Assembly (NCBI RefSeq): GCF_011174775.1
Contig: NZ_JAANHS010000009.1
Coordinates: 62,001-126,000, forward strand
Length of the DNA stretch: 64,000 bases
Source of the DNA: Rhodobacter calidifons
Lineage (GTDB): Bacteria > Pseudomonadota > Alphaproteobacteria > Rhodobacterales > Rhodobacteraceae
Direction: 5' to 3'
In this document: positions 1 through 64,000 of the stretch, in pieces
Numbering within the stretch: position 1 is the stretch's first letter
Layout: every line of letters starts with the position of its first letter
Position numbers and translations under genes: made by a program
The notes under the pieces: model-generated
Told to the model about the DNA's origin: nothing
Databases searched by the model: none
The model's input: the letters and a program-made list of their open reading frames with translations, nothing else

Positions 1-541
1 CTTCATCGTGACGGGGCTGGTCTGGCAGTGGATCCTGAACCCGCAGTTCGGCATCCAGGGCGTCGTGCGCGACATGGGCTGGACGAGTTTCAGCTTCGAT
101 CCGCTGAACAATCCGCAGACGGTGCTGTACGGCCTTTTGATCGCGGGCCTGTGGCAGGGCACGGGGTTCGTGATGTGCCTGATGCTGGCGGGCCTGCGCG
201 GCATCGACGAGGACATCTGGAAGGCCGCGCGGGTGGACGGGATCCCCACCTGGAAGACCTATGTCATGGTCATCATCCCGATGATGCGGCCCGTGTTCAT
301 CACCACGCTGGTCATCGTGGCATCCGGCATCATCCGGCTTTACGACCTGGTGGTCGCCATGACGAGCGGCGGGCCGGGCGGCAACGCGTCCCAGGTGCCC
401 GCGATGTATGTCTATGACTACATGTTCCAGGCGCAGAACCTGGGTCAGGGCTTTGCGGCATCCACCATGATGCTTCTGTCCGTGCTGATCGTGCTGATCC
501 CCTGGGCCTATCTGGAATTCGGAGGCAAGAAGCATGGCTGA
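1..541 (+). CDS. Sugar ABC transporter permease, MalF/UgpA type (5-prime partial)
   Basis: The frame is open from the window edge, so the start and N-terminal membrane segments are missing; about 179 residues remain. Several hydrophobic segments are visible, and the cytoplasmic EAA-type coupling loop reads KAARVDGIPTWKTY around positions 220-265, which contacts the ATPase in this family. The stop overlaps the start of the second permease by 8 bases, showing translational coupling. With the next two genes it forms a carbohydrate uptake (CUT1) transporter; its binding protein presumably lies upstream of the window. The substrate is inferred only from the downstream mannosidase and xylosidase. 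Confidence 0.93.
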   Translation, partial: FIVTGLVWQWILNPQFGIQGVVRDMGWTSFSFDPLNNPQTVLYGLLIAGLWQGTGFVMCLMLAGLRGIDEDIWKAARVDGIPTWKTYVMVIIPMMRPVFITTLVIVASGIIRLYDLVVAMTSGGPGGNASQVPAMYVYDYMFQAQNLGQGFAASTMMLLSVLIVLIPWAYLEFGGKKHG

Positions 542-1442
542 CCTGTCCATGAGTTCCGCCATGACCGGCCCGCGCGGGGCCAGGCCGAAGCGCGCGCTGA
601 GCCCCCGCAACATCATGCTTTACGGCATCCTGATCGTGGTCTGCCTGTATTACCTGCTGCCCTTGTGGGTGATGGTGATGACCAGCCTGAAGGGGATGCC
701 CGAGGTGCGGATGGGCAACATCTTCGCGCCCCCCGTGGAAATCACCTTCCAGCCCTGGGTCAAGGCCTGGGCCGAGGCCTGCACCGGGCTGAACTGCGAC
801 GGGCTGAGCCGGGGTTTCTGGAACAGCGTCATCATCACCGTGCCTTCGGTGATCCTGTCGATCGCCATCGCATCGGTGAACGGCTATGCGCTGATCAACT
901 GGAAGTTCAAGGGATCGGACATCTTCTTCACCATCCTGATCTTCGGGTCCTTCATCCCCTATCAGATCATGCTCTATCCCATCGTGATCCTGCTGCGCGA
1001 GATGGGGCTTTACGGCTCGCTCTGGGGTCTGGTTCTGGTGCATTCGGTGTTCGGCATGCCGATCCTGACGCTTCTGTTCCGCAACTACTTCAGTTCCATC
1101 CCGGAAGAGCTGTTCAAGGCCGCGCGCGTCGATGGTGCGGGGTTCTGGGGCATCTACTTCCGCATCATGCTGCCGATGAGCCTGCCGATCTTCGTGGTGG
1201 CCCTCATCCTTCAGGTGACGGGGATCTGGAACGACTTCCTGTTCGGGGTCGTCTACACCAAGCCCGCCTATTACCCGATGACGGTGCAGCTGAACAACAT
1301 CGTCAACTCGGTCCAGGGGGTGAAGGAATACAACGTCAACATGGCCGCGACGCTGCTGACCGGCCTTGTGCCGCTGGTGGTCTACTTCGTCTCGGGCAAA
1401 CTTTTCGTACGCGGTATCGCCGCTGGTGCCGTGAAAGGCTGA
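534..1442 (+). CDS. Sugar ABC transporter permease, MalG/UgpE type
   Basis: A 302-residue inner-membrane protein, normal length for a CUT1 permease. A hydrophobic segment lies near residues 25-45, followed by five more. The EAA coupling loop (ELFKAARVDGAGFWGIY) is near residues 190-210, and the C-terminus GAAAGAVKG is typical of the MalG group. It starts inside the end of the preceding permease, and the ATPase follows 3 bases after its stop, so the three subunits are one transcript. A second hydrophobic partner plus an ATPase imply a heterodimeric membrane channel for an oligosaccharide or glycoside. Confidence 0.95.
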   Translation: MADLSMSSAMTGPRGARPKRALSPRNIMLYGILIVVCLYYLLPLWVMVMTSLKGMPEVRMGNIFAPPVEITFQPWVKAWAEACTGLNCDGLSRGFWNSVIITVPSVILSIAIASVNGYALINWKFKGSDIFFTILIFGSFIPYQIMLYPIVILLREMGLYGSLWGLVLVHSVFGMPILTLLFRNYFSSIPEELFKAARVDGAGFWGIYFRIMLPMSLPIFVVALILQVTGIWNDFLFGVVYTKPAYYPMTVQLNNIVNSVQGVKEYNVNMAATLLTGLVPLVVYFVSGKLFVRGIAAGAVKG

Positions 1443-1445
1443 CAC

Positions 1446-2525
1446 ATGGGAAATTCGATTGAAGTCAAGGACCTGACGCTGAACTTCGGTTCGGTTTCGG
1501 TTCTGAAGAACATGAACCTCGACGTGGCCGAGGGGGAGTTCGTCGTGCTTCTGGGGCCTTCGGGCTGCGGGAAATCGACGCTGCTGAACTGTCTGGCGGG
1601 CTTGTTGGACATCACCGACGGGCAGATCTGGATCAAGGGGAAGAACGTCACCTGGGCCGAGCCTTCGGACCGGGGGATCGGGATGGTGTTCCAGTCCTAT
1701 GCGCTCTATCCGCAGATGACGGTGCGCGGGAACCTGTCCTTCGGGCTGAAGAACGCGCGCGTGCCTCAAGGAGAGATCGACAAGCGGATCGCCCGGGCGG
1801 CAGAGATCCTGCAGATCCAGCCGCTTCTGGACCGGAAACCGGCGGCGCTTTCGGGCGGGCAGCGGCAGCGGGTGGCCATCGGCCGGGCGCTGGTGCGGGA
1901 TGTGGACGTGTTCCTGTTCGACGAGCCCCTGTCCAACCTCGACGCCAAGCTGCGCAGCGAATTGCGGGTGGAGATCAAGCGCCTGCACAACCAGCTGGGC
2001 AACACGATGGTCTATGTCACGCACGACCAGATCGAGGCGCTGACGCTGGCCGATCGCATCGCGGTGATGAAGGGGGGCGTGATCCAGCAGCTGGCGGCAC
2101 CGCTGGAGATCTACAACCGCCCCGCGAACCTGTTCGTCGCGGGCTTTCTCGGCAGCCCGTCGATGAACTTCCTGAAGGGGCGCACGGTGGACGGGGGACG
2201 GGCGTTCCAGTTCGGGTCCACGAAGATCGACCTTGCCGGATATGAGGGCGGCGCGGTGCTGGAGCGGGACGACGCGATCCTGGGGGTCCGGCCGGAGCAT
2301 ATCACCGTCTCGACGGTGCCCTTGTCCGGCCCCTCGATCCCGGCCGAGGTGGAGATCGACGAGAACCTGGGTGCCGACAGCCTTTTGTGGCTGAAGGCCG
2401 AAGGGACCAACATGAGCGTGCGGGTGCCGGTCGAGGGCCGGGTCCCGGCGGGGACGAAGGTGCATCTGGGGCTGGATATCCCCAAGGCTTCGCTCTTCGA
2501 CGCGAAGACGGAACAGAGGATCTGA
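1446..2525 (+). CDS. Sugar ABC transporter ATP-binding protein, MalK/UgpC type
   Basis: A 359-residue cytoplasmic ATPase. Walker A is GPSGCGKST (near residue 37), the signature LSGGQRQR lies near 133, Walker B is VFLFDEP near 155, and the switch histidine is in YVTHDQ near 190. The C-terminal third (from about residue 235) has the OB/TOBE fold sequence of MalK-like proteins (VRPEH near 280). It energises the two permeases encoded just upstream. The mannosidase start follows its stop by 2 bases, tying uptake to intracellular hydrolysis. Intact, and the length is normal. Confidence 0.96.
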   Translation: MGNSIEVKDLTLNFGSVSVLKNMNLDVAEGEFVVLLGPSGCGKSTLLNCLAGLLDITDGQIWIKGKNVTWAEPSDRGIGMVFQSYALYPQMTVRGNLSFGLKNARVPQGEIDKRIARAAEILQIQPLLDRKPAALSGGQRQRVAIGRALVRDVDVFLFDEPLSNLDAKLRSELRVEIKRLHNQLGNTMVYVTHDQIEALTLADRIAVMKGGVIQQLAAPLEIYNRPANLFVAGFLGSPSMNFLKGRTVDGGRAFQFGSTKIDLAGYEGGAVLERDDAILGVRPEHITVSTVPLSGPSIPAEVEIDENLGADSLLWLKAEGTNMSVRVPVEGRVPAGTKVHLGLDIPKASLFDAKTEQRI

Positions 2526-2527
2526 CA

Positions 2528-4900
2528 ATGCTCGATCTGGCGGGCGTCTGGACGCTTTCGGATGAAAGCGGCGCCCATGTCGTGCCGTTCGACCTGCCGG
2601 GCGACGGGGTTTCGGCCCTGGCCCGCGCAGGGGTGATACCCGATCCGTATTGGGGCCGGAACGAATACGACTGCCGGTGGGTTTCCGAGCGGGATTGGGT
2701 GGCGCGACGCAGTTTCGTGCATGATGGGAGCGCTGCGGAACTGGTGGTCGAGGGGCTGGATACCGTGGCCGAGGTGCGGCTGAACGGTCATCTGGTCCTG
2801 TCGGCGGCCAACGTGCATCGGCGCTGGCGGGTGGATGTGTCCTCGGCACTGAAGGCGGGCGAGAACGCGGTGGAGATCCTCTTCCGCTCTCCGGTTCGCG
2901 AGGCGCAGGCACGGGCGGCGCGGATGCCGTTTCCGATCCCCTATCAGCAGGTGAACGGTCCCATCCCCCATGCCAACATGCTGCGCAAGCAGCAGTGCGA
3001 TTTCGGCTGGGACTGGAACATTGCGCTTGGGATTTTCGGGGTGTCGGGGTGTATCCGGCTGGAGCCCGTGGGGCCGAGGATCGGCGATGTGCTGGTGGAG
3101 CAGGTGCATTCCCCCGGCCAGGTCGAGGTCCGGCTGACGGTTCATGCGACGTGTGAGGAGGTGACGGCAAGCCTTTGTGATGTCACACAAACCGCGCCAG
3201 TCATGGAGGGCGAGGCGAGGCTGGTGCTGATGATCCGCGACCCGGTGCTGTGGTGGCCCGCCGGCCAGGGCGCGCAGGTTCTGCACGAGCTTGTGCTGAC
3301 GGGCGGCGGCGCGAAGGCGGTCAGACGGATCGGGTTGCGGGACATGCGGCTGGTCTCGGAGCCCGATGCCGCAGGACGGTCCTTCGGCCTGCGGGTCAAC
3401 GGGCGCGCGGTCTTTGCCAGGGGTGCGAACTGGATTCCGGCGGATGCCCTGTTCGGGCGGATCATACGCGACGCGGTGCGGGGCCTTTTGCAATCGGCGG
3501 TCGATGCGAACATGAACATGATCCGCATCTGGGGCGGCGGGCGGTACGAGCCGGACTGGTTCTACGACCTTTGCGACGAATTGGGCCTGATGGTCTGGCA
3601 GGATTTCATGTTCGCCTGCCATCTTTATCCCTCGACCCCCGAGTTCCTGGCCGAGGTCGATGCCGAGGTGCGCGATGTGGTCTCCCGGATCAGCCACCAC
3701 GCCTGTATCGCCCTTTGGTGTGGCGACAACGAGCTGATCGGGGCGCTGACCTGGTTCCCGGAAAGCCGCAAGGACCGCGACCGCTATCTTGTGAATTATG
3801 ACCGGCTGAACCGGACGGTCGAGGCCGCGCTGCATTCGGTGCTGCCGGGGGCGAACTGGTGGCCGTCCTCGCCGTCGCCGGGGCCTCTGGCCTTTGGCGA
3901 CGCCTGGCACGACGATTCCAGCGGCGACATGCATTTCTGGAGCGTGTGGCACGAGGGGCGCGACTTCGATCATTACCGCGACGTAAGCCCCCGGTTCTGT
4001 TCGGAATTCGGCTTCCAGTCCTATCCCTCGCTGTCGGTGATCCGGCAGTTTGCCGACGAGGCGGACTGGAACATCGCGAGCCCCGTGATGGAGAGCCACC
4101 AGAAGAACCCCGGCGGGAATGCGCGGATCGCGGAAACGATGTTCCGCTATTTCCGCTTTCCGGTGGATTTCCCGAACTTCGTCTATGTGAGCCAGGTTCA
4201 GCAGGCGCTGGCGATAAAGACGGCGGTGACGCATTGGCGGAGCCTGAAGCCGCATTGTCAGGGCACGCTTTACTGGCAGCTGAACGACACCTGGCCGGTC
4301 TGTTCCTGGTCCAGTCTGGATCACGGCGGGAACTGGAAGCTTCTGCACCACATGGCCGCGCGGTTCTATGCGCCGGTCATGGTGACGGCGGTGCCGAAGG
4401 ACGGCGGGATCGTCCTGCGCGCAGTGAATGACCGGCCCGAGGCGGTGACGATCACGGTCACGGCCAATGCCGCGGCGATGGATGGGTCAACGCGCAAGCT
4501 GGGGGAGGCGACGGTCATCGTCTCTCCTGATGCGGCGGTCGAGGTCATGGCGCTGGCCGCGGATACGCTGCGGGCGGACGAGGTTCTGGCCTTCATCTGG
4601 TCGGGCGATGCTGAGGGCGGGGACGTTCATGCGCCGAAGCCGTGGAAGGCTTATGACCTTTTGCCCTCGGGTCTGACCGCGGATGTCCGTAAGGGCGGGG
4701 CGGAATGGAAATTGACGTTGCAGGTCAAGGCACTCGCCCCGTTTGTTGCAGTGGAGTCTGAAGTTCCGGGGCGCTTTTCCACCAACGCCGTGACCCTGTT
4801 CCCCGGCCATCCGGCCACCATCACCTTCACCCCCGAGGATCCCTCGGCGGTGCCCGCCTTCACCTTCCGAGATCTCCATTCCGCCACCTGTGGCGGCTGA
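2528..4900 (+). CDS. Beta-mannosidase-like glycoside hydrolase, family GH2
   Basis: A 790-residue cytoplasmic enzyme (no signal peptide) predicted to release mannose from the non-reducing end of imported beta-mannosides. GH2 order is visible: N-terminal jelly roll (about 1-170), immunoglobulin-like domain, TIM barrel (about 270-600) and C-terminal beta domains. The acid/base glutamate is E402 in WCGDNE; the nucleophile is E493 in FCSEFGFQSYPS; the segment IRIWGGGRYEPDWFYDLCDE is characteristic of GH2 beta-mannosidases. The ATG at 2528 is chosen because it follows the ATPase stop by 2 bases and begins the conserved LAGVWTL strand; the frame itself is open further upstream inside the ATPase gene. 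Specificity (mannoside versus related glycosides) is inferred. Confidence 0.9.
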   Translation: MLDLAGVWTLSDESGAHVVPFDLPGDGVSALARAGVIPDPYWGRNEYDCRWVSERDWVARRSFVHDGSAAELVVEGLDTVAEVRLNGHLVLSAANVHRRWRVDVSSALKAGENAVEILFRSPVREAQARAARMPFPIPYQQVNGPIPHANMLRKQQCDFGWDWNIALGIFGVSGCIRLEPVGPRIGDVLVEQVHSPGQVEVRLTVHATCEEVTASLCDVTQTAPVMEGEARLVLMIRDPVLWWPAGQGAQVLHELVLTGGGAKAVRRIGLRDMRLVSEPDAAGRSFGLRVNGRAVFARGANWIPADALFGRIIRDAVRGLLQSAVDANMNMIRIWGGGRYEPDWFYDLCDELGLMVWQDFMFACHLYPSTPEFLAEVDAEVRDVVSRISHHACIALWCGDNELIGALTWFPESRKDRDRYLVNYDRLNRTVEAALHSVLPGANWWPSSPSPGPLAFGDAWHDDSSGDMHFWSVWHEGRDFDHYRDVSPRFCSEFGFQSYPSLSVIRQFADEADWNIASPVMESHQKNPGGNARIAETMFRYFRFPVDFPNFVYVSQVQQALAIKTAVTHWRSLKPHCQGTLYWQLNDTWPVCSWSSLDHGGNWKLLHHMAARFYAPVMVTAVPKDGGIVLRAVNDRPEAVTITVTANAAAMDGSTRKLGEATVIVSPDAAVEVMALAADTLRADEVLAFIWSGDAEGGDVHAPKPWKAYDLLPSGLTADVRKGGAEWKLTLQVKALAPFVAVESEVPGRFSTNAVTLFPGHPATITFTPEDPSAVPAFTFRDLHSATCGG

Positions 4901-4914
4901 TGAAAGGACGCTTC

Positions 4915-5664
4915 ATGTTCAGCTATCAACTCTATTCCTCGCGCAACTTCCCGCCGATGTCGCGCACCTTCGAGATGGTCTCGAAGGCGGGCTACACGGC
5001 TGTGGAAGGCTATGGCGCGCTTTATGCCGACGATGCGGCGGTGGCGGCGACAGCGGAGGGACTGGCCGCCACGGGGCTGACCATGCCGACGGGGCATTTC
5101 GGCCTTCAGCAACTGGAAATGGATGTCGAGAAGGTGCTGGGCATTGCCAAGGCGCTTAAGATGGAGCGGCTGTATTGCCCCTATGTCATGCCGGAAGACC
5201 GCCCGACCGATGCGGCGGGCTGGGTGGCGTTCGGGCAGCGGTTGCAGAAGGCGGGGGCGCCCTACAAGGCGGCCGGATACGGGTTCGGCTGGCACAACCA
5301 CGATTTCGAGTTCAAGGCGCTGGCCGACGGGTCCATGCCGCAGGACCGCATCTTCGAGGGCGGGCCGGACCTGGAATGGGAGATGGACGTGGCCTGGGTG
5401 ATCCGGGGCGGCGCGGACCCGCTGGCCTGGATCGAGAGATACAAGGACCGGATCACCGCGGCGCATGTGAAGGACATCGCGCCGGCTGGCGAGAACAGGG
5501 ACGAGGACGGCTGGGCGGATGTGGGCCACGGGACCGTGGACTGGAAGACGATCATGGCCGCGCTGCGGGGGATCGGGGTCCGGCACTTCGTCATGGAACA
5601 CGACAACCCGAAGGATGACGCGCGGTTCGCCTCGCGGTCCATCGCTTCGGCCAAAGCCTTCTGA
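4915..5664 (+). CDS. Sugar phosphate isomerase/epimerase (xylose-isomerase-like TIM barrel)
   Basis: A 249-residue protein of the AP-endonuclease-2/xylose isomerase-like barrel superfamily. Metal-site-like segments are visible: WHNHDFEF near 125, EMDVAWV near 155, HVKDI near 190 and FVMEHDNPKD near the end. Such proteins isomerise, epimerise or dehydrate sugars and inositols. The ATG at 4915 has an AAAGGA Shine-Dalgarno sequence 6 bases upstream; an alternative ATG at 4900 overlaps the mannosidase stop but has no ribosome site. The next gene, an oxidoreductase, follows closely, a pairing common in catabolism of unusual glycosides. The exact reaction cannot be read from sequence. Confidence 0.85.
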   Translation: MFSYQLYSSRNFPPMSRTFEMVSKAGYTAVEGYGALYADDAAVAATAEGLAATGLTMPTGHFGLQQLEMDVEKVLGIAKALKMERLYCPYVMPEDRPTDAAGWVAFGQRLQKAGAPYKAAGYGFGWHNHDFEFKALADGSMPQDRIFEGGPDLEWEMDVAWVIRGGADPLAWIERYKDRITAAHVKDIAPAGENRDEDGWADVGHGTVDWKTIMAALRGIGVRHFVMEHDNPKDDARFASRSIASAKAF

Positions 5665-5676
5665 GGAATGGGAAAA

Positions 5677-6810
5677 ATGGCAAATCTTGGGATCGGGATC
5701 ATCGGGTGCGGCAACATCTCCAGCGCCTATCTGCGGCTGGCGCCTCTGTTCAAGGGGCTGGAGGTGCGCGCCGTCGCCGATGTGAACATGGAGGCCGCCA
5801 AGGCGCGGGCCGAAGAGTTCAACGTGAAGGCGCAAGGCGTCGATGACCTTCTGGCCAACAAGGACGTGGATGTGGTCATCAACCTGACCATCCCCGAGGC
5901 GCATTATCCGGTGACGAAGCGGATCCTCGAGGCGGGCAAGCATGCCTATTCGGAAAAGCCGCTGGTGCTGACGCTGGAGGAAGGGAAGACCCTGCGGGAT
6001 CTGGCCGCCTCGAAAGGGCTCGCGGTGGGCTGCGCGCCCGACACCTTCCTGGGCGGCGCGCATCAGCAGGCCCGTGCCCTGGTCGACGAGGGGCGGGTGG
6101 GCGAGATCACCACGGCGGTCGCCTGCGTGCAGAACCACGGGCCCGAGGGCTGGCATCCGAACCCGGAGTTCTTCTTCCTGCCCGGCGCGGGGCCGATGCT
6201 GGACCTGGGGCCCTATTATGTGGCGAACCTCATCAACCTTCTGGGCCCGGTGAAACGGGTGGGGGCGATGACCTCGTCGCAGACCCCGACGCGGACCATC
6301 GGCTCGGGCGCGCGGGCGGGGCAACAGATCCCCGTCAAGACGCCGACGAACATCCATGCCCTGCTGGAGTTCCATTCGGGCGCGGTGGTGAACCTGACCA
6401 CGAGCTGGGACGTCTGGCACCACAAGCGCAATCATTTCGAGTTCTACGGGACGGAGGGAACGCTTTACGTCCCCGATCCGAACTTCTTCGGCGGCACGGT
6501 CGAGGTGGCGGACAAGGAGGGCACGCTGACCGAGGTCGCGCCCTGGGATCACCCGTTCGGCGTGCCGAACCAGGAGCATCCGCAACGCGGGCCTCTGGCG
6601 AACTACCGCACCGCAGGCCTGGCCGACATGGTGGCGGCGCTGCAAGGGGGCCGGGATGTTCGGTGTTCGCTTGAGCGGACGCTGCATGGGGTGGACGTGA
6701 TGACCGCCTGCCTGAAATCGGGCGAGACGGGCGAGTTCATCACGCTGAGCACCACCTGCACCCGGCCGGCCGCCCTGTCGCCGGACGAGGCGCGGGCGCT
6801 GTTGCGCTGA
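5677..6810 (+). CDS. Gfo/Idh/MocA family NAD(P)-dependent oxidoreductase
   Basis: A 377-residue dehydrogenase. The N-terminal Rossmann fold begins GIGIIGCGNISSAYL (residues 4-18), and the EKP motif (YSEKPLVLTLEE, near 90) of the family is present, followed by the C-terminal alpha/beta substrate domain with GPMLDLGPYYV. These enzymes oxidise or reduce sugars or inositols. The ATG at 5677 is preferred over 5668 because GAGGA at 5663-5667 is then 9 bases upstream. It sits between the isomerase-like gene and the xylosidase in one transcript, so it probably acts on the sugar released or imported by this operon. Confidence 0.9.
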   Translation: MANLGIGIIGCGNISSAYLRLAPLFKGLEVRAVADVNMEAAKARAEEFNVKAQGVDDLLANKDVDVVINLTIPEAHYPVTKRILEAGKHAYSEKPLVLTLEEGKTLRDLAASKGLAVGCAPDTFLGGAHQQARALVDEGRVGEITTAVACVQNHGPEGWHPNPEFFFLPGAGPMLDLGPYYVANLINLLGPVKRVGAMTSSQTPTRTIGSGARAGQQIPVKTPTNIHALLEFHSGAVVNLTTSWDVWHHKRNHFEFYGTEGTLYVPDPNFFGGTVEVADKEGTLTEVAPWDHPFGVPNQEHPQRGPLANYRTAGLADMVAALQGGRDVRCSLERTLHGVDVMTACLKSGETGEFITLSTTCTRPAALSPDEARALLR

Positions 6811-6822
6811 GACCGGCCCGAT

Positions 6823-6844
6823 GCCCGGCACCTCCCTGCCGGGC
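6823..6844 (+). other. Intercistronic stem-loop between oxidoreductase and xylosidase genes
   Basis: A perfect 8-bp stem, GCCCGGCA / TGCCGGGC, with loop CCTCCC. It can be extended outward by GGCCC/GGGCC with a small bulge. No T-tract follows, so it is more likely an mRNA-processing or stabilising hairpin than a terminator. Confidence 0.5.
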
Positions 6845-6907
6845 GGGCCGTCACGGGCGGGGGGATTGAGGGGTCCCTCCGCCCGTATCCATGACAAAGG
6901 GCTGACA

Positions 6908-8482
6908 ATGCTGGAAAATCCCGTGATCCGCGGCTTCAACGCCGACCCGTCGTTCTGCCGTGTGGGCGAGGATTACTATATCGCCACCTCGACCTTCGAG
7001 TGGTATCCGGGGGTGCAGATCCACCACAGCCGCGATCTGGTGAACTGGCGGCTGGTGGCGCGGCCCCTGCGGCGCGCGAGCCAGCTGGACATGCGGGGGA
7101 ACCCCGACAGCTGCGGCATCTGGGCGCCCTGTCTGTCCTACGCGGACGGGAAGTTCTGGCTGGTCTATACCGATGTGAAGCGGCTGGATGGCGCGTTCAA
7201 GGACGCGCACAACTACATCGTCACCTGCGAGACGGTGGAGGGGGACTGGTCGGACCCGACCTACGTCAATTCCTCGGGGTTCGACCCGTCCTTGTTCCAC
7301 GACCGGGACGGGCGGAAGTGGTTCGTCAACATGCGCTGGAACCATCGCGGCAAGGGGACGGGGCTGAACCCGGCGCATGACGCCTTCGACGGGATCGAGT
7401 TGCAGGAATGGCATCCCGAGAAGGGGCTTCTGGGCGAGGTGACGACGATCTTCACCGGCAGCGACCTTGGCCTGACCGAAGCGCCGCATCTGTTCTGGCA
7501 TGACGGGTATTACTACCTGACGACGGCGGAGGGGGGCACGGGCTATGACCACGCGGTGACGCTGGCGCGGTCGCGGGACATCCGGGGGCCCTATGAGACG
7601 CATCCGCAGAAGCATCTTCTGACCGCGCGGTTCAACCCGGAGAACCCGATCCAGCGCGTGGGGCACGGGCAGTATGTCGAGGGGCATGACGGGCGATGCT
7701 GGCATTCCTTCCTCTGCGGGCGGCCGCAGCAGGGGCCGCGCGGATCGTTCTGCGCCATGGGGCGCGAGACCGGGCTGGCCGAGGTCGTCTGGCGCGACGG
7801 CTGGCTGTGGCTGAAGGACGGGGGGATGCTGCCTCCGACGACCATCGAACTGCCGGTCGAGCGGATCGTGCCGGTGCCGGTGGAGCATGACTTCCGGGGG
7901 CCGGACCTGCCGATGGATTTCCAGTGGCTGCGGACGCCACAGCCGGAGCGGATCTTCCGCATGACCGGGAGTGCCTTGCGGCTGATCGGGCGGGAAAGTC
8001 TGGGGTCCTGGTTCGAGCAAAGCCTTGTGGCGCGGCGGCAGGACGAGCCCGCCTATGAGGCCGAGTGCGACCTTTTGGCCGAGCCGCCCAACTGGCAGCG
8101 GGCGGCGGGCCTCATCACCTATTACAACCGGCACAAGTTCCATGCGGCTTTGGTGACGCGGGAAGGGGGCGAACGGGTGGTGACGCTGGTGTCCTGCCTT
8201 GGCGACTGGCCGGGCGAGGCGCTGACCTTCCACGGGCGCTTCCCGGTGGCCGAGGGCAAGGTCACCCTGGGCGTGAAGGTCGACCGGGCGGTGCAGCGGT
8301 TCAGCGTCAATGGCGTGGCGGTGGGGCCGGAGCTGGATGCCTCGGTCGTGTCGGACGAGGGCGGGCGCGGGGAACATTCCAGCTTTACCGGGGCCTTTGT
8401 CGGGGTTGTCGCGCATGACCTGACGGGGCAGGGCTGGACGGCGGATGTGACCCGGTTCCGCTATGCGCCCAAAGCGGATTGA
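6908..8482 (+). CDS. Beta-xylosidase, glycoside hydrolase family 43
   Basis: A 524-residue cytoplasmic enzyme of the GH43 xylan 1,4-beta-xylosidase group. The five-bladed propeller starts with NPVIRGFNADPSF; D13 is the expected general base. STFEWYPGVQIHHSRDLVNW (near 34-53), the central DPSLFHD aspartate segment, and GLTEAPHLF with the catalytic glutamate near 200 are all visible. The C-terminal 200 residues form the beta-sandwich typical of the xylosidase subgroup (LITYYNRHKFHAAL). The ATG at 6908 begins the conserved N-terminus; an in-frame extension to 6821 runs through the hairpin and is unlikely. It ends the operon and probably also cleaves arabinosides, as relatives do. Confidence 0.92.
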   Translation: MLENPVIRGFNADPSFCRVGEDYYIATSTFEWYPGVQIHHSRDLVNWRLVARPLRRASQLDMRGNPDSCGIWAPCLSYADGKFWLVYTDVKRLDGAFKDAHNYIVTCETVEGDWSDPTYVNSSGFDPSLFHDRDGRKWFVNMRWNHRGKGTGLNPAHDAFDGIELQEWHPEKGLLGEVTTIFTGSDLGLTEAPHLFWHDGYYYLTTAEGGTGYDHAVTLARSRDIRGPYETHPQKHLLTARFNPENPIQRVGHGQYVEGHDGRCWHSFLCGRPQQGPRGSFCAMGRETGLAEVVWRDGWLWLKDGGMLPPTTIELPVERIVPVPVEHDFRGPDLPMDFQWLRTPQPERIFRMTGSALRLIGRESLGSWFEQSLVARRQDEPAYEAECDLLAEPPNWQRAAGLITYYNRHKFHAALVTREGGERVVTLVSCLGDWPGEALTFHGRFPVAEGKVTLGVKVDRAVQRFSVNGVAVGPELDASVVSDEGGRGEHSSFTGAFVGVVAHDLTGQGWTADVTRFRYAPKAD

Positions 8483-8501
8483 GGATTTGCGCGCGCGGGA
8501 T

Positions 8502-8509
8502 TTGATCAA
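8502..8509. promoter_or_regulatory. TTGATCAA palindrome upstream of the GntR gene
   Basis: A perfect 8-bp palindrome, also present at 9361-9368 and, with one change, at 9390-9397 upstream of the aminotransferase. It overlaps the start of the probable promoter of the regulator gene, suggesting an operator shared by the two genes. Confidence 0.45.
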
Positions 8510-8512
8510 CTC

Positions 8513-8540
8513 TTGATTGCCGGGCAGATGCCGTCATAAA
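8513..8540 (+). promoter_or_regulatory. Sigma-70-like promoter for the GntR regulator
   Basis: TTGATT (8513-8518) and CATAAA (8535-8540) are separated by 16 bases, an acceptable -35/-10 pair. The adjacent TTGATCAA palindrome would allow autoregulation. Confidence 0.4.
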
Positions 8541-8564
8541 GGGCCTCAGTCGAAGGGAGCCCCG

Positions 8565-9221
8565 ATGGACAGCGACGCCCGCAAGATCCCGAGCCACGAG
8601 GTCACCTACGCGCGTCTGCGCGACATGATCCTGTTCGGGCATCTGGCGCCGGGGGCGCCAGTGACGATCCAGGGGCTGATCGCGGAACTGGATGCGGGCA
8701 TGACCCCGGTGCGCGAGGCGATCCGGCGGCTGACCGCCGAGGGGGCGCTGTTGCCGCAGGGCAACCGGCGGGTGGCGGTGCCGGAACTGTCGGCGGACCT
8801 TCTGGAGCAGGTGGCCTTCGCGCGGCTGGCGATCGAGCCGCGGCTGGCGGAACTGGCGGCTCCGCGTCTGACCGGTGTGCAGATCGACCGGCTGGAGGCC
8901 ATCGACGGGGCGGTCAACCGGGCCATCGAGGCCGGAAAGCTGCCGGATTATCTGGCGGCGAACCATGCCTTCCACTTCGCGCTGTACGAGGCGGCAGAGG
9001 CGCCGGTGCTGCTGGACCTCGCGCGGTCGCTGTGGCTGCGGGCGGGGCCGTCCTTGCGGGCGGTGATCGACCGTTACGGGCGCGAGGCGGCGCCCGACCT
9101 GCATCGCGCGGCACTGGAGGCGATGCGGGCGGGGGATGCAAAGGCGCTTGCGCGCGCCATCGAGGCGGACATCCAGCAGGGCGTGGACCACATCCGGCAG
9201 GCGCTGGCCGAGGGGCACTGA
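8565..9221 (+). CDS. GntR family transcriptional regulator with FCD ligand domain
   Basis: A 218-residue repressor-type protein. The winged helix occupies about residues 10-75, with the recognition helix in TPVREAIRRLTAEGALL, followed by an all-helical FCD domain (FHFALYEAAEAPVLLDLA) that binds small acids, often through a metal. The ATG at 8565 has an AAGGGAG ribosome site 5 bases upstream. TTGATCAA palindromes lie before this gene and before the next (aminotransferase), so it may control itself and an amine-degrading enzyme rather than the upstream glycan operon, although both neighbours are possible targets. Confidence 0.9.
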   Translation: MDSDARKIPSHEVTYARLRDMILFGHLAPGAPVTIQGLIAELDAGMTPVREAIRRLTAEGALLPQGNRRVAVPELSADLLEQVAFARLAIEPRLAELAAPRLTGVQIDRLEAIDGAVNRAIEAGKLPDYLAANHAFHFALYEAAEAPVLLDLARSLWLRAGPSLRAVIDRYGREAAPDLHRAALEAMRAGDAKALARAIEADIQQGVDHIRQALAEGH

Positions 9222-9293
9222 CGGGTTTCGAATTGAGCGCTGACGCGCGAGGCTTTTGTCTCGTCGTCGGGCTTCGCCTCCTCCTCGGGTGAT

Positions 9294-9308
9294 GGGGGCG
9301 CTGCCCCC
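9294..9308. repeat. GC-rich hairpin of a family-wide intergenic repeat
   Basis: GGGGGC-GCT-GCCCCC forms a 6-bp stem followed by AAACCCCCGGAGTATTT. I recall near-identical strings after genes throughout Rhodobacteraceae genomes, which is taxonomic evidence; here it probably ends the GntR transcript. The repeat call is from memory, not from a search. Confidence 0.4.
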
Positions 9309-9360
9309 AAACCCCCGGAGTATTTGAAACATGGGCAAGAGCCATGCCGGGTCGAAAAAT

Positions 9361-9397
9361 TTGATCAAATTTCTTGAACCGGACTGCGTTTGATCAT
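9361..9397. promoter_or_regulatory. Two TTGATCA-type sites upstream of the aminotransferase
   Basis: TTGATCAA at 9361-9368 and TTGATCAT at 9390-9397 are 29 bases apart centre to centre, close to three helical turns. They match the site upstream of the adjacent GntR gene (8502-8509), supporting cooperative binding by that regulator. The aminotransferase starts 55 bases downstream. Confidence 0.45.
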
Positions 9398-9451
9398 ATC
9401 CTGCGGCGAAGACGGGGCATCCGGCCCTGCCGATTCCCGCGAGGTCAGCCC

Positions 9452-10846
9452 ATGAACATGATCACCAACCACATGCCGACGGCCGAGTTGCAGCGTCTGG
9501 ATGCCGCGCATCATTTCCATCCCTTCACCGACAAGGCGGGGCTGGCGGCCAAGGGCGCGCGGGTCATCACCCGGGGCGAGGGGGTCTGGCTGACCGACAG
9601 CGAGGGCCACCGGATCATCGACGGCATGGCGGGGCTGTGGTGCGTGAACATCGGCTATGGCCGCAAGGAACTGGCCCAGGTCGCGGCGCGGCAGATGGAG
9701 GAGCTGGCCTATTACAACACCTTCTTCCAGACCACCCATGTGCCGGCCATCGCTCTGGCGGCGGAGATCGCCAAGCTCGCGCCCGGCAATCTGAACCATG
9801 TGTTCTTCGCGGGCTCGGGGTCCGAGGCGAACGATACCAATATCCGGCTGGTGCGCCGCTATTGGGATGTGATGGGCAAACCCTGGCGCAAGACGATCAT
9901 CGCGCGCTGGAACGGCTATCACGGATCGACGATGGGCGGGGGGTCGCTGGGAGGCATGAAGCCGATCCATGCCCATGGCGGCAAGATCGACGGGATCGAA
10001 CATATCGACCAGCCCTACTGGTGGGGCGAGGGCGGGGACATGTCGGAGGAGGAGTTCGGCCTTGCCCGCGCGCAGGAGCTGGAGAAGAAGATCCTGGAAG
10101 TCGGGCCCGACAATGTGGCGGCCTTCATCGGCGAGCCGGTGCAGGGTGCGGGTGGGGTCATCATCCCGCCGGCGACCTACTGGCCGGAGATCCAGCGCAT
10201 CTGCGACAAATACGGCATCCTGCTGATCGCCGACGAGGTCATCACCGGCTTCGGCCGCACCGGCAACTGGTTCGGCAGCCAGACCTTCGGCATCCGCCCG
10301 CATATCATGACCATCGCCAAGGGCTTGTCCTCGGGCTATGCGCCGATCGGCGGGTCGATCGTCTGCGACGAGGTGGCCGATGTCGTCGGCGGCGCGGGGG
10401 AGTTCTTCCACGGCTATACCTACAGCGGTCATCCGGTCGCCTGTGCCGTGGCGCTGGAGAACCTGCGGATCATGCAGGACGAGAAGATCGTCGAGCATGT
10501 CCGCGACGTGGCCCATCCCTATCTGAAGGAACGCTGGGAGGCGCTGACCGACCATCCGATGGTGGGCGAGGCGAAGCTGGTGGGGCTGATGGGGTCCATC
10601 GCGCTGACCCCGAACAAGGCCAAACGGGCGAAATTCGCCAGCGAGGCCGGGACCGTGGGCTACAAGACGCGCGAGCGCTGCTTTGCCAACAACCTGATCA
10701 TGCGCCACGTCGGCGACCGGATGATCATCGCCCCGCCGCTGGTGATCAAGCCCGAGGAGATCGACGTGCTGATCGAGCGCGCGCGGAAGTCTCTGGACGA
10801 GGCCTACAGGATCGTCCGGGACGAGGGTCTCTGGGCCGAGGCCTGA
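9452..10846 (+). CDS. Class III omega-aminotransferase (putrescine/beta-alanine/taurine--pyruvate type)
   Basis: A 464-residue PLP enzyme of fold type I. The segment GSEANDTNIRLVRRYWD binds the cofactor phosphate, DEVITGFGRTG carries the aspartate that pairs with the pyridine nitrogen, and the Schiff-base lysine is K290 in TIAKGLSSGYAPIGG. It transfers an amino group from an omega-amine (for example putrescine, beta-alanine or taurine) to pyruvate; the exact donor cannot be assigned. The start at 9452 has a GAGGT ribosome site about 6 bases upstream. It is a stand-alone gene with its own regulated leader. Confidence 0.92.
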   Translation: MNMITNHMPTAELQRLDAAHHFHPFTDKAGLAAKGARVITRGEGVWLTDSEGHRIIDGMAGLWCVNIGYGRKELAQVAARQMEELAYYNTFFQTTHVPAIALAAEIAKLAPGNLNHVFFAGSGSEANDTNIRLVRRYWDVMGKPWRKTIIARWNGYHGSTMGGGSLGGMKPIHAHGGKIDGIEHIDQPYWWGEGGDMSEEEFGLARAQELEKKILEVGPDNVAAFIGEPVQGAGGVIIPPATYWPEIQRICDKYGILLIADEVITGFGRTGNWFGSQTFGIRPHIMTIAKGLSSGYAPIGGSIVCDEVADVVGGAGEFFHGYTYSGHPVACAVALENLRIMQDEKIVEHVRDVAHPYLKERWEALTDHPMVGEAKLVGLMGSIALTPNKAKRAKFASEAGTVGYKTRERCFANNLIMRHVGDRMIIAPPLVIKPEEIDVLIERARKSLDEAYRIVRDEGLWAEA

Positions 10847-10870
10847 TTTCCCGGACCCGGCCCGACCCCG

Positions 10871-10923
10871 CCAAGGGCGCGGCTGGTCGCCGGCCAAGGG
10901 CGCTGCCAGCCCGCGCCCCTTGG
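10871..10923 (+). terminator. Long GC stem-loop after the aminotransferase gene
   Basis: The left arm 10871-10886 (CCAAGGGCGCGGCTGG) pairs almost completely with the right arm 10906-10923, giving a stem of about 16 bp with one or two bulges. It lies 25 bases after the stop codon. No T-tract follows, so it may be a Rho-assisted terminator or a 3-prime stabiliser. Confidence 0.4.
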
Positions 10924-11462
10924 GGCCGATTGCGCGGGCGTGCCGGGTCGGGGCGCCGTCAGGACCTTTCCGGGTGCCGTTCCGCCAAGCTCCGGCGGCA
11001 GGCGGCGAAGCGGGCAACCTGGCCAGGCGCGGATGCGGCCAGCGCCACGAGCACACGGGGGTCATCCACACGGCGGTCATCGATGCCGGCCGGGCTGACG
11101 GCGACGAAACCCGGCGGCAGGTTCGTCGCCGCGCCCGTCTCGTCCTGCCCGTCGATTGCGAAGCCGAACCCAATCAGGACGCGGCAGGGCGCGTTTGTGC
11201 ATCCGCCGGGGCCGCCCTGCCGCTCCCTTTCGCGGTCGGGATCACGGCCTGACGATCGGGAAGCCCTCCGCTCGGGATGCGGGGCGGCCATGCCCGTGAT
11301 CCAGGATGGCCGGACCATCGCAACTTTCGCCGTCTTCCCTGCCGGACTGGTCGTGACGGGCTTAGGCTGGATGTCACGCGGGCGGTGAACTTTGCCAGGT
11401 TTGCGCAGCACCACCGGCGCTGGTGAGGCGTCATGAAATCTTCATTGGACGCCGCGATACAT
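10924..11462. other. Gene-poor interval before the arsenic operon
   Basis: I see no gene that I can support here. Open frames exist on both strands, including about 150 codons on the minus strand (10959-11414), but they lack recognisable motifs, ribosome sites or family-like composition. The boundary may mark where the arsenic and stress-tolerance genes joined the chromosome. Confidence 0.4.
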
Positions 11463-11478
11463 TTCCCGTATTCGGGAA
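11463..11478. promoter_or_regulatory. Putative ArsR operator
   Basis: The inverted repeat TTCCCG-TATT-CGGGAA lies immediately before the likely start of arsR-arsC. Position and symmetry fit an autoregulatory ArsR-family site released by arsenite; the site would cover the ribosome-binding region of the gene. Confidence 0.45.
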
Positions 11479-11480
11479 TT

Positions 11481-12335
11481 ATGGAAATGAGCCGCGCCTC
11501 GGATGCCTTCGCGACACTGGGTCACCCCGGTCGCCTCGCGGTTTTCCGGCTGTTGATGCGCTTTGTCCCGCAGGGCGCGCGTCCGACCGAAATCGCCGCA
11601 GCGCTTGGCCTGAAGCCGAACACCCTGTCCCATCACCTGGCCGACCTGACCGCTGCGGGGCTGGTCAGCGCCCGCCGCCAGGGCCGGTCGCTGTTCTACT
11701 CCGTCGATCTGGACGCCGCCGAGGGGCTGATCGGCTATCTCGCCCTCGATGTCGCTCGCGCCCGGCCCGATCTTCTCGCCCCGCTCCTCTCTGCGCACAA
11801 GGATGCCTCTCCGATGACCGCCCAGCACCCCGATACCGACTTCGACGTCCTGTTCATCTGCTCGGGCAACTCGGCCCGCTCGATCTTTGCCGAGGTGCTC
11901 TTGCGCGATCTCGGCAAGGGCAAGTTCCAGGCCTTTTCCGCCGGAACCCGACCGGGCACCGAGCTGAACCCCTTCGCGCTCGACGTCCTGTGCCGCAACG
12001 GCCATGACGTGACCGGCCTGCGCTCCAAGCACATCTCCGAATTCCAGCAGCCCGACAGCATCGTGATGGATTTCGTCTTCACCGTCTGCGACACGGCCGC
12101 GGCCGAGGAATGCCCGCCCTGGCCCGGCCAGCCGATCACCGGCCACTGGGGCCTGCCCGACCCGGTGAAGGCTACCGGCACCGATGCCGAAAAGGCTTTG
12201 GTCTTCGCCCAGACCTATGCAGCGCTGCGTCGCCGGATCGCCGCCTTCGTCGAACTGCCCTTCGAAAGCCTGAACCGGCTGTCCCTGCAATCCCGCGTCG
12301 ATGCCCTCAGCGCCGACGCCGACGCAAAGGCCTGA
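11481..12335 (+). CDS. ArsR repressor fused to ArsC-type arsenate reductase/low-MW phosphatase
   Basis: A 284-residue fusion. Residues about 5-95 form an ArsR winged helix ([13 protein letters not shown], then [13 protein letters not shown] as recognition helix). From about 115 a low-molecular-weight-phosphatase domain begins with the catalytic P-loop [11 protein letters not shown] (C-x5-R) and ends with the WGLPDP acid-loop motif. The second domain would reduce arsenate to arsenite, the ligand of the first. The ATG at 11481 (or 11487) is preferred over 11433 because the operator-like palindrome lies at 11463-11478 and ArsR homology begins there. GAPDH follows after 5 bases and arsJ follows that, one arsenate-resistance operon. 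Confidence 0.9.
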
Positions 12336-12340
12336 CCCGG

Positions 12341-13348
12341 ATGCCTCGCATTGCCCTGAACGGCCTTGGCCGCATCGGAAAGCTTGTCCTGCGCGACCTG
12401 ATCGACACGGGCGCGGAAGGCGAGATCGTCCTGCTGAACGACCCCGTCGGCGACGCGGAACAGCATGCGCTCCTGCTGGAATTCGACAGTGTGCACGGCC
12501 GCTGGTCCACGCCGGTCGGCGCAGCCGAAGGCGCGCTGGTCCTGAACGGCCGGAGGATCCGGCTGACCCACGAGAAGACCATCGAGGCGCTGCCCCTGGC
12601 GGATCTGGGCGTCGATCTGGTCATCGACTGCACCGGCGTGTTCAAGACTGCCGCAAAGGTGGCGCCCTATCATGCAGCCGGGGTGAAGAAGGTGGTCGTC
12701 TCGGCCCCGGTGAAGGACGGGGGCGCGCTGAACCTGGTCTATGGCGTGAACCATCACCTCTACGACGGCAGCCAGGCGCTGGTCACGGCGGCCTCCTGCA
12801 CCACCAACTGCCTGGCCCCGGTGGTCAAGGTGATCCACGAGGCGCTGGGCATCCGGCACGGTTCCATCACCACGATCCATGACGTGACCAACACGCAGAC
12901 CATCGTGGACCGACCGGCCAAGGACATGCGCCGGGCGCGGTCGGCCCTGATGAACCTGATCCCGACCACGACCGGCAGCGCCACCGCGATCACGCTGATC
13001 TACCCCGAACTCAAGGGCCGCCTGAACGGCCACGCCGTCCGCGTGCCGCTTCTGAACGCCTCGCTGACCGACTGCGTGTTCGAGGTCGAACGGCCGACCA
13101 CGGTCGAAGAGGTCAACACGCTCTTCGCCGCCGCAGCGGAAGGCCCGCTGAAGGGCATCCTCGGCTACGAGACCCGGCCCCTTGTCAGTTGCGACTTCAC
13201 CAACGACCCGCGGTCCTCGATCATTGACGGCCCGTCCACCATGGTGATCAACGGGACCCAGGTGAAGATCTACGCCTGGTATGACAATGAATGGGGCTAT
13301 GCCTGCCGGCTGGCCGACATCGCCCGCATGGTCGCCCGAAGCCTCTGA
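12341..13348 (+). CDS. ArsJ-associated glyceraldehyde-3-phosphate dehydrogenase
   Basis: A 335-residue type I GAPDH. The NAD domain starts [17 protein letters not shown]; the catalytic cysteine is in SCTTNCLAP (near residue 151), followed by the conserved [11 protein letters not shown] and the C-terminal WYDNEWGYA. In arsenic operons this enzyme is known to use arsenate in place of phosphate, making 1-arseno-3-phosphoglycerate, which ArsJ exports (established for Pseudomonas aeruginosa). The position between arsRC and arsJ supports that role over a glycolytic one. The start at 12341 follows the arsRC stop by 5 bases. Confidence 0.94.
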
Positions 13349-13375
13349 TCTTCGATCCTTATCAAGGTATCCTCT

Positions 13376-13408
13376 GGCGGACCGGGGGCAAGGCGCCCCC
13401 GGTCCGCC
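13376..13408 (+). other. Strong stem-loop between gapdh and arsJ
   Basis: A perfect 14-bp stem: GGCGGACCGGGGGC at 13376-13389 and its complement at 13395-13408, with loop AAGGC. No T-tract follows; arsJ starts 20 bases later with its ribosome site in CGAAAGG. It could set the gapdh:arsJ ratio by stabilising the upstream message or partly blocking readthrough. Confidence 0.6.
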
Positions 13409-13428
13409 GCCAGCGAAAGGCGCTGCCG

Positions 13429-14676
13429 ATGACCACCGCGAACCCGCTGCGCGCCTATGCCGCCGTCACGGCGGCCTACTGGGCCTTCATGCTGTCGGAC
13501 GGCGCGCTGCGGATGCTGGTGCTCTTGCACTTCAACAGCCTTGGCTTCACCCCGGTGCAACTGGCCTGGCTGTTCCTGCTGTATGAAATCGCGGGCATCG
13601 TCACCAACCTGGCTGCGGGCTGGCTTGCCGCCCGCTTCGGCCTCGCCGCGACGCTTTACGGTGGCCTCGCGCTCCAGATCGGCGCGCTGGCGGCGCTGGC
13701 GCAGCTGGATCCGACCTGGGGCGTTGCGGCCTCGGTCGCCTTCGTGATGGCGGTGCAGGGCGTCTCGGGTGTGGCGAAGGACCTTGCCAAGATGTCCTCG
13801 AAATCTGCGGTGAAGCTGCTGGCACCCCAGGAGGACGGCGGGCTCTTCCGCTGGGTCGCGGCGCTGACCGGGTCGAAGAACGCGGTGAAGGGCCTGGGCT
13901 TCTTCCTGGGCGCGGCGCTTCTGGCACTTGCGGGCTTCGAGGCGGCGGTCTGGGGCATGGCCGGAGTTCTGGCGGCGATCCTGATCGCGGTCGTCCTGTT
14001 CCTGCCCGCGGGCCTTCCGGGCCGGATGAAATCCGAAGAGGCCTGGGGCGGCTGGCGGTCGAAGGACCCAAGGGTGAACCGGCTGAGCCTTGCGCGCCTG
14101 TTCCTGTTCGGCGCGCGCGACGTCTGGTTCGTGGTGGGCATCCCGGTCTATTTCCAGTCGGTCCTGTCCGATGGCAGCGCCGAGGGCCGGCGCGAGGCCT
14201 TCTTCCTTATCGGCGGCTTCCTTGCGCTGTGGATCATCGCCTATGGCGCGGTGCAGGCCATGGCGCCCCGCCTTCTGGGCAGCAGAGCCCAGGCCGAGGC
14301 CGAGACGACCCGCAAGGCCATTCTCTGGGCCGGGCTTCTGGTGCCGATCCCCTTCCTTCTGGCCGCAGCCGCCTGGGCGGCAGCGCCGCCCGCGCCCTGG
14401 CTGACCGCCACGCTGATCGGCGGGCTTCTGGTGTTCGGCTTTGTCTTTGCGGTGAATTCCTCGGTCCATTCCTATCTGATCCTCGCCTACGGATCGGCCG
14501 AGCGGATCACGCGGGACGTGGGCTTCTACTACATGGCCAATGCCGCCGGTCGTCTGATCGGCACGCTTCTGTCCGGCCTCAGCTACCAGATCGGTGGACT
14601 GCCGCTCTGCCTTGCCACCGCGGGGCTGATGGCGCTTGCCAGCTGGCTTGCCGCCCGACGGCTTCGGGACGTCTGA
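13429..14676 (+). CDS. arsJ: ArsJ, organoarsenical (1-arseno-3-phosphoglycerate) efflux permease
   Basis: A 415-residue major-facilitator protein with about 12 hydrophobic segments. The N-terminus YAAVTAAYWAFMLSDGALRM and the cytoplasmic segment KDLAKMSSKSAVKLLAP are characteristic of ArsJ. It sits in the inner membrane and, with the preceding GAPDH, completes an arsenate detoxification route that needs no arsenite pump. The start at 13429 begins the conserved region; a longer frame runs back through the gapdh end and the hairpin. It is last in the operon. Confidence 0.93.
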   Translation: MTTANPLRAYAAVTAAYWAFMLSDGALRMLVLLHFNSLGFTPVQLAWLFLLYEIAGIVTNLAAGWLAARFGLAATLYGGLALQIGALAALAQLDPTWGVAASVAFVMAVQGVSGVAKDLAKMSSKSAVKLLAPQEDGGLFRWVAALTGSKNAVKGLGFFLGAALLALAGFEAAVWGMAGVLAAILIAVVLFLPAGLPGRMKSEEAWGGWRSKDPRVNRLSLARLFLFGARDVWFVVGIPVYFQSVLSDGSAEGRREAFFLIGGFLALWIIAYGAVQAMAPRLLGSRAQAEAETTRKAILWAGLLVPIPFLLAAAAWAAAPPAPWLTATLIGGLLVFGFVFAVNSSVHSYLILAYGSAERITRDVGFYYMANAAGRLIGTLLSGLSYQIGGLPLCLATAGLMALASWLAARRLRDV

Positions 14677-15047
14677 CGGCATCCCTTCCTTCTGGCCTTC
14701 CGCGCACTCCGTGTGCGGCCTTCGCCATCGGGCCGCAGTCCCGGCACCTCCGTCTGCGCAGGCCCGCGCCCTCCTGCATCACAACCCGAGACACTGCCCC
14801 GGCAAACACGAAGCGGTTGCTTTTGTGAAGAATTCACCGAACCGACACGGTCATGAGGTCCAGAGAATATCGGCCCTGAGAGACCGCTTCCGGGCCACCT
14901 GTCAGCAGGGCCAGTGCTCGGACACACCCGCATAACCCTTGAAAACCACGGAACAATCCGACCAGCCCTGGATAGGGGAACGCTTTCGCAGGGTGAAGTG
15001 GCGGCGAGGTTTGGCCTGACATCCGACCTTCGCTGCCGGTTTGCGGC
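14677..15047. other. Convergent interval between arsJ and the M48 protease gene
   Basis: About 370 bases between two converging genes. I found no coding frame with recognisable motifs and no clear T-tailed terminator. It is the boundary between the arsenic operon and the stress-tolerance island; an attachment site or old junction could lie here, but no repeat supports one. Confidence 0.35.
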
Positions 15048-15992
15048 TCAGAACCACAGTCCCGAGCGGTGAAAGCGCGGCGGGGAGGGCGGCGCCGAAG
15101 CCGGTGGCAGGTGCAGGGTCAAAGGGTCCGCTGCGACGCGGTGCGGCACCTGCCTCAGGGCGCGCAGGCGGGCGATGCGCTCTTCGGTCGGCGGGTGGGT
15201 GCGCAGAAGCGAGGGCTCGGGAATGCGCCGTCCGGGAAGGAACATCTCTTCCCAGAAGCGCCCGGTGCGGCGCTCGAGTTTGGCCAGCGCCGAGGCAAGG
15301 CCGGCCGGATCGCCGGTCAGTTCGGCGGCCGCCCGGTCGGCGTCGTATTCGCGCTGGCGCGACAGGGCCAGTTGCAGCAGCGCCATGATCGTGGGCGAGA
15401 AGGCCAGGACAAGCGGCAGGGTCCAGGGAATGGTCGCGACGCCCGCGATCAGCAGCGGCAGGTTCACCAGAAGCAGCATCTGCCCCAGCCAGCTGGCCAG
15501 CGAAACGGCACGCGACATCGCATCGGCCAGCCCCATCAGCCACAGGTCGCGGTTGGCGACATGGGCGATCTCATGCGCCAGCACCCCGGCCATCTCGCGC
15601 GGGGACAGAAGCCGGATCAGCCCGTCGGTCACGCAGATCACGCTGTCCTCCGGCCGACCCATGGCAAAGGCATTGGGGATCCGGCTGGGCACATACCACA
15701 GTTCCGGCGCGCGCGGCAGACCGGCGCGGGCCACCAGATCGCGCAGCAGGGCATGGCCCGCGGGCCAGTCCTGCGGGCGCAACGGCCGCGCCCGGTAGCC
15801 GCGCAGGAGCAGCCCTCGCGAGACCGAGGGCGCCAGCAACAGTCCGGCGAGCGTCGAGGCGACGAGGATCAGGGTCAGGTCGGGTCCGGCGACAAGCCCC
15901 ACCACCGCCCAGGCGATGCCTGCCATTCCGGCAAGGATCAGCACGGTCTGGGCAAGGTTGGTCAGGCGGTGGGCAAGATTGGGGGTCATCAT
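15048..15992 (-). CDS. M48-family membrane zinc metalloprotease (HtpX-like)
   Basis: A 314-residue membrane protease. Two hydrophobic segments (near residues 12-55) precede the zinc motif HEIAH (in VLAHEIAHVANRD, near 130); two further segments follow (LGQMLLLVNLPLLIAGVA and the next), and the third zinc ligand is in REYDADRAAAEL. HtpX-type enzymes degrade misfolded inner-membrane proteins. The start MMTPNLAHRL at 15992 is chosen because the family-like membrane helix begins there; the ribosome site is weak and the frame is open to 16061. It is last in the hsp20-protease operon, as in tLST-type islands. Confidence 0.88.
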   Translation of the reverse strand: MMTPNLAHRLTNLAQTVLILAGMAGIAWAVVGLVAGPDLTLILVASTLAGLLLAPSVSRGLLLRGYRARPLRPQDWPAGHALLRDLVARAGLPRAPELWYVPSRIPNAFAMGRPEDSVICVTDGLIRLLSPREMAGVLAHEIAHVANRDLWLMGLADAMSRAVSLASWLGQMLLLVNLPLLIAGVATIPWTLPLVLAFSPTIMALLQLALSRQREYDADRAAAELTGDPAGLASALAKLERRTGRFWEEMFLPGRRIPEPSLLRTHPPTEERIARLRALRQVPHRVAADPLTLHLPPASAPPSPPRFHRSGLWF

Positions 15993-16090
15993 GGGACTCG
16001 GATTCGCAAGGGGCAGCAAGCCCCGTCCCGCAGCGAAGGCAAGGCACCCGTCGCGCGTCACCGCAGCGACAGGTGCCGTCGGCTTGCCGC

Positions 16091-17494
16091 TCAGCGCGGC
16101 AGGACGACGAAGACCTCGCGCCCGTCGCGCCAGACCAGCAGTCCCACGGCATTGCCGGAGGCGGCTTCAAGCGCCGCGGCCAGATCCTCGGGGCGGGTGA
16201 CCGGGCGGCGGTTGACGGCCAGGATCACGTCGCCGGGTTGCAGCCCGGCCTGTGCCGCAGGGCTGCGCGGGGCGACGGCCACGACCGACAGCCCCTCGAC
16301 CGTGCCATAGCCGGGCATCCCCGGCGCCAGCGGTTGCAGCGTCAGGCCCGCCAGTTCGGCCGGAGCGGCAGAGGTGGCCGCCGCGTCAAGCCTGTCGAGC
16401 GTCACGTCGATGCCCTGCCGTTCCCCGTCGCGCCAGATGTCCAGCTTCACCGTGTCGCCGGGCCGCCGCATGCCGACACGACCGCGCAGATCGGCCGAGC
16501 CGCGCAGCGCGTGGCCGTCGATGGCCAGGATCGCATCGCCCGCCCGCAGGCCCGCCCGGTCGGCGGCGCTGCCCGGATCGACCGAGCCCACCACCGCGCC
16601 GCCTGCGGCCTCGATCCCCATGGCCTCGGCCAGATCCGGGGTCAGATCCTGGATCGCCACGCCCAGCCGGCCCCGCGCCACCGTGCCGTGTTCGACCAGC
16701 TGTTCCATCACCGCCAGCGCCATGTTCACCGGCACGGCAAAGCCGATGCCCACGTTGCCGCCACCGTTCGGCGCGATGATCGCGCTGTTGATCCCGACCA
16801 GCTTCCCGTCCAGCGTGATCAGCGCGCCGCCCGAGTTGCCGGGATTGATCGAGGCATCGGTCTGGATGAAATCCTCATAGCCCTGAGGGTTGATCCCCGA
16901 CCGCCCCAGCGCCGAGACGATGCCCAAAGTCACCGTCTGGCCCAGGCCGAAAGGGTTGCCGATGGCCACGACGTAATCGCCCACCATCAGCGCATCGGAA
17001 TTGCCGGTCTCGACGGCGGTCAGCCCCTCGGCGGGGATCTTCAGCACGGCAATGTCGGTCGCGGGATCGGTGCCCACCAGTTCCGCCTTGACGCTGCGCC
17101 CGTCGCGCAAGGAGACGCGGATCTCGGTCGCGTCCTGGATGACGTGGTTGTTGGTCAGCACATGGCCGCGCTTGGCATCGACGATCACGCCGGAGCCTGC
17201 GCTCATCTGCCGCTCGACCGGGCCTTCGGGGGGCATGGGCGGCAGGAAGGGGGCGAAGAAGGGGTCGCGGTAGAGCGGCGACATCTGCGCCGGGCGCTCC
17301 GAGACCACCGAGATGTTGACCACCGCATCCGAGACACGCTCGACCACAGGGGCGAGGGTCGGAATGCCGCGGTCGTCGGCAAGCGCAGGGGCCGCGGTTT
17401 CGGCAAGGGCCGGGCCGGCAGGCAGCAGGACGGGGCCGGCGACCAGCGACAGCGCCAGCACACTGGCGCAGGTGGACAGGATCAGATGCTTCAT
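16091..17494 (-). CDS. Periplasmic Do-like serine protease/chaperone (DegP/DegQ family)
   Basis: A 467-residue exported protease. A signal peptide covers about residues 1-30 (MKHLILSTCASVLALSLVAG, then cleavage near ALA-ET). The trypsin-like domain has the triad H in LTNNHVI, D in PATDIAVLKI and S in NPGNSGGAL; two PDZ domains follow (about 255-345 and 370-465). It removes or refolds damaged envelope proteins. The start at 17494 has GGAGG 5 bases upstream. It lies directly after an hsp20 gene and before the M48 protease, an arrangement seen in mobile stress-tolerance loci. Confidence 0.94.
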   Translation of the reverse strand: MKHLILSTCASVLALSLVAGPVLLPAGPALAETAAPALADDRGIPTLAPVVERVSDAVVNISVVSERPAQMSPLYRDPFFAPFLPPMPPEGPVERQMSAGSGVIVDAKRGHVLTNNHVIQDATEIRVSLRDGRSVKAELVGTDPATDIAVLKIPAEGLTAVETGNSDALMVGDYVVAIGNPFGLGQTVTLGIVSALGRSGINPQGYEDFIQTDASINPGNSGGALITLDGKLVGINSAIIAPNGGGNVGIGFAVPVNMALAVMEQLVEHGTVARGRLGVAIQDLTPDLAEAMGIEAAGGAVVGSVDPGSAADRAGLRAGDAILAIDGHALRGSADLRGRVGMRRPGDTVKLDIWRDGERQGIDVTLDRLDAAATSAAPAELAGLTLQPLAPGMPGYGTVEGLSVVAVAPRSPAAQAGLQPGDVILAVNRRPVTRPEDLAAALEAASGNAVGLLVWRDGREVFVVLPR

Positions 17495-17544
17495 GAAAGC
17501 CTCCAAAGGAAGGGGGGTGCCGGGCGGCACCCCCGGATGCGGCC

Positions 17545-18042
17545 TCAACCGGCCTTGACCTCGATATGCTTGACGCGGGCCTGGGCCTCGGGCGTCTGCG
17601 GCAGGCGCACGGTCAGCACGCCGTTCTTGAAGCTGGCCTCGGCCTTTTCGCCATCGACGCCGGGCGGCAGCGGGATGGTGCGCCAGATCGCGCCATAGCT
17701 GCGTTCGGACAGGTAATAGCCCTTCTTCTCCTCCTGGCGCTCGACCTTCTTCTCGCCCTTCACCGTCAGCATGTCGTCGGTGACGCTGACCTCGATGTCG
17801 TCCATCGTCATGCCGGGCAGCTCGATCGAGATTTCCACGGCGTTGTCGGTCTGGACCACGTCGGATTTGGCCTCGGAATGGCCCCAGGGCCAGTCAAGGT
17901 CGCCAAGGCCCTTGCCGAAACGGTTCCAGAAACCTTCGAACACCTGGTTCATCTCGCGTTGCAGGGTGGCGATGGGGTTCTCGCGGTCGGGATGGGCGGC
18001 GTCATCCTTGCGCGCCCAGGGGATCAGATCCTTGATCTTCAT
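17545..18042 (-). CDS. Hsp20 small heat-shock protein (third of three)
   Basis: A 165-residue alpha-crystallin-type holdase. The N-terminal arm includes TLQREMNQVFEGFW; the alpha-crystallin domain (about 60-155) contains VEISIELPGMTMDDIEV, the G-rich tail motif FKNGVLTVRLP and a short C-terminal extension. The N-terminal arm resembles the larger class of proteobacterial Hsp20s with a tryptophan-rich FGKGLGDLDWPW stretch. A GAAAGGAG ribosome site precedes the ATG. It is co-oriented with two further hsp20 genes 20 and 18 bases apart, so one heat-shock transcript is likely. Confidence 0.95.
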   Translation of the reverse strand: MKIKDLIPWARKDDAAHPDRENPIATLQREMNQVFEGFWNRFGKGLGDLDWPWGHSEAKSDVVQTDNAVEISIELPGMTMDDIEVSVTDDMLTVKGEKKVERQEEKKGYYLSERSYGAIWRTIPLPPGVDGEKAEASFKNGVLTVRLPQTPEAQARVKHIEVKAG

Positions 18043-18062
18043 GGTCGTTCTCCTTTCCTGTC

Positions 18063-18464
18063 TTAGGCAGCCTTGACCTTGATGGTCTTGGGCTGCGACG
18101 CTTCGGCACGCGGCAGGTGCAGGGTCAGCACGCCATTCTTCAGCTGGGCCTCGATCTTTTCGGCATCGAAATCATCCGAGAGGGTGAAGGCGCGCTCGTA
18201 ATCGCCCGCCTCGTATTCGGCGTGGACCAGCCGCAGCTTGTCGGGCGAGGCGACCGAGGATTTCGCGCGGATCGTCAGCACGCGCTTTTCCAGCGCCACG
18301 TCCACATCCTCGGCGGCGACACCGGGCAGTTCCAGCATCAGCGTCACGCCCTCTTTCGTCTCGACGATATCGGCCAGCGGGCGCCAGATCCGGCGGGCGC
18401 GGGCCGGTTCGGCCTGGGTTTCGGCCGGGGTCTGTTCGGGGGCCTTGGTCACTTCGGTGCTCAT
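18063..18464 (-). CDS. Hsp20 small heat-shock protein (second of three)
   Basis: A 133-residue small heat-shock protein with a charged, disordered N-terminus (about 1-25) and an alpha-crystallin domain: GVTLMLELPGVAAEDVDVAL, then LKNGVLTLHLP near the end. It lacks a clear C-terminal I/V-x-I/V anchor beyond TIKVKA, the usual form in this subgroup. It belongs to the Hsp20 type found in tLST islands, where paralogues of different surfaces prevent aggregation before ClpK disaggregates the load. It is the middle gene of the triplet. Confidence 0.94.
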   Translation of the reverse strand: MSTEVTKAPEQTPAETQAEPARARRIWRPLADIVETKEGVTLMLELPGVAAEDVDVALEKRVLTIRAKSSVASPDKLRLVHAEYEAGDYERAFTLSDDFDAEKIEAQLKNGVLTLHLPRAEASQPKTIKVKAA

Positions 18465-18482
18465 GGGTCTCTCCTCCTTCTT

Positions 18483-18905
18483 TCAGGCGGCCTTGATGGC
18501 AATGCGGCGCGGCTTGTCCTCGTCGGGGCGGCCCACGGCAATGCGCAGCACGCCGTCGGCAAAGCGGGCCTCGACCTTCTCGGGATCGACGCGGAACGGC
18601 AGGCGGATGGCGCGGGTGAAGCGGCCGAAGGCACGCTCGCGGCGGTGCCAGGTGGCGCCTTCCGGCAGGTCGGGGGCCTTGCGCTCGCCCGAGAGCGTCA
18701 GGACATTGTCCTTGACCTGGATGTCGATGTCGGAAGGCTCGACGCCGGGAAGTTCGGCGGTGATCGCCGCGGCCTCGTCATTCTGCCAGACATTCAGCGC
18801 GGGGAAGGATCGGCTGGCGCCGAAGGCGAGGCTGTCCAGATCCTCGGACAGACGCCGCATCAGCGCGAAGGGATCGGCGGGGTAGAGAGCAGTGCGGTAA
18901 AGCAT
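18483..18905 (-). CDS. Hsp20 small heat-shock protein (first of three)
   Basis: A 140-residue alpha-crystallin-domain protein (ITAELPGVEPSDIDIQV near 48-64, FADGVLRIAV near 117). The N-terminal arm PFALMRRLSEDLDSLAFG matches the short Hsp20 class that opens tLST islands. It is the first gene after a sigma-32-like promoter, and its ribosome site AAGGAGG lies in a hairpin (18914-18948), suggesting temperature control of translation. The start at 18905 is fixed by this strong Shine-Dalgarno sequence 6 bases upstream. Confidence 0.95.
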   Translation of the reverse strand: MLYRTALYPADPFALMRRLSEDLDSLAFGASRSFPALNVWQNDEAAAITAELPGVEPSDIDIQVKDNVLTLSGERKAPDLPEGATWHRRERAFGRFTRAIRLPFRVDPEKVEARFADGVLRIAVGRPDEDKPRRIAIKAA

Positions 18906-18913
18906 GGGTCACC

Positions 18914-18948
18914 TCCTTCGGTTGGCGCCCGCACCGGGCCACGAAGGA
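18914..18948 (-). promoter_or_regulatory. Candidate RNA-thermometer hairpin covering the hsp20 ribosome site
   Basis: In the transcript, UCCUUCG (plus positions 18948-18942) pairs perfectly with CGAAGGA (18920-18914), the latter being most of the Shine-Dalgarno sequence. Four more pairs, UGGC/GCCA, stack above a 2-base bulge. The leader from the promoter is about 170 bases, as in ROSE-type thermometers of alphaproteobacterial hsp20 genes. Melting on heating would free the ribosome site. Inferred from pairing only. Confidence 0.55.
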
Positions 18949-19087
18949 CGGGACGGCTGCGCAGCAACGCGCACCGCAGGAAAGCAACTGGACGTCACCG
19001 ACCGGACCCTTGCGGCGCCCTTCGGTGGCCTGCCATTGCGGCCAGACCCGTCATCTTTCGTGAACCCCGTTCGGGCGTTCCCTGCTG

Positions 19088-19116
19088 ATAAAGGAAGCGG
19101 GGAACGGCATTTCAAG
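19088..19116 (-). promoter_or_regulatory. Sigma-32 (RpoH)-type promoter for the hsp20 operon
   Basis: On the minus strand CTTGAA (19116-19111) and CTTTAT (19093-19088) are 17 bases apart, close to the alphaproteobacterial RpoH consensus (CTTGAA, 17-18 bases, CYTAT). It reads toward the first hsp20 gene, about 180 bases away, and would drive the three hsp20 genes and the two proteases. Confidence 0.6.
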
Positions 19117-19149
19117 ACCCGGCAGAGGAAGAAATAATCGCTTTCTTCC

Positions 19150-19199
19150 ATAGGCTTGCCGGTCAAGCCTATTGGGGCGGCCCCGACTGGCGCCGCCCC
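19150..19199 (-). terminator. Two stem-loops after clpK
   Basis: GGGGCGGC (19174-19181) pairs with GCCGCCCC (19192-19199), and ATAGGCTTG (19150-19158) pairs perfectly with CAAGCCTAT (19164-19172). Both lie just past the clpK stop and before the hsp20 promoter. There is no T-tract, so intrinsic termination is likely only partial. Confidence 0.45.
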
Positions 19200-19222
19200 T
19201 CGATGCTGGTCCGCTGACAGGG

Positions 19223-22021
<2,799 letters not shown>

Positions 22022-22086
22022 GGAGTTCCCTTTCCAATGGCTTATGTTCGTCTATCGTCGGATCGGGCCGCCGACCTTGATCCCGG

Positions 22087-22581
22087 TCAATCCCGATCGG
22101 CGACGCGCCTGCCCTGAACGATGGCTTCCCTGTCCTGCCGCCGGATGATCCAGTAGATGCCCCCCAGCGCCAGCGTGGCGAAGGCCAACGCGGCGATGGT
22201 GGCGGCGTCGGTCTTGTCCAGATCGAGGATGATGAACTTGCGCAACATCGCCAGCAGCGCCACCAGCACCACGGTGCGCACATGGAACACGGTGTCATGC
22301 GTCTCGACCGAGACCACGATCGAGCGCTTGAACTCCAGCGCGATGATGACGGTGAAGATCGCGCCGAACACCGCCTGGAAAACCGCGTGGTCGGTAGGGT
22401 CCAGCGCGCCTTCGATCACCAGCCCCACCATGACGCGCAGGAACAGGTTCCACATCGCCGCAAGAACCACCACGATCAGCAGGGCCGAGAGCACAAGCGT
22501 CACGAGCTGCTCGAAGCGCTGGTAGAAGGTCAGCACCTTCCAGCGGTCGATGAAATCCTTCCAGTCCGAACGCATCGACAT
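22087..22581 (-). CDS. psiE: PsiE-family inner-membrane protein
   Basis: A 164-residue protein with four hydrophobic segments (about 28-48, 65-85, 103-118, 126-145) between basic ends. The pattern and length match the phosphate-starvation-inducible PsiE family. Its function is unknown, but it recurs in tLST/TLPQC islands next to ftsH and clpK, as here: ftsH ends 4 bases upstream. Translational coupling with ftsH is likely. Confidence 0.85.
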   Translation of the reverse strand: MSMRSDWKDFIDRWKVLTFYQRFEQLVTLVLSALLIVVVLAAMWNLFLRVMVGLVIEGALDPTDHAVFQAVFGAIFTVIIALEFKRSIVVSVETHDTVFHVRTVVLVALLAMLRKFIILDLDKTDAATIAALAFATLALGGIYWIIRRQDREAIVQGRRVADRD

Positions 22582-22585
22582 CGGG

Positions 22586-24400
22586 CTACTCCGCCGCCTG
22601 GGCCACGGGCTTGAGCGCGGGAAAGTCGTCGGGCGTGATCGTTTCGCGCTCGAGCAGCAGGCGCGTGCCGGCCTCCAGATCGGCGCGGCGGTCGGTCAGC
22701 ACCTGTTTCGCCCGCGCATAGGCGGCGTCGATCAGGGCGCGCACGGCCAGATCCACCTCGCGCGCGGTCGCCTCGGAGTAGTCGCGCGGGCTCAGCCCCG
22801 GCGCGCCGTCGCCGAGGAAGCTCTGCCGCTCGGGCTCCAGCACGGCCTGGCCCAGATCGGGGTGCATCCCGAAGCGGGTGACGATCTGGCGGGCGATGTC
22901 GGTGACGCGCGCCAGGTCGTCAGCCGCCCCGGTCGAGATCTCGCCCAGCACCAGATCCTCGGCCGCCCGGCCCGCCAGCAGCACCACCATGCGGTTTTCC
23001 AGATCCGCCCGGGTGATGAGGAAGCGGTCCTCGGTGGGCCGCGTCATGGTGTAGCCGAGCGCGCCGATCGAGCGCGGGATGATCGAGACCTTGTGCACCG
23101 GATCCGCCCCCGGCAGGCTGGCGGCGGCCAGCGCATGGCCCATCTCGTGCCAGGCCACCGCCTCGCGTTCCTTCGGGTTCAGCAGCCGGCCCTTGCGCTC
23201 GAGCCCGGCGACGATGCGCTCGATGGCCGCCGTGACATCGGCCATGGTCACCGCCTCGGCGCCCCTCCGGGTGGCCTGGATCGCGGCCTCGTTGACCAGG
23301 TTCGCCAGTTCCGCCCCCGAGAACCCCGGCGTCAGCGCGGCGATCTGGTCCACGTCCAGCCCCTCGTGCGTCACCTTCTTCAGATGCACCCGCAGGATCG
23401 CGGCGCGCCCGCCCTTGTCGGGGCGGTCCACCACCACCTGCCGGTCGAAGCGGCCTGCGCGCAGAAGCGCGGGGTCGAGGATCTCGGGCCGGTTGGTCGC
23501 GGCCAGAAGCACGATCCCCTCGCGCGGGTCGAAGCCGTCAAGCTCGGTCAGAAGCTGGTTCAGCGTCTGCTCCTTCTCGTCATGCCCGCCGCCGAAGGCG
23601 CCAACGCCGCGCTTCTTGCCGAGCGCGTCCAGCTCGTCGATGAAGATGATGCAGGGCGCGGCCTTGCGGGCCTGCTCGAACAGGTCGCGCACCCGCGCGG
23701 CGCCGACGCCTACGAACATTTCCACGAATTCCGAGCCGGAGATGGAGAAGAACGGCACCCCGGCCTCGCCCGCCACGGCGCGGGCGACCAGCGTCTTGCC
23801 GGTGCCGGGGGGGCCCACCAGCAGGATGCCCTTGGGGATGCGCGCGCCAAGCCGGCCGTATTTCTGCGGCTCCTTCAGGAAGCTGACGATCTCCTGCAAC
23901 TCGGCCTTGGCCTCGTCGATCCCGGCCACGTCGGCGAAGGTGACGCCGGTGTCCTTCTCGACATAGACCTTGGCCTTCGACTTGCCGACCGTCATCATGC
24001 CGCCGAAGCCCTGCTTCTCGGCGATCTTGCGGAACACCAGCATCCAGAGGCCGAAGAAGACCAGCACCGGCAGCACCCAGGACAGAAGCTGCGACAGGAA
24101 GGTGTTGGTCACCGTGCCGTCGTATTCGGCGCTCGACTGCTCCAGCCGCCGGGTCAGGTCCTCGGGGACGATGTTGGTGATGAAATACTCCGCGCCGTCG
24201 CGGGGTTCGCGGTAGCGACCGATCACCCGTTCGGTCTGCACCTGCACCTCGGCGATCTGGTCCTTCTCAAGCAGTTCGATGAAGCGCGAATAGGGGATGC
24301 GCTCGGTGACAGAGGCCCCCTGCCACCAGGACTGGAACAGCATCAGCAGAAGGAAGGCCGCGATCCAGTACCAGATGTTGATCTGCTGTTCCCTGTTCAT
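22586..24400 (-). CDS. ftsH: FtsH-type ATP-dependent zinc metalloprotease
   Basis: A 604-residue membrane protease. Transmembrane segments lie near residues 8-26 and 112-132, with a small periplasmic domain between. The AAA domain has [19 protein letters not shown] (near 195), Walker [12 protein letters not shown] and the second region of homology [20 protein letters not shown]. The zinc site is HEMGH (near 413). It is shorter than housekeeping FtsH and lacks the long C-terminal tail, like the island-borne second copies. The start at 24400 begins the membrane segment; the frame is open further upstream without a ribosome site. Confidence 0.94.
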
Positions 24401-24665
24401 GCTTGGCCTCTCTTCTTCTGCCCTCTTGCGCCAAAGTCCGGTCAAGCCCACTGCGCGGTCAGCGCCCCCTGTGGTGGCGCAGCCCACGACCAACCATGCC
24501 CGCCGGTCCGCACCACCACGGGGCAGGCCGGGCCTTTCTCTGCTCTTGAACGGAAACGCGCCAAACCTCAGATGCTTACTATGTCGAAAGAAAGCGGAAA
24601 CTCAACCCGCAAGGGAGATGTCCGGATCTGCCAATCTGATCTTTCGAAAGACAGGAGCAATCGCG

Positions 24666-24998
24666 ATGGATCATGGCCGCAATCGACCCTTGTCCGCACC
24701 ACGCATCCCGGGGACTGACATGCGCAGTCCCGATGTGCCGCTGGCGATCATCCGCCGGCCCGCACGGTCGGCGACGCAATCGGGACCGCGTCCGCGACAC
24801 TGGGTTCTGGAGTTCGAGCCCTCCCGCGCGCCGGAGCTTGACCCGCTGATGGGCTGGACCACAGGCGACGATCCCTGTCGGACCATCCGGCTTCAGTTTC
24901 CCGATGCCGCAAGCGCGATCCGCCATGCCGAGAGTCAGGACTGGCGCTACATCGTTCTTGCGGAGCCTCGTGCTGCGCAGGCGCCCGCAAAGTCGTAG
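24666..24998 (+). CDS. NDUFS4-like (complex I 18-kDa accessory subunit) protein
   Basis: A 110-residue protein. Residues about 25-105 match the ETC complex I subunit family: HWVLEFEPSRAPELDPLMGW, then TIRLQFPDAASAIRHAESQ and W-Y. Alphaproteobacteria already carry one NDUFS4 homologue for their respiratory complex I, so this is probably a divergent second copy. An ATG at 24666 has CAGGAG 8 bases upstream; another in-frame ATG at 24720 lacks one. It is divergent from ftsH (265-base shared promoter region), so it belongs to the stress island by position. Its role there is unknown. Confidence 0.75.
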   Translation: MDHGRNRPLSAPRIPGTDMRSPDVPLAIIRRPARSATQSGPRPRHWVLEFEPSRAPELDPLMGWTTGDDPCRTIRLQFPDAASAIRHAESQDWRYIVLAEPRAAQAPAKS

Positions 24999-25159
24999 CG
25001 TAGCGCGACCGATGATGCGAGGCACCGGCTGTTCAGGGGGGTGGATGTGCCGGGTGCCCGGCGCTTGACCTATCCCGCCATCGCCTTGCCGAGCCAGCTG
25101 GCCCAGCCTGGGGATCGCCGGTCGGCCACCGAGTCCGCGACGGCGGCCGGGGTCGGTGC

Positions 25160-26299
25160 CTACAGCAGTCCCCGCCTTGCCAGGTTCGCCATCAGGGCCC
25201 GTATCCCGAAGGTCCATTCCGGGCACTGGGTGGAAAGGTTCACGCTGTTGCACAGGGCGCCAAGGCCCGGTGCGGAGATGATGACCTTGTCTCCGATCTT
25301 GTGTGTGAACCCGCCACCGGGTTCGTCGCGGTCCTGAGTCGGGGCAAAGAGCGTTCCCAGAAACAGCATCAGGCCGTCGGGATACTGATGATGACGGCCG
25401 ATCGTCTGCGAGACCAGATCGGCCGGATCGCGGCTGATCTGCGACATCGAGGATGTTCCGTCCAGAACAAAGCCGTCCGGCCCCTCGACACGGAGCGTCA
25501 GTTCGGCGCGGCGCACGTCATCCAGCCCGAAGTCCGCATCGAACAGGCGCAGGAACGGCCCGATGGCGCAGGAGGCATTGTTGTCCTTGGCCTTGGCAAG
25601 CAGAAGCGCCGAACGCCCCTCGACATCGCGCAGGTTCACGTCGTTGCCAAGCGTCGCCCCCACGATCCGGCCCTTCGAGGAGACGGCCAGCACCACCTCC
25701 GGCTCGGGGTTGTTCCATCTGGAGACGGGGTGCAGGCCGATGTCGGCCCCGTGCCCCACGGCCGACAGGACCTGCGCCTTCGAGAAGACCTCGGCATCCG
25801 GGCCGATTCCGACCTCCAGATACTGGCTCCACAAGCCCTCGGCCTGAAGCGCGGCCTTGGCGGCCATCGCCTCGGGCGAACCGGGACGGATGTTGCGCAG
25901 CGAATTCCCGATTGCCGCGCCGACGCGCCGGCGGATCTCTTCCGCGCGGGCAGGATCGCCGCCCGCGCGTTCCTCGATCACGCGCTCCACCATCGAGCCC
26001 GCGAAGGTCACGCCGCAGGCCTTGATCGCGTGCAGATCGCAAGGCGCCAGCAGATGCGGCACCGACAGGTCGCCGACCTTCGCCGCGAGCAGCGCGTCGA
26101 GTGCCGCGACCCTGCGGCCCGCCGCCGCACGGACATATCCGGCGGGATCATCCATCTCGCAAATATCGCGCACGAGCGGGGCCTCGCACGAGGTGATGTC
26201 CCAGACCACCCCGTCCCGCAGCGTCACGACCGATGGGCCCTGAACCTCGGGGGTCCAGATACGGCCGACAAGCGTGGCATCACGCGGAAGGGTCTGCAT
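25160..26299 (-). CDS. FAH-family 2-keto-3-deoxypentonate dehydratase (XylX-like)
   Basis: A 379-residue fumarylacetoacetate-hydrolase-fold enzyme. It follows Caulobacter XylX closely in recalled sequence: LLAPCDLHAIKACGVTFAGS, LWSQYLEVGIGPDAEVFSK, WNNPEPEVVLAVSSKGRI, GNDVNLRDVEGRSALLL and KDNNASCAIGPFLRLFD. XylX removes water from 2-keto-3-deoxy-D-xylonate to give alpha-ketoglutarate semialdehyde (Weimberg pathway). Metal ligands E and D lie in the NNPEPE segment and FLGTLFAPTQDRD. The start has CTGGAG 8 bases upstream and overlaps the epimerase stop by 20 bases. It is last in the pentose operon. Confidence 0.88.
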   Translation of the reverse strand: MQTLPRDATLVGRIWTPEVQGPSVVTLRDGVVWDITSCEAPLVRDICEMDDPAGYVRAAAGRRVAALDALLAAKVGDLSVPHLLAPCDLHAIKACGVTFAGSMVERVIEERAGGDPARAEEIRRRVGAAIGNSLRNIRPGSPEAMAAKAALQAEGLWSQYLEVGIGPDAEVFSKAQVLSAVGHGADIGLHPVSRWNNPEPEVVLAVSSKGRIVGATLGNDVNLRDVEGRSALLLAKAKDNNASCAIGPFLRLFDADFGLDDVRRAELTLRVEGPDGFVLDGTSSMSQISRDPADLVSQTIGRHHQYPDGLMLFLGTLFAPTQDRDEPGGGFTHKIGDKVIISAPGLGALCNSVNLSTQCPEWTFGIRALMANLARRGLL

Positions 26300-27155
26300 T
26301 CACGGATCTCCAGGTCAGGGTCATGCCGAAGGCCATCGTTTCACCCGGCCGAAGAAACCGCAGGCCGGGCTGGCCGGCAAGGGCATGTGCATCCACCGGA
26401 TGCGAGACGGGTTCAAGGCAGAAGAAATCGGCGGCACGTCCCGGCGAATAAAGCAGCAGGGTCGAAAGGCCCGTTGCCTCCAGCGTGCAGGACATGGCCT
26501 CCGGCCCCTGCCGGATCAGGGCCGAACCGGTCCAGCCGTCGAAGCCTGCATTGATCCAGCCCTCGGGAAGCAGCCGAAGCCCCCGGTAATCCAGCGCATC
26601 GGGTATCGGCTCCGGCGCTTGCGTCCGGGGCAGGTGCCGGGCGTTCTCCGGCCACCAGCCATTTGCCTGAAAGGCAATCCGCGTGAGTTCGGACCGTGGA
26701 AACCACGGATGGAAACCGCCGCCGAAGGGCAGGGGGCCATCCGCCCTGTTGCGCAGCACCAGCGAGGCATCAAGGCTGTCCGGGCAAAGGCGATAGGTCA
26801 GCCGCGCCGCATGGCGCAGGGGTCCGAAGGCCCCGTCCGGCAGGTCGAGGCAGACCGTGTCGGGGGCATGTCCTTGCACCTGCCAGGGCCTCTGGAAGGC
26901 ATCGCCATGGATCGGGAAGGGTTCTCCGGCAAGGTTCGGCGTCAGACGAACAGGTTTCCCGTCCACCAGAACGGGAACCGAAACACGGTTCGAGAACGGG
27001 GCGAGGATGTTCATGGCCCAGGCGAAGGGGTCCGCCTCGCATCCCGCCCGCAACGGGCGCAGGACCGGCTGCCCCGCGACGTCCAGCGCCGCCAGAGCCG
27101 CCCCGTGCCGGGCTCCGACCAGAGCCCTTGCCGCCCCAGCGCGCAGTTCGATCAC
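26280..27155 (-). CDS. Aldose 1-epimerase (mutarotase)
   Basis: A 291-residue beta-sandwich protein of the galactose mutarotase fold. Family segments: NILAPFSNRVS near 49, the histidine in FPIHGDAFQRPWQV near 85, GGFHPWFPR near 148, and a glutamate in FFCLEPVSHPVDA near 250 as the catalytic base. It interconverts the anomers of the imported sugar so that the 1-dehydrogenase receives the beta form. It overlaps the dehydratase gene by 20 bases and follows the SDR by 10 bases. Confidence 0.9.
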   Translation of the reverse strand: MIELRAGAARALVGARHGAALAALDVAGQPVLRPLRAGCEADPFAWAMNILAPFSNRVSVPVLVDGKPVRLTPNLAGEPFPIHGDAFQRPWQVQGHAPDTVCLDLPDGAFGPLRHAARLTYRLCPDSLDASLVLRNRADGPLPFGGGFHPWFPRSELTRIAFQANGWWPENARHLPRTQAPEPIPDALDYRGLRLLPEGWINAGFDGWTGSALIRQGPEAMSCTLEATGLSTLLLYSPGRAADFFCLEPVSHPVDAHALAGQPGLRFLRPGETMAFGMTLTWRSVNADPSA

Positions 27156-27165
27156 CGCGGCGCCC

Positions 27166-27879
27166 TCACCACCCGCCGTCGACGGCGATGTTCTGACCCG
27201 AGATCATGCGCGCCGCGTCCGAACACAGGAACAGCGCAAGATCGGCCACGTCCTCGGGCCGGATGCGCGACTTGATGCACTGCCGTTCCAGCACCCAGGC
27301 GTTGTATTGCTCCAGCCGGTCGGCAAAGACGCGGTTCTCGGCCTCGGACACGACAGCACCCGGCGAGATGGCATTGACCGTGATCCCCTTCGGCCCCAGT
27401 TCGCGGGCAAAGCCCTTGGTCAGGCCCAGCGTCGCGCCCTTGGAGGCGACGTAAGGCACATAGCCGTCCCATTGCCCGTTCAGCGTGATCGAGGTCAGGT
27501 TCACGATCCGGCCCCAGCCCTTCGCCGCCATGCCGGGCGCCACCGTGCGGCAAAGGACGAAGGCCGCCGAGGAATTGACCCGGATCTGATCCTCGTATTC
27601 CGCCAGACTGAAGGCGTCATGCGGCTTGTTGATGATGAGGGCGGCGTTGTTGATCAGCACATCGACGGGGTCGCCCGCAACCAGATCGGCCACGCCCGCC
27701 TCTGTTGCTGCCAGATCGTTCAGGTCGACGCCCAGCCAGCCCATCCCTTCGGGCGCCTGCCCCCCGGGCCGGTCCAGCACCGTCACGCGGTGGCCTGCCG
27801 TTGCAAAGGCCGAGGCCATGGCGCGCCCTATCGTGCCAAGCCCGCCGGTGATGAGAGCATGTCTGCGTGTTTCTGCCAT
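27166..27879 (-). CDS. SDR oxidoreductase, probable sugar 1-dehydrogenase
   Basis: A 237-residue short-chain dehydrogenase: cofactor motif TGGLGTIGRA (near 10), NNAAL near 82, catalytic serine in NLTSITLNG, YVASK near 147 and the C-terminal QNIAVDGGW. Context (mutarotase, lactonase, sugar-acid dehydratase, XylX-like enzyme) suggests oxidation of an aldopentose to its lactone, the XylB step. Chosen start 27879 has GGGAG 6 bases upstream; an upstream extension overlaps the transporter ATPase end and is unlikely. The sugar itself is not determined. Confidence 0.85.
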   Translation of the reverse strand: MAETRRHALITGGLGTIGRAMASAFATAGHRVTVLDRPGGQAPEGMGWLGVDLNDLAATEAGVADLVAGDPVDVLINNAALIINKPHDAFSLAEYEDQIRVNSSAAFVLCRTVAPGMAAKGWGRIVNLTSITLNGQWDGYVPYVASKGATLGLTKGFARELGPKGITVNAISPGAVVSEAENRVFADRLEQYNAWVLERQCIKSRIRPEDVADLALFLCSDAARMISGQNIAVDGGW

Positions 27880-27889
27880 GCCGGACTCC

Positions 27890-28642
27890 CTACAGAACCT
27901 CGTGAACTTCCTCGATCGAGGTCTCCCCGATCCTCCTGTCCAGCACCACGCGCCCCTGCGCCATCGCCACGACGCGGTCGCAGCAGGCAAAGACATGGTG
28001 CATGTTGTGGCTGATGAAGATGCCCGTGACCTTCTGGGCGGCCAGAGACTTGACGAAGCCGATGACCTTGTTGGTCTCCTTGACCGACAGGTGATTGGTC
28101 GGCTCGTCCAGGATCAGCACCTTGGACTTGAAATGCATCGCGCGGGCGATGGCCACGCCCTGACGCTGCCCACCGGAAAGCTCGCCCACCATCGCATCGG
28201 GCGAGCGCAGGTGCAGGTCCACATCCGCAATCGCCGCCACGCTTTCGGCGCGCATCCGCGCCTCGTCCAGGATGCCCAGCCCGAGGAACGAGGCTTTCAG
28301 CGGCTCGCGCCCGATGAACAGGTTGCGCGCGATCGACATGCTGGGGACCATCGAGTTGTACTGGTAGATCGTCTCGATCCCCTGATCCATCGCGTCGCGG
28401 GGGCCCTTCATCCGTACGGGGCGTCCGTCGACCAGCACCTCGCCCTCGTCGGGCGCGTGCAGGCCGGAGAGGATCGAGATCAGCGTGGACTTGCCCGCGC
28501 CGTTGTCGCCGACAAGGCCCACCGCCTCGTTGCGTTCGAAATCGAGGCTGACCCCCCGCAGGGCATGGACGCCCGAATACCACTTGTGCAGGTTGCGGAC
28601 CGAGATCACCGGATCCTTGGCCTTGCGGAATGCGTCCGTCAT
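27890..28642 (-). CDS. Pentose/ribose-type ABC transporter ATPase (single-domain)
   Basis: A 250-residue ATPase of the CUT2 (RbsA/FrcA) type: Walker A GDNGAGKST (near 46), Q-loop IYQYNSMVPSMS, signature LSGGQRQGVAIARA and Walker B KVLILDEPTNHLSV. It has a single nucleotide-binding domain rather than the tandem pair of RbsA, as in several alphaproteobacterial fructose/pentose importers, so it works as a homodimer. The permease gene ends 1 base upstream of its start. The cognate binding protein gene carries a stop codon (30298-30300). Confidence 0.93.
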   Translation of the reverse strand: MTDAFRKAKDPVISVRNLHKWYSGVHALRGVSLDFERNEAVGLVGDNGAGKSTLISILSGLHAPDEGEVLVDGRPVRMKGPRDAMDQGIETIYQYNSMVPSMSIARNLFIGREPLKASFLGLGILDEARMRAESVAAIADVDLHLRSPDAMVGELSGGQRQGVAIARAMHFKSKVLILDEPTNHLSVKETNKVIGFVKSLAAQKVTGIFISHNMHHVFACCDRVVAMAQGRVVLDRRIGETSIEEVHEVL

Positions 28643-28643
28643 C

Positions 28644-29624
28644 TCAGCCCTCCACCTTCATCGCGCGGCCGCGCTTGCGCAGCCATGCGTTGCCCACCAC
28701 GGCAAGGATGGTCAGCGCGCCGATGGCGAACTTGAACCAGTTGGAATCCACCCGGCTCAGCACCAGTCCGTTGTCTATGACGCGGATCAGGACGGCGCCG
28801 ATGATGCCGCCCAGGATCGAGCCGATGCCGCCGGTCAGAACCGTGCCGCCGATCACGGCCGCCGCGACGGCGGCGAGTTCCATGCCCTCGCCCATCGACG
28901 GCAGGGGGGAACCCACACGCAGCACCTGGATCATCCCGGCAAAGCCCGCGAGCAGCGAGCAGATCATGAAACAGGCGATCTTGACCCGCGCGGTCGGGAT
29001 GCCCATCGCATTGGCTGCGGGCAGGAAGCCGCCCGTCGCCCGCACCCAGTTGCCGAAGTTCGTGCGCGACAGCAGCAGGCTGACGACAAGGGCAAGGCCG
29101 AGGAACCACAGGAACGACGCACGGATCAGCTCGCCCGGGCCGACGAAGGCAACGAAGAGATGTTCGGGGATCCGCTCCAGGTCCAGCCGCGGCGGAAAGC
29201 CGCCCGAGATCACCACGGTCAGCGACCGCGCCATGAAGAGCATGCCAAGGGTCGTGATGAAGGACGGAATGGCAAAGCGGATCGTCAGCCAGCCATTCGC
29301 AAAGCCGATCGCCGCGCAGAGCATCAGGCCGACCAGAACCGAGGGCAGGAAGGGCCAGCCCTGCGCCATGAGCACGGCCATGCTCATCGGCATCAGGGCA
29401 AAGACCGAGCCGACCGACAGGTCGAACTCGCCGCAGATCATCAGCAGGGTCACGCCGACCGCGACCAGTGCCATTTCCGGCAGCAGACCCAGAACGCCAC
29501 GCAGATTGGCGGCAGAAAGGAATATGCCGTTCGAGAGCACCTGGAACAGCACGATCAGAAGCACCAGCAGCAGCACCGCGGCAAGCTCTGGCTTCTGAAG
29601 GAATGTCTTGACCAGAAGTCGCAT
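28644..29624 (-). CDS. CUT2 sugar ABC transporter permease (RbsC/FrcC type)
   Basis: A 326-residue integral membrane protein with about nine hydrophobic segments; GEFDLSVGSVFAL and NGWLTIRFAIPSFITTLGML are hallmarks of ribose-type permeases, and the cytoplasmic coupling region (NAMGIPTARVKI) is present. Start 29624 (MRLLVKTFLQKPELAAV) has AAGGA 8-10 bases upstream; the longer in-frame extension is not membrane-like. It is intact, although the binding protein gene upstream is broken. Confidence 0.93.
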   Translation of the reverse strand: MRLLVKTFLQKPELAAVLLLVLLIVLFQVLSNGIFLSAANLRGVLGLLPEMALVAVGVTLLMICGEFDLSVGSVFALMPMSMAVLMAQGWPFLPSVLVGLMLCAAIGFANGWLTIRFAIPSFITTLGMLFMARSLTVVISGGFPPRLDLERIPEHLFVAFVGPGELIRASFLWFLGLALVVSLLLSRTNFGNWVRATGGFLPAANAMGIPTARVKIACFMICSLLAGFAGMIQVLRVGSPLPSMGEGMELAAVAAAVIGGTVLTGGIGSILGGIIGAVLIRVIDNGLVLSRVDSNWFKFAIGALTILAVVGNAWLRKRGRAMKVEG

Positions 29625-29685
29625 CCGGCATGTCCTTGTATCGACTGACTTCCGGGCCCATGCGGGCCCGGAAGCAAGGGGGGGA

Positions 29686-30666
29686 TCAGCGCAGGCCCTG
29701 CGCCGAAAGTTCCATGATGGCATCGGCATCGGCGGGCGTGACGATGCCCTGACCGGTATCGACATCGGCCGGTGCCAGGCCGACGGTCTCGTTCAGATAG
29801 ACCATCATCACCGGCATGAAGCCCTGCATGTAGGGCTGCTGGTCCACTTCGACCTGGACATAGCCCTTCTGCATCTGCTCGACCACTTCGGGCACCAGGT
29901 CGAAACCGCCGAGGAGAACCTTGCCCGGCTCGATGCCCCGGTCAGCCAGCACGCGCGCCACTGCGGCATGCCAGAATCCGGTGTCGAAATAGGCCGTGGT
30001 GTCGGGATTTGCAGCGAGATAAGCCCCGACCCGGTCCGCCGTCACTGCAAGATCGGTGCCACTGTCGATCTTCTCCCAGGTGATGTCGCGGCCCGAGCTT
30101 GCCTTGTATTCCTCGAGGAAGTTGATCACCCCCTGGCCGCGCTGTTCCGACCAGTTCTGCCCCGGCGCAGAGATGCCGACCAGAACCTTGATCGGTCCTT
30201 CGGCCGGGAAATTGGCCGATTGCGCCTTGCCCAGCGAATAGCCCGCCGCAAGGAAACCCTGGCCGACGAAGGCCTGCCGCGGATTGCCTGCCGCCCCCTA
30301 GGTGTCGTCCACGTTCACGCCGATCACCGTGATCCCGGCGTCGCGGGCGCGCTGCAACACCTCGTCCAGCGCCTGGTTGTCCACGATCGAGGTCAGGATC
30401 GCATCGGGCTTCTGCGCGATGGCCGCCTCGATATTGGCAAGCTGCTCCTGGACCGAGCCCTCGGTCTGGGTGAACAGCATCTGGCAATTGGCGCTGACTC
30501 TGGCGCAGGCGTCGTCATAGCCCTTCTTCACCGCCTGCCAGAAGGTGTTCGATGCCGAAGAGTGATGGGCAAAGACGATGTCCAGCCCATCCTGCGCCCG
30601 CACCGGCAGGGCAGCCGTCATCAGCAAGGCGGCCGTGGCGGCCGCCAGTCCTGCGGTCTTTCTCAT
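29686..30666 (-). pseudogene. CUT2 sugar-binding protein gene interrupted by an in-frame TAG
   Basis: One continuous frame of 327 codons encodes a periplasmic binding protein: signal peptide at residues 1-24 (MRKTAGLAAATAALLMTAAL, cleavage near VRA-Q), then ribose-binding-type lobes (IVDNQALDEVL, GITVIGVNVDD, GAAGNPRQAFVGQGF, AYFDTGFWHAA). Codon 123 is TAG (plus positions 30298-30300), between NVDDT and GAAGN, where relatives have a coding residue. Everything after it remains in frame without further lesions, so the change is recent or the base is miscalled. Its ribosome site is GGGAGG. Loss would inactivate pentose uptake by this transporter. Confidence 0.85.
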
Positions 30667-30690
30667 GGTTTCCTCCCTTGAATGTCCGTT

Positions 30691-31896
30691 TCAGATCGTC
30701 GTCGCGTCCGACCTCCTGCGCGACAGGGTGAAGGCCCGGCCGATGTCGGGATGCAGTTCCATCCCGAGGCCCGGTCCGGGCGGCACCGTGATCATGCCGT
30801 CCTTCACCTCGGGAAGGGCGGTCACGAGGTCACGATACCAGGTGCGATAAAAGGCGCGGACGCTTTCCTGCACGAGGGCATTGGGCGCGTTCAGCGAAAG
30901 ATGGGTCGAGGCGCAGAGCACCACGGGCCCGGTGCAGTCGTGCGGCGCGACGGGCAGGTGCCAGGCCTCGGCCATGGCCGCGATCTTGCGCGCCTCCGAC
31001 AGGCCGCCGCACCAGCTGAGATCCAGCATGACCACCCCGGCCGCGCCGGTTTCCAGCAGGTCGCGGAAGGCCCAGCGAGAGCCGAGCGTTTCAGAGGCCG
31101 AAATGGGGGCGGGACTTGCCGCGACATAGCGCTTCAGGCTCGACAGGCTGTCCATCCGGATCGGATCCTCGTGCCAGAAGGTGCCGAACGGGGCCAGCGC
31201 CCTTGCGATCTGGATGGCGGGCAGCAGCTGCCACATCGAATGGAATTCCACCATGATGTCCATCCGGTCGCCCACGGCGGCGCGGATCTTCTCGAAGGGC
31301 CTCAGCGCCGCCTTCAGATCGGGAACCGAGATGTATTGCCCGCGCGACCGTTCCGCGGCCATGTCGAAGGGCCATATCTTCATCGCGGTGATCCCTTCCT
31401 CCAGAAGGGAATGGGCCAGTTCGTCGGCCCGGTGGAGGAAGCCGTTAAGGTCGTCGTAATCCCTGCTGCCGCCGGACAGGGCGTAGTTCGCGGTCGTCTG
31501 GCCGGTGGCCCTCTTGATGTAGTCCGTTCCGGCGCAGGTGTTGTAGGTGCGGATCCTGTCGCGCGTGAACCCGCCCAGGACCTGCGCGACGGGCTGGCCC
31601 ACGGCCTTGCCGAAGATGTCCCACAGCGCGATGTCGAAGGCGGAATTGCCCCGCACTTCGGCCCCTGACGAGCGGAAGCCGAGGTAGCCGACCAGATCGG
31701 CGGACAAACGGTCGATCTGCAGGGGATCGCGCCCGATCACACGCGGGGCGATCCATTCGTGGACATGCGCCTCGACAGTGGCCGCGCCGAAGAAGGTTTC
31801 GCCGAGCCCGGTGATGCCTTCGTCGGTGCCGACCTCGACCCACAGAAGGTTCGGCCTTTCGGCGATGCGGATCGTGTCGATGGAAGTGATCTTCAT
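30691..31896 (-). CDS. Enolase-superfamily (MR/MLE) sugar-acid dehydratase
   Basis: A 401-residue protein with the two-part fold of mandelate racemase-type enzymes: N-terminal capping domain (about 1-115) and barrel. Probable metal-ligand strands are MVEFHSMW (near 218), FWHEDPIRM (near 245) and ISASETLGSR (near 270); a late histidine is in PVAPHDCTGP (near 323). Such enzymes dehydrate aldonic acids to 2-keto-3-deoxy acids. Between the sugar dehydrogenase/lactonase and the XylX-like enzyme it would supply the dehydratase step that Caulobacter fills with XylD of another superfamily. Substrate candidates: xylonate, arabinonate, lyxonate. Confidence 0.87.
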   Translation of the reverse strand: MKITSIDTIRIAERPNLLWVEVGTDEGITGLGETFFGAATVEAHVHEWIAPRVIGRDPLQIDRLSADLVGYLGFRSSGAEVRGNSAFDIALWDIFGKAVGQPVAQVLGGFTRDRIRTYNTCAGTDYIKRATGQTTANYALSGGSRDYDDLNGFLHRADELAHSLLEEGITAMKIWPFDMAAERSRGQYISVPDLKAALRPFEKIRAAVGDRMDIMVEFHSMWQLLPAIQIARALAPFGTFWHEDPIRMDSLSSLKRYVAASPAPISASETLGSRWAFRDLLETGAAGVVMLDLSWCGGLSEARKIAAMAEAWHLPVAPHDCTGPVVLCASTHLSLNAPNALVQESVRAFYRTWYRDLVTALPEVKDGMITVPPGPGLGMELHPDIGRAFTLSRRRSDATTI

Positions 31897-31903
31897 GGCA
31901 TCC

Positions 31904-32611
31904 TCAGGTCAGTCCGGCCGAGATCAGCGCGCGCACGCTTTCGTCGAAATGCAGCGCCATCGCGGCAACCGCCCGCTCGGGGTCGCCTTCCGCGATGGCG
32001 GCGGCGATCCTCTCGTGATTGACGATCATCGCCTCGCGCGCCTCGGTCGTGGTGCGGCTGCGCCAGCCGATCGGCCAGGTCTGCGAGGTGATGCCCTGGA
32101 AGGCGCCCACGATCAGGCCGAAGACCGGGTTCTTCGAAGCGCGGGCCAGGGCCATGTGAAAGGCAAGGTCGTGACGCATCAGCACTTCGGGCCGGGTGAG
32201 GCTGGCCCGCATGGCAGCCGCCTCATCCGTGATGATACGGGCCTCGTCCTCGGTTCGGCGCAGGGCGGCCAGCGTGACGATCCGCGTCTCGATCGTGCGG
32301 CGCACATCATAGATCTGCTGGATGCTGATCTGATCCGTATGCACCCCGTGCTCGATGATCAGCGACATCGCCCCATGATCGATCGGTGCCACGGTTGCCC
32401 GCCTGCCCGTGGACAGTTCGATGATCCGCATGGCGGCCAGCGAGCGGAACGCCTCGCGCACCACGGTCCGAGACACCTGGAGGTCCCGGGCCAGGGTTGC
32501 CTCGGACGGCAGCCTGTCACCAGGCATCAGGTCCTGTTCGCGGATCAGCCGCGTGATCGCGCCGACCGTGCTGGACACCAGTCCGCCGCCCTGCTCCGCC
32601 GCCTGCTCCAT
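31904..32611 (-). CDS. GntR family regulator with FCD domain, pentose cluster
   Basis: A 235-residue repressor. The winged helix (about 12-75) reads GDRLPSEATLARDLQVSRTVVREAFRSL; an FCD domain follows (HDLAFHMALARASKNPVFGLI). The start at 32611 has GGAG 7 bases upstream; a longer frame extends across the intergenic region into the opposite gene and is rejected. It is divergent from the lactonase gene across 90 bases that contain the palindrome 32627-32637. It likely releases both transcripts in response to a pathway acid. Confidence 0.92.
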   Translation of the reverse strand: MEQAAEQGGGLVSSTVGAITRLIREQDLMPGDRLPSEATLARDLQVSRTVVREAFRSLAAMRIIELSTGRRATVAPIDHGAMSLIIEHGVHTDQISIQQIYDVRRTIETRIVTLAALRRTEDEARIITDEAAAMRASLTRPEVLMRHDLAFHMALARASKNPVFGLIVGAFQGITSQTWPIGWRSRTTTEAREAMIVNHERIAAAIAEGDPERAVAAMALHFDESVRALISAGLT

Positions 32612-32626
32612 TCGGGTACTCCAAAG

Positions 32627-32637
32627 CTGTAATACAG
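32627..32637. promoter_or_regulatory. GntR/FCD-type operator in the divergent promoter region
   Basis: CTGTA-A-TACAG is a perfect 11-bp palindrome containing GT-N3-AC, the core of GntR/FadR-group sites. It sits 16 bases before the regulator start and 65 bases before the lactonase, able to control both. Confidence 0.5.
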
Positions 32638-32701
32638 GTTGGCATTCAAAAGTTCTTAAATGTGACTTAACCTGCCTGTCAATAGCATTGGAGCCTGCCT
32701 G

Positions 32702-33586
32702 ATGACACCGCGTCTGATCTTCCCTGCCGCCGATATCGTGGGTGAAAGCCTGGTCTGGGACGACCGGCGCGGCTGCCTCGTCTGGGTGGATATCATCGGA
32801 CGGCGCATGCACCGGCTGAAACCCGAGACCGGCGCACACGACTCGTGGCAGACCCCCGGTCGCGTCCCCTCTGTCGGTCTGCGCAAGGACGGTGGCGCCA
32901 TCGTCGGACTGGAACGGCATGTCGCGCTCTGGGACTGGGGCGATGATTTCCGCATCCTCTGCGAGGTGGAACCCGACCTGCCGGGCAACCGTCTGAACGA
33001 AGGCGTCGTCGGACCGGACGGTGCCTTCTGGATCGGCACGATGCAGAACAACATCGGGCCCGACGATGAACCGGTCCCGATCAAGGGCGCGCAGGGCGCG
33101 ATCTACCGCCTGTCGCCGGATCTTGCGCTGGCCCGCGTCTGCGACGACAGGTTCGGGATCGCCAACACCTTCGTCTGGCCCGCCCCGGACCGTTTCGTCA
33201 CCGCCGACACGCTGGAGAATGCGCTGTTTTCCTACCGGATCAGCGACGGCCGCCTGCACGACCGTGCGCTGTTCCAGACGGGTTTCGGGCGCGGGCTGCC
33301 GGACGGGTCCTGTCTTGATGCCGAAGGATGCATCTGGACGGCCCGCGTTGCCGGCGGCGCCTGCGTCACGCGGACCGATCCGCAAGGCCAGGTCGTGACG
33401 GTCATCGATCTGCCCTGCACATGGCCCACAAGCTGCGCCTTCGGCGGCCCGGATCTCGGAACCCTCTACGTCGCCTCGGCCCGGTTCACCATGTCGACCG
33501 CGCACCTTGCGGAGCACCCCGAGGAGGGCGGGCTATTTGCCGTGAAGCCGGGTGTGATCGGCAGGCCGAGCGCGCGCTTCGGCTGA
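32702..33586 (+). CDS. SMP-30/gluconolactonase-family sugar lactonase (XylC-like)
   Basis: A 294-residue six-bladed beta-propeller. Metal-binding glutamate in GESLVWDDRRGCLVWVDI (near 14), NEGVVGPDGAFWIGTM (near 100) and the DGSCLDAEGCIWTA segment (near 200) are typical of SMP-30 lactonases. It hydrolyses the aldonolactone formed by the SDR to the free acid. It is transcribed divergently from the rest of the pathway; GGAG lies 8 bases before the ATG. In Caulobacter the equivalent xylonolactonase is XylC. Confidence 0.9.
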   Translation: MTPRLIFPAADIVGESLVWDDRRGCLVWVDIIGRRMHRLKPETGAHDSWQTPGRVPSVGLRKDGGAIVGLERHVALWDWGDDFRILCEVEPDLPGNRLNEGVVGPDGAFWIGTMQNNIGPDDEPVPIKGAQGAIYRLSPDLALARVCDDRFGIANTFVWPAPDRFVTADTLENALFSYRISDGRLHDRALFQTGFGRGLPDGSCLDAEGCIWTARVAGGACVTRTDPQGQVVTVIDLPCTWPTSCAFGGPDLGTLYVASARFTMSTAHLAEHPEEGGLFAVKPGVIGRPSARFG

Positions 33587-33911
33587 CCGTCGGTCCCCAG
33601 GGGTGGGGCCTGACGCCCGCATCCGCTGGTGAATTTCGACGCGATCCGCTGCATCATGTACGAACCGCAAGGCGGCAACCTTGCTGTGAAATCTCAGGCG
33701 GTTGTTCACCCGGAACACGGTCAGGCTGCAATCCGCCAAACTCCGGCCGGGGACCCGCAAGGACGAACAACCTCCTGAGTTTTCACGCCCGGACCATCCC
33801 CGATGTGGCCGCCTTGGGCCGCCGCCTGCCCTCGGCCGTCAAGCGCGAGGGCGGATAGCACCTGCGGCAGCATGGGCTGGGCCTGCCGGTCGGTGCCTGC
33901 GCGTGCGGAGC
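33587..33911. other. Interval between the pentose cluster and the next cluster
   Basis: About 325 bases without a supportable gene. Short frames on both strands are arginine-rich and motif-free. The SnoaL-like pseudogene ends at 33912 facing the lactonase, so this is a convergent 3-prime region, perhaps with an eroded gene end. Confidence 0.35.
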
Positions 33912-34999
33912 CTAGGGCGACCCGCGCAGCTGCTGGCGCATTCTCTCCAGAAGATCGACCCCCATCTGCCGGAAGACGTGCAGAAGGTCGATCGGCACCC
34001 AATTCTCGCGGATCAGGCCTTCGTGGTGCAGGTAGAAGTCCATCACCCGCATGAAGACCGGCTTGCCTGTCGCAGGCATTCCGCAGAAACCGTCCCCGGC
34101 ATGAATGCCATAGACGGAGGGCCAGCCACCGGTCACCGAATAGGGGCCGTCGCCGATGCGGATGTAATGGCCGGCCCCGTGGCGGGCGCGTTCGGCCATC
34201 ACCTCCTCGAAGCTGCCCTGCGGGCGGTGAAAGGCGATGCGGAACGGCAGCTGGTGCCCATCGACAAAGCCGTCAAGCCCTCGGGTCGTCCCGATGCCCG
34301 CCGGGCCGTACCACATCATCTTCGGATGCCAGTGGTCACGCTGCGGCATGTCGATCAGCGCCTGACGTGACAGGGCGGACCTGTCGTCGAACTCGGCCAG
34401 CGTCTTGTGCATCCGCAGAGTCTGCTCGATGCTGTCGCGGCTTGTCGCGGGGTCGGACGGATCTAGCCGCAAGCCGTCGGCGGTGAGCGGGCCGGGCCAC
34501 ATCCCCTCGACCCCTCGCGAGGGGCCGAGCGGCCATACCCGGCCTGGCGCATCACGTCCAGGATGTCCCAGATCACACTGGCCTGAACCGCGCGGCAGTC
34601 CGGACCGATCTGCCAGACTTCGCCATAGCGCAGAAAGACGGTCTTGCCGGTTGCCGGAATGCCCAGCCAGTCTTGCTTCATCGTGCCGCAATAGTGGCCG
34701 ATCGCCGCTACCAGGGTCTCTTGCCGGTAGCGGCCAGCCACAAGGATGCTGTCGCGGCGCTCGATATCGGGGAAGGCAGCCTGCAGGGGCCCCCAGATGC
34801 GCGCTGCGGCGGCAGCGTTGCCGGTCATTTCATTCATCGGATGCGAGGCGCGCCACTGGCAATCGGGCGATGCCAGCCCCGACAGCGCGCGCTCAAGCCC
34901 TGCCGGCGTGGATTCGGCCAGATGCAACAGCCGTTCCAGCACCGCCGCCCTCAGACCCGCGTCAGGGCTTGCCTCTGCATCGAAGCCTTCGCTCAGCAT
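33912..34999 (-). pseudogene. Two-domain SnoaL-like (NTF2-fold) protein gene with frameshift
   Basis: Two NTF2-fold halves are encoded in different frames. The first (from 34999; MLSEGFDAEASPDAGLR) runs to DVMRQAGYGRSAPRE; the second resumes at GPSRGVEGMWPGPLTADG and continues to the stop at 33912. The total length is one base short of a multiple of three, and adding one base near 34535 restores GY-PLGPSRG, so a single deletion is likely. Both halves have the SnoaL pattern (GIPATGKTVFLRYGEVWQI; GMPATGKPVFMRVMDFYLHH). SnoaL-like proteins act as cyclases, isomerases or hydratases. It is divergent from the LacI-linked ABC importer. GGAAGGTGA precedes the start. Confidence 0.8.
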
Positions 35000-35047
35000 A
35001 TCTTCACCTTCCGACCGATCACCTCCGGAAAGCTTAGAACATGAATC

Positions 35048-35061
35048 TGCATACGAATGCA
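35048..35061. promoter_or_regulatory. LacI-type operator candidate in the divergent promoter region
   Basis: TGCATACGAATGCA has arms TGCAT/ATGCA around a central CG, the usual geometry of LacI-family operators (one mismatch from full symmetry). It lies between the SnoaL-like gene and the binding-protein gene. The LacI-family regulator encoded at 42065-43084 in the same cluster is the obvious candidate. Confidence 0.45.
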
Positions 35062-35139
35062 ATTTTCGCTAGCCTGCCCGGCACCGCAGCGAAAGCGGTG
35101 ATTCCCGCCGTCAGTGCGGGTCTGAACAGGGAGAACGGA

Positions 35140-36396
35140 ATGAGACTGATGACAGTGTCGATCAGGGGTCTGGCGCTCTCGACCCTTCTTGGCGCCACGA
35201 CGCTTGCCGGGGCTGCCCATGCCGATTGCGGAATCACGGCTGGTCGGGTGTCGATCGTCGGCAACGAATTTCCGGCGATCAAGAGCGTGGCTGCCAGGGC
35301 TGCGGAATGCGCGACCGACGCGGTGAGCGTGAAGGCCAACCTGACAGCCGACCACCAGAAGATCAATGTCCCGGGAATGCAGGGCAACCCGGCGGAATAC
35401 ACCTCGGCGATCGTGGCGACCTCGTCGATCGTCGCGCTGATGAACGAGGATGTCATCCGCCCGCTGGACGACCTGATCGCCGCCCATGGCACCGACATCC
35501 CTGCCAGCCAGCTGATCACCATCGACGGCAAGGTGATGGCTGTGGCCTTCATGGCCAACGCGCAGCACCTGGTCTATCGCAAGGACGTGCTGGAGAAGGT
35601 CGGCGTCGAACCGCCGAAGACCTATTAGGACTTGCTCGCAGCCGCCGAAAAGATCCGCGCCGCCGGAATCATGGAACACCCGGTCGGGGGCGCCTATCAG
35701 GCCGGCTGGAATCTCGCGCAGGAATTCGTGAACATGTACACGGGCATGGGCGGCGAATTCTTCGAGGCCGGAACTCCGAAGGTCTCGATCAACAACGACA
35801 AGGGCGTGGCCGCGCTCGAGATGATGAAGGCGCTGACCGCCTACATGAATCCCGACTACCTGACCCACGATTCCAACGCCACTTCCGCCGAATGGGAAGC
35901 GGGCAACGTCGCGCTGATGAACATGTGGGGGTCGCGCACCGGCGTGTTGTTGGATGCCGAAGGCTCGGCGCCGGAGGTCCATGAAAACACCATGGTGGGT
36001 GCGCCGATGACCGTTGGCGGCGGCACGATCCCGGCCACCACGCTGTGGTGGGATGGCTGGACCGTGGCCAAGAACATCTCGGACGCGGATGCCGTTGCGA
36101 CCTTCCTCGCCCTCAAGCATGGCACCAGCCCGGCGCTACTGAACGACGAGACGATGGGTCAGGCCGTCTGGATGATCCCGGGTTACAAGCCGGCCCCGGT
36201 GAACGCGGGGGTGATGCAGGCCATGGCGATGGGGGCAAAACCCTATCCGATGCTGCCCTACATGGGTCTTCTGCACACCGCGCTTGGCGACAACATCGCC
36301 GATTTTCTGACCGGCAAGGAAGATGCGGCGACCACACTTGCCGACATCGAAGCCGCCTACACGGCGGCGGCGACCGAGAAGGGCTTCCTGCAATAG
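35140..36396 (+). pseudogene. CUT1 substrate-binding protein gene interrupted by an in-frame TAG
   Basis: A 418-residue family-1 extracellular binding protein in one frame, with TAG at codon 163 (35626-35628) between PPKTY and DLLAAAEKI, where relatives read P-K-T-W/Y-D/E-D/E-L. A signal peptide spans about 1-31 (LALSTLLGATTLAGAAHA). After the stop the frame stays intact: VNMYTGMGGEFFEAG, NVALMNMWGSRTG, GGTIPATTLWWDGW. AGGGAG lies 6 bases before the ATG. The two permeases and the ATPase follow on the same strand. As with the other two TAG-bearing transporter genes here, only one base separates it from a full-length protein. Confidence 0.85.
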
Positions 36397-36506
36397 GGGC
36401 CTTCTTCGCCCGGCGGCGGCGCTCCACCGCCACCGGGCGCTTTCATGAGACACCTCCCGGCAAGATGCCTTTCCGGGTGCACGCTTCCCTGCCTCGGGGT
36501 CGGCCG

Positions 36507-37535
36507 ATGAAACACCGCACCTTCTTCTGGTTCATCCTGCCATCGGCGACGGCGATGCTCTTGTTCATCGCCCTGCCCATCGTCTCGGTGCTGATCCAGT
36601 CGGTCCATGCGCCGCACCAGCAGGTGATCCGCGAAGTCGAGAACTGCAACGTCTTCGGCTGCACCACCACCACGGTCGTCGATCAGGAGGCGACCCGCCT
36701 CCTGCGCGAAGCCGCGCCCATGGGGCGCTTCGTCGGAACCGGGATCTACACCGACCGCAATCATCTGGCGATCTCCGAAGTCGGCGCGCTCTGGACGAAG
36801 TCGGAAGGGATGGGCGATTTCTTCGGTCAGCTTCTGAACCTGCCGTTCTACGGGGCACTGGCCTTCACGCTGACCTACACGGCCCTCGTTACCCCGCTGG
36901 CCATCCTGCTTGGCTTTGCCGTCGCCCTGGCCGTCAACGCCATCCCGCGCCTTTTCCGCGGCCCGGCCATCTTCGTCTCGCTTCTGCCGATGATCGTGAC
37001 GCCGCTGGTGGGCGCGCTGATCCTGTTCTGGATGGTGGACGCTCGCGGCATCCTCGGTGCGGCAATCCAGTCGCTGGTGGGGGACCCCACCCTGTCGATC
37101 AAGGCCTCCACCCCGCTGATGTGGGCCATGCTGATCGTCTATGGCATCTGGTCCACCTCGCCCTTCGCCTTCGTCGTCTACTACGCGGGCCTTCAGACCG
37201 TGCCGCAGGACACGCTGGAATCGGCGATGATCGACGGCGCCACCCGCTGGCAGCGCATCCGCCACGTGATCTTCCCGCACCTGCTGCCCCTGACCACCTT
37301 CATGGCGCTGATCAAGATCATGGACAACTTCCGCGTCTTCGAGCCGATCGTCAGCTTCAACGCCGGCGCCCATGCCCAATCGCTGAGCTATTTCATCTAC
37401 TCCGACCTCGGGGGCGAGACGCGCCTGCTGTCCTCGGCGGCGGCGACGTCGGTGCTGACCATCCTTGGCGTCGTGATCCTGCTTTCGCCGGTCCTCGTCC
37501 GCACCTGGCGCAGCTTCGGAAAGGAAACGGCATGA
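36507..37535 (+). CDS. CUT1 ABC transporter permease (MalF type)
   Basis: A 342-residue permease with a large extracytoplasmic insert after the first hydrophobic segment (about residues 35-105), as in MalF-type subunits. The coupling loop DTLESAMIDGATRWQRIRHV is near 230. Start 36507 begins MKHRTFFWFILPSATAML; a weak GGGGT ribosome site precedes it. Its stop overlaps the next gene through ATGA (37532-37535). Intact, although the binding protein before it and the ATPase after the next gene each carry a stop codon. Confidence 0.92.
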   Translation: MKHRTFFWFILPSATAMLLFIALPIVSVLIQSVHAPHQQVIREVENCNVFGCTTTTVVDQEATRLLREAAPMGRFVGTGIYTDRNHLAISEVGALWTKSEGMGDFFGQLLNLPFYGALAFTLTYTALVTPLAILLGFAVALAVNAIPRLFRGPAIFVSLLPMIVTPLVGALILFWMVDARGILGAAIQSLVGDPTLSIKASTPLMWAMLIVYGIWSTSPFAFVVYYAGLQTVPQDTLESAMIDGATRWQRIRHVIFPHLLPLTTFMALIKIMDNFRVFEPIVSFNAGAHAQSLSYFIYSDLGGETRLLSSAAATSVLTILGVVILLSPVLVRTWRSFGKETA

Positions 37536-38416
37536 GCACCCGGCTGGCCGACCGCCGCCCCCCCGCAATGCAGGCCATCCTGATCGGGTTTCTCGCCCTC
37601 TGGCTGGTGATTGCGGCCTTTCCCTTCCTGTGGACGCTCTGGGGAAGTTTCAAGGTCGAGGGCGACTTCTTCTCCAAGGCGGACTGGGCCAATGCCCTGC
37701 GCGGCCCCCTGACCCGCGCCGAGACCGGCGGAGCCTTCACCGGCGCGGGCTATCATGGCGCCTGGATCCAGGAGTCATTCTGGCGCGCCGCGATCAACAC
37801 CCTGATCGTCGTGGTCAGCGTGGTGACGATCTCGCTGACCTTCGGCACGCTCGGAGGCTACGCGCTCAGCCGCTCGCCCTACCGGTATGCCTTCTGGCTG
37901 CTGATCGTCGCGCTGGTGTTCCGCGCCATGCCGCCGATCGCGCTGATCTCGGGCTATCTGTTGCCGTTCTACCAGTGGAACCTCTGGGGCCACCTGCCCA
38001 CCGCGATCATCGTGCTGGTGGCGATCAACCAGCCCTTCACGCTGTGGATGCTGACCTCGTTCTTCCGCAACATCCCCAAGGATCTGGACGAAAGCGCCAT
38101 GGTCGATGGCTGTTCGCGGTTCCAGGCCTTCCGCCACGTCATCATCCCGGTGATGTGGCCGGGGGTGATCACCACGGGGCTGTTCAGCTTCCTTCTGGCC
38201 TACAACGACTTTGCCGTGACGGCGATGCTGCTTGACAAGGAAAACCAGACGATGATCCCCAAGATCGCCTTCTTCCTGGGCACCACGCAGACCAAGGGCA
38301 ACGTGATGTTCGCGGTCGCGGCCGTCGTCTCGGCCACCGCACCGCTCTTCCTGCTGGTGGTGTTCTTCCAGCGCCAGATCGTCAGCGGCCTGACCGCCGG
38401 CGCCGTGAAAGGATAG
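37532..38416 (+). CDS. CUT1 ABC transporter permease (MalG type)
   Basis: A 294-residue permease with six hydrophobic segments; the coupling loop KDLDESAMVDGCSRFQAF lies near 190, and the C-terminus GLTAGAVKG is typical of the group. It begins in the ATGA overlap with the first permease and ends 3 bases before the ATPase. AAGGAAA lies just upstream. Together they form the importer of the SnoaL/HisD-like catabolic cluster; the imported compound is not known. Confidence 0.94.
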   Translation: MSTRLADRRPPAMQAILIGFLALWLVIAAFPFLWTLWGSFKVEGDFFSKADWANALRGPLTRAETGGAFTGAGYHGAWIQESFWRAAINTLIVVVSVVTISLTFGTLGGYALSRSPYRYAFWLLIVALVFRAMPPIALISGYLLPFYQWNLWGHLPTAIIVLVAINQPFTLWMLTSFFRNIPKDLDESAMVDGCSRFQAFRHVIIPVMWPGVITTGLFSFLLAYNDFAVTAMLLDKENQTMIPKIAFFLGTTQTKGNVMFAVAAVVSATAPLFLLVVFFQRQIVSGLTAGAVKG

Positions 38417-38419
38417 GTC

Positions 38420-39469
38420 ATGGCCGATATCCAGTTGAAATCCCTCACGAAACGCTGGGGTGCCTTCGTCGGGCTGAAACCGATGGACCTGCATATCGGG
38501 GACGGCGAGTTTCTCGTCCTGCTCGGCCCCTCGGGCTGCGGCAAGACCACGACGATGCGCATGATCGCGGGGCTGGAGGATGCCAGCGGCGGCGACATCC
38601 TGATCGGCGGCAAACGGGTCAACGACCTGGAACCCAAGGACCGCGACATCGCCATGGTGTTCCAGTCCTATGGCCTTTACCCGACGATGACGGTCTACGA
38701 GAACATCCGCTTTCCGCTGAAGGTGCGCGGCATCCCCGAAGCCGAACACCACGACCGGGTGATGCGGGCGGCCAGGACGGTGGAGCTGACCGAGTTCCTC
38801 GACCGCAAGCCCGCGGCACTTTCGGGCGGGCAGCGGCAGCGGGTGGCGCTGGCCCGCGCGATCGTGCGCAAGCCCAAGGTCTTCCTGATGGACGAGCCCC
38901 TGTCGAACCTCGACGCGAAACTCCGCGTCTCGACGCGCGCGCAGATCAAGAACCTGCACCATGAACTCAGGACGACCACCATCTACGTCACCCATGACCA
39001 GATCGAGGCGATGACGCTGGCCGACCGCGTGGTGGTGATGAGCCGGGGCGAGGTGCAGCAGGTCGGCACGCCTCTGGAAATCTACGACCGGCCGGCGAAC
39101 ACCTTCGTTGCGGGCTTCATCGGCAGCCCGGCGATGAACCTGATGCAGGGCACGCTCAAGGGCGGCGTCTTCGAGGCCGAGCATGTCCGCATCCCCGGCC
39201 TTGCCGGCCCCGACGGCCCGGTGACGCTGGGCTTCCGCGCCGAGGATGCCAGCATCGCAGCGACGGGCGAAATCGCCGCGCCGATCTACGCGATGGAGCT
39301 TCTGGGCGATGCCTAGATGGCCACTGTCCAGGCGGGCGGCGCACTGGTGGCGGTGAAGGCCGCCAAGGATTTCCAGGGGCGGATCGGCCAGCCCATCGCC
39401 GCCCATGTGCCCGCCCGCATCTGCCACTTGTTCGACGCCAGGACCGGCGTTCGGCTGACCAGGACCTGA
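38420..39469 (+). pseudogene. CUT1 ABC ATPase (UgpC type) interrupted by an in-frame TAG
   Basis: A 349-residue MalK-type ATPase in one frame, with TAG at codon 299 (39314-39316). Walker [10 protein letters not shown], signature [14 protein letters not shown], Walker [13 protein letters not shown] and YVTHDQ are all before the stop. The stop falls in the C-terminal OB fold (MELLGDA, stop, [13 protein letters not shown]), so the truncated product keeps a complete nucleotide-binding domain and might still work. The remainder continues in frame to TGA at 39467. Relatives usually have a small residue such as S or T there; TCG to TAG is one change. Confidence 0.85.
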
Positions 39470-39480
39470 GGAGACCACGC

Positions 39481-40791
39481 ATGGCTGTCCAGCACCTGAA
39501 ATCCGGCAAGCCCGCCGAGGCCCGCGCCGAGGACGACGCAAAGGTCCGCGTCACGGTCGAAGGCATCCTGAAGGACATCGAGACCCGCGGCGATGCCGCC
39601 GTGCGCGAGCTTGCGCAGAAGTTCGACGGTTATTCAGCCCCCTCCTTCCGCCTGACGCTTTCGGAAATCGAGGCGGCGATGCAGAAGGTCAGCGCGCGGG
39701 ACATGCAGGACATCCGCTTCGCGCAGGACCAGATCCGCCGGTTCGCGCAGGCGCAGCGGGCCAGCATGATCGATATCGAGGTGGAAACCCTGCCCGGCGT
39801 CTTTCTCGGCCACCGCAACATCCCGGTCCAGTCGGTCGGCTGCTATGTGCCGGGAGGCAAGTTCCCCATGGTCGCTTCGGCCCACATGTCCGTCCTGACG
39901 GCCAGCGTCGCGGGTGTGCCCCGCATCATCTCCAGCGCGCCCCCGGTGAAGGGCGCGCCGCACCCCGCCATCGTTGCCGCCATGCAGATGGGAGGGGCGC
40001 ATGAGATCTACGTCCTCGGCGGCATCCAGGCCGTCGGCGCCATGGCGCTGGGGACCGAGACGATCCGGCCGGTGGACATGCTGGTCGGTCCCGGCAATGC
40101 CTTCGTCGCCGAAGCCAAGCGCCAGCTTTACGGCCGTGTGGGCATCGACCTGTTCGCCGGCCCCACCGAAACCATGGTGATCGCCGACGATACCGTGGGC
40201 GCCGAGATGGTGGCGACCGACCTTCTGGGTCAGGCCGAGCACGGCTACAACTCGCCCGCCTGCCTGATCACCAACTCGGCCCGGCTGGCCGAGGGCACCC
40301 TGGCCGAGATCGACCGGCTGCTGGCGATCCTGCCCACGCGCGACACGGCGGCGGTGTCGTGGCGCGACTATGGCGACGTGATCCTCTGCGACACGCATGA
40401 CGAGATGCTCGCCGTCGCCAACGACATGGCCTACGAGCATGTGCAGGTGATGACCGACCGCGACGACTGGTATCTCGAAAACATGCACAGCTACGGGGCG
40501 CTGTTCCTTGGCCCCCGGACGAACGTGGCGAACGGCGACAAGGTGATCGGGACAAACCACACCCTGCCCACGAAGAAGGCCGGGCGCTACACGGGCGGGC
40601 TCTGGGTCGGCAAGTTCCTGAAAACCCACAGCTATCAGCGCATCACCACCGACGCGGCAGCGGCCCTGATCGGCGAATACGGCTCGCGGCTCTGCATGCT
40701 CGAGGGCTTTGTCGGCCATGCCGAGCAGTGCAACGTCCGCGTGCGCAGGTACGGGCACAGGAACGTGGGATACGGAATGGCCGCGGAATGA
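39481..40791 (+). CDS. Histidinol dehydrogenase paralogue, HpsN-like alcohol dehydrogenase
   Basis: A 436-residue protein of the HisD fold (NAD-dependent, zinc-binding). Motifs: [20 protein letters not shown] (near 120), [47 protein letters not shown] and the late zinc-site region [16 protein letters not shown]. The variant residues and its place in an importer-linked catabolic cluster, away from his genes, suggest it oxidises an alcohol to an acid, as HpsN does with 2,3-dihydroxypropane-1-sulfonate. Other HisD paralogues act on different diols, so the substrate stays open. It starts 11 bases after the ATPase. Confidence 0.85.
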
Positions 40792-41300
40792 CGGGCATGG
40801 ACGCGACAGGCACCCAGCGGGCACGAAGCCTTGCCAGCCTCGCCGCCGTCCGGCGGATGGAGGATGCGCTGGGGCGCGGTGAAACCGACATGACGCCCTA
40901 TTTCACGCCGGATTTCCTGTGGCGCGGAAACCGTGGCTGCGGCACCAAGAAGGGGATCGCGGAATTCCGCCGCAACTGGCCGCGCCCCTTGCGCGCGGCC
41001 TTCACCGATCGCGTCTATCTGACCGAACGGATGATCGCCGACGGCGACTGGGCCGCCTGCTTCGGCCATATCGAGGCCACGCATTCCGGCCCCTTCATGG
41101 GGATCGCGCCGACCGGCCAGCGGGTCCGCATCCCCTACATGGATTGCTGGCGGATCGAGGACGGTCGCATCGCCGACAATCCGGTCTTCGTCGATTTCGC
41201 CGAAGTGCTGTTCCAGCTTGGCCGCGACGTCTTCGGCGGCGAGGGATGGGAGTCCTTCGATGACGGTCGCCGCGAGCCCCCCGCGCCCGAAGGCACCTGA
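40788..41300 (+). CDS. SnoaL-like NTF2-fold protein
   Basis: A 170-residue single-domain protein. [20 protein letters not shown] and [20 protein letters not shown] match SnoaL-like polyketide-cyclase/ester-cyclase families. It starts in the ATGA overlap with the HisD-like gene and ends 3 bases before the SDR, so it is co-translated with them. It is one of three SnoaL-like genes in the cluster. Likely soluble, with a small aromatic pocket; the reaction is unknown. Confidence 0.83.
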
Positions 41301-41303
41301 CCC

Positions 41304-42068
41304 ATGCGCCTGCCGCAAACTCCCTCCTTCCGCCTCGACGGCCGCCGCGCGCTGGTCACCGGCGCCTCCTCCGGCATCGGGCTCGGGGCGGCGGCGGCGC
41401 TGGCCGGGGCAGGGGCTGCGGTGACGCTGGTGGCCCGGCGCGCGGGCGAACTGGAGGCCCTGCGCGACGCGATCCGCGCTTCGGGCGGGCAGGCCGAGGC
41501 GCTGGCGCTGAACATCACCGATCTGGCCGCCACGGCCACCGCGCTGGCCGGACGCGGCCCCTTCGACGTGATGGTGAACAGCGCGGGCCTTGCCCGCCAT
41601 GCCCCCGCGCTTGACACCACGCCCGCCGACTATGACGCCGCGATGGACCTGAACCTGCGAGCGGCCTATTTCCTGACGCGCGAGGTGGCGCGCGGCCTGA
41701 TCGGTGCGGGCAAACCCGGCAGCCTGATCAATGTCTCTTCCCAGATGGGACATGTCGGCGGGCCGGACCGCGCGGTCTATTGCGCCAACAAGCACGCGCT
41801 GGAAGGCATGACCAAGGCGATGGCGCTGGAATGGGCGCCGCACGGCATCCGCGTGAACACGCTGTGCCCGACCTTCATCCGCACGCCTCTGGCCGAGCAG
41901 ACGCTGGCGTTCCCCGAACGCCGGGCCTGGATCCTGTCGAAGATCAAGCTTGGCCGGGTGGGCGAAATCGAGGATCTGATGGGGCCGGTCGTGTTCCTCG
42001 CCTCGGACGCCTCGGCCCTGGTGACGGGGACACATCTGATCGTGGACGGAGGCTGGACCGCAGAATGA
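41304..42068 (+). CDS. SDR family oxidoreductase
   Basis: A 254-residue classical short-chain dehydrogenase: TGASSGIGLGAA (near 21), NSAGLA near 92, catalytic serine in INVSSQMGHVGG, tyrosine-lysine in YCANK (near 158) and GTHLIVDGGW at the end. It probably oxidises or reduces a hydroxyl or keto group of the imported compound or its product from the HisD-like enzyme. The LacI gene begins in its stop codon. Confidence 0.92.
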   Translation: MRLPQTPSFRLDGRRALVTGASSGIGLGAAAALAGAGAAVTLVARRAGELEALRDAIRASGGQAEALALNITDLAATATALAGRGPFDVMVNSAGLARHAPALDTTPADYDAAMDLNLRAAYFLTREVARGLIGAGKPGSLINVSSQMGHVGGPDRAVYCANKHALEGMTKAMALEWAPHGIRVNTLCPTFIRTPLAEQTLAFPERRAWILSKIKLGRVGEIEDLMGPVVFLASDASALVTGTHLIVDGGWTAE

Positions 42069-43084
42069 CTGACCAACCCGCCAAGGTGACCGCCACCGAT
42101 GTGGCCCGGCTGGCCGGGGTCAGCCAGTCGGCGGTCAGCCGCGTCTTCACCCCCGGCGCCTCGGCGTCGAAGGCGACCATCGAAAAGGTGCGCGCGGCCG
42201 CCGAGAAGCTGGGCTACCGCCCCGATCCGCTGGCCCGCGCGATGATCACCGGCCGGACGCGGATCATCGGGCTGGTCGTGGCCTATCTGGAGAACCAGTT
42301 CTACCCGGTCGCGATCGAACATCTCAGCCGGGTTCTGCAATCCAGGGGCTATCATGTCCTGGTGTTCATGGCCGAGAACTCGACCGAGAAGGTTCCGCAG
42401 GTGGTGCAGGAGCTTCTGGACTACCGGGTGGACGGCATCATCACCGCGTCTGTCGCCATGACCAACGACCTGACCGCGCGCTGCCGGGCCGCGGGCATTC
42501 CGGTGGTGATGTTCAACCGCGGCCAGGATGACGCGGGCCTCTCCGAAGTCACATCGGACAATGTGGCGGGCGGGCGCAGGGTCGCGGACCACCTGATTGC
42601 CACCGGGCACCGCCGCATCGCCCATATCATGGGCTGGCAGGGCTCTTCCACCGGGCGCGACCGCGCGCGCGGCTTCACCGAGGCGCTGCGCGAGGCGGGC
42701 CTTCAACCCTTCGCGATGATCGACGGCATGTATTCCCGCGACGAGGCGGCCAAGGCGACCCGTGCCTTGTTCTCGGGGCCTGACCGGCCTGACGCGATCT
42801 TCGTCGGCAACGACCACATGGCCTTTGCCGTGATGGACTGCCTGCGCTTCGAGCTTGGCCTGTCGGTGCCCGGCGATGTGTCGGTCATCGGCTATGACGA
42901 CGTGCCGCTGGCGGCCTGGCCGTCCTACAACCTCACCACGCTTCGCCAGCCGGTGCGGCGCATGGTCGATGCGACGGTCGAAATCCTCCTGAACCAGATC
43001 GAGGGCGAAACCACCCCCTCGCGCATCCGCATCGAAGGCCCGCTGATCGAGCGCGGAACCGTGCGGGAAAGGACCGGAACATGA
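42065..43084 (+). CDS. LacI family transcriptional regulator
   Basis: A 339-residue repressor: helix-turn-helix TATDVARLAGVSQSAVSRVF (residues 9-28), hinge helix RPDPLARAMITGRT near 58, then a periplasmic-binding-protein-like effector domain (GLVVAYLENQFYP to DVSVIGYDDVPLAAW). It starts in the ATGA overlap with the SDR, unusual for a regulator and a sign that it belongs to this operon. A LacI-type palindrome at 35048-35061 before the importer is its likely target; the inducer is probably the imported compound. Confidence 0.93.
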   Translation: MTDQPAKVTATDVARLAGVSQSAVSRVFTPGASASKATIEKVRAAAEKLGYRPDPLARAMITGRTRIIGLVVAYLENQFYPVAIEHLSRVLQSRGYHVLVFMAENSTEKVPQVVQELLDYRVDGIITASVAMTNDLTARCRAAGIPVVMFNRGQDDAGLSEVTSDNVAGGRRVADHLIATGHRRIAHIMGWQGSSTGRDRARGFTEALREAGLQPFAMIDGMYSRDEAAKATRALFSGPDRPDAIFVGNDHMAFAVMDCLRFELGLSVPGDVSVIGYDDVPLAAWPSYNLTTLRQPVRRMVDATVEILLNQIEGETTPSRIRIEGPLIERGTVRERTGT

Positions 43085-44054
43085 AGGGCTTCGCGAACCG
43101 CTGGAAGGATTTCCCCGACTACATCCTGGGCATCACCCGCGAGATCTGGGAAGGCCGCAACCTTGCCGGGCTGCACCACTGGTATGCGCCCGACATTCCG
43201 GTGCGCACGCCGATGGGGGTGGCGGTGGGCAATGCGGGCGTCATCGCCTCGACCTTGGCCACCCTGCACGAATTCCCCGACCGCCAGCTTCTGGGCGAGG
43301 ACGTGATCTGGTGCGGCACGCCCGAGACGCATCTTCTGTCGTCGCACCGCATCCTGTCCACCGGCACCCATGGCGGTGACGGCTGGTTCGGTCCGGCGAC
43401 CGGCCGGCGCTTTGCCGTGCGCGTCATCGCCGATTGCGCGGCGCGCAACGATGCCATCGACGACGAATGGCTGGTGCGCGACAATGGCGGGATCGTGCGG
43501 CAACTTGGCGGCGACCCGCGCGCCTTTGCGCGCGATCTCATCGCCCGCGAGGGGGGCCGGAAGCCGCCACCCGCCCTTTCAGGCCCGAGGTGGACCGGCC
43601 CGGCCCCTACCTGTCCCCCGGCAACGACCACGAGACCGGCGCCCGCTATGCCACCACGCTGACCCGCGCCATGCAGGGCGATCTTGCGCATCTGCTTTCC
43701 GAATACGACCGGGCCGCGCAGGCCGACCATGCCGGTGCGCGGCATCTGATCGGGGCGCAGGCGATCGCCGACAGCTGGCTGTCCCTGCGCGCGGCCTTCC
43801 CCATGGCCCGCTTCGCCATTCACCACACCATCGGCATGGACGGCGGCCTGATGCCCCCCCGTGCCGCGCTGCGCTGGTCGCTCGACGGCACGCATGACGG
43901 CTGGGGCGCCTTCGGTCCGCCGACGGGCGCGAGGGTGCACGTCATGGGGCTTGCCCATGCCGAATACGGCCCCTGGGGACTGCGCCGCGAATGCGCGCTG
44001 TGGGATGAAATCGCGATCTGGAAACAGATCCTTCTGCACAAAGGTGAGACATGA
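43081..44054 (+). pseudogene. Two-domain SnoaL-like protein gene with a G-run frameshift
   Basis: The first NTF2-fold half (MKGFANRWKDFPDYILGI to RDLIAREGG) is in the frame of the start; the second half (RPFRPEVDRPGPYLSPGNDH to KQILLHKGE) continues two frames over. One extra G in the G-run at about 43553-43558 would give REGGPEAATRPFRPEVDRP and fuse both. The length is one base short of a multiple of three, agreeing with that. It overlaps the LacI stop and the cupin start. A homopolymer error is a strong alternative to true inactivation. Confidence 0.82.
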
Positions 44055-45019
44055 CCCCCGATCAGATGGAAGCCCGCATCGTCCGCTATGGCGACCTGCG
44101 CCCCTGCAAGACCGCCTTCATCGATGCCCATACGCCGGGCAGCGACCGGAAGGAGAATTTCACCATCATCGGCGGCGGCGTCAGCGAGGCGGCCGATCAG
44201 CATGTGCACATCCGCGAGACGCCGGGCTTCAACATCGGCGCGGCCGGTCAGCCGCCGGGCTGCCGCAACTCGCTGCACAGCCACCGCACCGCCGAGGTGT
44301 TCTTCGTGCTCAAGGGCCGCTGGCGCTTCTTCTGGGGCCGCTGGGGCACGGCGGGCGAATTCATCGCCGAGGAAGGCGACATCTTCAACATCCCCACCGG
44401 CATCTTCCGCGCCTTCGAGAATGTCGGCACCGATTACGGGATGATCATGGCGATCCTGGGCGGCGACGATGCCGGGGGCGGGGTTATCTGGGCGCCGCAG
44501 GTCATCACCGATGCCAAGGACTACGGCCTGGTGCTGGGCGAGAACGGCCGACTTTACGACACCAAGAAGGGCCAGCATCTGCCCGACGGTGTGAAGCCCA
44601 TGCCGCTTCTGACCGAGGAGGAGCTCAAGGCCTTCCCCGAACCGACCACCGCCGAGGTGATCCCGAACCATGTCGCCCGTTACTGGGATCTGATGGCGCT
44701 TTCCGACCGTCAGCCTTGCAAGGTGATCGGGGCGACCGGTGTCCTGCGCGATCGCCCCGGTTTCGAGGTGGAATTCCTGTCGCGAAACTCGATCCCCGAC
44801 ACGCCCTACAAGTTTGACCGCCACGAGGTGCTGATGCCCATGCGCGGCCACTGGCGGCTGACCTGGGCCAGCGGCAGGACGGTGCTGAACCCCGGCGACA
44901 CCGCCGCGATCCCGCCCGGCCTCGATCATTCCCTCGCTCCCTCGATGACCGGCGAGTCCAGCCTCTACCGCGTGATTGCCACCGACGATCCGGCCGGACC
45001 GACGGGGAGGCTTCTGTGA
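44051..45019 (+). CDS. Bicupin-domain protein
   Basis: A 322-residue protein with two cupin barrels. The first has a metal-site pattern SLHSHRTAEVFFVLKGRWRF (H-x-H with downstream E) around 75; the second around 255 has KFDRHEVLMPMRGHWRL and GDTAAIPPGLDHSL. Bicupins in such operons act as dioxygenases, isomerases or sugar-acid lyases. It overlaps the SnoaL-like gene and the methyltransferase gene by 4 bases each, so it is coupled to both. Function cannot be stated more exactly. Confidence 0.85.
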   Translation: MTPDQMEARIVRYGDLRPCKTAFIDAHTPGSDRKENFTIIGGGVSEAADQHVHIRETPGFNIGAAGQPPGCRNSLHSHRTAEVFFVLKGRWRFFWGRWGTAGEFIAEEGDIFNIPTGIFRAFENVGTDYGMIMAILGGDDAGGGVIWAPQVITDAKDYGLVLGENGRLYDTKKGQHLPDGVKPMPLLTEEELKAFPEPTTAEVIPNHVARYWDLMALSDRQPCKVIGATGVLRDRPGFEVEFLSRNSIPDTPYKFDRHEVLMPMRGHWRLTWASGRTVLNPGDTAAIPPGLDHSLAPSMTGESSLYRVIATDDPAGPTGRLL

Positions 45020-46135
45020 TGCTGGCCACCCATGTCGGCTCGCTGCCCCGCCCGCAGGCTGTGGTCGATTTCCTCTTCGCCCGCGAACGCGGAGACGACT
45101 ACGACCCAGCCGCCTTCGATGCCTGCATGGCAGCGGCAGTCATGGAGAATGTCCGCCGCCAGAAAGAGGCGGGCATCGACATCGTCTCGGACGGCGAATG
45201 TTCGAAGATCAGCTATGCGACCTATGTGTAAGGACCGCTATACCGGCTTTTACGGCGACAGCCCGCGCAACGCGCCGGCCGACCTCAAGATGTTCCCGAC
45301 CTTTCTCGAACGGCTGGCGAAGCAGGGCGGCACGCCGCAGTATGCCCGCCCGCAATGCACCGGCCCGGTGGAAAGCAAGGGGCAGGGCGAACTCCTCAAG
45401 GACATCGCCAACCTCAGGGCGGCGATGGCCGCCCATGGGCTCAGCCGCGGCTTCATGAACGCGGCCAGCCTCGGCGTCATCAGCCTGTTCCTGCAGAACG
45501 CCCATTACCCCGACCGGCAAGCCTATCTGACCGCGCTGGCCGATGCGATGGGCGAGGAATACCGCAGGATCCTCGACGCGGGCCTTGACCTGCAACTCGA
45601 CTGCCCCGACCTCGCCCTCTCACGCCACATGCTCTTCACCCACCTGTCGGATCAGGAGTTCCTGCGCGTGGCCGCGACCCATGTCGAGGCGCTGGAACGC
45701 GCACTCGACGGCCTGCCGCGCGACCGGATCCGGCTGCACATCTGCTGGGGCAATTACGAAGGCCCGCATTGCTGCGACATCGACATGGCCCAGGTCTTTT
45801 CGCTGCTGATGTCCGTGCCCGCCCGCTATGTGCTGTTCGAAACCGCCAACCCCCGCCACGGGCACGAATGGACGGTGTTCCGCGACCGGGCAGACGAAAT
45901 CCCGTCGGACAAGATCCTTGTCCCCGGCGCGGTGGACACGACGACGAACTTCATCGAACATCCCGACCTCGTGGCGCAAAGACTCCAACGCTTCGCCGAT
46001 ATCGTCGGCCGCGAGCGTGTGATCGCGGGCAGCGACTGCGGCTTCGGCACCTTCGCGGGCTTCGGCGCGGTTGATCCCGAAATCGCCTGGGCCAAGCTGG
46101 CCACGCTGAAGGAAGGGGCCCGGCGCGTCCGATGA
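45019..46135 (+). pseudogene. MetE-like cobalamin-independent methyltransferase gene with frameshift
   Basis: The barrel-type C-terminal half of MetE as a stand-alone protein of about 370 residues. The start frame (ATHVGSLPRPQAVVDFLFAR, then DIVSDGECSKISYATYV) meets TAA at 45229-45231; one frame over, KDRYTGFYGDSPRNA continues to TGA at 46133. Dropping one T at about 45229 gives ATYVKDRY. Zinc-site motifs HIC (LHICWGN) and SDCGFG are intact. Such short MetE relatives move methyl groups from O-, N- or S-methylated compounds during catabolism. GGGGAGG precedes the GTG/ATG start. Confidence 0.84.
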
Positions 46136-46902
46136 CCCCGCTGGTCCTCATCCCCGGCATGATGTGCGATGCGCGGATGTGGGGGCGCGTTCCCGCGGCC
46201 GTGTCTCCCCGGCCCGTCGCCCATGCCCTTCCGATCGGGGCCGAGACCATGGCCGCGCTGGCCCGGTCCGCCCTGGACGCTGCCCCGCCCCGCTTTGCCC
46301 TCGCCGGACTGTCGATGGGCGGGATCGTCGCTATGGAGGTCGTGCGGCAGGCCCCGGAGCGGGTCGAGCGGCTGGCGCTTCTGGACACGAACGCGCTTGC
46401 CGAGGCGCCCGAGGTCCGCACCCGCCGCATGGCCTATTACCGCGCCATGCACGATGCACCGAAACCCTCGGTCGCAGTGGTCGAGGATCTCGATTGGCCG
46501 CACTGCATCGGCGCCTTCTGGGGCGAAATCAACACCACGGTCCACAAGGGTTTTGGCATGTCGGGGGCCTTGACGAACGGGGTCGTGCGCGACCTTGGCG
46601 ACCTGCCGCAAGGCTTTCCGGTGATCGCAGGCAGCATCGGACCAAGCCACGGTTTCGTCCATGTCCGCAGCCTCGGCCAGCCGGTCCGGGTGATGGGGCT
46701 TGAGGTGCGGCAGGGCGACCTGATCCACGCTGACCGCCACGGAGCCGTCGTCATTCCTCCCGAGGTGGCCGGTCGGCTTGGCGAGGCGATCGGCAGGTTG
46801 CGACAGATGGAACGGCTGATCCTTGACCCGGCCCGTCAGGCGGATTTCGATTTCGCTGCCTTCGAAATGGCTTGGAGCGCATTCGAAAAGGCGCGCACCT
46901 GA
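46132..46902 (+). pseudogene. In-frame chimera: alpha/beta-hydrolase N-terminus joined to RraA-like C-terminus
   Basis: A 256-codon open frame. Residues 1-100 are the front of an alpha/beta hydrolase (LVLIPGMMCDARMW; nucleophile elbow GLSMGG) but its acid and histidine are missing. From about residue 105 it is the back of an RraA-like/HMG-aldolase protein: KPSVAVVEDLD, GAFWGEINTTVHKG, TNGVVRDLGDLPQGFPV, HADRHGAVVIPPEVAG. Two genes normally separate in such clusters have been joined by a deletion near 46440 that happened to keep the frame. The product is unlikely to keep hydrolase activity; RraA-like function also lacks its N-terminal part. It starts in the methyltransferase stop. Confidence 0.75.
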
Positions 46903-46974
46903 CCGCCCCTTGTCCTCGTCATTCCGGTCAATCATCGTCCGACGGCGCTCGACCTCTCCACGAGACACCGCAGC

Positions 46975-47112
46975 GGCCCAGCCGAACGCGGCCATGCTGG
47001 CGGCGATCTTCCCCACCTGGTCCGGCCCGCGGGTCTTCGCGTTCTTGGCGTAGGACTGCAGGCGCGCAAGCGGCCAGGTCTCGAACCGACCGGGGGCGAA
47101 GCTGAGGGTCAT
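46975..47112 (-). pseudogene. 5-prime remnant of a phage-type ParB-domain/DNA methylase gene
   Basis: From the ATG at 47112 about 46 codons encode the beginning of a ParB-like nuclease domain as found at the front of phage DNA methylases: TLSFAPGRFETWPLARLQSY, then QVGKIAASMAAFGW. After about 46975 the similarity stops and the frame continues into unrelated sequence next to the chimera. An AGGAA ribosome site precedes the start. A methylase C-terminal portion in the same strand is found at the right end of the window (63174-64000). Confidence 0.7.
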
Positions 47113-47527
47113 GTCGTTCCTGTCGATGATGGGGCGGCTTCCGCCAGGGTGGATTCCGCGATGCGGGTATCCACCGGCTTCCGGCTGGACTCCGGCGTCC
47201 TGGGTGTCCACCCCGGAGTCCACCAGACAAGTGGTTGATTTATTGTGCTATTTCAGCGATTGTCAGGTGGGCACCACTCGGGGTGGCTTCCCGAAAATCC
47301 GGCCCTGTCGCTGGCGATGTGCCGCGCTTCGCCCGCCAGCATACGTTTCGGCCCGAAAAGGAACCGGAAAACAAAGGCTTGGCGGTCTGGACCCCGGCTG
47401 GACCCTGTGCTGGACCCCGGAAGCCGGCGCCGGCGGTACGTCCCGCGCGCCTCTCCCGAGTATATCCGGTTTGTAGCTCTCGGCCGGGGTGCGGTGAACC
47501 CTCTGCGATGTCTCTCCGAAAATTGTC
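47113..47527. other. Non-coding phage-like interval with TGGACYCC repeats
   Basis: About 415 bases without a supportable gene. It holds a perfect inverted repeat, TGGACTCCGG (47186-47195) and CCGGAGTCCA (47213-47222), and three spaced copies of CTGGACCC at 47387, 47398 and 47410. These could be repressor or packaging sites of the former phage; no experiment supports this. Confidence 0.4.
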
Positions 47528-47974
47528 TCACCGGACGATTCTTCTTGACAGCTGGTCGGCGTTTTCGACGACGAAGCGCCTCGACCGCTTCGCGGACGGC
47601 ACGCGTCCGTTCAGCCGCCACGTGATGAGTGCGATGCCGTATTGCCAGTGGCGGTTGGCCGCGGGGCGGCTCAGGCCGACCTCCCAGCCGATCTTCTTCC
47701 ACGGCTGCCGGTTGGCGCGCAGCCACACGATGCGGGCGTCGTCACGCTCCAACCAGCGCAGCCAGAGGAGAGTATCCTCGGCCTGAGTGATGTCACGCGG
47801 GCTTGGGCGTGGCCGTCGCATCCGAGGTTCCTGGCCGACCTGATCCGCGAAGGTGTGGAAATACTCGGGCCAGGCGTTGAAGTAGCCCTGCGGCTTCACC
47901 TCGGGCAGCGACCGGAACACGTCGGCGGCACGCTCGAGCCGGTCCTCGACCATGGCAGGCGTCCAGTCAGCCAT
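47528..47974 (-). CDS. DUF6362-like phage protein
   Basis: A 148-residue basic protein. I recall the pattern WTPAMVEDRLERAADVFRSLP, RDITQAEDTLLWLRWLERDD, then WKKIGWEVGLSRPAANRHWQY, as a conserved uncharacterised family of Rhodobacter phages and GTA-like regions (DUF6362). The last part resembles a helix-turn-helix. The start at 47974 overlaps the stop of the 66-residue gene upstream, so the phage gene pair is intact. Function unknown; DNA binding is plausible. Confidence 0.7.
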   Translation of the reverse strand: MADWTPAMVEDRLERAADVFRSLPEVKPQGYFNAWPEYFHTFADQVGQEPRMRRPRPSPRDITQAEDTLLWLRWLERDDARIVWLRANRQPWKKIGWEVGLSRPAANRHWQYGIALITWRLNGRVPSAKRSRRFVVENADQLSRRIVR

Positions 47975-48167
47975 TCGCGACCTCACGTTCGGTCAAGCGC
48001 GGCCCATAGATCTTCTCGCCGAGCTGGCGGACCAGTTCGCGCTCGGGCCAGGTGAGGCGGGGATCGTCCGCAGAAATCGCCAGCAGCCCCTGTTCCTGCC
48101 ACCCCTCCCGCTTGACCTGCTCGGGATCCCTGCGTTGGCCGCCGTAGCCCCTCGGATGCCACCTCAT
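47967..48167 (-). CDS. Small phage-like protein of unknown function
   Basis: A 66-residue charged protein (MRWHPRGYGGQRRDPEQVKR; ends REVANG). It overlaps the RuvC-like gene by 4 bases on one side and the DUF6362-like gene by 8 on the other, the tight packing of phage genes, which is the main reason to call it real. I do not recognise a family. LTWPERELVRQLGEKIYG could be a helical segment. Confidence 0.6.
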   Translation of the reverse strand: MRWHPRGYGGQRRDPEQVKREGWQEQGLLAISADDPRLTWPERELVRQLGEKIYGPRLTEREVANG

Positions 48168-48628
48168 CCCAGGCCTCCGTTCGTCTCGAGCGCCCAATGG
48201 AGGATCGCGATGGCGTCGGCCTCGTTGTCGTCGGCGGGCGAGAACCCTCGCGCTCGTGCCGCGGCGATCATCGCCTCCTTCGGCGCGTTGCCCTTGCCGG
48301 TGGCGTGGCGCTTGATGGTGCCGACCGGGACGCCTTGATAAGCAACCGAGTTCTGCTCGCACCACACTTCGAGAATTGCCAACCAGCCTCCGTAGAGATG
48401 GGAGGCGTCCGTCCCCGCATGCCGGCGAACCTGCTCGTAGATCAGCTGATCGAAGCCGCCGGAGAGCTGATGGACCTCGTCCAGCCACGCTCGGAAGCGC
48501 AGAAAGCGCATGCCGCCACCCTGCCACCGGTCCTGCTTGAATTCGACGACGCCGGTCGTGATTGCCCGATCACGCGTTAGAAGCGCCCATCCAGTCCGCG
48601 TACCAAGGTCCAAAGCCAAGATGCTCAT
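48164..48628 (-). CDS. Phage-type RuvC-like endonuclease
   Basis: A 154-residue RNase H-fold nuclease resembling phage Holliday-junction resolvases. Acidic residues expected at the active site are visible: D in ILALDLGTRTGWALL (near residue 6), E in QLIYEQVRRHAG (near 65) and the C-terminal DDNEADAIAILHWAL (near 135). The start at 48628 lies a few bases from the point where aioA similarity begins on the opposite strand, so the phage block has been broken just upstream of it. The length is normal for the group. Confidence 0.8.
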   Translation of the reverse strand: MSILALDLGTRTGWALLTRDRAITTGVVEFKQDRWQGGGMRFLRFRAWLDEVHQLSGGFDQLIYEQVRRHAGTDASHLYGGWLAILEVWCEQNSVAYQGVPVGTIKRHATGKGNAPKEAMIAAARARGFSPADDNEADAIAILHWALETNGGLG

Positions 48629-48639
48629 CTTACGTGCTC

Positions 48640-49844
48640 CCAGCCAGGAACTGGCAAGCCGGGTCGCCGACCTCACGATGCGCAACCCGAACCAGCCGCG
48701 CAGCGTGGATCGCGACCACCTGATCGAGGTGTTCAAGGCGCGTGTCGACAGTGGCGGCATGATGCTGGTGGACAGCGACATCTATCCTGTCGAGCCGCTC
48801 AACACCCAGTATGCCGACATCGTATTGCCTGCCGCCGGATGGGGCGAAGAGGACTTCACCCGCTGCAACGCCGAACGCCGTCTGCGGCTCTACGCCAAGA
48901 TCAACGACGCCCCCGCCGATGCAAAACCCGACTGGTATGCCGTCGGCCTTTTCGGCCAGAAGATGGGCTTTGCCGGCTTCGACTGGAAGGATTCCAACGC
49001 CATCTTCGAGGAAGCCTCGCGCTATTCTCGCGGCGGGGTGCTGAGCTATCACGTTCTGGCGCAGGAGGCCAAGAAAGAGGGCAAGCGGGCGCATGAAAAG
49101 CTGCGCGAACTCGGCACCACCGGCATCCAGACCCCGGTCCGTATGATTGACGGCCAGATGGTCGGCACTGGACGGTTGCATGATCCGGCGAACGACTGGG
49201 GTGAAATCGACGGCGCCACAGCGGACAGCAAATGGCTGTATGCCTTCGACACGCATACCGGCAAGGCCAACATGCTCAAGACGCCTTGGTCCAATGACAG
49301 CTGGATCGACTTCTATGACGCGATCAAGCCTCGGGCCGAAAAGGGCGAAATCTGGATCACCAACGGTCGCGTCAACGAAACCTGGCAGTCCGGCTTTGAC
49401 GATCTGCGCAAGCCCTGTCTGGCCAAGCGCTGGCCTTGGCCGCATATCGTGATCCACCCTGACGACGCCGCCCCGCAGGGAATCGAGTCGGGCGATTTGG
49501 TCGAAGGCTATAACGACGCGGTCTATGTTCAGACCGGCGCGCCGATCGGGGTGACAGAAAAGGACCTGTCCTTCACGAAGTTGATGGAAACCGGCCACAT
49601 CAAGACCACAACAGGCCAGTTCGTCGCCGTCGCCATCGTATCCGACGAGATGCGCCCCGGTGTTGCCAAGGCAGCCTTTAACTATCCCGGTGCCATGGCG
49701 AACTCTGTCTGCCACGCGGTGCCCGACCCTGTCTCCGGCAACTACCGCTACAAGCTGGGACGCGGCGTGCTGCGCAAGGTCGACGAAAGCGCCTACAAGC
49801 GGAACTTCCTGGAAATGTCGCTCAAGCCGCGTCCGATCAGCTGA
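48640..49844 (+). pseudogene. aioA: 3-prime remnant of arsenite oxidase large subunit aioA
   Basis: About 400 C-terminal residues of a molybdopterin (DMSO-reductase family) protein. Recalled AioA features: LVDSDIYP, ADIVLPAAGWGEEDF, ERRLRLYAKINDAP, ELGTTGIQTPVRM, FDTHTGKANMLK, NGRVNETWQSGFDDLRK, GIESGDLVEGYND and the end HAVPDPVSGNYRYKLGRGVL. The N-terminal half with the 3Fe-4S site, and the small subunit gene, are absent; the frame instead runs back through the antisense of the phage nuclease gene. So the gene was cut by the phage-like DNA and is not functional. GC and codon choice look somewhat lower in GC than the neighbours. Confidence 0.85.
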
Positions 49845-49904
49845 TTCTCCCTTGCTGCCGCCGGAAATCTTTCTGGCGGCAGTCATCTTGCAGGAGGTTT
49901 CGCC

Positions 49905-50357
49905 ATGCAGATCGCCTTCATCCATGCAACGGAACCCGGTTCGGTTGACGCCACGCTCAACGCTGTTCTGGCGCAGCTGTCGGGGGCTGGCTGGCGTCTC
50001 GAAGGCGTCATCCAGGAACCGTCAGGAACCGGAGATCGCCACCGCTGCGATATGGATCTGATCGATGTTGCCCGTGGCGACAGATTGTCCATAAGCCAGA
50101 ATCTGGGCCGCGGCTCAACGGGTTGTCGGCTCGACCCGAATGCAATAGAAATTGCAGCGCGCCGGGTTCAGGATGACCTGCGTGTCAAGCAGACTGATCT
50201 TCTGGTCATCAACCGCTTTGGCAAAATCGAGGCCATGGGCCTAGGTTTCTGCCCCGTCATTGCGGAAGCACTTGAAATCGGCGTGCCAGTTCTTTTGGGA
50301 GTGAACGACCTTAACCGGCCCGCATTCGAAAGCGTTTCGGGCGGGCTAGTTGTTTGA
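49905..50357 (+). CDS. DUF2478 family protein, 3-prime end cut by the IS element
   Basis: A 150-residue protein with QIAFIHATEPGSVDATLNAV at the N-terminus, ISQNLGRGSTGCRLDPNAIE in the middle and LLVINRFGKIEAMGLGF. DUF2478 proteins accompany molybdoenzyme gene clusters, including arsenite oxidases, and may be nucleotide-binding. A GGAGG ribosome site precedes the ATG. The usual C-terminus (about 15-25 residues after RPAF) is lost; the stop lies within the IS left end. It is probably non-functional or a shortened variant, and part of the former aio locus. Confidence 0.75.
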   Translation: MQIAFIHATEPGSVDATLNAVLAQLSGAGWRLEGVIQEPSGTGDRHRCDMDLIDVARGDRLSISQNLGRGSTGCRLDPNAIEIAARRVQDDLRVKQTDLLVINRFGKIEAMGLGFCPVIAEALEIGVPVLLGVNDLNRPAFESVSGGLVV

Positions 50358-51398
50358 TCCCACGGTTTAATGGTGCGATCCTTTCGCAGGAATGGAAGGA
50401 AGCAGCATGGGACAGGTTCGTCACGGGAGCGCCACGACGACGCACGCCGTCAGAGCAGCAATACAGCGATCGCAAGCTTCGCTCGCGCAACTGAGCCGGG
50501 AACTGGGTATCAACCCCAAGACAGTGGCGAAGTGGCGGAAGCGCGCGACGATCGAGGATAGGAAGACCGGGCCGACGGAACCGCGCTCGACGGTTCTGAC
50601 CGAGCAAGAGGAAGCGGCGGTCGTGGCGTTTCGGCGCCACACCCTGCTGCCGCTGGACGACTGCCTCTATGCCTTGCAGCCTTCGATCCCGCACCTGACA
50701 CGGTCAGCGCTGCACCGGTGCCTGCAGCGATGAGCCATTGCGGCGCCATTGGTTCAAGCCCAATGGCGAATGCATCTCGCGGCTATCGGATGTCGAGGGC
50801 GAAAAGCTCAAGCGCCAGAAGTTCAAGCGCTACCTCATCGGATTCTTCCACATCGACATTGCCGAGGTGCAAACAGCTGAGGGCAAGCTCTATCTCTTTG
50901 TGGGCGTTGACCGAACGGCCAAGTTCGCCGTCGCTCAACTCGTTGCAACGGCCGACAGAAAGACCGCCTGGGAGTTCCTGCAGCACCTGCTCGAAGCTGT
51001 GCCTTATCAGGTCCACACCATACTGACCGACAACGGCATCCAGTTCGCCGAACAATCCCGGAACCGGAACACCATCTATTCTCGGCCAATGCGCTTCGAC
51101 ATGATCTGTGATGCCAACGGGATCGAGCATCGGCTGACCAAGCCCAACCACCCCTGGACCAACGGGCAAGTCGAGCGGATGAACCGAACGATCAAGGACG
51201 CGACGGTGAAACGGTTCCATTACGAAACCCATGATCAGCTGCGAACCCACCTCGCCGACTTTCTCGCCGCCTACAACTTTGCCCGCCGACTCAAGACGCT
51301 GCACGGCCTCACGCCCTACGAATACATCTGCAAAATCTGGACATCAGAGCCGGAAAAATTCATCCTCGACCCGACCCACCAGATGCCGGGACTAAACA
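50351..51398 (+). mobile_element. IS481-type insertion sequence (about 1.05 kb)
   Basis: The left end TGTTTGATCCC (50351) and the inverted right end, whose complement reads TGTTTAGTCCC (51398), share TGTTT and TCCC, giving short imperfect inverted repeats. The length is usual for the family. The element separates the DUF2478 remnant from the baseplate-gene remnant. I see no target duplication: flanks are GGGCTAG and ATGGGCG, so a deletion next to the element is likely. Confidence 0.7.
50407..51398 (+). pseudogene. IS481-type transposase, interrupted
   Basis: The N-terminal helix-turn-helix part (MGQVRHGSATTTHAVRAAIQ to LTRSALHRCLQR) ends at TGA 50731-50733. The DDE integrase core resumes in another frame: FHIDIAEVQTAEGKLYLFVG, LTDNGIQF and HPWTNGQVERMNRTIKDA. 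Relatives read CLQRHGISRLPDVEG without a break, so about 34 extra bases have entered here, including the inverted repeat CGCCATTGG/CCAATGGCG (50744-50752, 50760-50768). The insert is not a simple slip site, so programmed frameshifting is unlikely and the transposase is probably dead. Confidence 0.75.
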
Positions 51399-51930
51399 AT
51401 GGGCGTAGTGCAGGATCATCCGGCGCAGGCCCCAGTCGCCCGCGGGGCCGGTTCAGCTGACGGTGTCCCCCGACACCGCGAACTGCGCCGGGGTCGCTGC
51501 GCCGAAGAGGGCTGCGACCTGCGTCGCCGCAGCAGCCGTCTTGTCCGCGGTCCCTGCAAAGCCTACCGCCGGGGAGCAGGTGATCCGTCCGCGCGAGGGA
51601 AGGACGGCTGGCCGGGCATCGCGGCACGCGCGCTGTAGGGATTCGGCAGCGTGTTGCCCGGCTGCACGTCCATCAACAGGAAGGGATAGAACGTCACCCG
51701 CAGCCCCCGCGCCTTCATCTCGCGGATCGCCTGCACCACCGCGAAATCCGCTGGCGTGCCGCCGGCAAAGAGCCCGGCATGGGTCCCTTGGCATGGGGTT
51801 CCGGCGCCGTATTCGGGGTGCGCTGTCATGTTCCATCCGAGGCGGATCTGATGATGTGACCGCCCCCCGAAGTCCTCATGCTGCGCATGAACGACACCGC
51901 AATGCTCGATCCGCAGGCAGGCTGCCCGGA
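51399..51930 (-). pseudogene. Remnant of a GTA/phage baseplate multidomain (TIM-barrel) protein gene
   Basis: On the minus strand the segment IRLGWNMTAHPEYGAGTP, DFAVVQAIREMKARGLRVTF, YPFLLMDVQPGNTLPNPY resembles the GTA TIM-barrel region of the large baseplate protein of Rhodobacterales. Near 51590 the frame changes (then RGRITCSPAVGFAGT, DKTAAAATQVAALFGA), and a TGA near 51453 replaces the tryptophan expected in TVSWTGPAGDWGLRR. The remnant runs up to the IS right end. Both ends are missing; it is a decayed fragment. Confidence 0.72.
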
Positions 51931-52023
51931 TTTCCGGCAGAATTAGGGTGAGAACGGAAGCCCCGCAGTGCCGCCCGGGTGCAACCGGTTGACGGAATCG
52001 GTCCTGCGGCCTTCCTCGGTGGT

Positions 52024-52608
52024 ATGCCATCCCCGCTGTCCATCGTCGTTGTCGAGCCCGACCCCGACCGCGCCCGGTCCATCGTGGACGGTCTGCGCGA
52101 GGCGCAGGACTGCGAGATCCTGGTGATCGGCGAAACCGCCGCATTGTCCCGTCGCATCGCCGAACGGAACCCGGATGTGGTGCTGATCGACATCGCGCAT
52201 CCCTCGCGCGATGTGCTGGAGGAGCTGGCGCTGGCCTCCGGGCCTCTCGACCGGCCGGTGGCGATGTTCGTGGACCGCTCCGACCCCGAACTGACCCGCG
52301 CCGCGATCGAGGCGGGCCTCTCGGCCTATGTGGTGGCAGGCCTGCGCCCCGACCGGCTGCGCGCGGTGATCGACACCGCCGTAAGCCGTTTTGCCCTGAC
52401 CAGCCGGATGCGCGCCGAACTTGATGCCGCGCGGCGCGCGCTGGAAGAGCGCAAGGTGATCGACCGCGCCAAGGGTATCCTGATGAAGGCGCGCGGCATC
52501 GGCGAGGACGAGGCCTATGCGCTCTTGCGCCGCACCGCGATGGACCAGAAGCGCCGCATCGCCGATGTGGCCGAGGCGCTGGTCACCGCTGCGGGGCTTC
52601 TGGGATGA
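52024..52608 (+). CDS. nasT: NasT, ANTAR-domain nitrate/nitrite response antiterminator
   Basis: A 194-residue regulator. An N-terminal pseudo-receiver (SIVVVEPDPDRARSIVDGL, then DVVLIDI) precedes a coiled coil and the C-terminal ANTAR domain (about 130-190: LEERKVIDRAKGILMKARG, EDEAYALLRRTAMDQKRRIA). ANTAR domains bind paired hexaloop RNA hairpins; such a pair is present at 53921-53958. Without nitrate NasS holds NasT; with nitrate NasT is freed. It overlaps nasS by 4 bases. The true start could be 51979; both have poor ribosome sites, and the upstream DNA appears rearranged. Confidence 0.93.
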   Translation: MPSPLSIVVVEPDPDRARSIVDGLREAQDCEILVIGETAALSRRIAERNPDVVLIDIAHPSRDVLEELALASGPLDRPVAMFVDRSDPELTRAAIEAGLSAYVVAGLRPDRLRAVIDTAVSRFALTSRMRAELDAARRALEERKVIDRAKGILMKARGIGEDEAYALLRRTAMDQKRRIADVAEALVTAAGLLG

Positions 52609-53780
52609 GCGGGCCGCGTGTTTCGGTGGGGTTCCTGCCGCTGACCGATGCCGCGCCGGTGCTGCTGGCGCAGGCGCTGCACTTCGATGCGGCCGAGGGC
52701 ATCGGGATCGACCTCGTGCGGGTGCCGAACTGGTCCCATCTGCGCGACCTTCTGGTGCTGGGGCAGGTCGATGCGGCACAGATGCTGGCGCCGGTGCCGG
52801 TGGCCATGGCGCTGGGCCTTGGCGGCCTGCGGGCGGTGGTGGATGCGCTGATGGTGCTGTCGGTCAACGGCAATACCCTCGGCGTGTCGCGCGCGCTGGC
52901 CGGGCAGATGCGCGCGCGCGGCTTCGGCTTCGACTTTGCCGATGCGCTGGCCGCACGCGACGCGCTGGCCGCGACCGGGCCGATCCGGCTGGGGGTGCCC
53001 TTCCCCTTTTCCACCCACATGGAACTGGTGCACCGCTGGGTCGAGGGCAGCGCGCTGGCCGCGGACGGACGGCTGGCGGTGCGCACCGTGCCGCCGCCGC
53101 TGATGGCCGCGGCGCTGGCGGCGGGCGAGATCGATGCCTTCTGCGTCGGCGAGCCCTGGGGGTCGCTTGCGGTCGAGCAGGGCGTGGGCGAACTGCTTCT
53201 GCCCGGCGCGGCGATTTGGGGTTCGGCCCCCGAGAAGGTGCTGGCGATGCGGCGCGACCGGGCCGAAGAGCGCCCCGACATCGCCGGCGCGCTGATGCGG
53301 GCGGTGTGGCGGGCGGCGGCATGGCTCGAGACGCCGGACCACCGGATCACCGCCGCCGAGCTGCTCGCGCAGCCAGACTTCCTTGACCTTGCGCCCGAGA
53401 CGATCGAGCGCGCCCTGTCGGGGCAGATGGTGATCTCGCCTGCGGGCGAGTTGCGCGGGGTGCCGCGGATGATCGCCTTTCACGGCGGCGCGGCAGGCTT
53501 TCCCTGGCGCAGCCAGGCGACCTGGTTCGCGCGCCGGCTGGCGCGGCGGCACGGCCTTGATCCGGGCGCGGCGGCGGCGGCGGGAACGGCGGTCTGGCGC
53601 AGCGATCTCTACCGCCGCCACCTTGGCCCTGCGGGCGCCGATCTGCCGGCCGCCTCATCGCGGCTCGAAGGCGCCGTGCGCGTGCTGACCGCCGTCGCGT
53701 CAAGCCGCGGGCGGCTGATTCTGCCGCCCGACGGTTTCTTCGATGGCGCGATCTTCGACCCCGAAGCGGCGGAGTGCTGA
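52605..53780 (+). CDS. nasS: NasS, cytoplasmic nitrate/nitrite sensor of the NasTS system
   Basis: A 391-residue NrtA/CmpA-type binding protein without a signal peptide, which separates NasS sensors from the periplasmic NrtA. VGFLPLTDAAPVLLAQALHF, AAQMLAPVPVAMALGLGG and DAFCVGEPWGSLAVEQGVGE are typical ligand-site segments. It binds NasT when nitrate is absent. ATGA overlap with nasT supports stoichiometric synthesis. Its counterpart NrtA is encoded just downstream. Confidence 0.92.
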   Translation: MSGPRVSVGFLPLTDAAPVLLAQALHFDAAEGIGIDLVRVPNWSHLRDLLVLGQVDAAQMLAPVPVAMALGLGGLRAVVDALMVLSVNGNTLGVSRALAGQMRARGFGFDFADALAARDALAATGPIRLGVPFPFSTHMELVHRWVEGSALAADGRLAVRTVPPPLMAAALAAGEIDAFCVGEPWGSLAVEQGVGELLLPGAAIWGSAPEKVLAMRRDRAEERPDIAGALMRAVWRAAAWLETPDHRITAAELLAQPDFLDLAPETIERALSGQMVISPAGELRGVPRMIAFHGGAAGFPWRSQATWFARRLARRHGLDPGAAAAAGTAVWRSDLYRRHLGPAGADLPAASSRLEGAVRVLTAVASSRGRLILPPDGFFDGAIFDPEAAEC

Positions 53781-53920
53781 AAATTCCGGCAATTCGGCGC
53801 GGACGGCCGGCGGCGGCATTGCTGCAACCGCTTTGCCGCGCCGCAGCGCTTGACCCCGGGCACCTGCCTCGGTCATCCTGCGATCGAAGGTGAGAGCAGC
53901 GCCGCCATCACCCTTCCTTC

Positions 53921-53958
53921 GGCCGCAAGGATGCGGCCTTCCATCCGGCAACGAGGCC
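53921..53958 (+). promoter_or_regulatory. nasT target: ANTAR-type tandem hexaloop RNA motif (NasT target)
   Basis: Hairpin P1: stem GGCCGC/GCGGCC (53921-53926, 53933-53938) with hexaloop AAGGAT. After 8 bases hairpin P2: stem GGC/GCC with hexaloop AACGAG (53950-53955). Both loops have A at position 1 and G at 4, the published ANTAR-target rule. The 3-prime arm of P2 overlaps the 5-prime arm of the terminator that follows, so binding of NasT would prevent termination. Confidence 0.7.
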
Positions 53959-54002
53959 ACCCGTTCCTGCCCGCAGCCCGGGCATGGTGCCGGTGGCCTT
54001 TT
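53955..54002 (+). terminator. Leader terminator before nrtA, antagonised by NasT
   Basis: GGCCACC (53955-53961) pairs with GGTGGCC (53992-53998), with an inner stem TGCCCG/CGGGCA; TTTT follows at 53999-54002. Its first arm shares bases with hairpin P2 of the ANTAR motif, giving mutually exclusive structures. It lies 65 bases before nrtA and would switch the whole nrt-nir-nas operon. Confidence 0.65.
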
Positions 54003-54066
54003 GCATGTCAAAGCCTCGCCCGGACGCTGCCCCACAGGACGCCGGGCCCCCGCCAAGGAGACCCCC

Positions 54067-55350
54067 ATGACCGGACCGACCCGCCGTCGCTTCCTGACCT
54101 CCGCCGCCGGCGCCGCCGCCACCCTGGCCGCCGCCCGCGCGCTTCTGCCCGCAGGGGCCTGGGCTGCAACGCCCACACCCGAGGTGACGGGCTGCAAGCT
54201 GGGCTACATCGCGCTGACCGACTCGGCGCCGCTCATCATCGCCGTGGAAAAGGGGCTCTTCGCCAAGCACGGCATGCCGGATGTGGTGGTGGAAAAGCAG
54301 GCGAGCTGGGGGGCCACGCGCGACAACATGGCGCTGGGTTCGGCCAACGGGGGCATCGACGGGGGCCATATCCTGCGGCCCAAGGTGCATCTCTATGCCA
54401 CCGGCACGGTGATGCAGAACAAGCAGCCGCTGCCGATGTACATGCTGATGGGCCTGAACGAGAACTGCCAGGGTCTTTCGGTGGCGCAGGCCTATGCCGA
54501 CAGCGGCGTGGGGCTGGACAGCGCGCCGCTGAAGGAAATCTTCGCGGCAAAGAAGGCCGCGGGCGCCGAGGTGCCGGTGGCCATGACCTTCCCCGGCGGC
54601 ACGCATGACCTCTGGATGCGCTACTGGCTGGCGGCGGGCGGGATCGACCCGACGAAGGACGTGGACCTGATCGTGGTGCCGCCGCCGCAGATGGTCGCCA
54701 ACATGAAGGTCGGCAACATGGAGGCCTTCTGCGTCGGCGAGCCCTGGAACGAGCAGCTGGTCAACCAGGGCATCGGCTTTACGGCCGCGACGACGGGCGA
54801 GTTGTGGCTGAACCACCCAGAGAAGGTGCTGGGGATGCGCGCCGACTGGGTGGACGCCAACCCCAACGCCACCCTCGCGCTGATGATGGCGGTGATGGAG
54901 GCACAGATGTGGTGCGACGATGCCGCCAACAAGGACGAGATGGCCGCCATCGTCGGCCGCCGCCAGTGGTACAACGTCCCGGTGGCCGACATCTCGGGCC
55001 GCATCAAGGGCGAGATAAATTATGGCAACGGCCGCAAGGAAACCCGGCCGGAGCTGGCCATGACCTTCTGGCGCGGCGGCGCGACCTCGTTCCCGTGGAA
55101 GTCGCTCGACGCCTGGTTCGTCACCGAGAACCGTCGCTGGGGCTATCTGCCCGGCGCCACCGACACCAAGGCGCTCGTCGATGCCACAAACCGCAGCGAC
55201 CTGTGGCTGCAGGCGGCCGCGGCGCTGGGGCTGGAGACCTCGGGCTTCGGGGACAGCCGGGGGGTGGAGACGATGTTCGACGGCAAGACCTTCGACCCGG
55301 CGAACCCGGAGGCCTATCTCGACAGTCTGTCGATCAAGGCGATGGCGTAA
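54067..55350 (+). CDS. nrtA: NrtA-type nitrate/nitrite ABC transporter binding protein
   Basis: A 427-residue periplasmic protein. The N-terminus has a twin-arginine signal (TRRRFLTSAAGAAATLAAAR, cleavage near AWA-A), then the CmpA/NrtA fold: LGYIALTDSAPLIIAVEKGL, KQASWGATRDNMALGSANGG, MRYWLAAGGIDPTKDVDL, FCVGEPWNEQL and FWRGGATSFPWKS. AAGGAG lies 6 bases before the ATG. It is the first gene of the assimilation operon after the antitermination leader. Nitrate versus nitrite preference cannot be told. Confidence 0.93.
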   Translation: MTGPTRRRFLTSAAGAAATLAAARALLPAGAWAATPTPEVTGCKLGYIALTDSAPLIIAVEKGLFAKHGMPDVVVEKQASWGATRDNMALGSANGGIDGGHILRPKVHLYATGTVMQNKQPLPMYMLMGLNENCQGLSVAQAYADSGVGLDSAPLKEIFAAKKAAGAEVPVAMTFPGGTHDLWMRYWLAAGGIDPTKDVDLIVVPPPQMVANMKVGNMEAFCVGEPWNEQLVNQGIGFTAATTGELWLNHPEKVLGMRADWVDANPNATLALMMAVMEAQMWCDDAANKDEMAAIVGRRQWYNVPVADISGRIKGEINYGNGRKETRPELAMTFWRGGATSFPWKSLDAWFVTENRRWGYLPGATDTKALVDATNRSDLWLQAAAALGLETSGFGDSRGVETMFDGKTFDPANPEAYLDSLSIKAMA

Positions 55351-55362
55351 GGGGGCGGGGCG

Positions 55363-56247
55363 ATGAATGTGACTACGCTGAAACCCCGCCAGGTGCCGGC
55401 GCCGCAGACGGCGGCGCAGGTGCTGCCCTTGCCGGTGGTGGCCCGGCCACGATTGCGGCTGGCGGCGCTGGGCCGGTTCGTCGCGGAACGGGTGGCGCCT
55501 CCGGTCGTGGTGCTGATCGTGGTGCTCTTGATCTGGCAGCTTTCCTTTTCCGGTGGGACTTCGGGTCTGCCTGCCCCCACCGATGTATGGGACCAGAGCC
55601 GCGACCTTATTGTCGACCCGTTCTTCGTCTACGGGTCCCAGGACATAGGCCTCGGCTGGCGGGTGCTGACCTCGCTGGAGCGGGTGGCCTATGGCTTCGG
55701 CCTTGCCGCCATCGTGGGCGTGCTGGTGGGCGCGGTCCTGGGGCAGTCGGCGCTGATGATGCGGGGGTTCGATCCGATCTTTCAGGTCCTGCGCACGGTG
55801 CCGCCGCTGGCCTGGCTGCCGATCAGCCTTGCCGCCTTCATGGACAGCCGGCCCTCGGCGATCTTCGTGATCTTCATCACCGCGATCTGGCCCATCATCA
55901 TCAACACCGCCGCCGGGGTCCGCGCCATTCCGCAGGATTACCGCAACGTCGCCGCCGTGCTGCGGCTCAACCAGATCGAGTTCTTCTGGAAGATCATGGT
56001 GCCCTCGGCCGCGCCCTACATCTTTTCGGGGCTGCGCATCGGGGTGGGCCTTTCGTGGCTGGCCATCGTCGCGGCCGAGATGCTGACCGGCGGCGTCGGC
56101 ATCGGGTTCTTCATCTGGGATGCCTGGAACTCCTCCCGCCTGACCGACATCATCGTGGCGCTGGTCTATATCGGGCTGACAGGCTTCATCCTTGACCGGC
56201 TGGTCGGCTGGATCGGGCGCGTCGTCTCGCGCGGCACGGCGGAGTGA
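55363..56247 (+). CDS. nrtB: NrtB-type nitrate ABC transporter permease
   Basis: A 294-residue inner-membrane permease with about six hydrophobic segments after a basic N-terminus; the coupling loop is VRAIPQDYRNVAAVLRLNQIEFFW, and VGLSWLAIVAAEMLTGGVGIGFFIW closes the domain, as in NrtB/SsuC proteins. It follows nrtA by 12 bases and is followed 5 bases later by the ATPase. Intact. Confidence 0.93.
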   Translation: MNVTTLKPRQVPAPQTAAQVLPLPVVARPRLRLAALGRFVAERVAPPVVVLIVVLLIWQLSFSGGTSGLPAPTDVWDQSRDLIVDPFFVYGSQDIGLGWRVLTSLERVAYGFGLAAIVGVLVGAVLGQSALMMRGFDPIFQVLRTVPPLAWLPISLAAFMDSRPSAIFVIFITAIWPIIINTAAGVRAIPQDYRNVAAVLRLNQIEFFWKIMVPSAAPYIFSGLRIGVGLSWLAIVAAEMLTGGVGIGFFIWDAWNSSRLTDIIVALVYIGLTGFILDRLVGWIGRVVSRGTAE

Positions 56248-56252
56248 GGGCC

Positions 56253-57053
56253 ATGGATCAAAGCTATCTCAAGATCGATCGCGTCTGCAAAAGCTTCTCC
56301 AAGGGCGCAAAGGTGACCGAGGTCCTGTCGGATGTCCGGCTGACCATCGACAAGGGCGAGTTCGTGTCGATCATCGGCCATTCCGGCTGCGGCAAGTCCA
56401 CCCTTCTGAACCTGATCGCCGGGCTGACCGAAGTCACCACGGGCGCAATCATGCTGGAAGGGCGCGAGGTCAACGCCCCTGGTCCGGACCGCGCGGTGGT
56501 GTTCCAGAACCACAGCCTGCTGCCCTGGCTGTCGGTCTATGACAACGTCAAGCTGGCGGTGACCAAGGTCTTTGGCGCGACCAAGACCAAGCCGGAACGG
56601 CACGACTGGATCATGCAGAACCTGGACCTGGTGCAGATGACCCATGCCGCCGACAAGCGGCCCGGGGAAATCTCGGGCGGGATGCGGCAGCGGGTGGGCA
56701 TTGCGCGCGCACTGGCGATGGAGCCGAAGATCCTGCTGCTCGACGAGCCCTTCGGCGCGCTGGACGCGCTGACCCGGGCGCATTTGCAGGACGCGGTGAT
56801 GGAGATCCATGCCCGGCTGAAGAACACCATGATCATGATCACCCATGACGTGGACGAGGCCGTGCTGCTGGCCGACCGCATCGTGATGATGACCAACGGC
56901 CCGGCGGCACGCATCGGAGAGGTCCTGCCCGTCGCCATCCCCCGTCCGCGCGACCGGATCCAGCTTGCCAGCCACCCCGATTACGTCCGGGCCCGCGAGG
57001 CGGTGCTGCGGTTCCTGTATGAACGTCACCGCTTTGTCGAAGCGGCGGAGTAA
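56253..57053 (+). CDS. Nitrate ABC transporter ATPase (NrtD/NasD type)
   Basis: A 266-residue single-domain ATPase: Walker A IGHSGCGKSTLLN (near 45), Q-loop VFQNHSLLPWLSVYDNV, signature ISGGMRQRVGIARA and Walker B ILLLDEPFGALDAL, with MITHDVDEAVLLADRIV. It lacks the C-terminal solute-binding domain of NrtC, so a homodimer of this subunit must power the transporter. ATG 56253 is chosen; a GTG at 56244 overlapping the permease stop is an alternative. Confidence 0.93.
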   Translation: MDQSYLKIDRVCKSFSKGAKVTEVLSDVRLTIDKGEFVSIIGHSGCGKSTLLNLIAGLTEVTTGAIMLEGREVNAPGPDRAVVFQNHSLLPWLSVYDNVKLAVTKVFGATKTKPERHDWIMQNLDLVQMTHAADKRPGEISGGMRQRVGIARALAMEPKILLLDEPFGALDALTRAHLQDAVMEIHARLKNTMIMITHDVDEAVLLADRIVMMTNGPAARIGEVLPVAIPRPRDRIQLASHPDYVRAREAVLRFLYERHRFVEAAE

Positions 57054-57058
57054 CGGCC

Positions 57059-59485
57059 ATGAAACAGAGACTTGTGGTGATCGGCGCGGGCATGGCCTCG
57101 GGCCGGATGCTGGAGCATCTGTTCGAGGCGGGCTTTGACGGCGAAGTCACGCTGTTCAACGCCGAGCCGCGCGGGAATTACAACCGGCTGATGCTGTCGC
57201 CGGTGCTGTCGGGCGAGAAGACCTACGACCAGATCGTCACCCATGACGCGGGTTGGTACGAAAGCCATGGCGTGGATTGCCGTTTCGGCGAGCCGGTGGT
57301 GAAGATCGACCGCGAGAACAAGGTGGTCTATTCCGCGCAAGGGGGCGTGCCCTATGACGCGCTGGTCATCGCCACGGGGTCGGCCCCGTTCATCCTTCCG
57401 GTGCCGGGGAAGGACCTGCCTGGGGTCTGCACCTACCGGGATCTGGAAGACACCAACGCGATGATCGCCGCCAGCCGTCCAGGCGCGAAGGCCGTGGTCA
57501 TCGGCGGCGGCCTCTTGGGGCTGGAGGCGGCGGCGGGGATGGCCGCGCGCGGGGCCGAGGTGACGGTGATCCACCTGATGGGCCATCTGATGGAGCGTCA
57601 GCTGGACCCCGCGGCGGGCTATCTCCTGCAGAAGGACCTGGAGGCGCGGGGCATCCGCATCCATTGCAAGGGCGCGACCAAGGCGATCCTTGGCAGGGAC
57701 CGGGTGGAGGCGGTGCTTCTGGAAGACGGGACCGTCTATGACGCCGATCTGGTCTGCATGGCCGTCGGCATCCGGCCCGAGGTGCGGCTGGCCCATGACG
57801 CGCATCTGGAGGTCGGGCGCGGGATCGTGGTCGATGACCAGATGCGCACGAGTGATCCGGCGATCTATGCGCTGGGCGAATGCGTGGAGCATGACAAGCA
57901 GCTGTTCGGGCTGGTCGCGCCGCTCTACGATCAGGCCAAGGTGCTGGCGGCGACCCTGCTGGGGCAGGAGGCGGCGTTCAAGCCGGTGCAGACCGCGACC
58001 AAGCTGAAGGTCACCGGGGTCGATCTCTTCAGCGCGGGCGACTTTGCCGAAGCGCCGGGGCGCGAGGACATCGTGTTCCGCGATCCGGGGCGCGGGGTCT
58101 ACAAGCGGCTGATCCTGGAAGGCGAGCGCCTGATCGGCGCGGTGATGTACGGCGACACCGCCGACGGGTCCTGGTTCTTTGACCTGATCCGGCAGGGAAA
58201 GGACGTCTCAGACCTGCGCGACACGCTGATCTTCGGGCCCGCCTATGCCGGGGGGCCCACCGCAAACCCTCTGGCAGCCGTTGCAGCCTTGCCGCCTGAG
58301 GCGGAAATCTGCGGCTGCAACGGCGTCTGCAAGGGCAGGATCGTTCAGGCCATCGAAGGCGGGGCCACGACGCTGGACATGGTGCGGGCGCAGACCAAGG
58401 CCAGTGCGTCCTGCGGCACCTGCACCGGGCTGGTGGAGCAGGTGATGGCGCTGACCCTGGGCGACGGGTTCACCGCCAACGCCAATCCGCCGATGTGCAA
58501 ATGCACCGACCACACGCATGAGGACGTGCGGCGGCTGATCAAGTCGCGTGGCCTCAAGTCCATTCCGGCGGTGATGCAGGAACTGGGCTGGAAGACCTCG
58601 GGCGGCTGCGCCACCTGCCGGCCGGCGTTGAACTACTACCTCTTGTCCGACTGGCCGCTCGAGTATCGCGACGACCGGCAGTCGCGCTTCGTGAACGAGC
58701 GCAACCACGCCAACATCCAGAAGGACGGCACCTATTCGGTGGTGCCGCGGATGTGGGGCGGCGTCACCACCCCGGCCGAGTTGCGCGCGATTGCGGATGC
58801 GGCCGAGAAATACGCGGTGCCGATGGTCAAGGTCACCGGCGGGCAGCGGATCGACCTTCTGGGGGTCAGGAAAGAGGACCTGCCCGCGATCTGGGCTGAT
58901 CTGAACGCCGCCGGCATGGTCTCGGGCCATGCCTATGCCAAGGGCCTGCGCACGGTGAAGACCTGCGTCGGCACCGAGTTCTGCCGCTTCGGCACGCAGG
59001 ATTCGACCGGGCTGGGGATCAAGCTGGAAAAGCTGCTCTGGGGGGCCTGGACCCCGGCCAAGGTCAAGCTGGCGGTGTCGGGTTGCCCGCGCAACTGCGC
59101 CGAGGCCACCTGCAAGGACGTGGGCGTGGTCTGCGTGGAAAGCGGCTATCAGATCGGCGTCGCGGGGGCGGCGGGGATGGATGTGAAGGAAACCGAACCT
59201 CTGCTGACCGTCGCCACCGAGGACGAGGTGCTCGAGGTCGTCGCGGCCTTCATCCAGCTTTACCGCGAGAATGCGCGCTACCTGCATCGCATCTACAAAT
59301 GGGTGGCCAAGGTGGGCCTCGACTGGTGCCGTGCGCAGGTGGCCGACCCGGCGGCCCGCGCCGCGCTGGTCGAGCGGTTCCGCATCAGCCAGTCGGTCTA
59401 TCAGACCGACCCCTGGGCCGAACATGCCGCCCGTCCCGCCGATTGGGCCCCCGTGGCCGACCTGACGCTGAGGGCCGCCGAATGA
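57059..59485 (+). CDS. nirB: Assimilatory nitrite reductase large subunit NirB (NasB)
   Basis: An 808-residue cytoplasmic flavoprotein. FAD site VVIGAGMASGRMLEHLFEAG (residues 5-24), NAD(P)H site VVIGGGLLGLEAAAGMAARG (near 145), two BFD-type iron-sulfur regions (ICGCNGVCKG...CGTC near 420-460; MCKCTD...GGCATC near 480-522), then the siroheme/4Fe-4S motifs TCVGTEFCRFGTQ and SGCPRNCAEATCK (near 640-690). It reduces nitrite to ammonia with NAD(P)H. It overlaps nirD by 4 bases. Usual length. Confidence 0.96.
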   Translation: MKQRLVVIGAGMASGRMLEHLFEAGFDGEVTLFNAEPRGNYNRLMLSPVLSGEKTYDQIVTHDAGWYESHGVDCRFGEPVVKIDRENKVVYSAQGGVPYDALVIATGSAPFILPVPGKDLPGVCTYRDLEDTNAMIAASRPGAKAVVIGGGLLGLEAAAGMAARGAEVTVIHLMGHLMERQLDPAAGYLLQKDLEARGIRIHCKGATKAILGRDRVEAVLLEDGTVYDADLVCMAVGIRPEVRLAHDAHLEVGRGIVVDDQMRTSDPAIYALGECVEHDKQLFGLVAPLYDQAKVLAATLLGQEAAFKPVQTATKLKVTGVDLFSAGDFAEAPGREDIVFRDPGRGVYKRLILEGERLIGAVMYGDTADGSWFFDLIRQGKDVSDLRDTLIFGPAYAGGPTANPLAAVAALPPEAEICGCNGVCKGRIVQAIEGGATTLDMVRAQTKASASCGTCTGLVEQVMALTLGDGFTANANPPMCKCTDHTHEDVRRLIKSRGLKSIPAVMQELGWKTSGGCATCRPALNYYLLSDWPLEYRDDRQSRFVNERNHANIQKDGTYSVVPRMWGGVTTPAELRAIADAAEKYAVPMVKVTGGQRIDLLGVRKEDLPAIWADLNAAGMVSGHAYAKGLRTVKTCVGTEFCRFGTQDSTGLGIKLEKLLWGAWTPAKVKLAVSGCPRNCAEATCKDVGVVCVESGYQIGVAGAAGMDVKETEPLLTVATEDEVLEVVAAFIQLYRENARYLHRIYKWVAKVGLDWCRAQVADPAARAALVERFRISQSVYQTDPWAEHAARPADWAPVADLTLRAAE

Positions 59486-59814
59486 CCATGATCGACATTG
59501 CCGCCCTGGACGACATCCCCCGCGAGGGCGCGCGCGTGGTGCGCACGGCGCTGGGCTGCATCGCCGTCTTCCGCACCGCCGACGACCGCGTTTTCGCGCT
59601 CGACGACCGCTGCCCGCACAAGGGCGGGCCGCTGTCGGAGGGGATCGTGCACGGGTCCCTTGTGACCTGCCCCCTGCATGGCATGGTTTTCGACCTGGCC
59701 ACCGGGCTGGCGCAGGGGGCCGATACCGGATCGGTCGCCACCCATCCCGCCCGGGTCGAGCGCGGGCGGGTGCTGATCGGGCTTGAGGTCATGCGCGCGA
59801 GACCGGCGGCATGA
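59482..59814 (+). CDS. nirD: Nitrite reductase small subunit NirD, Rieske type
   Basis: A 110-residue Rieske-fold protein. The cluster ligands C-P-H (DRCPHKGGPLSEG) and C-P-L-H (LVTCPLHGMVFDL) are both present, so a 2Fe-2S cluster is expected, whereas many NirD homologues have lost these residues. It partners NirB. ATGA overlaps join it to nirB and nasA on both sides. Confidence 0.94.
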   Translation: MTMIDIAALDDIPREGARVVRTALGCIAVFRTADDRVFALDDRCPHKGGPLSEGIVHGSLVTCPLHGMVFDLATGLAQGADTGSVATHPARVERGRVLIGLEVMRARPAA

Positions 59815-62408
59815 CGGCGCCGGGGCCATCCGTCCGCACCACCTGCCCCTATTGCGGCGTGGGCTGCGGCGTGCTGGCCACGCCCGACGGGCGGGGCGGT
59901 GCGGCCATTGCAGGCGATCCCGACCATCCGGCCAACCGGGGCCGGCTCTGCGTCAAGGGCGCGGCGCTGGGCGAGACGCTGTCGATGCAGGGCCGCCTTC
60001 TCGCGCCGCGGATCGGCGGGGCAGAGGCGACCTGGGATGCGGCGCTGGACCTGATCGCCGAGCGCTTTTCGCGCACCATCGCCGCGCACGGGCCGGATGC
60101 GGTGGCGCTCTACGTCTCGGGCCAGTTGCTGACCGAGGATTACTACGTCGCCAACAAGCTGATGAAGGGCTTCATCGGCAGCGCCAACATCGACACCAAT
60201 TCGCGGCTGTGCATGGCCTCCTCGGTGGCCGGCCACCGCCGCGCCTTCGGCACCGACACGGTGCCGGGGCAGTATGACGATCTGGAACAGGCCGATCTGG
60301 TGGTGCTGGTGGGCACGAACCTCGCCTGGTGCCATCCGGTGCTCTATCAGCGGCTGATGGCGGCGCGGGCGGCGCGTGGCACGAAGATCGTGGTCATCGA
60401 CCCGCGCCGCACCGCCACCTGCGAAGGCGCCGACCTGCACCTCGCCATCGCGCCGGGGGCGGATGCGCATCTGTTCAACCTCCTCCTGTGCCGTCTGTTC
60501 GACACCGGCGGCTTCAGCGCCGCCTTCCTGCCGAAGCTGACCGGGGCCGACGCCGCCCTGACCGCCGCCCGCGCCGCCCGGGCCGAGGCGACCGGCCTCG
60601 ACCCTGCCGATCTGGAACGGTTCCTCGCGCTCTGGGCCGGGACCGAAAAGGTCGTCACCCTCTGGTCGCAGGGCATCAACCAGTCCGACAGCGGCACCGA
60701 CAAGGTGAATGCGATCCTGAACTGCCACCTGGCCACGGGCCGGATCGGGCGGCCCGGCATGGGCCCCTTCAGCGTCACCGGTCAGCCCAATGCCATGGGC
60801 GGGCGCGAGGTGGGGGGGCTTGCCAACATGCTCGCCTGCCATCTGGAGATCGAGAACCCCGTCCATCGCGCGGCGGTGCAGGGGTTCTGGGCCAGCCCGA
60901 CCATGGCCGAACGGCCGGGGCTCAAGTCGGTGGAGATGTTCCGCGCGGTCGAGGCGGGGCGCATCCGCGCGCTGTGGATCCTCCACACCAACCCCGCCGT
61001 CTCGATGCCCGAGGCCGACCGCGTGGCCCGCGCCATCGCCGCCTGCGACTTCGCCGTGGTCAGCGACGTCTGGCCCGACACCGACACCGCGCGACGCGCC
61101 CATGTGCTTCTGCCCGCCGCCGCCTGGGGCGAGAAGGATGGCACGGTGACCAATTCCGAACGCGTCATCAGCCGCCAGCGCGCCTTCCTCGCGCCGCCGG
61201 GTCAGGCACGGCCCGACTGGTGGCAGCTGGCGCAGGTGGCGCGTCGGATGGGCTTTGCCGGGTTCGACTGGGACGGTCCGGCCGCGATCTTTGCCGAACA
61301 CGCCGCGCTTTCGGGGGTGGCGGGTGCGCTTGGCAGCGATTTCGACATCTCGGGCCTTGCCGGGGCGGATTACGATGGCCTGTCCCCTGTGACCTGGCCG
61401 CAGGGAAAGGTCCGCCGACGCCGGTTCTTCGCCGACGGGCAGTTTCACACGCCGGACGGGCGGGGGCGCATGGTGCCCGTCGTGGCGCGGCTGCCCGCCC
61501 CTGTGCCCGAGGCGCAGCCGTTCCGCCTGAACACCGGGCGCATCCGCGACCAGTGGCATACGATGACGCGCACGGGTCTCTCGCCGCGCCTCGCGCAGCA
61601 CCTTGGTGAGCCCTATCTGGAACTGCACCCCCGGGATGCGGCGGCGCTGGGGCTGGCGCCCGCCGCGCTGGCCTGCGTCGAAAGCCCCCAAGGCCGCGCC
61701 ATCCTGCGGGTTCTGGTCAGCGACCGGGTGCGCCCCGGCCATCCCTTCGCGCCGATGCACTGGACCGGCGAAACCGGGCCCACCGGCCGGACCAACGCGT
61801 TGGTGCCGGCGCTGACCGACCCGGTTTCGGGCCAGCCCGCCAGCAAGTCGGCCGCCGTCGCGATCCGCCCCCTTGCCGCCGCCTGGCACGGCTATGCCGT
61901 TTCGCGCACGCCGCTGCGGCCGGATTGCGCCTACTGGGCGACAGCGCCGGTCGCGGGCGGGCACGCGGCCGAACTGGCCTGCACCGAAGCGCCGGGGGAC
62001 TGGACGGCGCTGGCGACCCGCATCCTCGGCGCCGCCCCGGACATGGCACTGACCGACCGGGCGCGCGGCATCCACCGCTTTGCCGTGCTTCAGGCGGGGC
62101 GCCTGAGCGCAGCGCTGTTCCTCTCGCCCGAACCCGTGGTGCTGGCGCGCGGGCATCTGGCGGGGCTTCTGGGCCAGAGCGCCCCGGCCGCGCTGGCCGG
62201 TCGCGCCCCGGCCGACCTGCCCGATCCGGGGCCCACCGTCTGCGCCTGCCTCAATGTCGGGCTCAACACCCTGATGCGCGCCATCGCGGCGGGCGAGGTG
62301 ACGACACTCGCCGAAATCGGCGCCGCCCTCGGCGCGGGCACCAACTGCGGCTCCTGCCGGCCGGAGCTTGCCGCCCTACTCGACCTCCGGCGCATCGCGG
62401 CGGAATGA
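59811..62408 (+). CDS. nasA: Assimilatory nitrate reductase catalytic subunit NasA
   Basis: An 865-residue cytoplasmic bis-MGD molybdoenzyme. A 4Fe-4S site lies at the N-terminus (TTCPYCGVGCGVLA, fourth cysteine in GRLCVKGAALGE), then the molybdopterin domains (LTEDYYVANKLMKGFIGSAN, TNSRLCMASSV, SVTGQPNAMGGREVGGLAN, WGEKDGTVTNSERVISRQR). The C-terminus bears a BFD-like 2Fe-2S region (VCACLNVG...TNCGSCRPEL). It reduces nitrate to nitrite for NirBD, with electrons via the C-terminal cluster; no separate NasB-type electron donor gene is visible in the window. Confidence 0.96.
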   Translation: MTAPGPSVRTTCPYCGVGCGVLATPDGRGGAAIAGDPDHPANRGRLCVKGAALGETLSMQGRLLAPRIGGAEATWDAALDLIAERFSRTIAAHGPDAVALYVSGQLLTEDYYVANKLMKGFIGSANIDTNSRLCMASSVAGHRRAFGTDTVPGQYDDLEQADLVVLVGTNLAWCHPVLYQRLMAARAARGTKIVVIDPRRTATCEGADLHLAIAPGADAHLFNLLLCRLFDTGGFSAAFLPKLTGADAALTAARAARAEATGLDPADLERFLALWAGTEKVVTLWSQGINQSDSGTDKVNAILNCHLATGRIGRPGMGPFSVTGQPNAMGGREVGGLANMLACHLEIENPVHRAAVQGFWASPTMAERPGLKSVEMFRAVEAGRIRALWILHTNPAVSMPEADRVARAIAACDFAVVSDVWPDTDTARRAHVLLPAAAWGEKDGTVTNSERVISRQRAFLAPPGQARPDWWQLAQVARRMGFAGFDWDGPAAIFAEHAALSGVAGALGSDFDISGLAGADYDGLSPVTWPQGKVRRRRFFADGQFHTPDGRGRMVPVVARLPAPVPEAQPFRLNTGRIRDQWHTMTRTGLSPRLAQHLGEPYLELHPRDAAALGLAPAALACVESPQGRAILRVLVSDRVRPGHPFAPMHWTGETGPTGRTNALVPALTDPVSGQPASKSAAVAIRPLAAAWHGYAVSRTPLRPDCAYWATAPVAGGHAAELACTEAPGDWTALATRILGAAPDMALTDRARGIHRFAVLQAGRLSAALFLSPEPVVLARGHLAGLLGQSAPAALAGRAPADLPDPGPTVCACLNVGLNTLMRAIAAGEVTTLAEIGAALGAGTNCGSCRPELAALLDLRRIAAE

Positions 62409-62427
62409 CCCCGGACGGAGTGCTGCC

Positions 62428-63363
62428 ATGACCTTCCTGCCCCCCTTTCCCGCCGCCGCCGATCCCGCAACCGGCACCCCGGTGCAGGGCTCGATCGCGC
62501 TGGTCGGCGCAGGGCCGGGGGCAGCCGACCTGCTCACGCTGCGCGCGCTGCGCCACCTGCGGGCGGCAGATGCCATCTTCTACGACCGCCTGGTGGATCC
62601 GGCGGTGCTGGAGCTTTCCCGGCCCGAGGCGCAACGGGTTTTCGTGGGCAAGGAGGTCGGCGCCTGTGCCTGGCCGCAGGAACGGATCGACGCCATGATC
62701 GTGGCCGCCGCCCGGCGGGGCCTGCGCGTGGTGCGGCTGAAATCGGGTGATCCCTCGATCTTCGGGCGGGCGGCCGAGGAACTGGCCGCCGCCCGCGCCG
62801 CAGGCATTCCGGTCGAGATCGTGCCCGGCGTCACCGCCGCCAGTGCTGCCGCTGCGGCGCTCGGTCGTCCGCTGACCGAACGGGGCGAGACCGGCGCGCT
62901 GGTCATCGCCACCGCCACCTGCCGCCCGGGCGAGCCCGCGCCCGACCTCGCCGCGCATTTGCGTCCCGGCACGACGCTGGCCGTCTACATGGGCGCGCAG
63001 GCGGCCCGGACACTGGCCCGGGCGATCATCGCCGCCGGCCGGCCGGACGGGATCGAGGTCGAGATCGTCACCGCCGCCAGCACCCGTGCCGAGACGGCCC
63101 TCCGCACCACCTTGCGCGCGATGGCCGAAGGCCGGATCGGCCCCGTTGCGGCGCCGGCCCTGATCCTGATGCGCTACACCAAGGGCATGGCCGGCTGCAA
63201 GGATGGACCGCCCGACGCCGCACGCCGCGAAACAACGGCCGAGGGTCCGGCGTCGTCGCCCGTCCGCTCGGCCTTCACCTCGGCGAAAGTCCGGCCGTCG
63301 CCGTCGAGGATTGCGTCGCGGACCGTCTCGGCCTGCCAGCGTTCCACGGCGGCATCGACGTAA
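62428..63363 (+). CDS. cobA: Uroporphyrinogen-III C-methyltransferase (siroheme synthesis), altered 3-prime end
   Basis: SUMT that starts siroheme synthesis for NirB. Motifs: VGAGPGAADLLTLRALRHL (SAM loop, near 27), FYDRLVDPAVL, VRLKSGDPSIFGRAAEE (near 100), VEIVPGVTAASAAAAALGRP and APALILM near 245. After about 63170 the family sequence stops; the last 60 codons (from RYTKGMAG on) lie over the antisense of the phage methylase gene and look foreign. Only a few native C-terminal residues are missing, so the enzyme may still fold and work with a foreign tail. Confidence 0.88.
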   Translation: MTFLPPFPAAADPATGTPVQGSIALVGAGPGAADLLTLRALRHLRAADAIFYDRLVDPAVLELSRPEAQRVFVGKEVGACAWPQERIDAMIVAAARRGLRVVRLKSGDPSIFGRAAEELAAARAAGIPVEIVPGVTAASAAAAALGRPLTERGETGALVIATATCRPGEPAPDLAAHLRPGTTLAVYMGAQAARTLARAIIAAGRPDGIEVEIVTAASTRAETALRTTLRAMAEGRIGPVAAPALILMRYTKGMAGCKDGPPDAARRETTAEGPASSPVRSAFTSAKVRPSPSRIASRTVSACQRSTAAST

Positions 63364-64000
63364 GCCGGGCCGATCTCCATCGCGAAGACGCGGCGGCCCT
63401 CCACCGGACGCCCGCCTTGATCCGCCTCACCCTCGCCCGCGATGATCTGAGAGCCCGAGCCCGAGAACGGCACGCAGCAGTGCCCGCCCCGCGCGACGTG
63501 CTGGCGCATCGGGCTGCCGAAGGCGTGGCGCGGCTTCGGCGTCGGCTGGTCGGGCCGGTCGTCCTTGGCGAAGGACGGCATCTCCCATGTCGAGGGCAGC
63601 GTCTGCTCGGCAACTTTCGGCGGCCGGTTCCGGCGGCACCAGCCCATGAAGCAGGGCTCGTGCTTCCACAGGTAGTGCGAGCGGGTCAGCACTCCCCGGT
63701 CCTTCACCCAGATGATCTGCTGATGGACGAAGGCGCCCGCCTTCTCCCAGCAGGCCTCCAGCATCGCCTGGCGGCGCGAGGCGTGCCAGCAGTACCAGGC
63801 GGCGTTCTCTGCGATGGCCTCGGCCACGGCCGCAGCGATGAAGCCGTCGTAAAGCTCGGCCCCCTGCGAACTGTCATCCCAGGTTGTGCCGTAGGACGCC
63901 GACCAATCTTTGTTGCGGGTCGGGTGGTTCAAACCGTCATAGTCAACGAGGTAAGGCGGGTCGGTTGCAAACAGGATCGCCCGTTCGCCATTCATCAGGC
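63174..64000 (-). CDS. Phage-type DNA methyltransferase (5-prime end beyond the window)
   Basis: The catalytic motif DPPY (in ILFATDPPYLVDYDGLNHPT), WYCWHASRRQAML, HQQIIWVKDRGVLTRSHYLW, KHEPCFMGW and the SAM-loop CVPFSGSGSQIIAGE with the following RRVFAMEIGPAYVDAAVERW show an N6-adenine/N4-cytosine methylase of the phage ParB-methylase type. About 273 C-terminal residues are visible; the N-terminus is upstream, past 64000. The last 25 residues (after FAEVKAERTG) look unlike the family, so its 3-prime end is also at the junction with the SUMT gene. Whether an N-terminal ParB domain is attached cannot be seen. Confidence 0.85.
   Translation of the reverse strand, partial: LMNGERAILFATDPPYLVDYDGLNHPTRNKDWSASYGTTWDDSSQGAELYDGFIAAAVAEAIAENAAWYCWHASRRQAMLEACWEKAGAFVHQQIIWVKDRGVLTRSHYLWKHEPCFMGWCRRNRPPKVAEQTLPSTWEMPSFAKDDRPDQPTPKPRHAFGSPMRQHVARGGHCCVPFSGSGSQIIAGEGEADQGGRPVEGRRVFAMEIGPAYVDAAVERWQAETVRDAILDGDGRTFAEVKAERTGDDAGPSAVVSRRAASGGPSLQPAMPLV

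What the first reader, a model, noticed from the sequence alone, without database searches (positions are those of the whole stretch)
15048..24998. A compact tLST-type protein-quality-control island in an alphaproteobacterium
Eight minus-strand genes (ftsH, psiE, clpK, three hsp20, Do-like protease, M48 protease) match the core of transmissible loci of stress tolerance known mainly from beta- and gammaproteobacteria. Here yfdX, hdeD, thioredoxin and kef-type genes of the classical island are absent, there are three consecutive hsp20 genes after clpK, and an arsenate operon lies beside it. It may be a reduced lineage of the island.
Basis: partly seen in the sequence, partly recalled or inferred. 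Interest (0 to 1): 0.7.

Follow-up and report, generated by a model that had tools for sequence, protein, structure and literature searches.

The report
Mobile compact heat-shock repair gene island
This bacterium carries a compact, horizontally moving set of genes that probably rescue or destroy heat-damaged proteins, related to the heat-resistance islands of food and hospital bacteria but with parts of partly separate ancestry.

Summary
Eight minus-strand genes at 15048-24400 encode FtsH, PsiE, a ClpK-type disaggregase, three Hsp20s, a Do protease and an M48 protease. ClpK has the zinc-ligand residues and short M-domain of ClpG/ClpK. In my trees it is sister to enterobacterial ClpK, not part of the larger Paracoccus/Shinella-type clade; no P. 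aeruginosa or betaproteobacterial island ClpK was available. Full-length ClpK is in 3 of 32 genomes of the genus, and 13 of 394 of the family have a ClpK-type match. A 12.3-kb block including the island is 96% identical to one other species, on otherwise unrelated contigs, against 87% for core DNA. The ClpK tree rejects the genus as one clade; rpoC supports it. So the island moves laterally. A fuller version in another genus supports 'reduced'. The three Hsp20s are an old orthologous trio, not a new expansion, and the arsenic operon beside it is incidental. Reduced proteostasis-only islands in alphaproteobacteria are already in print. Verdict: new variant of a known kind, moderately interesting; function inferred, not tested.

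The parts
15048..15992 (-). M48 zinc metalloprotease (HtpX-like); start uncertain (15992 or 16061)
   Evidence: PF01435 113 bits; HtpX-like NCBIfam matches below cut-off; 67% over 267 residues to the M48 of the Limimaricola plasmid island; HEIAH
16091..17494 (-). Do/DegP-like serine protease with two PDZ domains
   Evidence: TIGR02037 468 bits, cut-off 416; 57% to the Do protease of the Limimaricola island; GNSGG
17545..18042 (-). small heat shock protein C
   Evidence: PF00011 80.5 bits; 76% to Paracoccus yeei hsp3; class C in the tree
18063..18464 (-). small heat shock protein B
   Evidence: PF00011 71.5 bits; 58% to P. yeei hsp2
18483..18905 (-). small heat shock protein A
   Evidence: PF00011 78.6 bits; 61% to P. 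yeei hsp1
19223..22021 (-). ClpK/ClpG-type disaggregase, 932 aa, with N1 zinc-ligand residues (C5/C8/C30/H33), two AAA modules, short M-domain
   Evidence: NF033606 1659 bits (cut-off 1900 not reached); N1 alignment; trees
22087..22581 (-). PsiE family membrane protein
   Evidence: PF06146 100.7 bits, cut-off 23.9
22586..24400 (-). island FtsH protease; a second FtsH on another contig of the genome is 50% identical
   Evidence: TIGR01241 758 bits; start; second copy; HEMGH
24666..24998 (+). NDUS4-like ORF (complex I accessory subunit family), 110 aa, divergent from ftsH; ends at a TAG upstream of where homologues continue
   Evidence: PF04800 68.6 bits; NDUS4-like ORF in 16 of 21 alphaproteobacterial ClpK loci; early stop shared with G031
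14998..27314 (.). block shared with one other species of the genus (G031) at 95.9% DNA identity on otherwise unrelated contigs; right end lies inside an SDR gene

Best explanation
This is a compact, laterally moving protein-quality-control island of the tLST/ClpK family in what looks like a Rhodobacterales species. One minus-strand gene run encodes a proteostasis chain. Three small heat shock proteins hold unfolding proteins. ClpK binds aggregates through its zinc-containing N1 domain and threads polypeptides out without DnaK. FtsH at the inner membrane and the M48 and Do proteases at the membrane and periplasm remove what cannot be rescued. PsiE is a membrane protein of unknown role. The most likely benefit is survival of sudden proteotoxic stress such as heat or oxidants. 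Shown here: gene content, conserved ClpK residues and protease motifs, patchy distribution, lateral exchange within and between genera, and a fuller relative. Inferred from characterised homologues: the biochemical roles, locations, co-transcription and phenotype.
For: Gene content and motifs. N1 residues C5/C8/C30/H33 align with C6/C9/C31/H34 of P. aeruginosa ClpG, and V16/V20 with V17/L21 (with passages of PMC10641755). Spacing between the two Walker A motifs is 340 residues as in E. coli ClpK, against 397 in the genome's ClpB-like protein, in line with the short M-domain of ClpG (passages of PMC6995612). A ClpB-like protein (named by me from length and motif spacing), a second FtsH and two more Hsp20s exist elsewhere in the genome. 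Full-length ClpK in 3 of 32 genus genomes, 3 of the 23 of good quality; ClpK-type match in 13 of 394 family genomes. The 12.3-kb block is 96.3% identical to G031, against a maximum of 93.4% and a mean of 87.4% in 157 overlapping 12-kb windows of a 180-kb core stretch; outside the block the two contigs share one stretch of 300 bp or more, of 310 bp (2 kb of C59 not read). Genus monophyly of ClpK rejected, AU p 0.00014, while rpoC groups the genus at 100/99. Fuller island in G1098.
Against: No integrase, transposase, tRNA or listed flanking repeat at the edges (all 18 gene calls of 9452-36396 outside the island were searched). The only integrase-core ORF among the 30 of 53 non-island gene calls searched in the window is about 26 kb away (50738-51460). 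No sigma-70-like site in the region, and a rough heat-shock (RpoH) pattern scan gave one match, on the other strand inside the gene run. Single 1-kb core windows between G000 and G031 reach 98.1%, and 11 of 154 equal or exceed the island median, so the excess is clear only over 12 kb. ClpK misses the NCBIfam ClpK cut-off (1659 of 1900), as the Paracoccus one does (1610). No expression or phenotype data.
Confidence: 0.82

Rival explanations
1. An ancestral chromosomal proteostasis operon of the genus, inherited vertically and lost in most species; not mobile.
For: G002 carries it with the same gene order as far as its contig reaches (it ends after Do), at 84.8% DNA identity, which is ordinary for that species pair (rpoBC region 88.5%, clpB region 81%). 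No mobile element found at the edges.
Against: 29 of 32 genus genomes, 20 of 23 good ones, show no full-length ClpK. ClpK of a different genus (G122) groups with G000 and G031 at 100/99, and holding the genus together is rejected (p 0.00014). The G031 block is more similar than core over 12 kb and sits in an unrelated context with a cut SDR gene.
Confidence: 0.12
2. A direct reduced descendant of the classical enterobacterial/betaproteobacterial tLST that entered the alphaproteobacteria and lost genes.
For: ClpK is sister to E. coli/Aeromonas/Raoultella ClpK at 100/99, and holding the window-type and Paracoccus-type ClpKs together is rejected (p 0.003 without G331, 0.023 with it; groups named after seeing the tree).
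Against: Hsp20s are at most 39% identical to the E. coli island pair but 58-76% to the Paracoccus trio. FtsH is equally far from both (63%), and its tree leans the other way without deciding (87/80; p 0.127). The order differs, and cls, yfdX, hdeD are absent. DNA identity of clpK to classical plasmids is about 76-80%, just under the >80% quoted for tLST (PMC8290217).
Confidence: 0.15
3. A decaying remnant that no longer works as a unit.
For: The NDUS4-like ORF ends at a TAG before homology ends, in both G000 and G031. Related islands have lost hsp20s, Do or psiE (G122, G322). Two solute-binding-protein genes nearby carry in-frame TAG codons.
Against: The eight island proteins have near-complete Pfam or NCBIfam coverage, ClpK zinc and Walker motifs and the protease motifs are intact, and all eight genes remain open in G031 at 92-99%.
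Confidence: 0.07

Closest known systems
tLST / TLPQC / LHR (transmissible locus of stress tolerance) of E. coli, Klebsiella, P. aeruginosa; reference used: E. coli FAM21805 plasmid NZ_KY416992
   Same: ClpK 76% identical and sister in the tree; FtsH 63%. M48 (orf15) and, by implication, DegP are in the classical island (PMC8290217 Figure 1 legend). A partial PsiE match lies at the end of the E. coli island; psiE in classical islands is otherwise my recall. Laterally mobile
   Different: No cls, yfdX1/2, hdeD, trx, kefB; other gene order; Hsp20s at most 39% identical; an NDUS4-like ORF is added; no Tn7-like or IS flank found
Alphaproteobacterial plasmid islands of the Paracoccus yeei / Shinella / Roseomonas / Methylorubrum type
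   Same: The same Hsp20 trio in the same order, NDUS4-like gene, FtsH, PsiE, ClpK 75%
   Different: Their ClpK is a separate clade; clpK-ftsH-marR divergent from hsp20s-psiE. P. yeei and Shinella keep kef, trx, clpP-like, rhomboid, hdeD and sigma in one arm; in the Roseomonas stretch kef, trx and clpP-like lie apart or broken, and in the Methylorubrum stretch they were not matched
Reduced proteostasis-only islands of Oceanicella actignis, Methylobacterium CCH7-A2, Siccirubricoccus phaeus (PMC8290217, Figure 2 legend)
   Same: Alphaproteobacterial, mostly the protein homeostasis part, occasional extra sHsp genes
   Different: Their sequences were not fetched here, so whether the window ClpK belongs to their ClpG2/ClpH subgroups is open
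   Same: ftsH-psiE-clpK-hspA-B-C-M48 at 71-93% identity, NDUS4 divergent
   Different: Keeps a Kef-type exchanger, a weakly matched sigma-like ORF, trx, clpP-like and rhomboid upstream of NDUS4; patatin and an unknown ORF in place of Do

Membership tests
ClpK/ClpG stand-alone disaggregase | N1 domain with zinc ligands C6/C9/C31/H34 | tested here: met
   C5/C8/C30/H33 in the window protein, aligned; defining residues from passages of PMC10641755
ClpK/ClpG stand-alone disaggregase | hydrophobic aggregate-binding residues V17 and L21 | tested here: met
   V16 and V20 at these columns; E. coli has V and L. L to V is conservative, not identical
ClpK/ClpG stand-alone disaggregase | two AAA modules with a shortened M-domain | tested here: met
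   Walker A spacing 340 (E. coli ClpK 340; the genome's ClpB-like protein 397; a ClpC 337)
ClpK/ClpG stand-alone disaggregase | NCBIfam ClpK model NF033606 score of at least 1900 | tested here: not met
   1659 bits; E. coli island ClpK 2147, P. yeei 1610; so it is called ClpK-type, not a named ClpK equivalog
ClpK/ClpG stand-alone disaggregase | DnaK-independent disaggregation | not testable with these tools
   needs protein assay
classical tLST | core order dna-hsp20-clpG | tested here: not met
   order here is ftsH-psiE-clpK-hsp20x3-Do-M48
classical tLST | cell-envelope and oxidative-stress modules (yfdX, hdeD, trx, kefB) and cls | tested here: not met
   no tblastn match at E<=1e-3 in the window
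classical tLST | DNA more than 80% conserved with other tLST | tested here: not met
   clpK 76-77% over 95-98% of the gene in the classical rows of a spread list, up to 79.7% in megablast pieces
classical tLST | flanked by mobile elements | tested here: not met
   none among the 18 gene calls flanking the island at 9452-36396; one integrase-core ORF at 50738-51460; 30 of 53 non-island gene calls searched in all
tLST-type island in the wide sense (mobile ClpK proteostasis island) | lateral transmission | tested here: met
tLST-type island in the wide sense (mobile ClpK proteostasis island) | confers heat or chlorine tolerance | not testable with these tools
   needs experiment
ClpG2_GI / ClpG3_GI / ClpH subgroups (PMC8290217) | clusters with O. 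actignis, P. putida Idaho or Methylobacterium CCH7-A2 proteins | not tested
   reference proteins not obtained here; only the review text was read

The most novel reading that the evidence does not exclude
Rhodobacterales carry a distinct ClpK lineage that is the sister group of the classical enterobacterial tLST ClpK, combined with the old alphaproteobacterial Hsp20 trio and an NDUS4-like respiratory accessory gene. The stress islands would then be mosaics assembled by swapping modules between alphaproteobacterial and beta/gammaproteobacterial pools, with environmental alphaproteobacteria as one reservoir, and complex I maintenance as an unrecognised part of their function.
Probability: 0.3. 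Interest if true: 0.5.

Novelty: new variant of a known kind. Interest (0 to 1): 0.36.

Why it matters
The origin of the heat- and chlorine-resistance island that spreads among food and hospital bacteria is unknown (PMC8290217, section 11). A Rhodobacterales lineage whose ClpK is sister to the enterobacterial one, with intermediate gene contents in several genera, gives concrete material for tracing how the island was assembled and reduced. The recurrent NDUS4-like gene is an untested lead: no paper in the held library has both words NDUFS4 and clpK.

Tried and rejected
Promoter patterns: 0 sigma-70-like sites against 0.7 expected, 5 terminator-like sites against 5.2 expected; only the hairpin at 17513-17534 (9 pairs, between hspC and Do) looks notable. 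A rough RpoH-like regular expression gave one match (22015, + strand). Nothing is claimed from these.

RNA families and tRNAs: none in the window. Flanking repeats: the listed families (20 of 51 direct, 25 of 50 inverted) show hsp20 paralogy and short scattered matches, no pair at the island's edges.

Plasmid origin: no RepC (PF03428) in G000 and no Rep3, so whether the 134-kb contig is a plasmid stays open.

Fourfold-site comparison: discarded for the core genes, because shadow frames on the wrong strand were scored as genes. The DNA windows replace it. In its island part, where frames are known, clpK in G122 and G322 (other genera) is about as similar to the window as in G002 (68.9, 70.5 and 71.6% of fourfold sites); ftsH likewise (63.5, 70.0, 68.0%).

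Amber readthrough as an explanation for three TAG-interrupted reading frames: rejected. In 332 kb, 17 coding-like frames continue past a stop, 3 of them past TAG, and most look like adjacent genes. That scan did not pick up the first solute-binding-protein stop. A check whether the G002 homologue of that gene is open returned no result.

An empty insertion site could not be shown: the FAA operon of G002 lies at a contig end with only 160 bp beyond it.

Gammaproteobacterial sampling for better placement of ClpK: 3 of 369 genomes matched, none of tLST type (62, 46 and 47% identity).

A ClpP-docking-loop comparison hit the pore loop instead, so nothing is said about ClpP binding.
Full report
Observation. 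The interval holds eight minus-strand genes in one run: ftsH 22586-24400, psiE 22087-22581, clpK 19223-22021, hsp20 A 18483-18905, B 18063-18464, C 17545-18042, Do protease 16091-17494, M48 protease 15048-15992. Protease motifs are intact. None of 20 further island proteins from E. coli, Paracoccus yeei and Limimaricola islands (Kef, Trx, YfdX, HdeD, cardiolipin synthase and others) has a match in the window at E<=1e-3.

Neighbours. On the left is an arsR-phosphatase fusion, GAPDH and MFS transporter (11556-14676); similar plasmid stretches are annotated arsJ and ArsJ-associated GAPDH. On the right is a sugar-acid type operon (FAA hydrolase, aldose epimerase, SDR, ABC transporter, mandelate-racemase family, GntR, gluconolactonase; 'sugar-acid' is my reading). 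No tRNA or Rfam family was found in the window, and no listed repeat pair at the island's edges.

ClpK identity. The protein matches the NCBIfam ClpK model best (1659 bits; cut-off 1900 not reached; P. yeei 1610, E. coli island 2147). Its N-terminus has C5/C8/C30/H33, aligned with the zinc ligands C6/C9/C31/H34 that passages of PMC10641755 report as needed in P. aeruginosa ClpG, and V16/V20 at the aggregate-binding positions V17/L21. Walker A spacing is 340 residues as in E. coli ClpK, against 397 in the genome's ClpB-like protein, fitting the short M-domain described in passages of PMC6995612. The genome also has that ClpB-like protein (named by me from length and spacing), a second FtsH 50% identical to the island one and two other Hsp20s.

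Distribution. Full-length ClpK (bits above 1800) is in 3 of 32 genomes of the genus, the window's own included: G000, G031 at 99%, G002 at 93%; 23 of the 32 pass 90% completeness and 5% contamination, these three among them. At E<=1e-200, ClpK-type matches are in 13 of 394 family genomes, 3 of 385 class genomes and 6 of 398 phylum genomes, each count including the window's own genome, and in 3 of 369 gammaproteobacterial genomes. Not all are of the window's type: of the 13 family genomes, G000, G031, G122 and G322 are; the phylum scan added G1098. In PLSDB, 1355 of 72,556 plasmid records match at E<=1e-200, 1103 of them Klebsiella.

Trees. The first tree has 34 rows, ClpB- and ClpC-like rows included (a 35th, L116, was left out as too short). 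The second has 29 rows (eight distant, long or short rows removed, G1098 and G1084 added). The window ClpK forms a clade with G031, G002, G122, G322 and, in the second tree, G1098: four genera by their handles. That clade is sister to E. coli, Aeromonas and Raoultella ClpK at 100/99. A separate clade holds 15 rows of the Paracoccus/Shinella/Roseomonas/Limimaricola type. Holding the window-type and Paracoccus-type rows together is rejected, p 0.003 without G331 and 0.023 with it; a ClpK-like row of a P. denitrificans plasmid, which joins Pseudomonas-type ClpG, was not in these tests. Holding the genus together (G000, G031, G002) is rejected, p 0.00014. These groups were named after the first tree had been seen, which weakens the p-values. 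rpoC, by contrast, joins the three at 100/99 (9 rows). No P. aeruginosa ClpG_GI or betaproteobacterial tLST ClpG was available, so 'sister of classical tLST' rests on three rows.

Mosaic histories. The three Hsp20s fall in three separate classes, each with the P. yeei protein of the same position (61, 58 and 76% identity), and are at most 39% identical to the two E. coli island Hsp20s. The Hsp20 tree is incomplete: only 13 further loci were given, and the selection missed G122's hspC, both core Hsp20s of G000 and some others. FtsH is 63% identical to both the Paracoccus and the E. coli island FtsH, and its tree does not decide between them (87/80; test p 0.127). So the trio is old, and ClpK alone clearly points to the classical side.

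Lateral exchange. Window 14998-27314 aligns with G031 over 12,370 columns at 95.9%, while outside it the 134-kb and 114-kb contigs share one stretch of 300 bp or more, of 310 bp (2 kb of C59 not read). In a 180-kb core stretch compared with its 172.5-kb counterpart the mean is 87.3% over 156 kb; the best of 157 overlapping 12-kb windows has 93.4%, and the island block 96.3%. Against this, single 1-kb core windows reach 98.1%, and 11 of 154 are at or above the island median. In G031 the block ends inside the SDR gene, which in the window reads through and has a close homologue in the matching operon of G002. This suggests that G031 received the block from a G000-like source. The ars operon is not part of the block: in 9 of 9 other genus loci held, homology stops at 14660-14676.

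Gene gain and loss. G1098 (another genus) keeps a Kef-type exchanger, a weakly matched sigma-like ORF, trx, clpP-like and rhomboid genes beyond NDUS4, and has patatin and an unknown ORF where the window has Do. P. yeei and Shinella islands carry the same arm kef-trx-clpP-rhomboid-NDUS4, so loss in the window lineage is the simpler reading. G122 lacks hspA and hspB, keeps about 100 bp of Do and shows psiE only in three weak pieces; G322 lacks all three hsp20s and Do (the G122 contig is 8.4 kb and ends inside M48). G002 has no NDUS4 in the 5.6 kb upstream of its island ftsH.

NDUS4-like gene. It occurs in 16 of 21 alphaproteobacterial ClpK loci of the two main types (six of the 16 supplied the profile, so 10 of 15 independent), in 0 of 7 other ClpK-like loci, 0 of 2 classical loci, and 0 of 78 distant ClpB/ClpC-type loci. 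The last set is mostly not alphaproteobacterial and partly short, so it is a weak control. In G000 and G031 the ORF ends at the same TAG although homology continues for about 25 codons; G1098 is open there. Its role is unknown. A guess is protection or assembly of complex I under stress.

Comparison with what is known. The review PMC8290217 (outline with abstract, and sections 3, 8 and 11 read) already reports alphaproteobacterial islands with mostly the protein homeostasis part and occasional extra sHsp genes, and ClpG2/ClpG3/ClpH subgroups. Nguyen et al. 2017 (PMC5347186, passages) describe a reduced island clade primarily in Klebsiella plasmids. Searches for tLST with Alphaproteobacteria, locus of heat resistance with Rhodobacteraceae, ClpG/disaggregase/Alphaproteobacteria and NDUFS4 with clpK returned no paper in the held library; clpK with Paracoccus and plasmid returned only the review. 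The library lacks most subscription journals.

Host. A Rhodobacterales placement is my inference from plasmid matches of the ars operon to Neotabrizicola, Paracoccus and Cereibacter.

Verdict. A real, laterally moving, compact ClpK proteostasis island; a new variant of a known kind. Mechanism inferred from homologues; phenotype untested.

Noticed in passing
window 29686-30666 (-) and 35248-36396 (+): Two solute-binding-protein genes are each interrupted by one in-frame TAG (30298-30300 and 35626) but otherwise open. A scan of 332 kb gave no sign of general TAG readthrough.
   Followed up: partly
window 24996-24998: The NDUS4-like island ORF ends at a TAG shared with G031 while homology to Paracoccus and G1098 continues downstream.
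   Followed up: partly
window 47528-51460: Stretch with lower GC at 49-51 kb, an integrase-core ORF (50738-51460), a DUF6362 ORF and a molybdopterin oxidoreductase fragment: possibly an old mobile-element scar.
   Followed up: no
L258 (G002:C13) 8266-10080: G002 has a further island-type FtsH, 75% identical to the window one, with no match to the other reference island proteins near it except a weak mscS one; only 18 kb of the contig were read.
   Followed up: partly
L175 (Limimaricola variabilis plasmid) 13156-19755: A hydrothermal-plume Limimaricola plasmid carries an enlarged island with a DnaJ-like gene, grpE, two HtpX/M48 genes, Do and three Hsp20s beside clpK-ftsH.
   Followed up: no
window 17513-17534 (-): A 9-pair G+C-rich hairpin with a T-rich tail between hspC and the Do gene, a possible attenuator; the total number of such sites equals chance.
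   Followed up: no
window 11556-14676 (+): The GAPDH gene of the arsenic operon has a match of 80% identity or more in 27 of 32 genus genomes (3 of them partial); in 9 of 9 other loci held nothing beyond the operon matches this window, so it too seems to move as a unit.
   Followed up: partly
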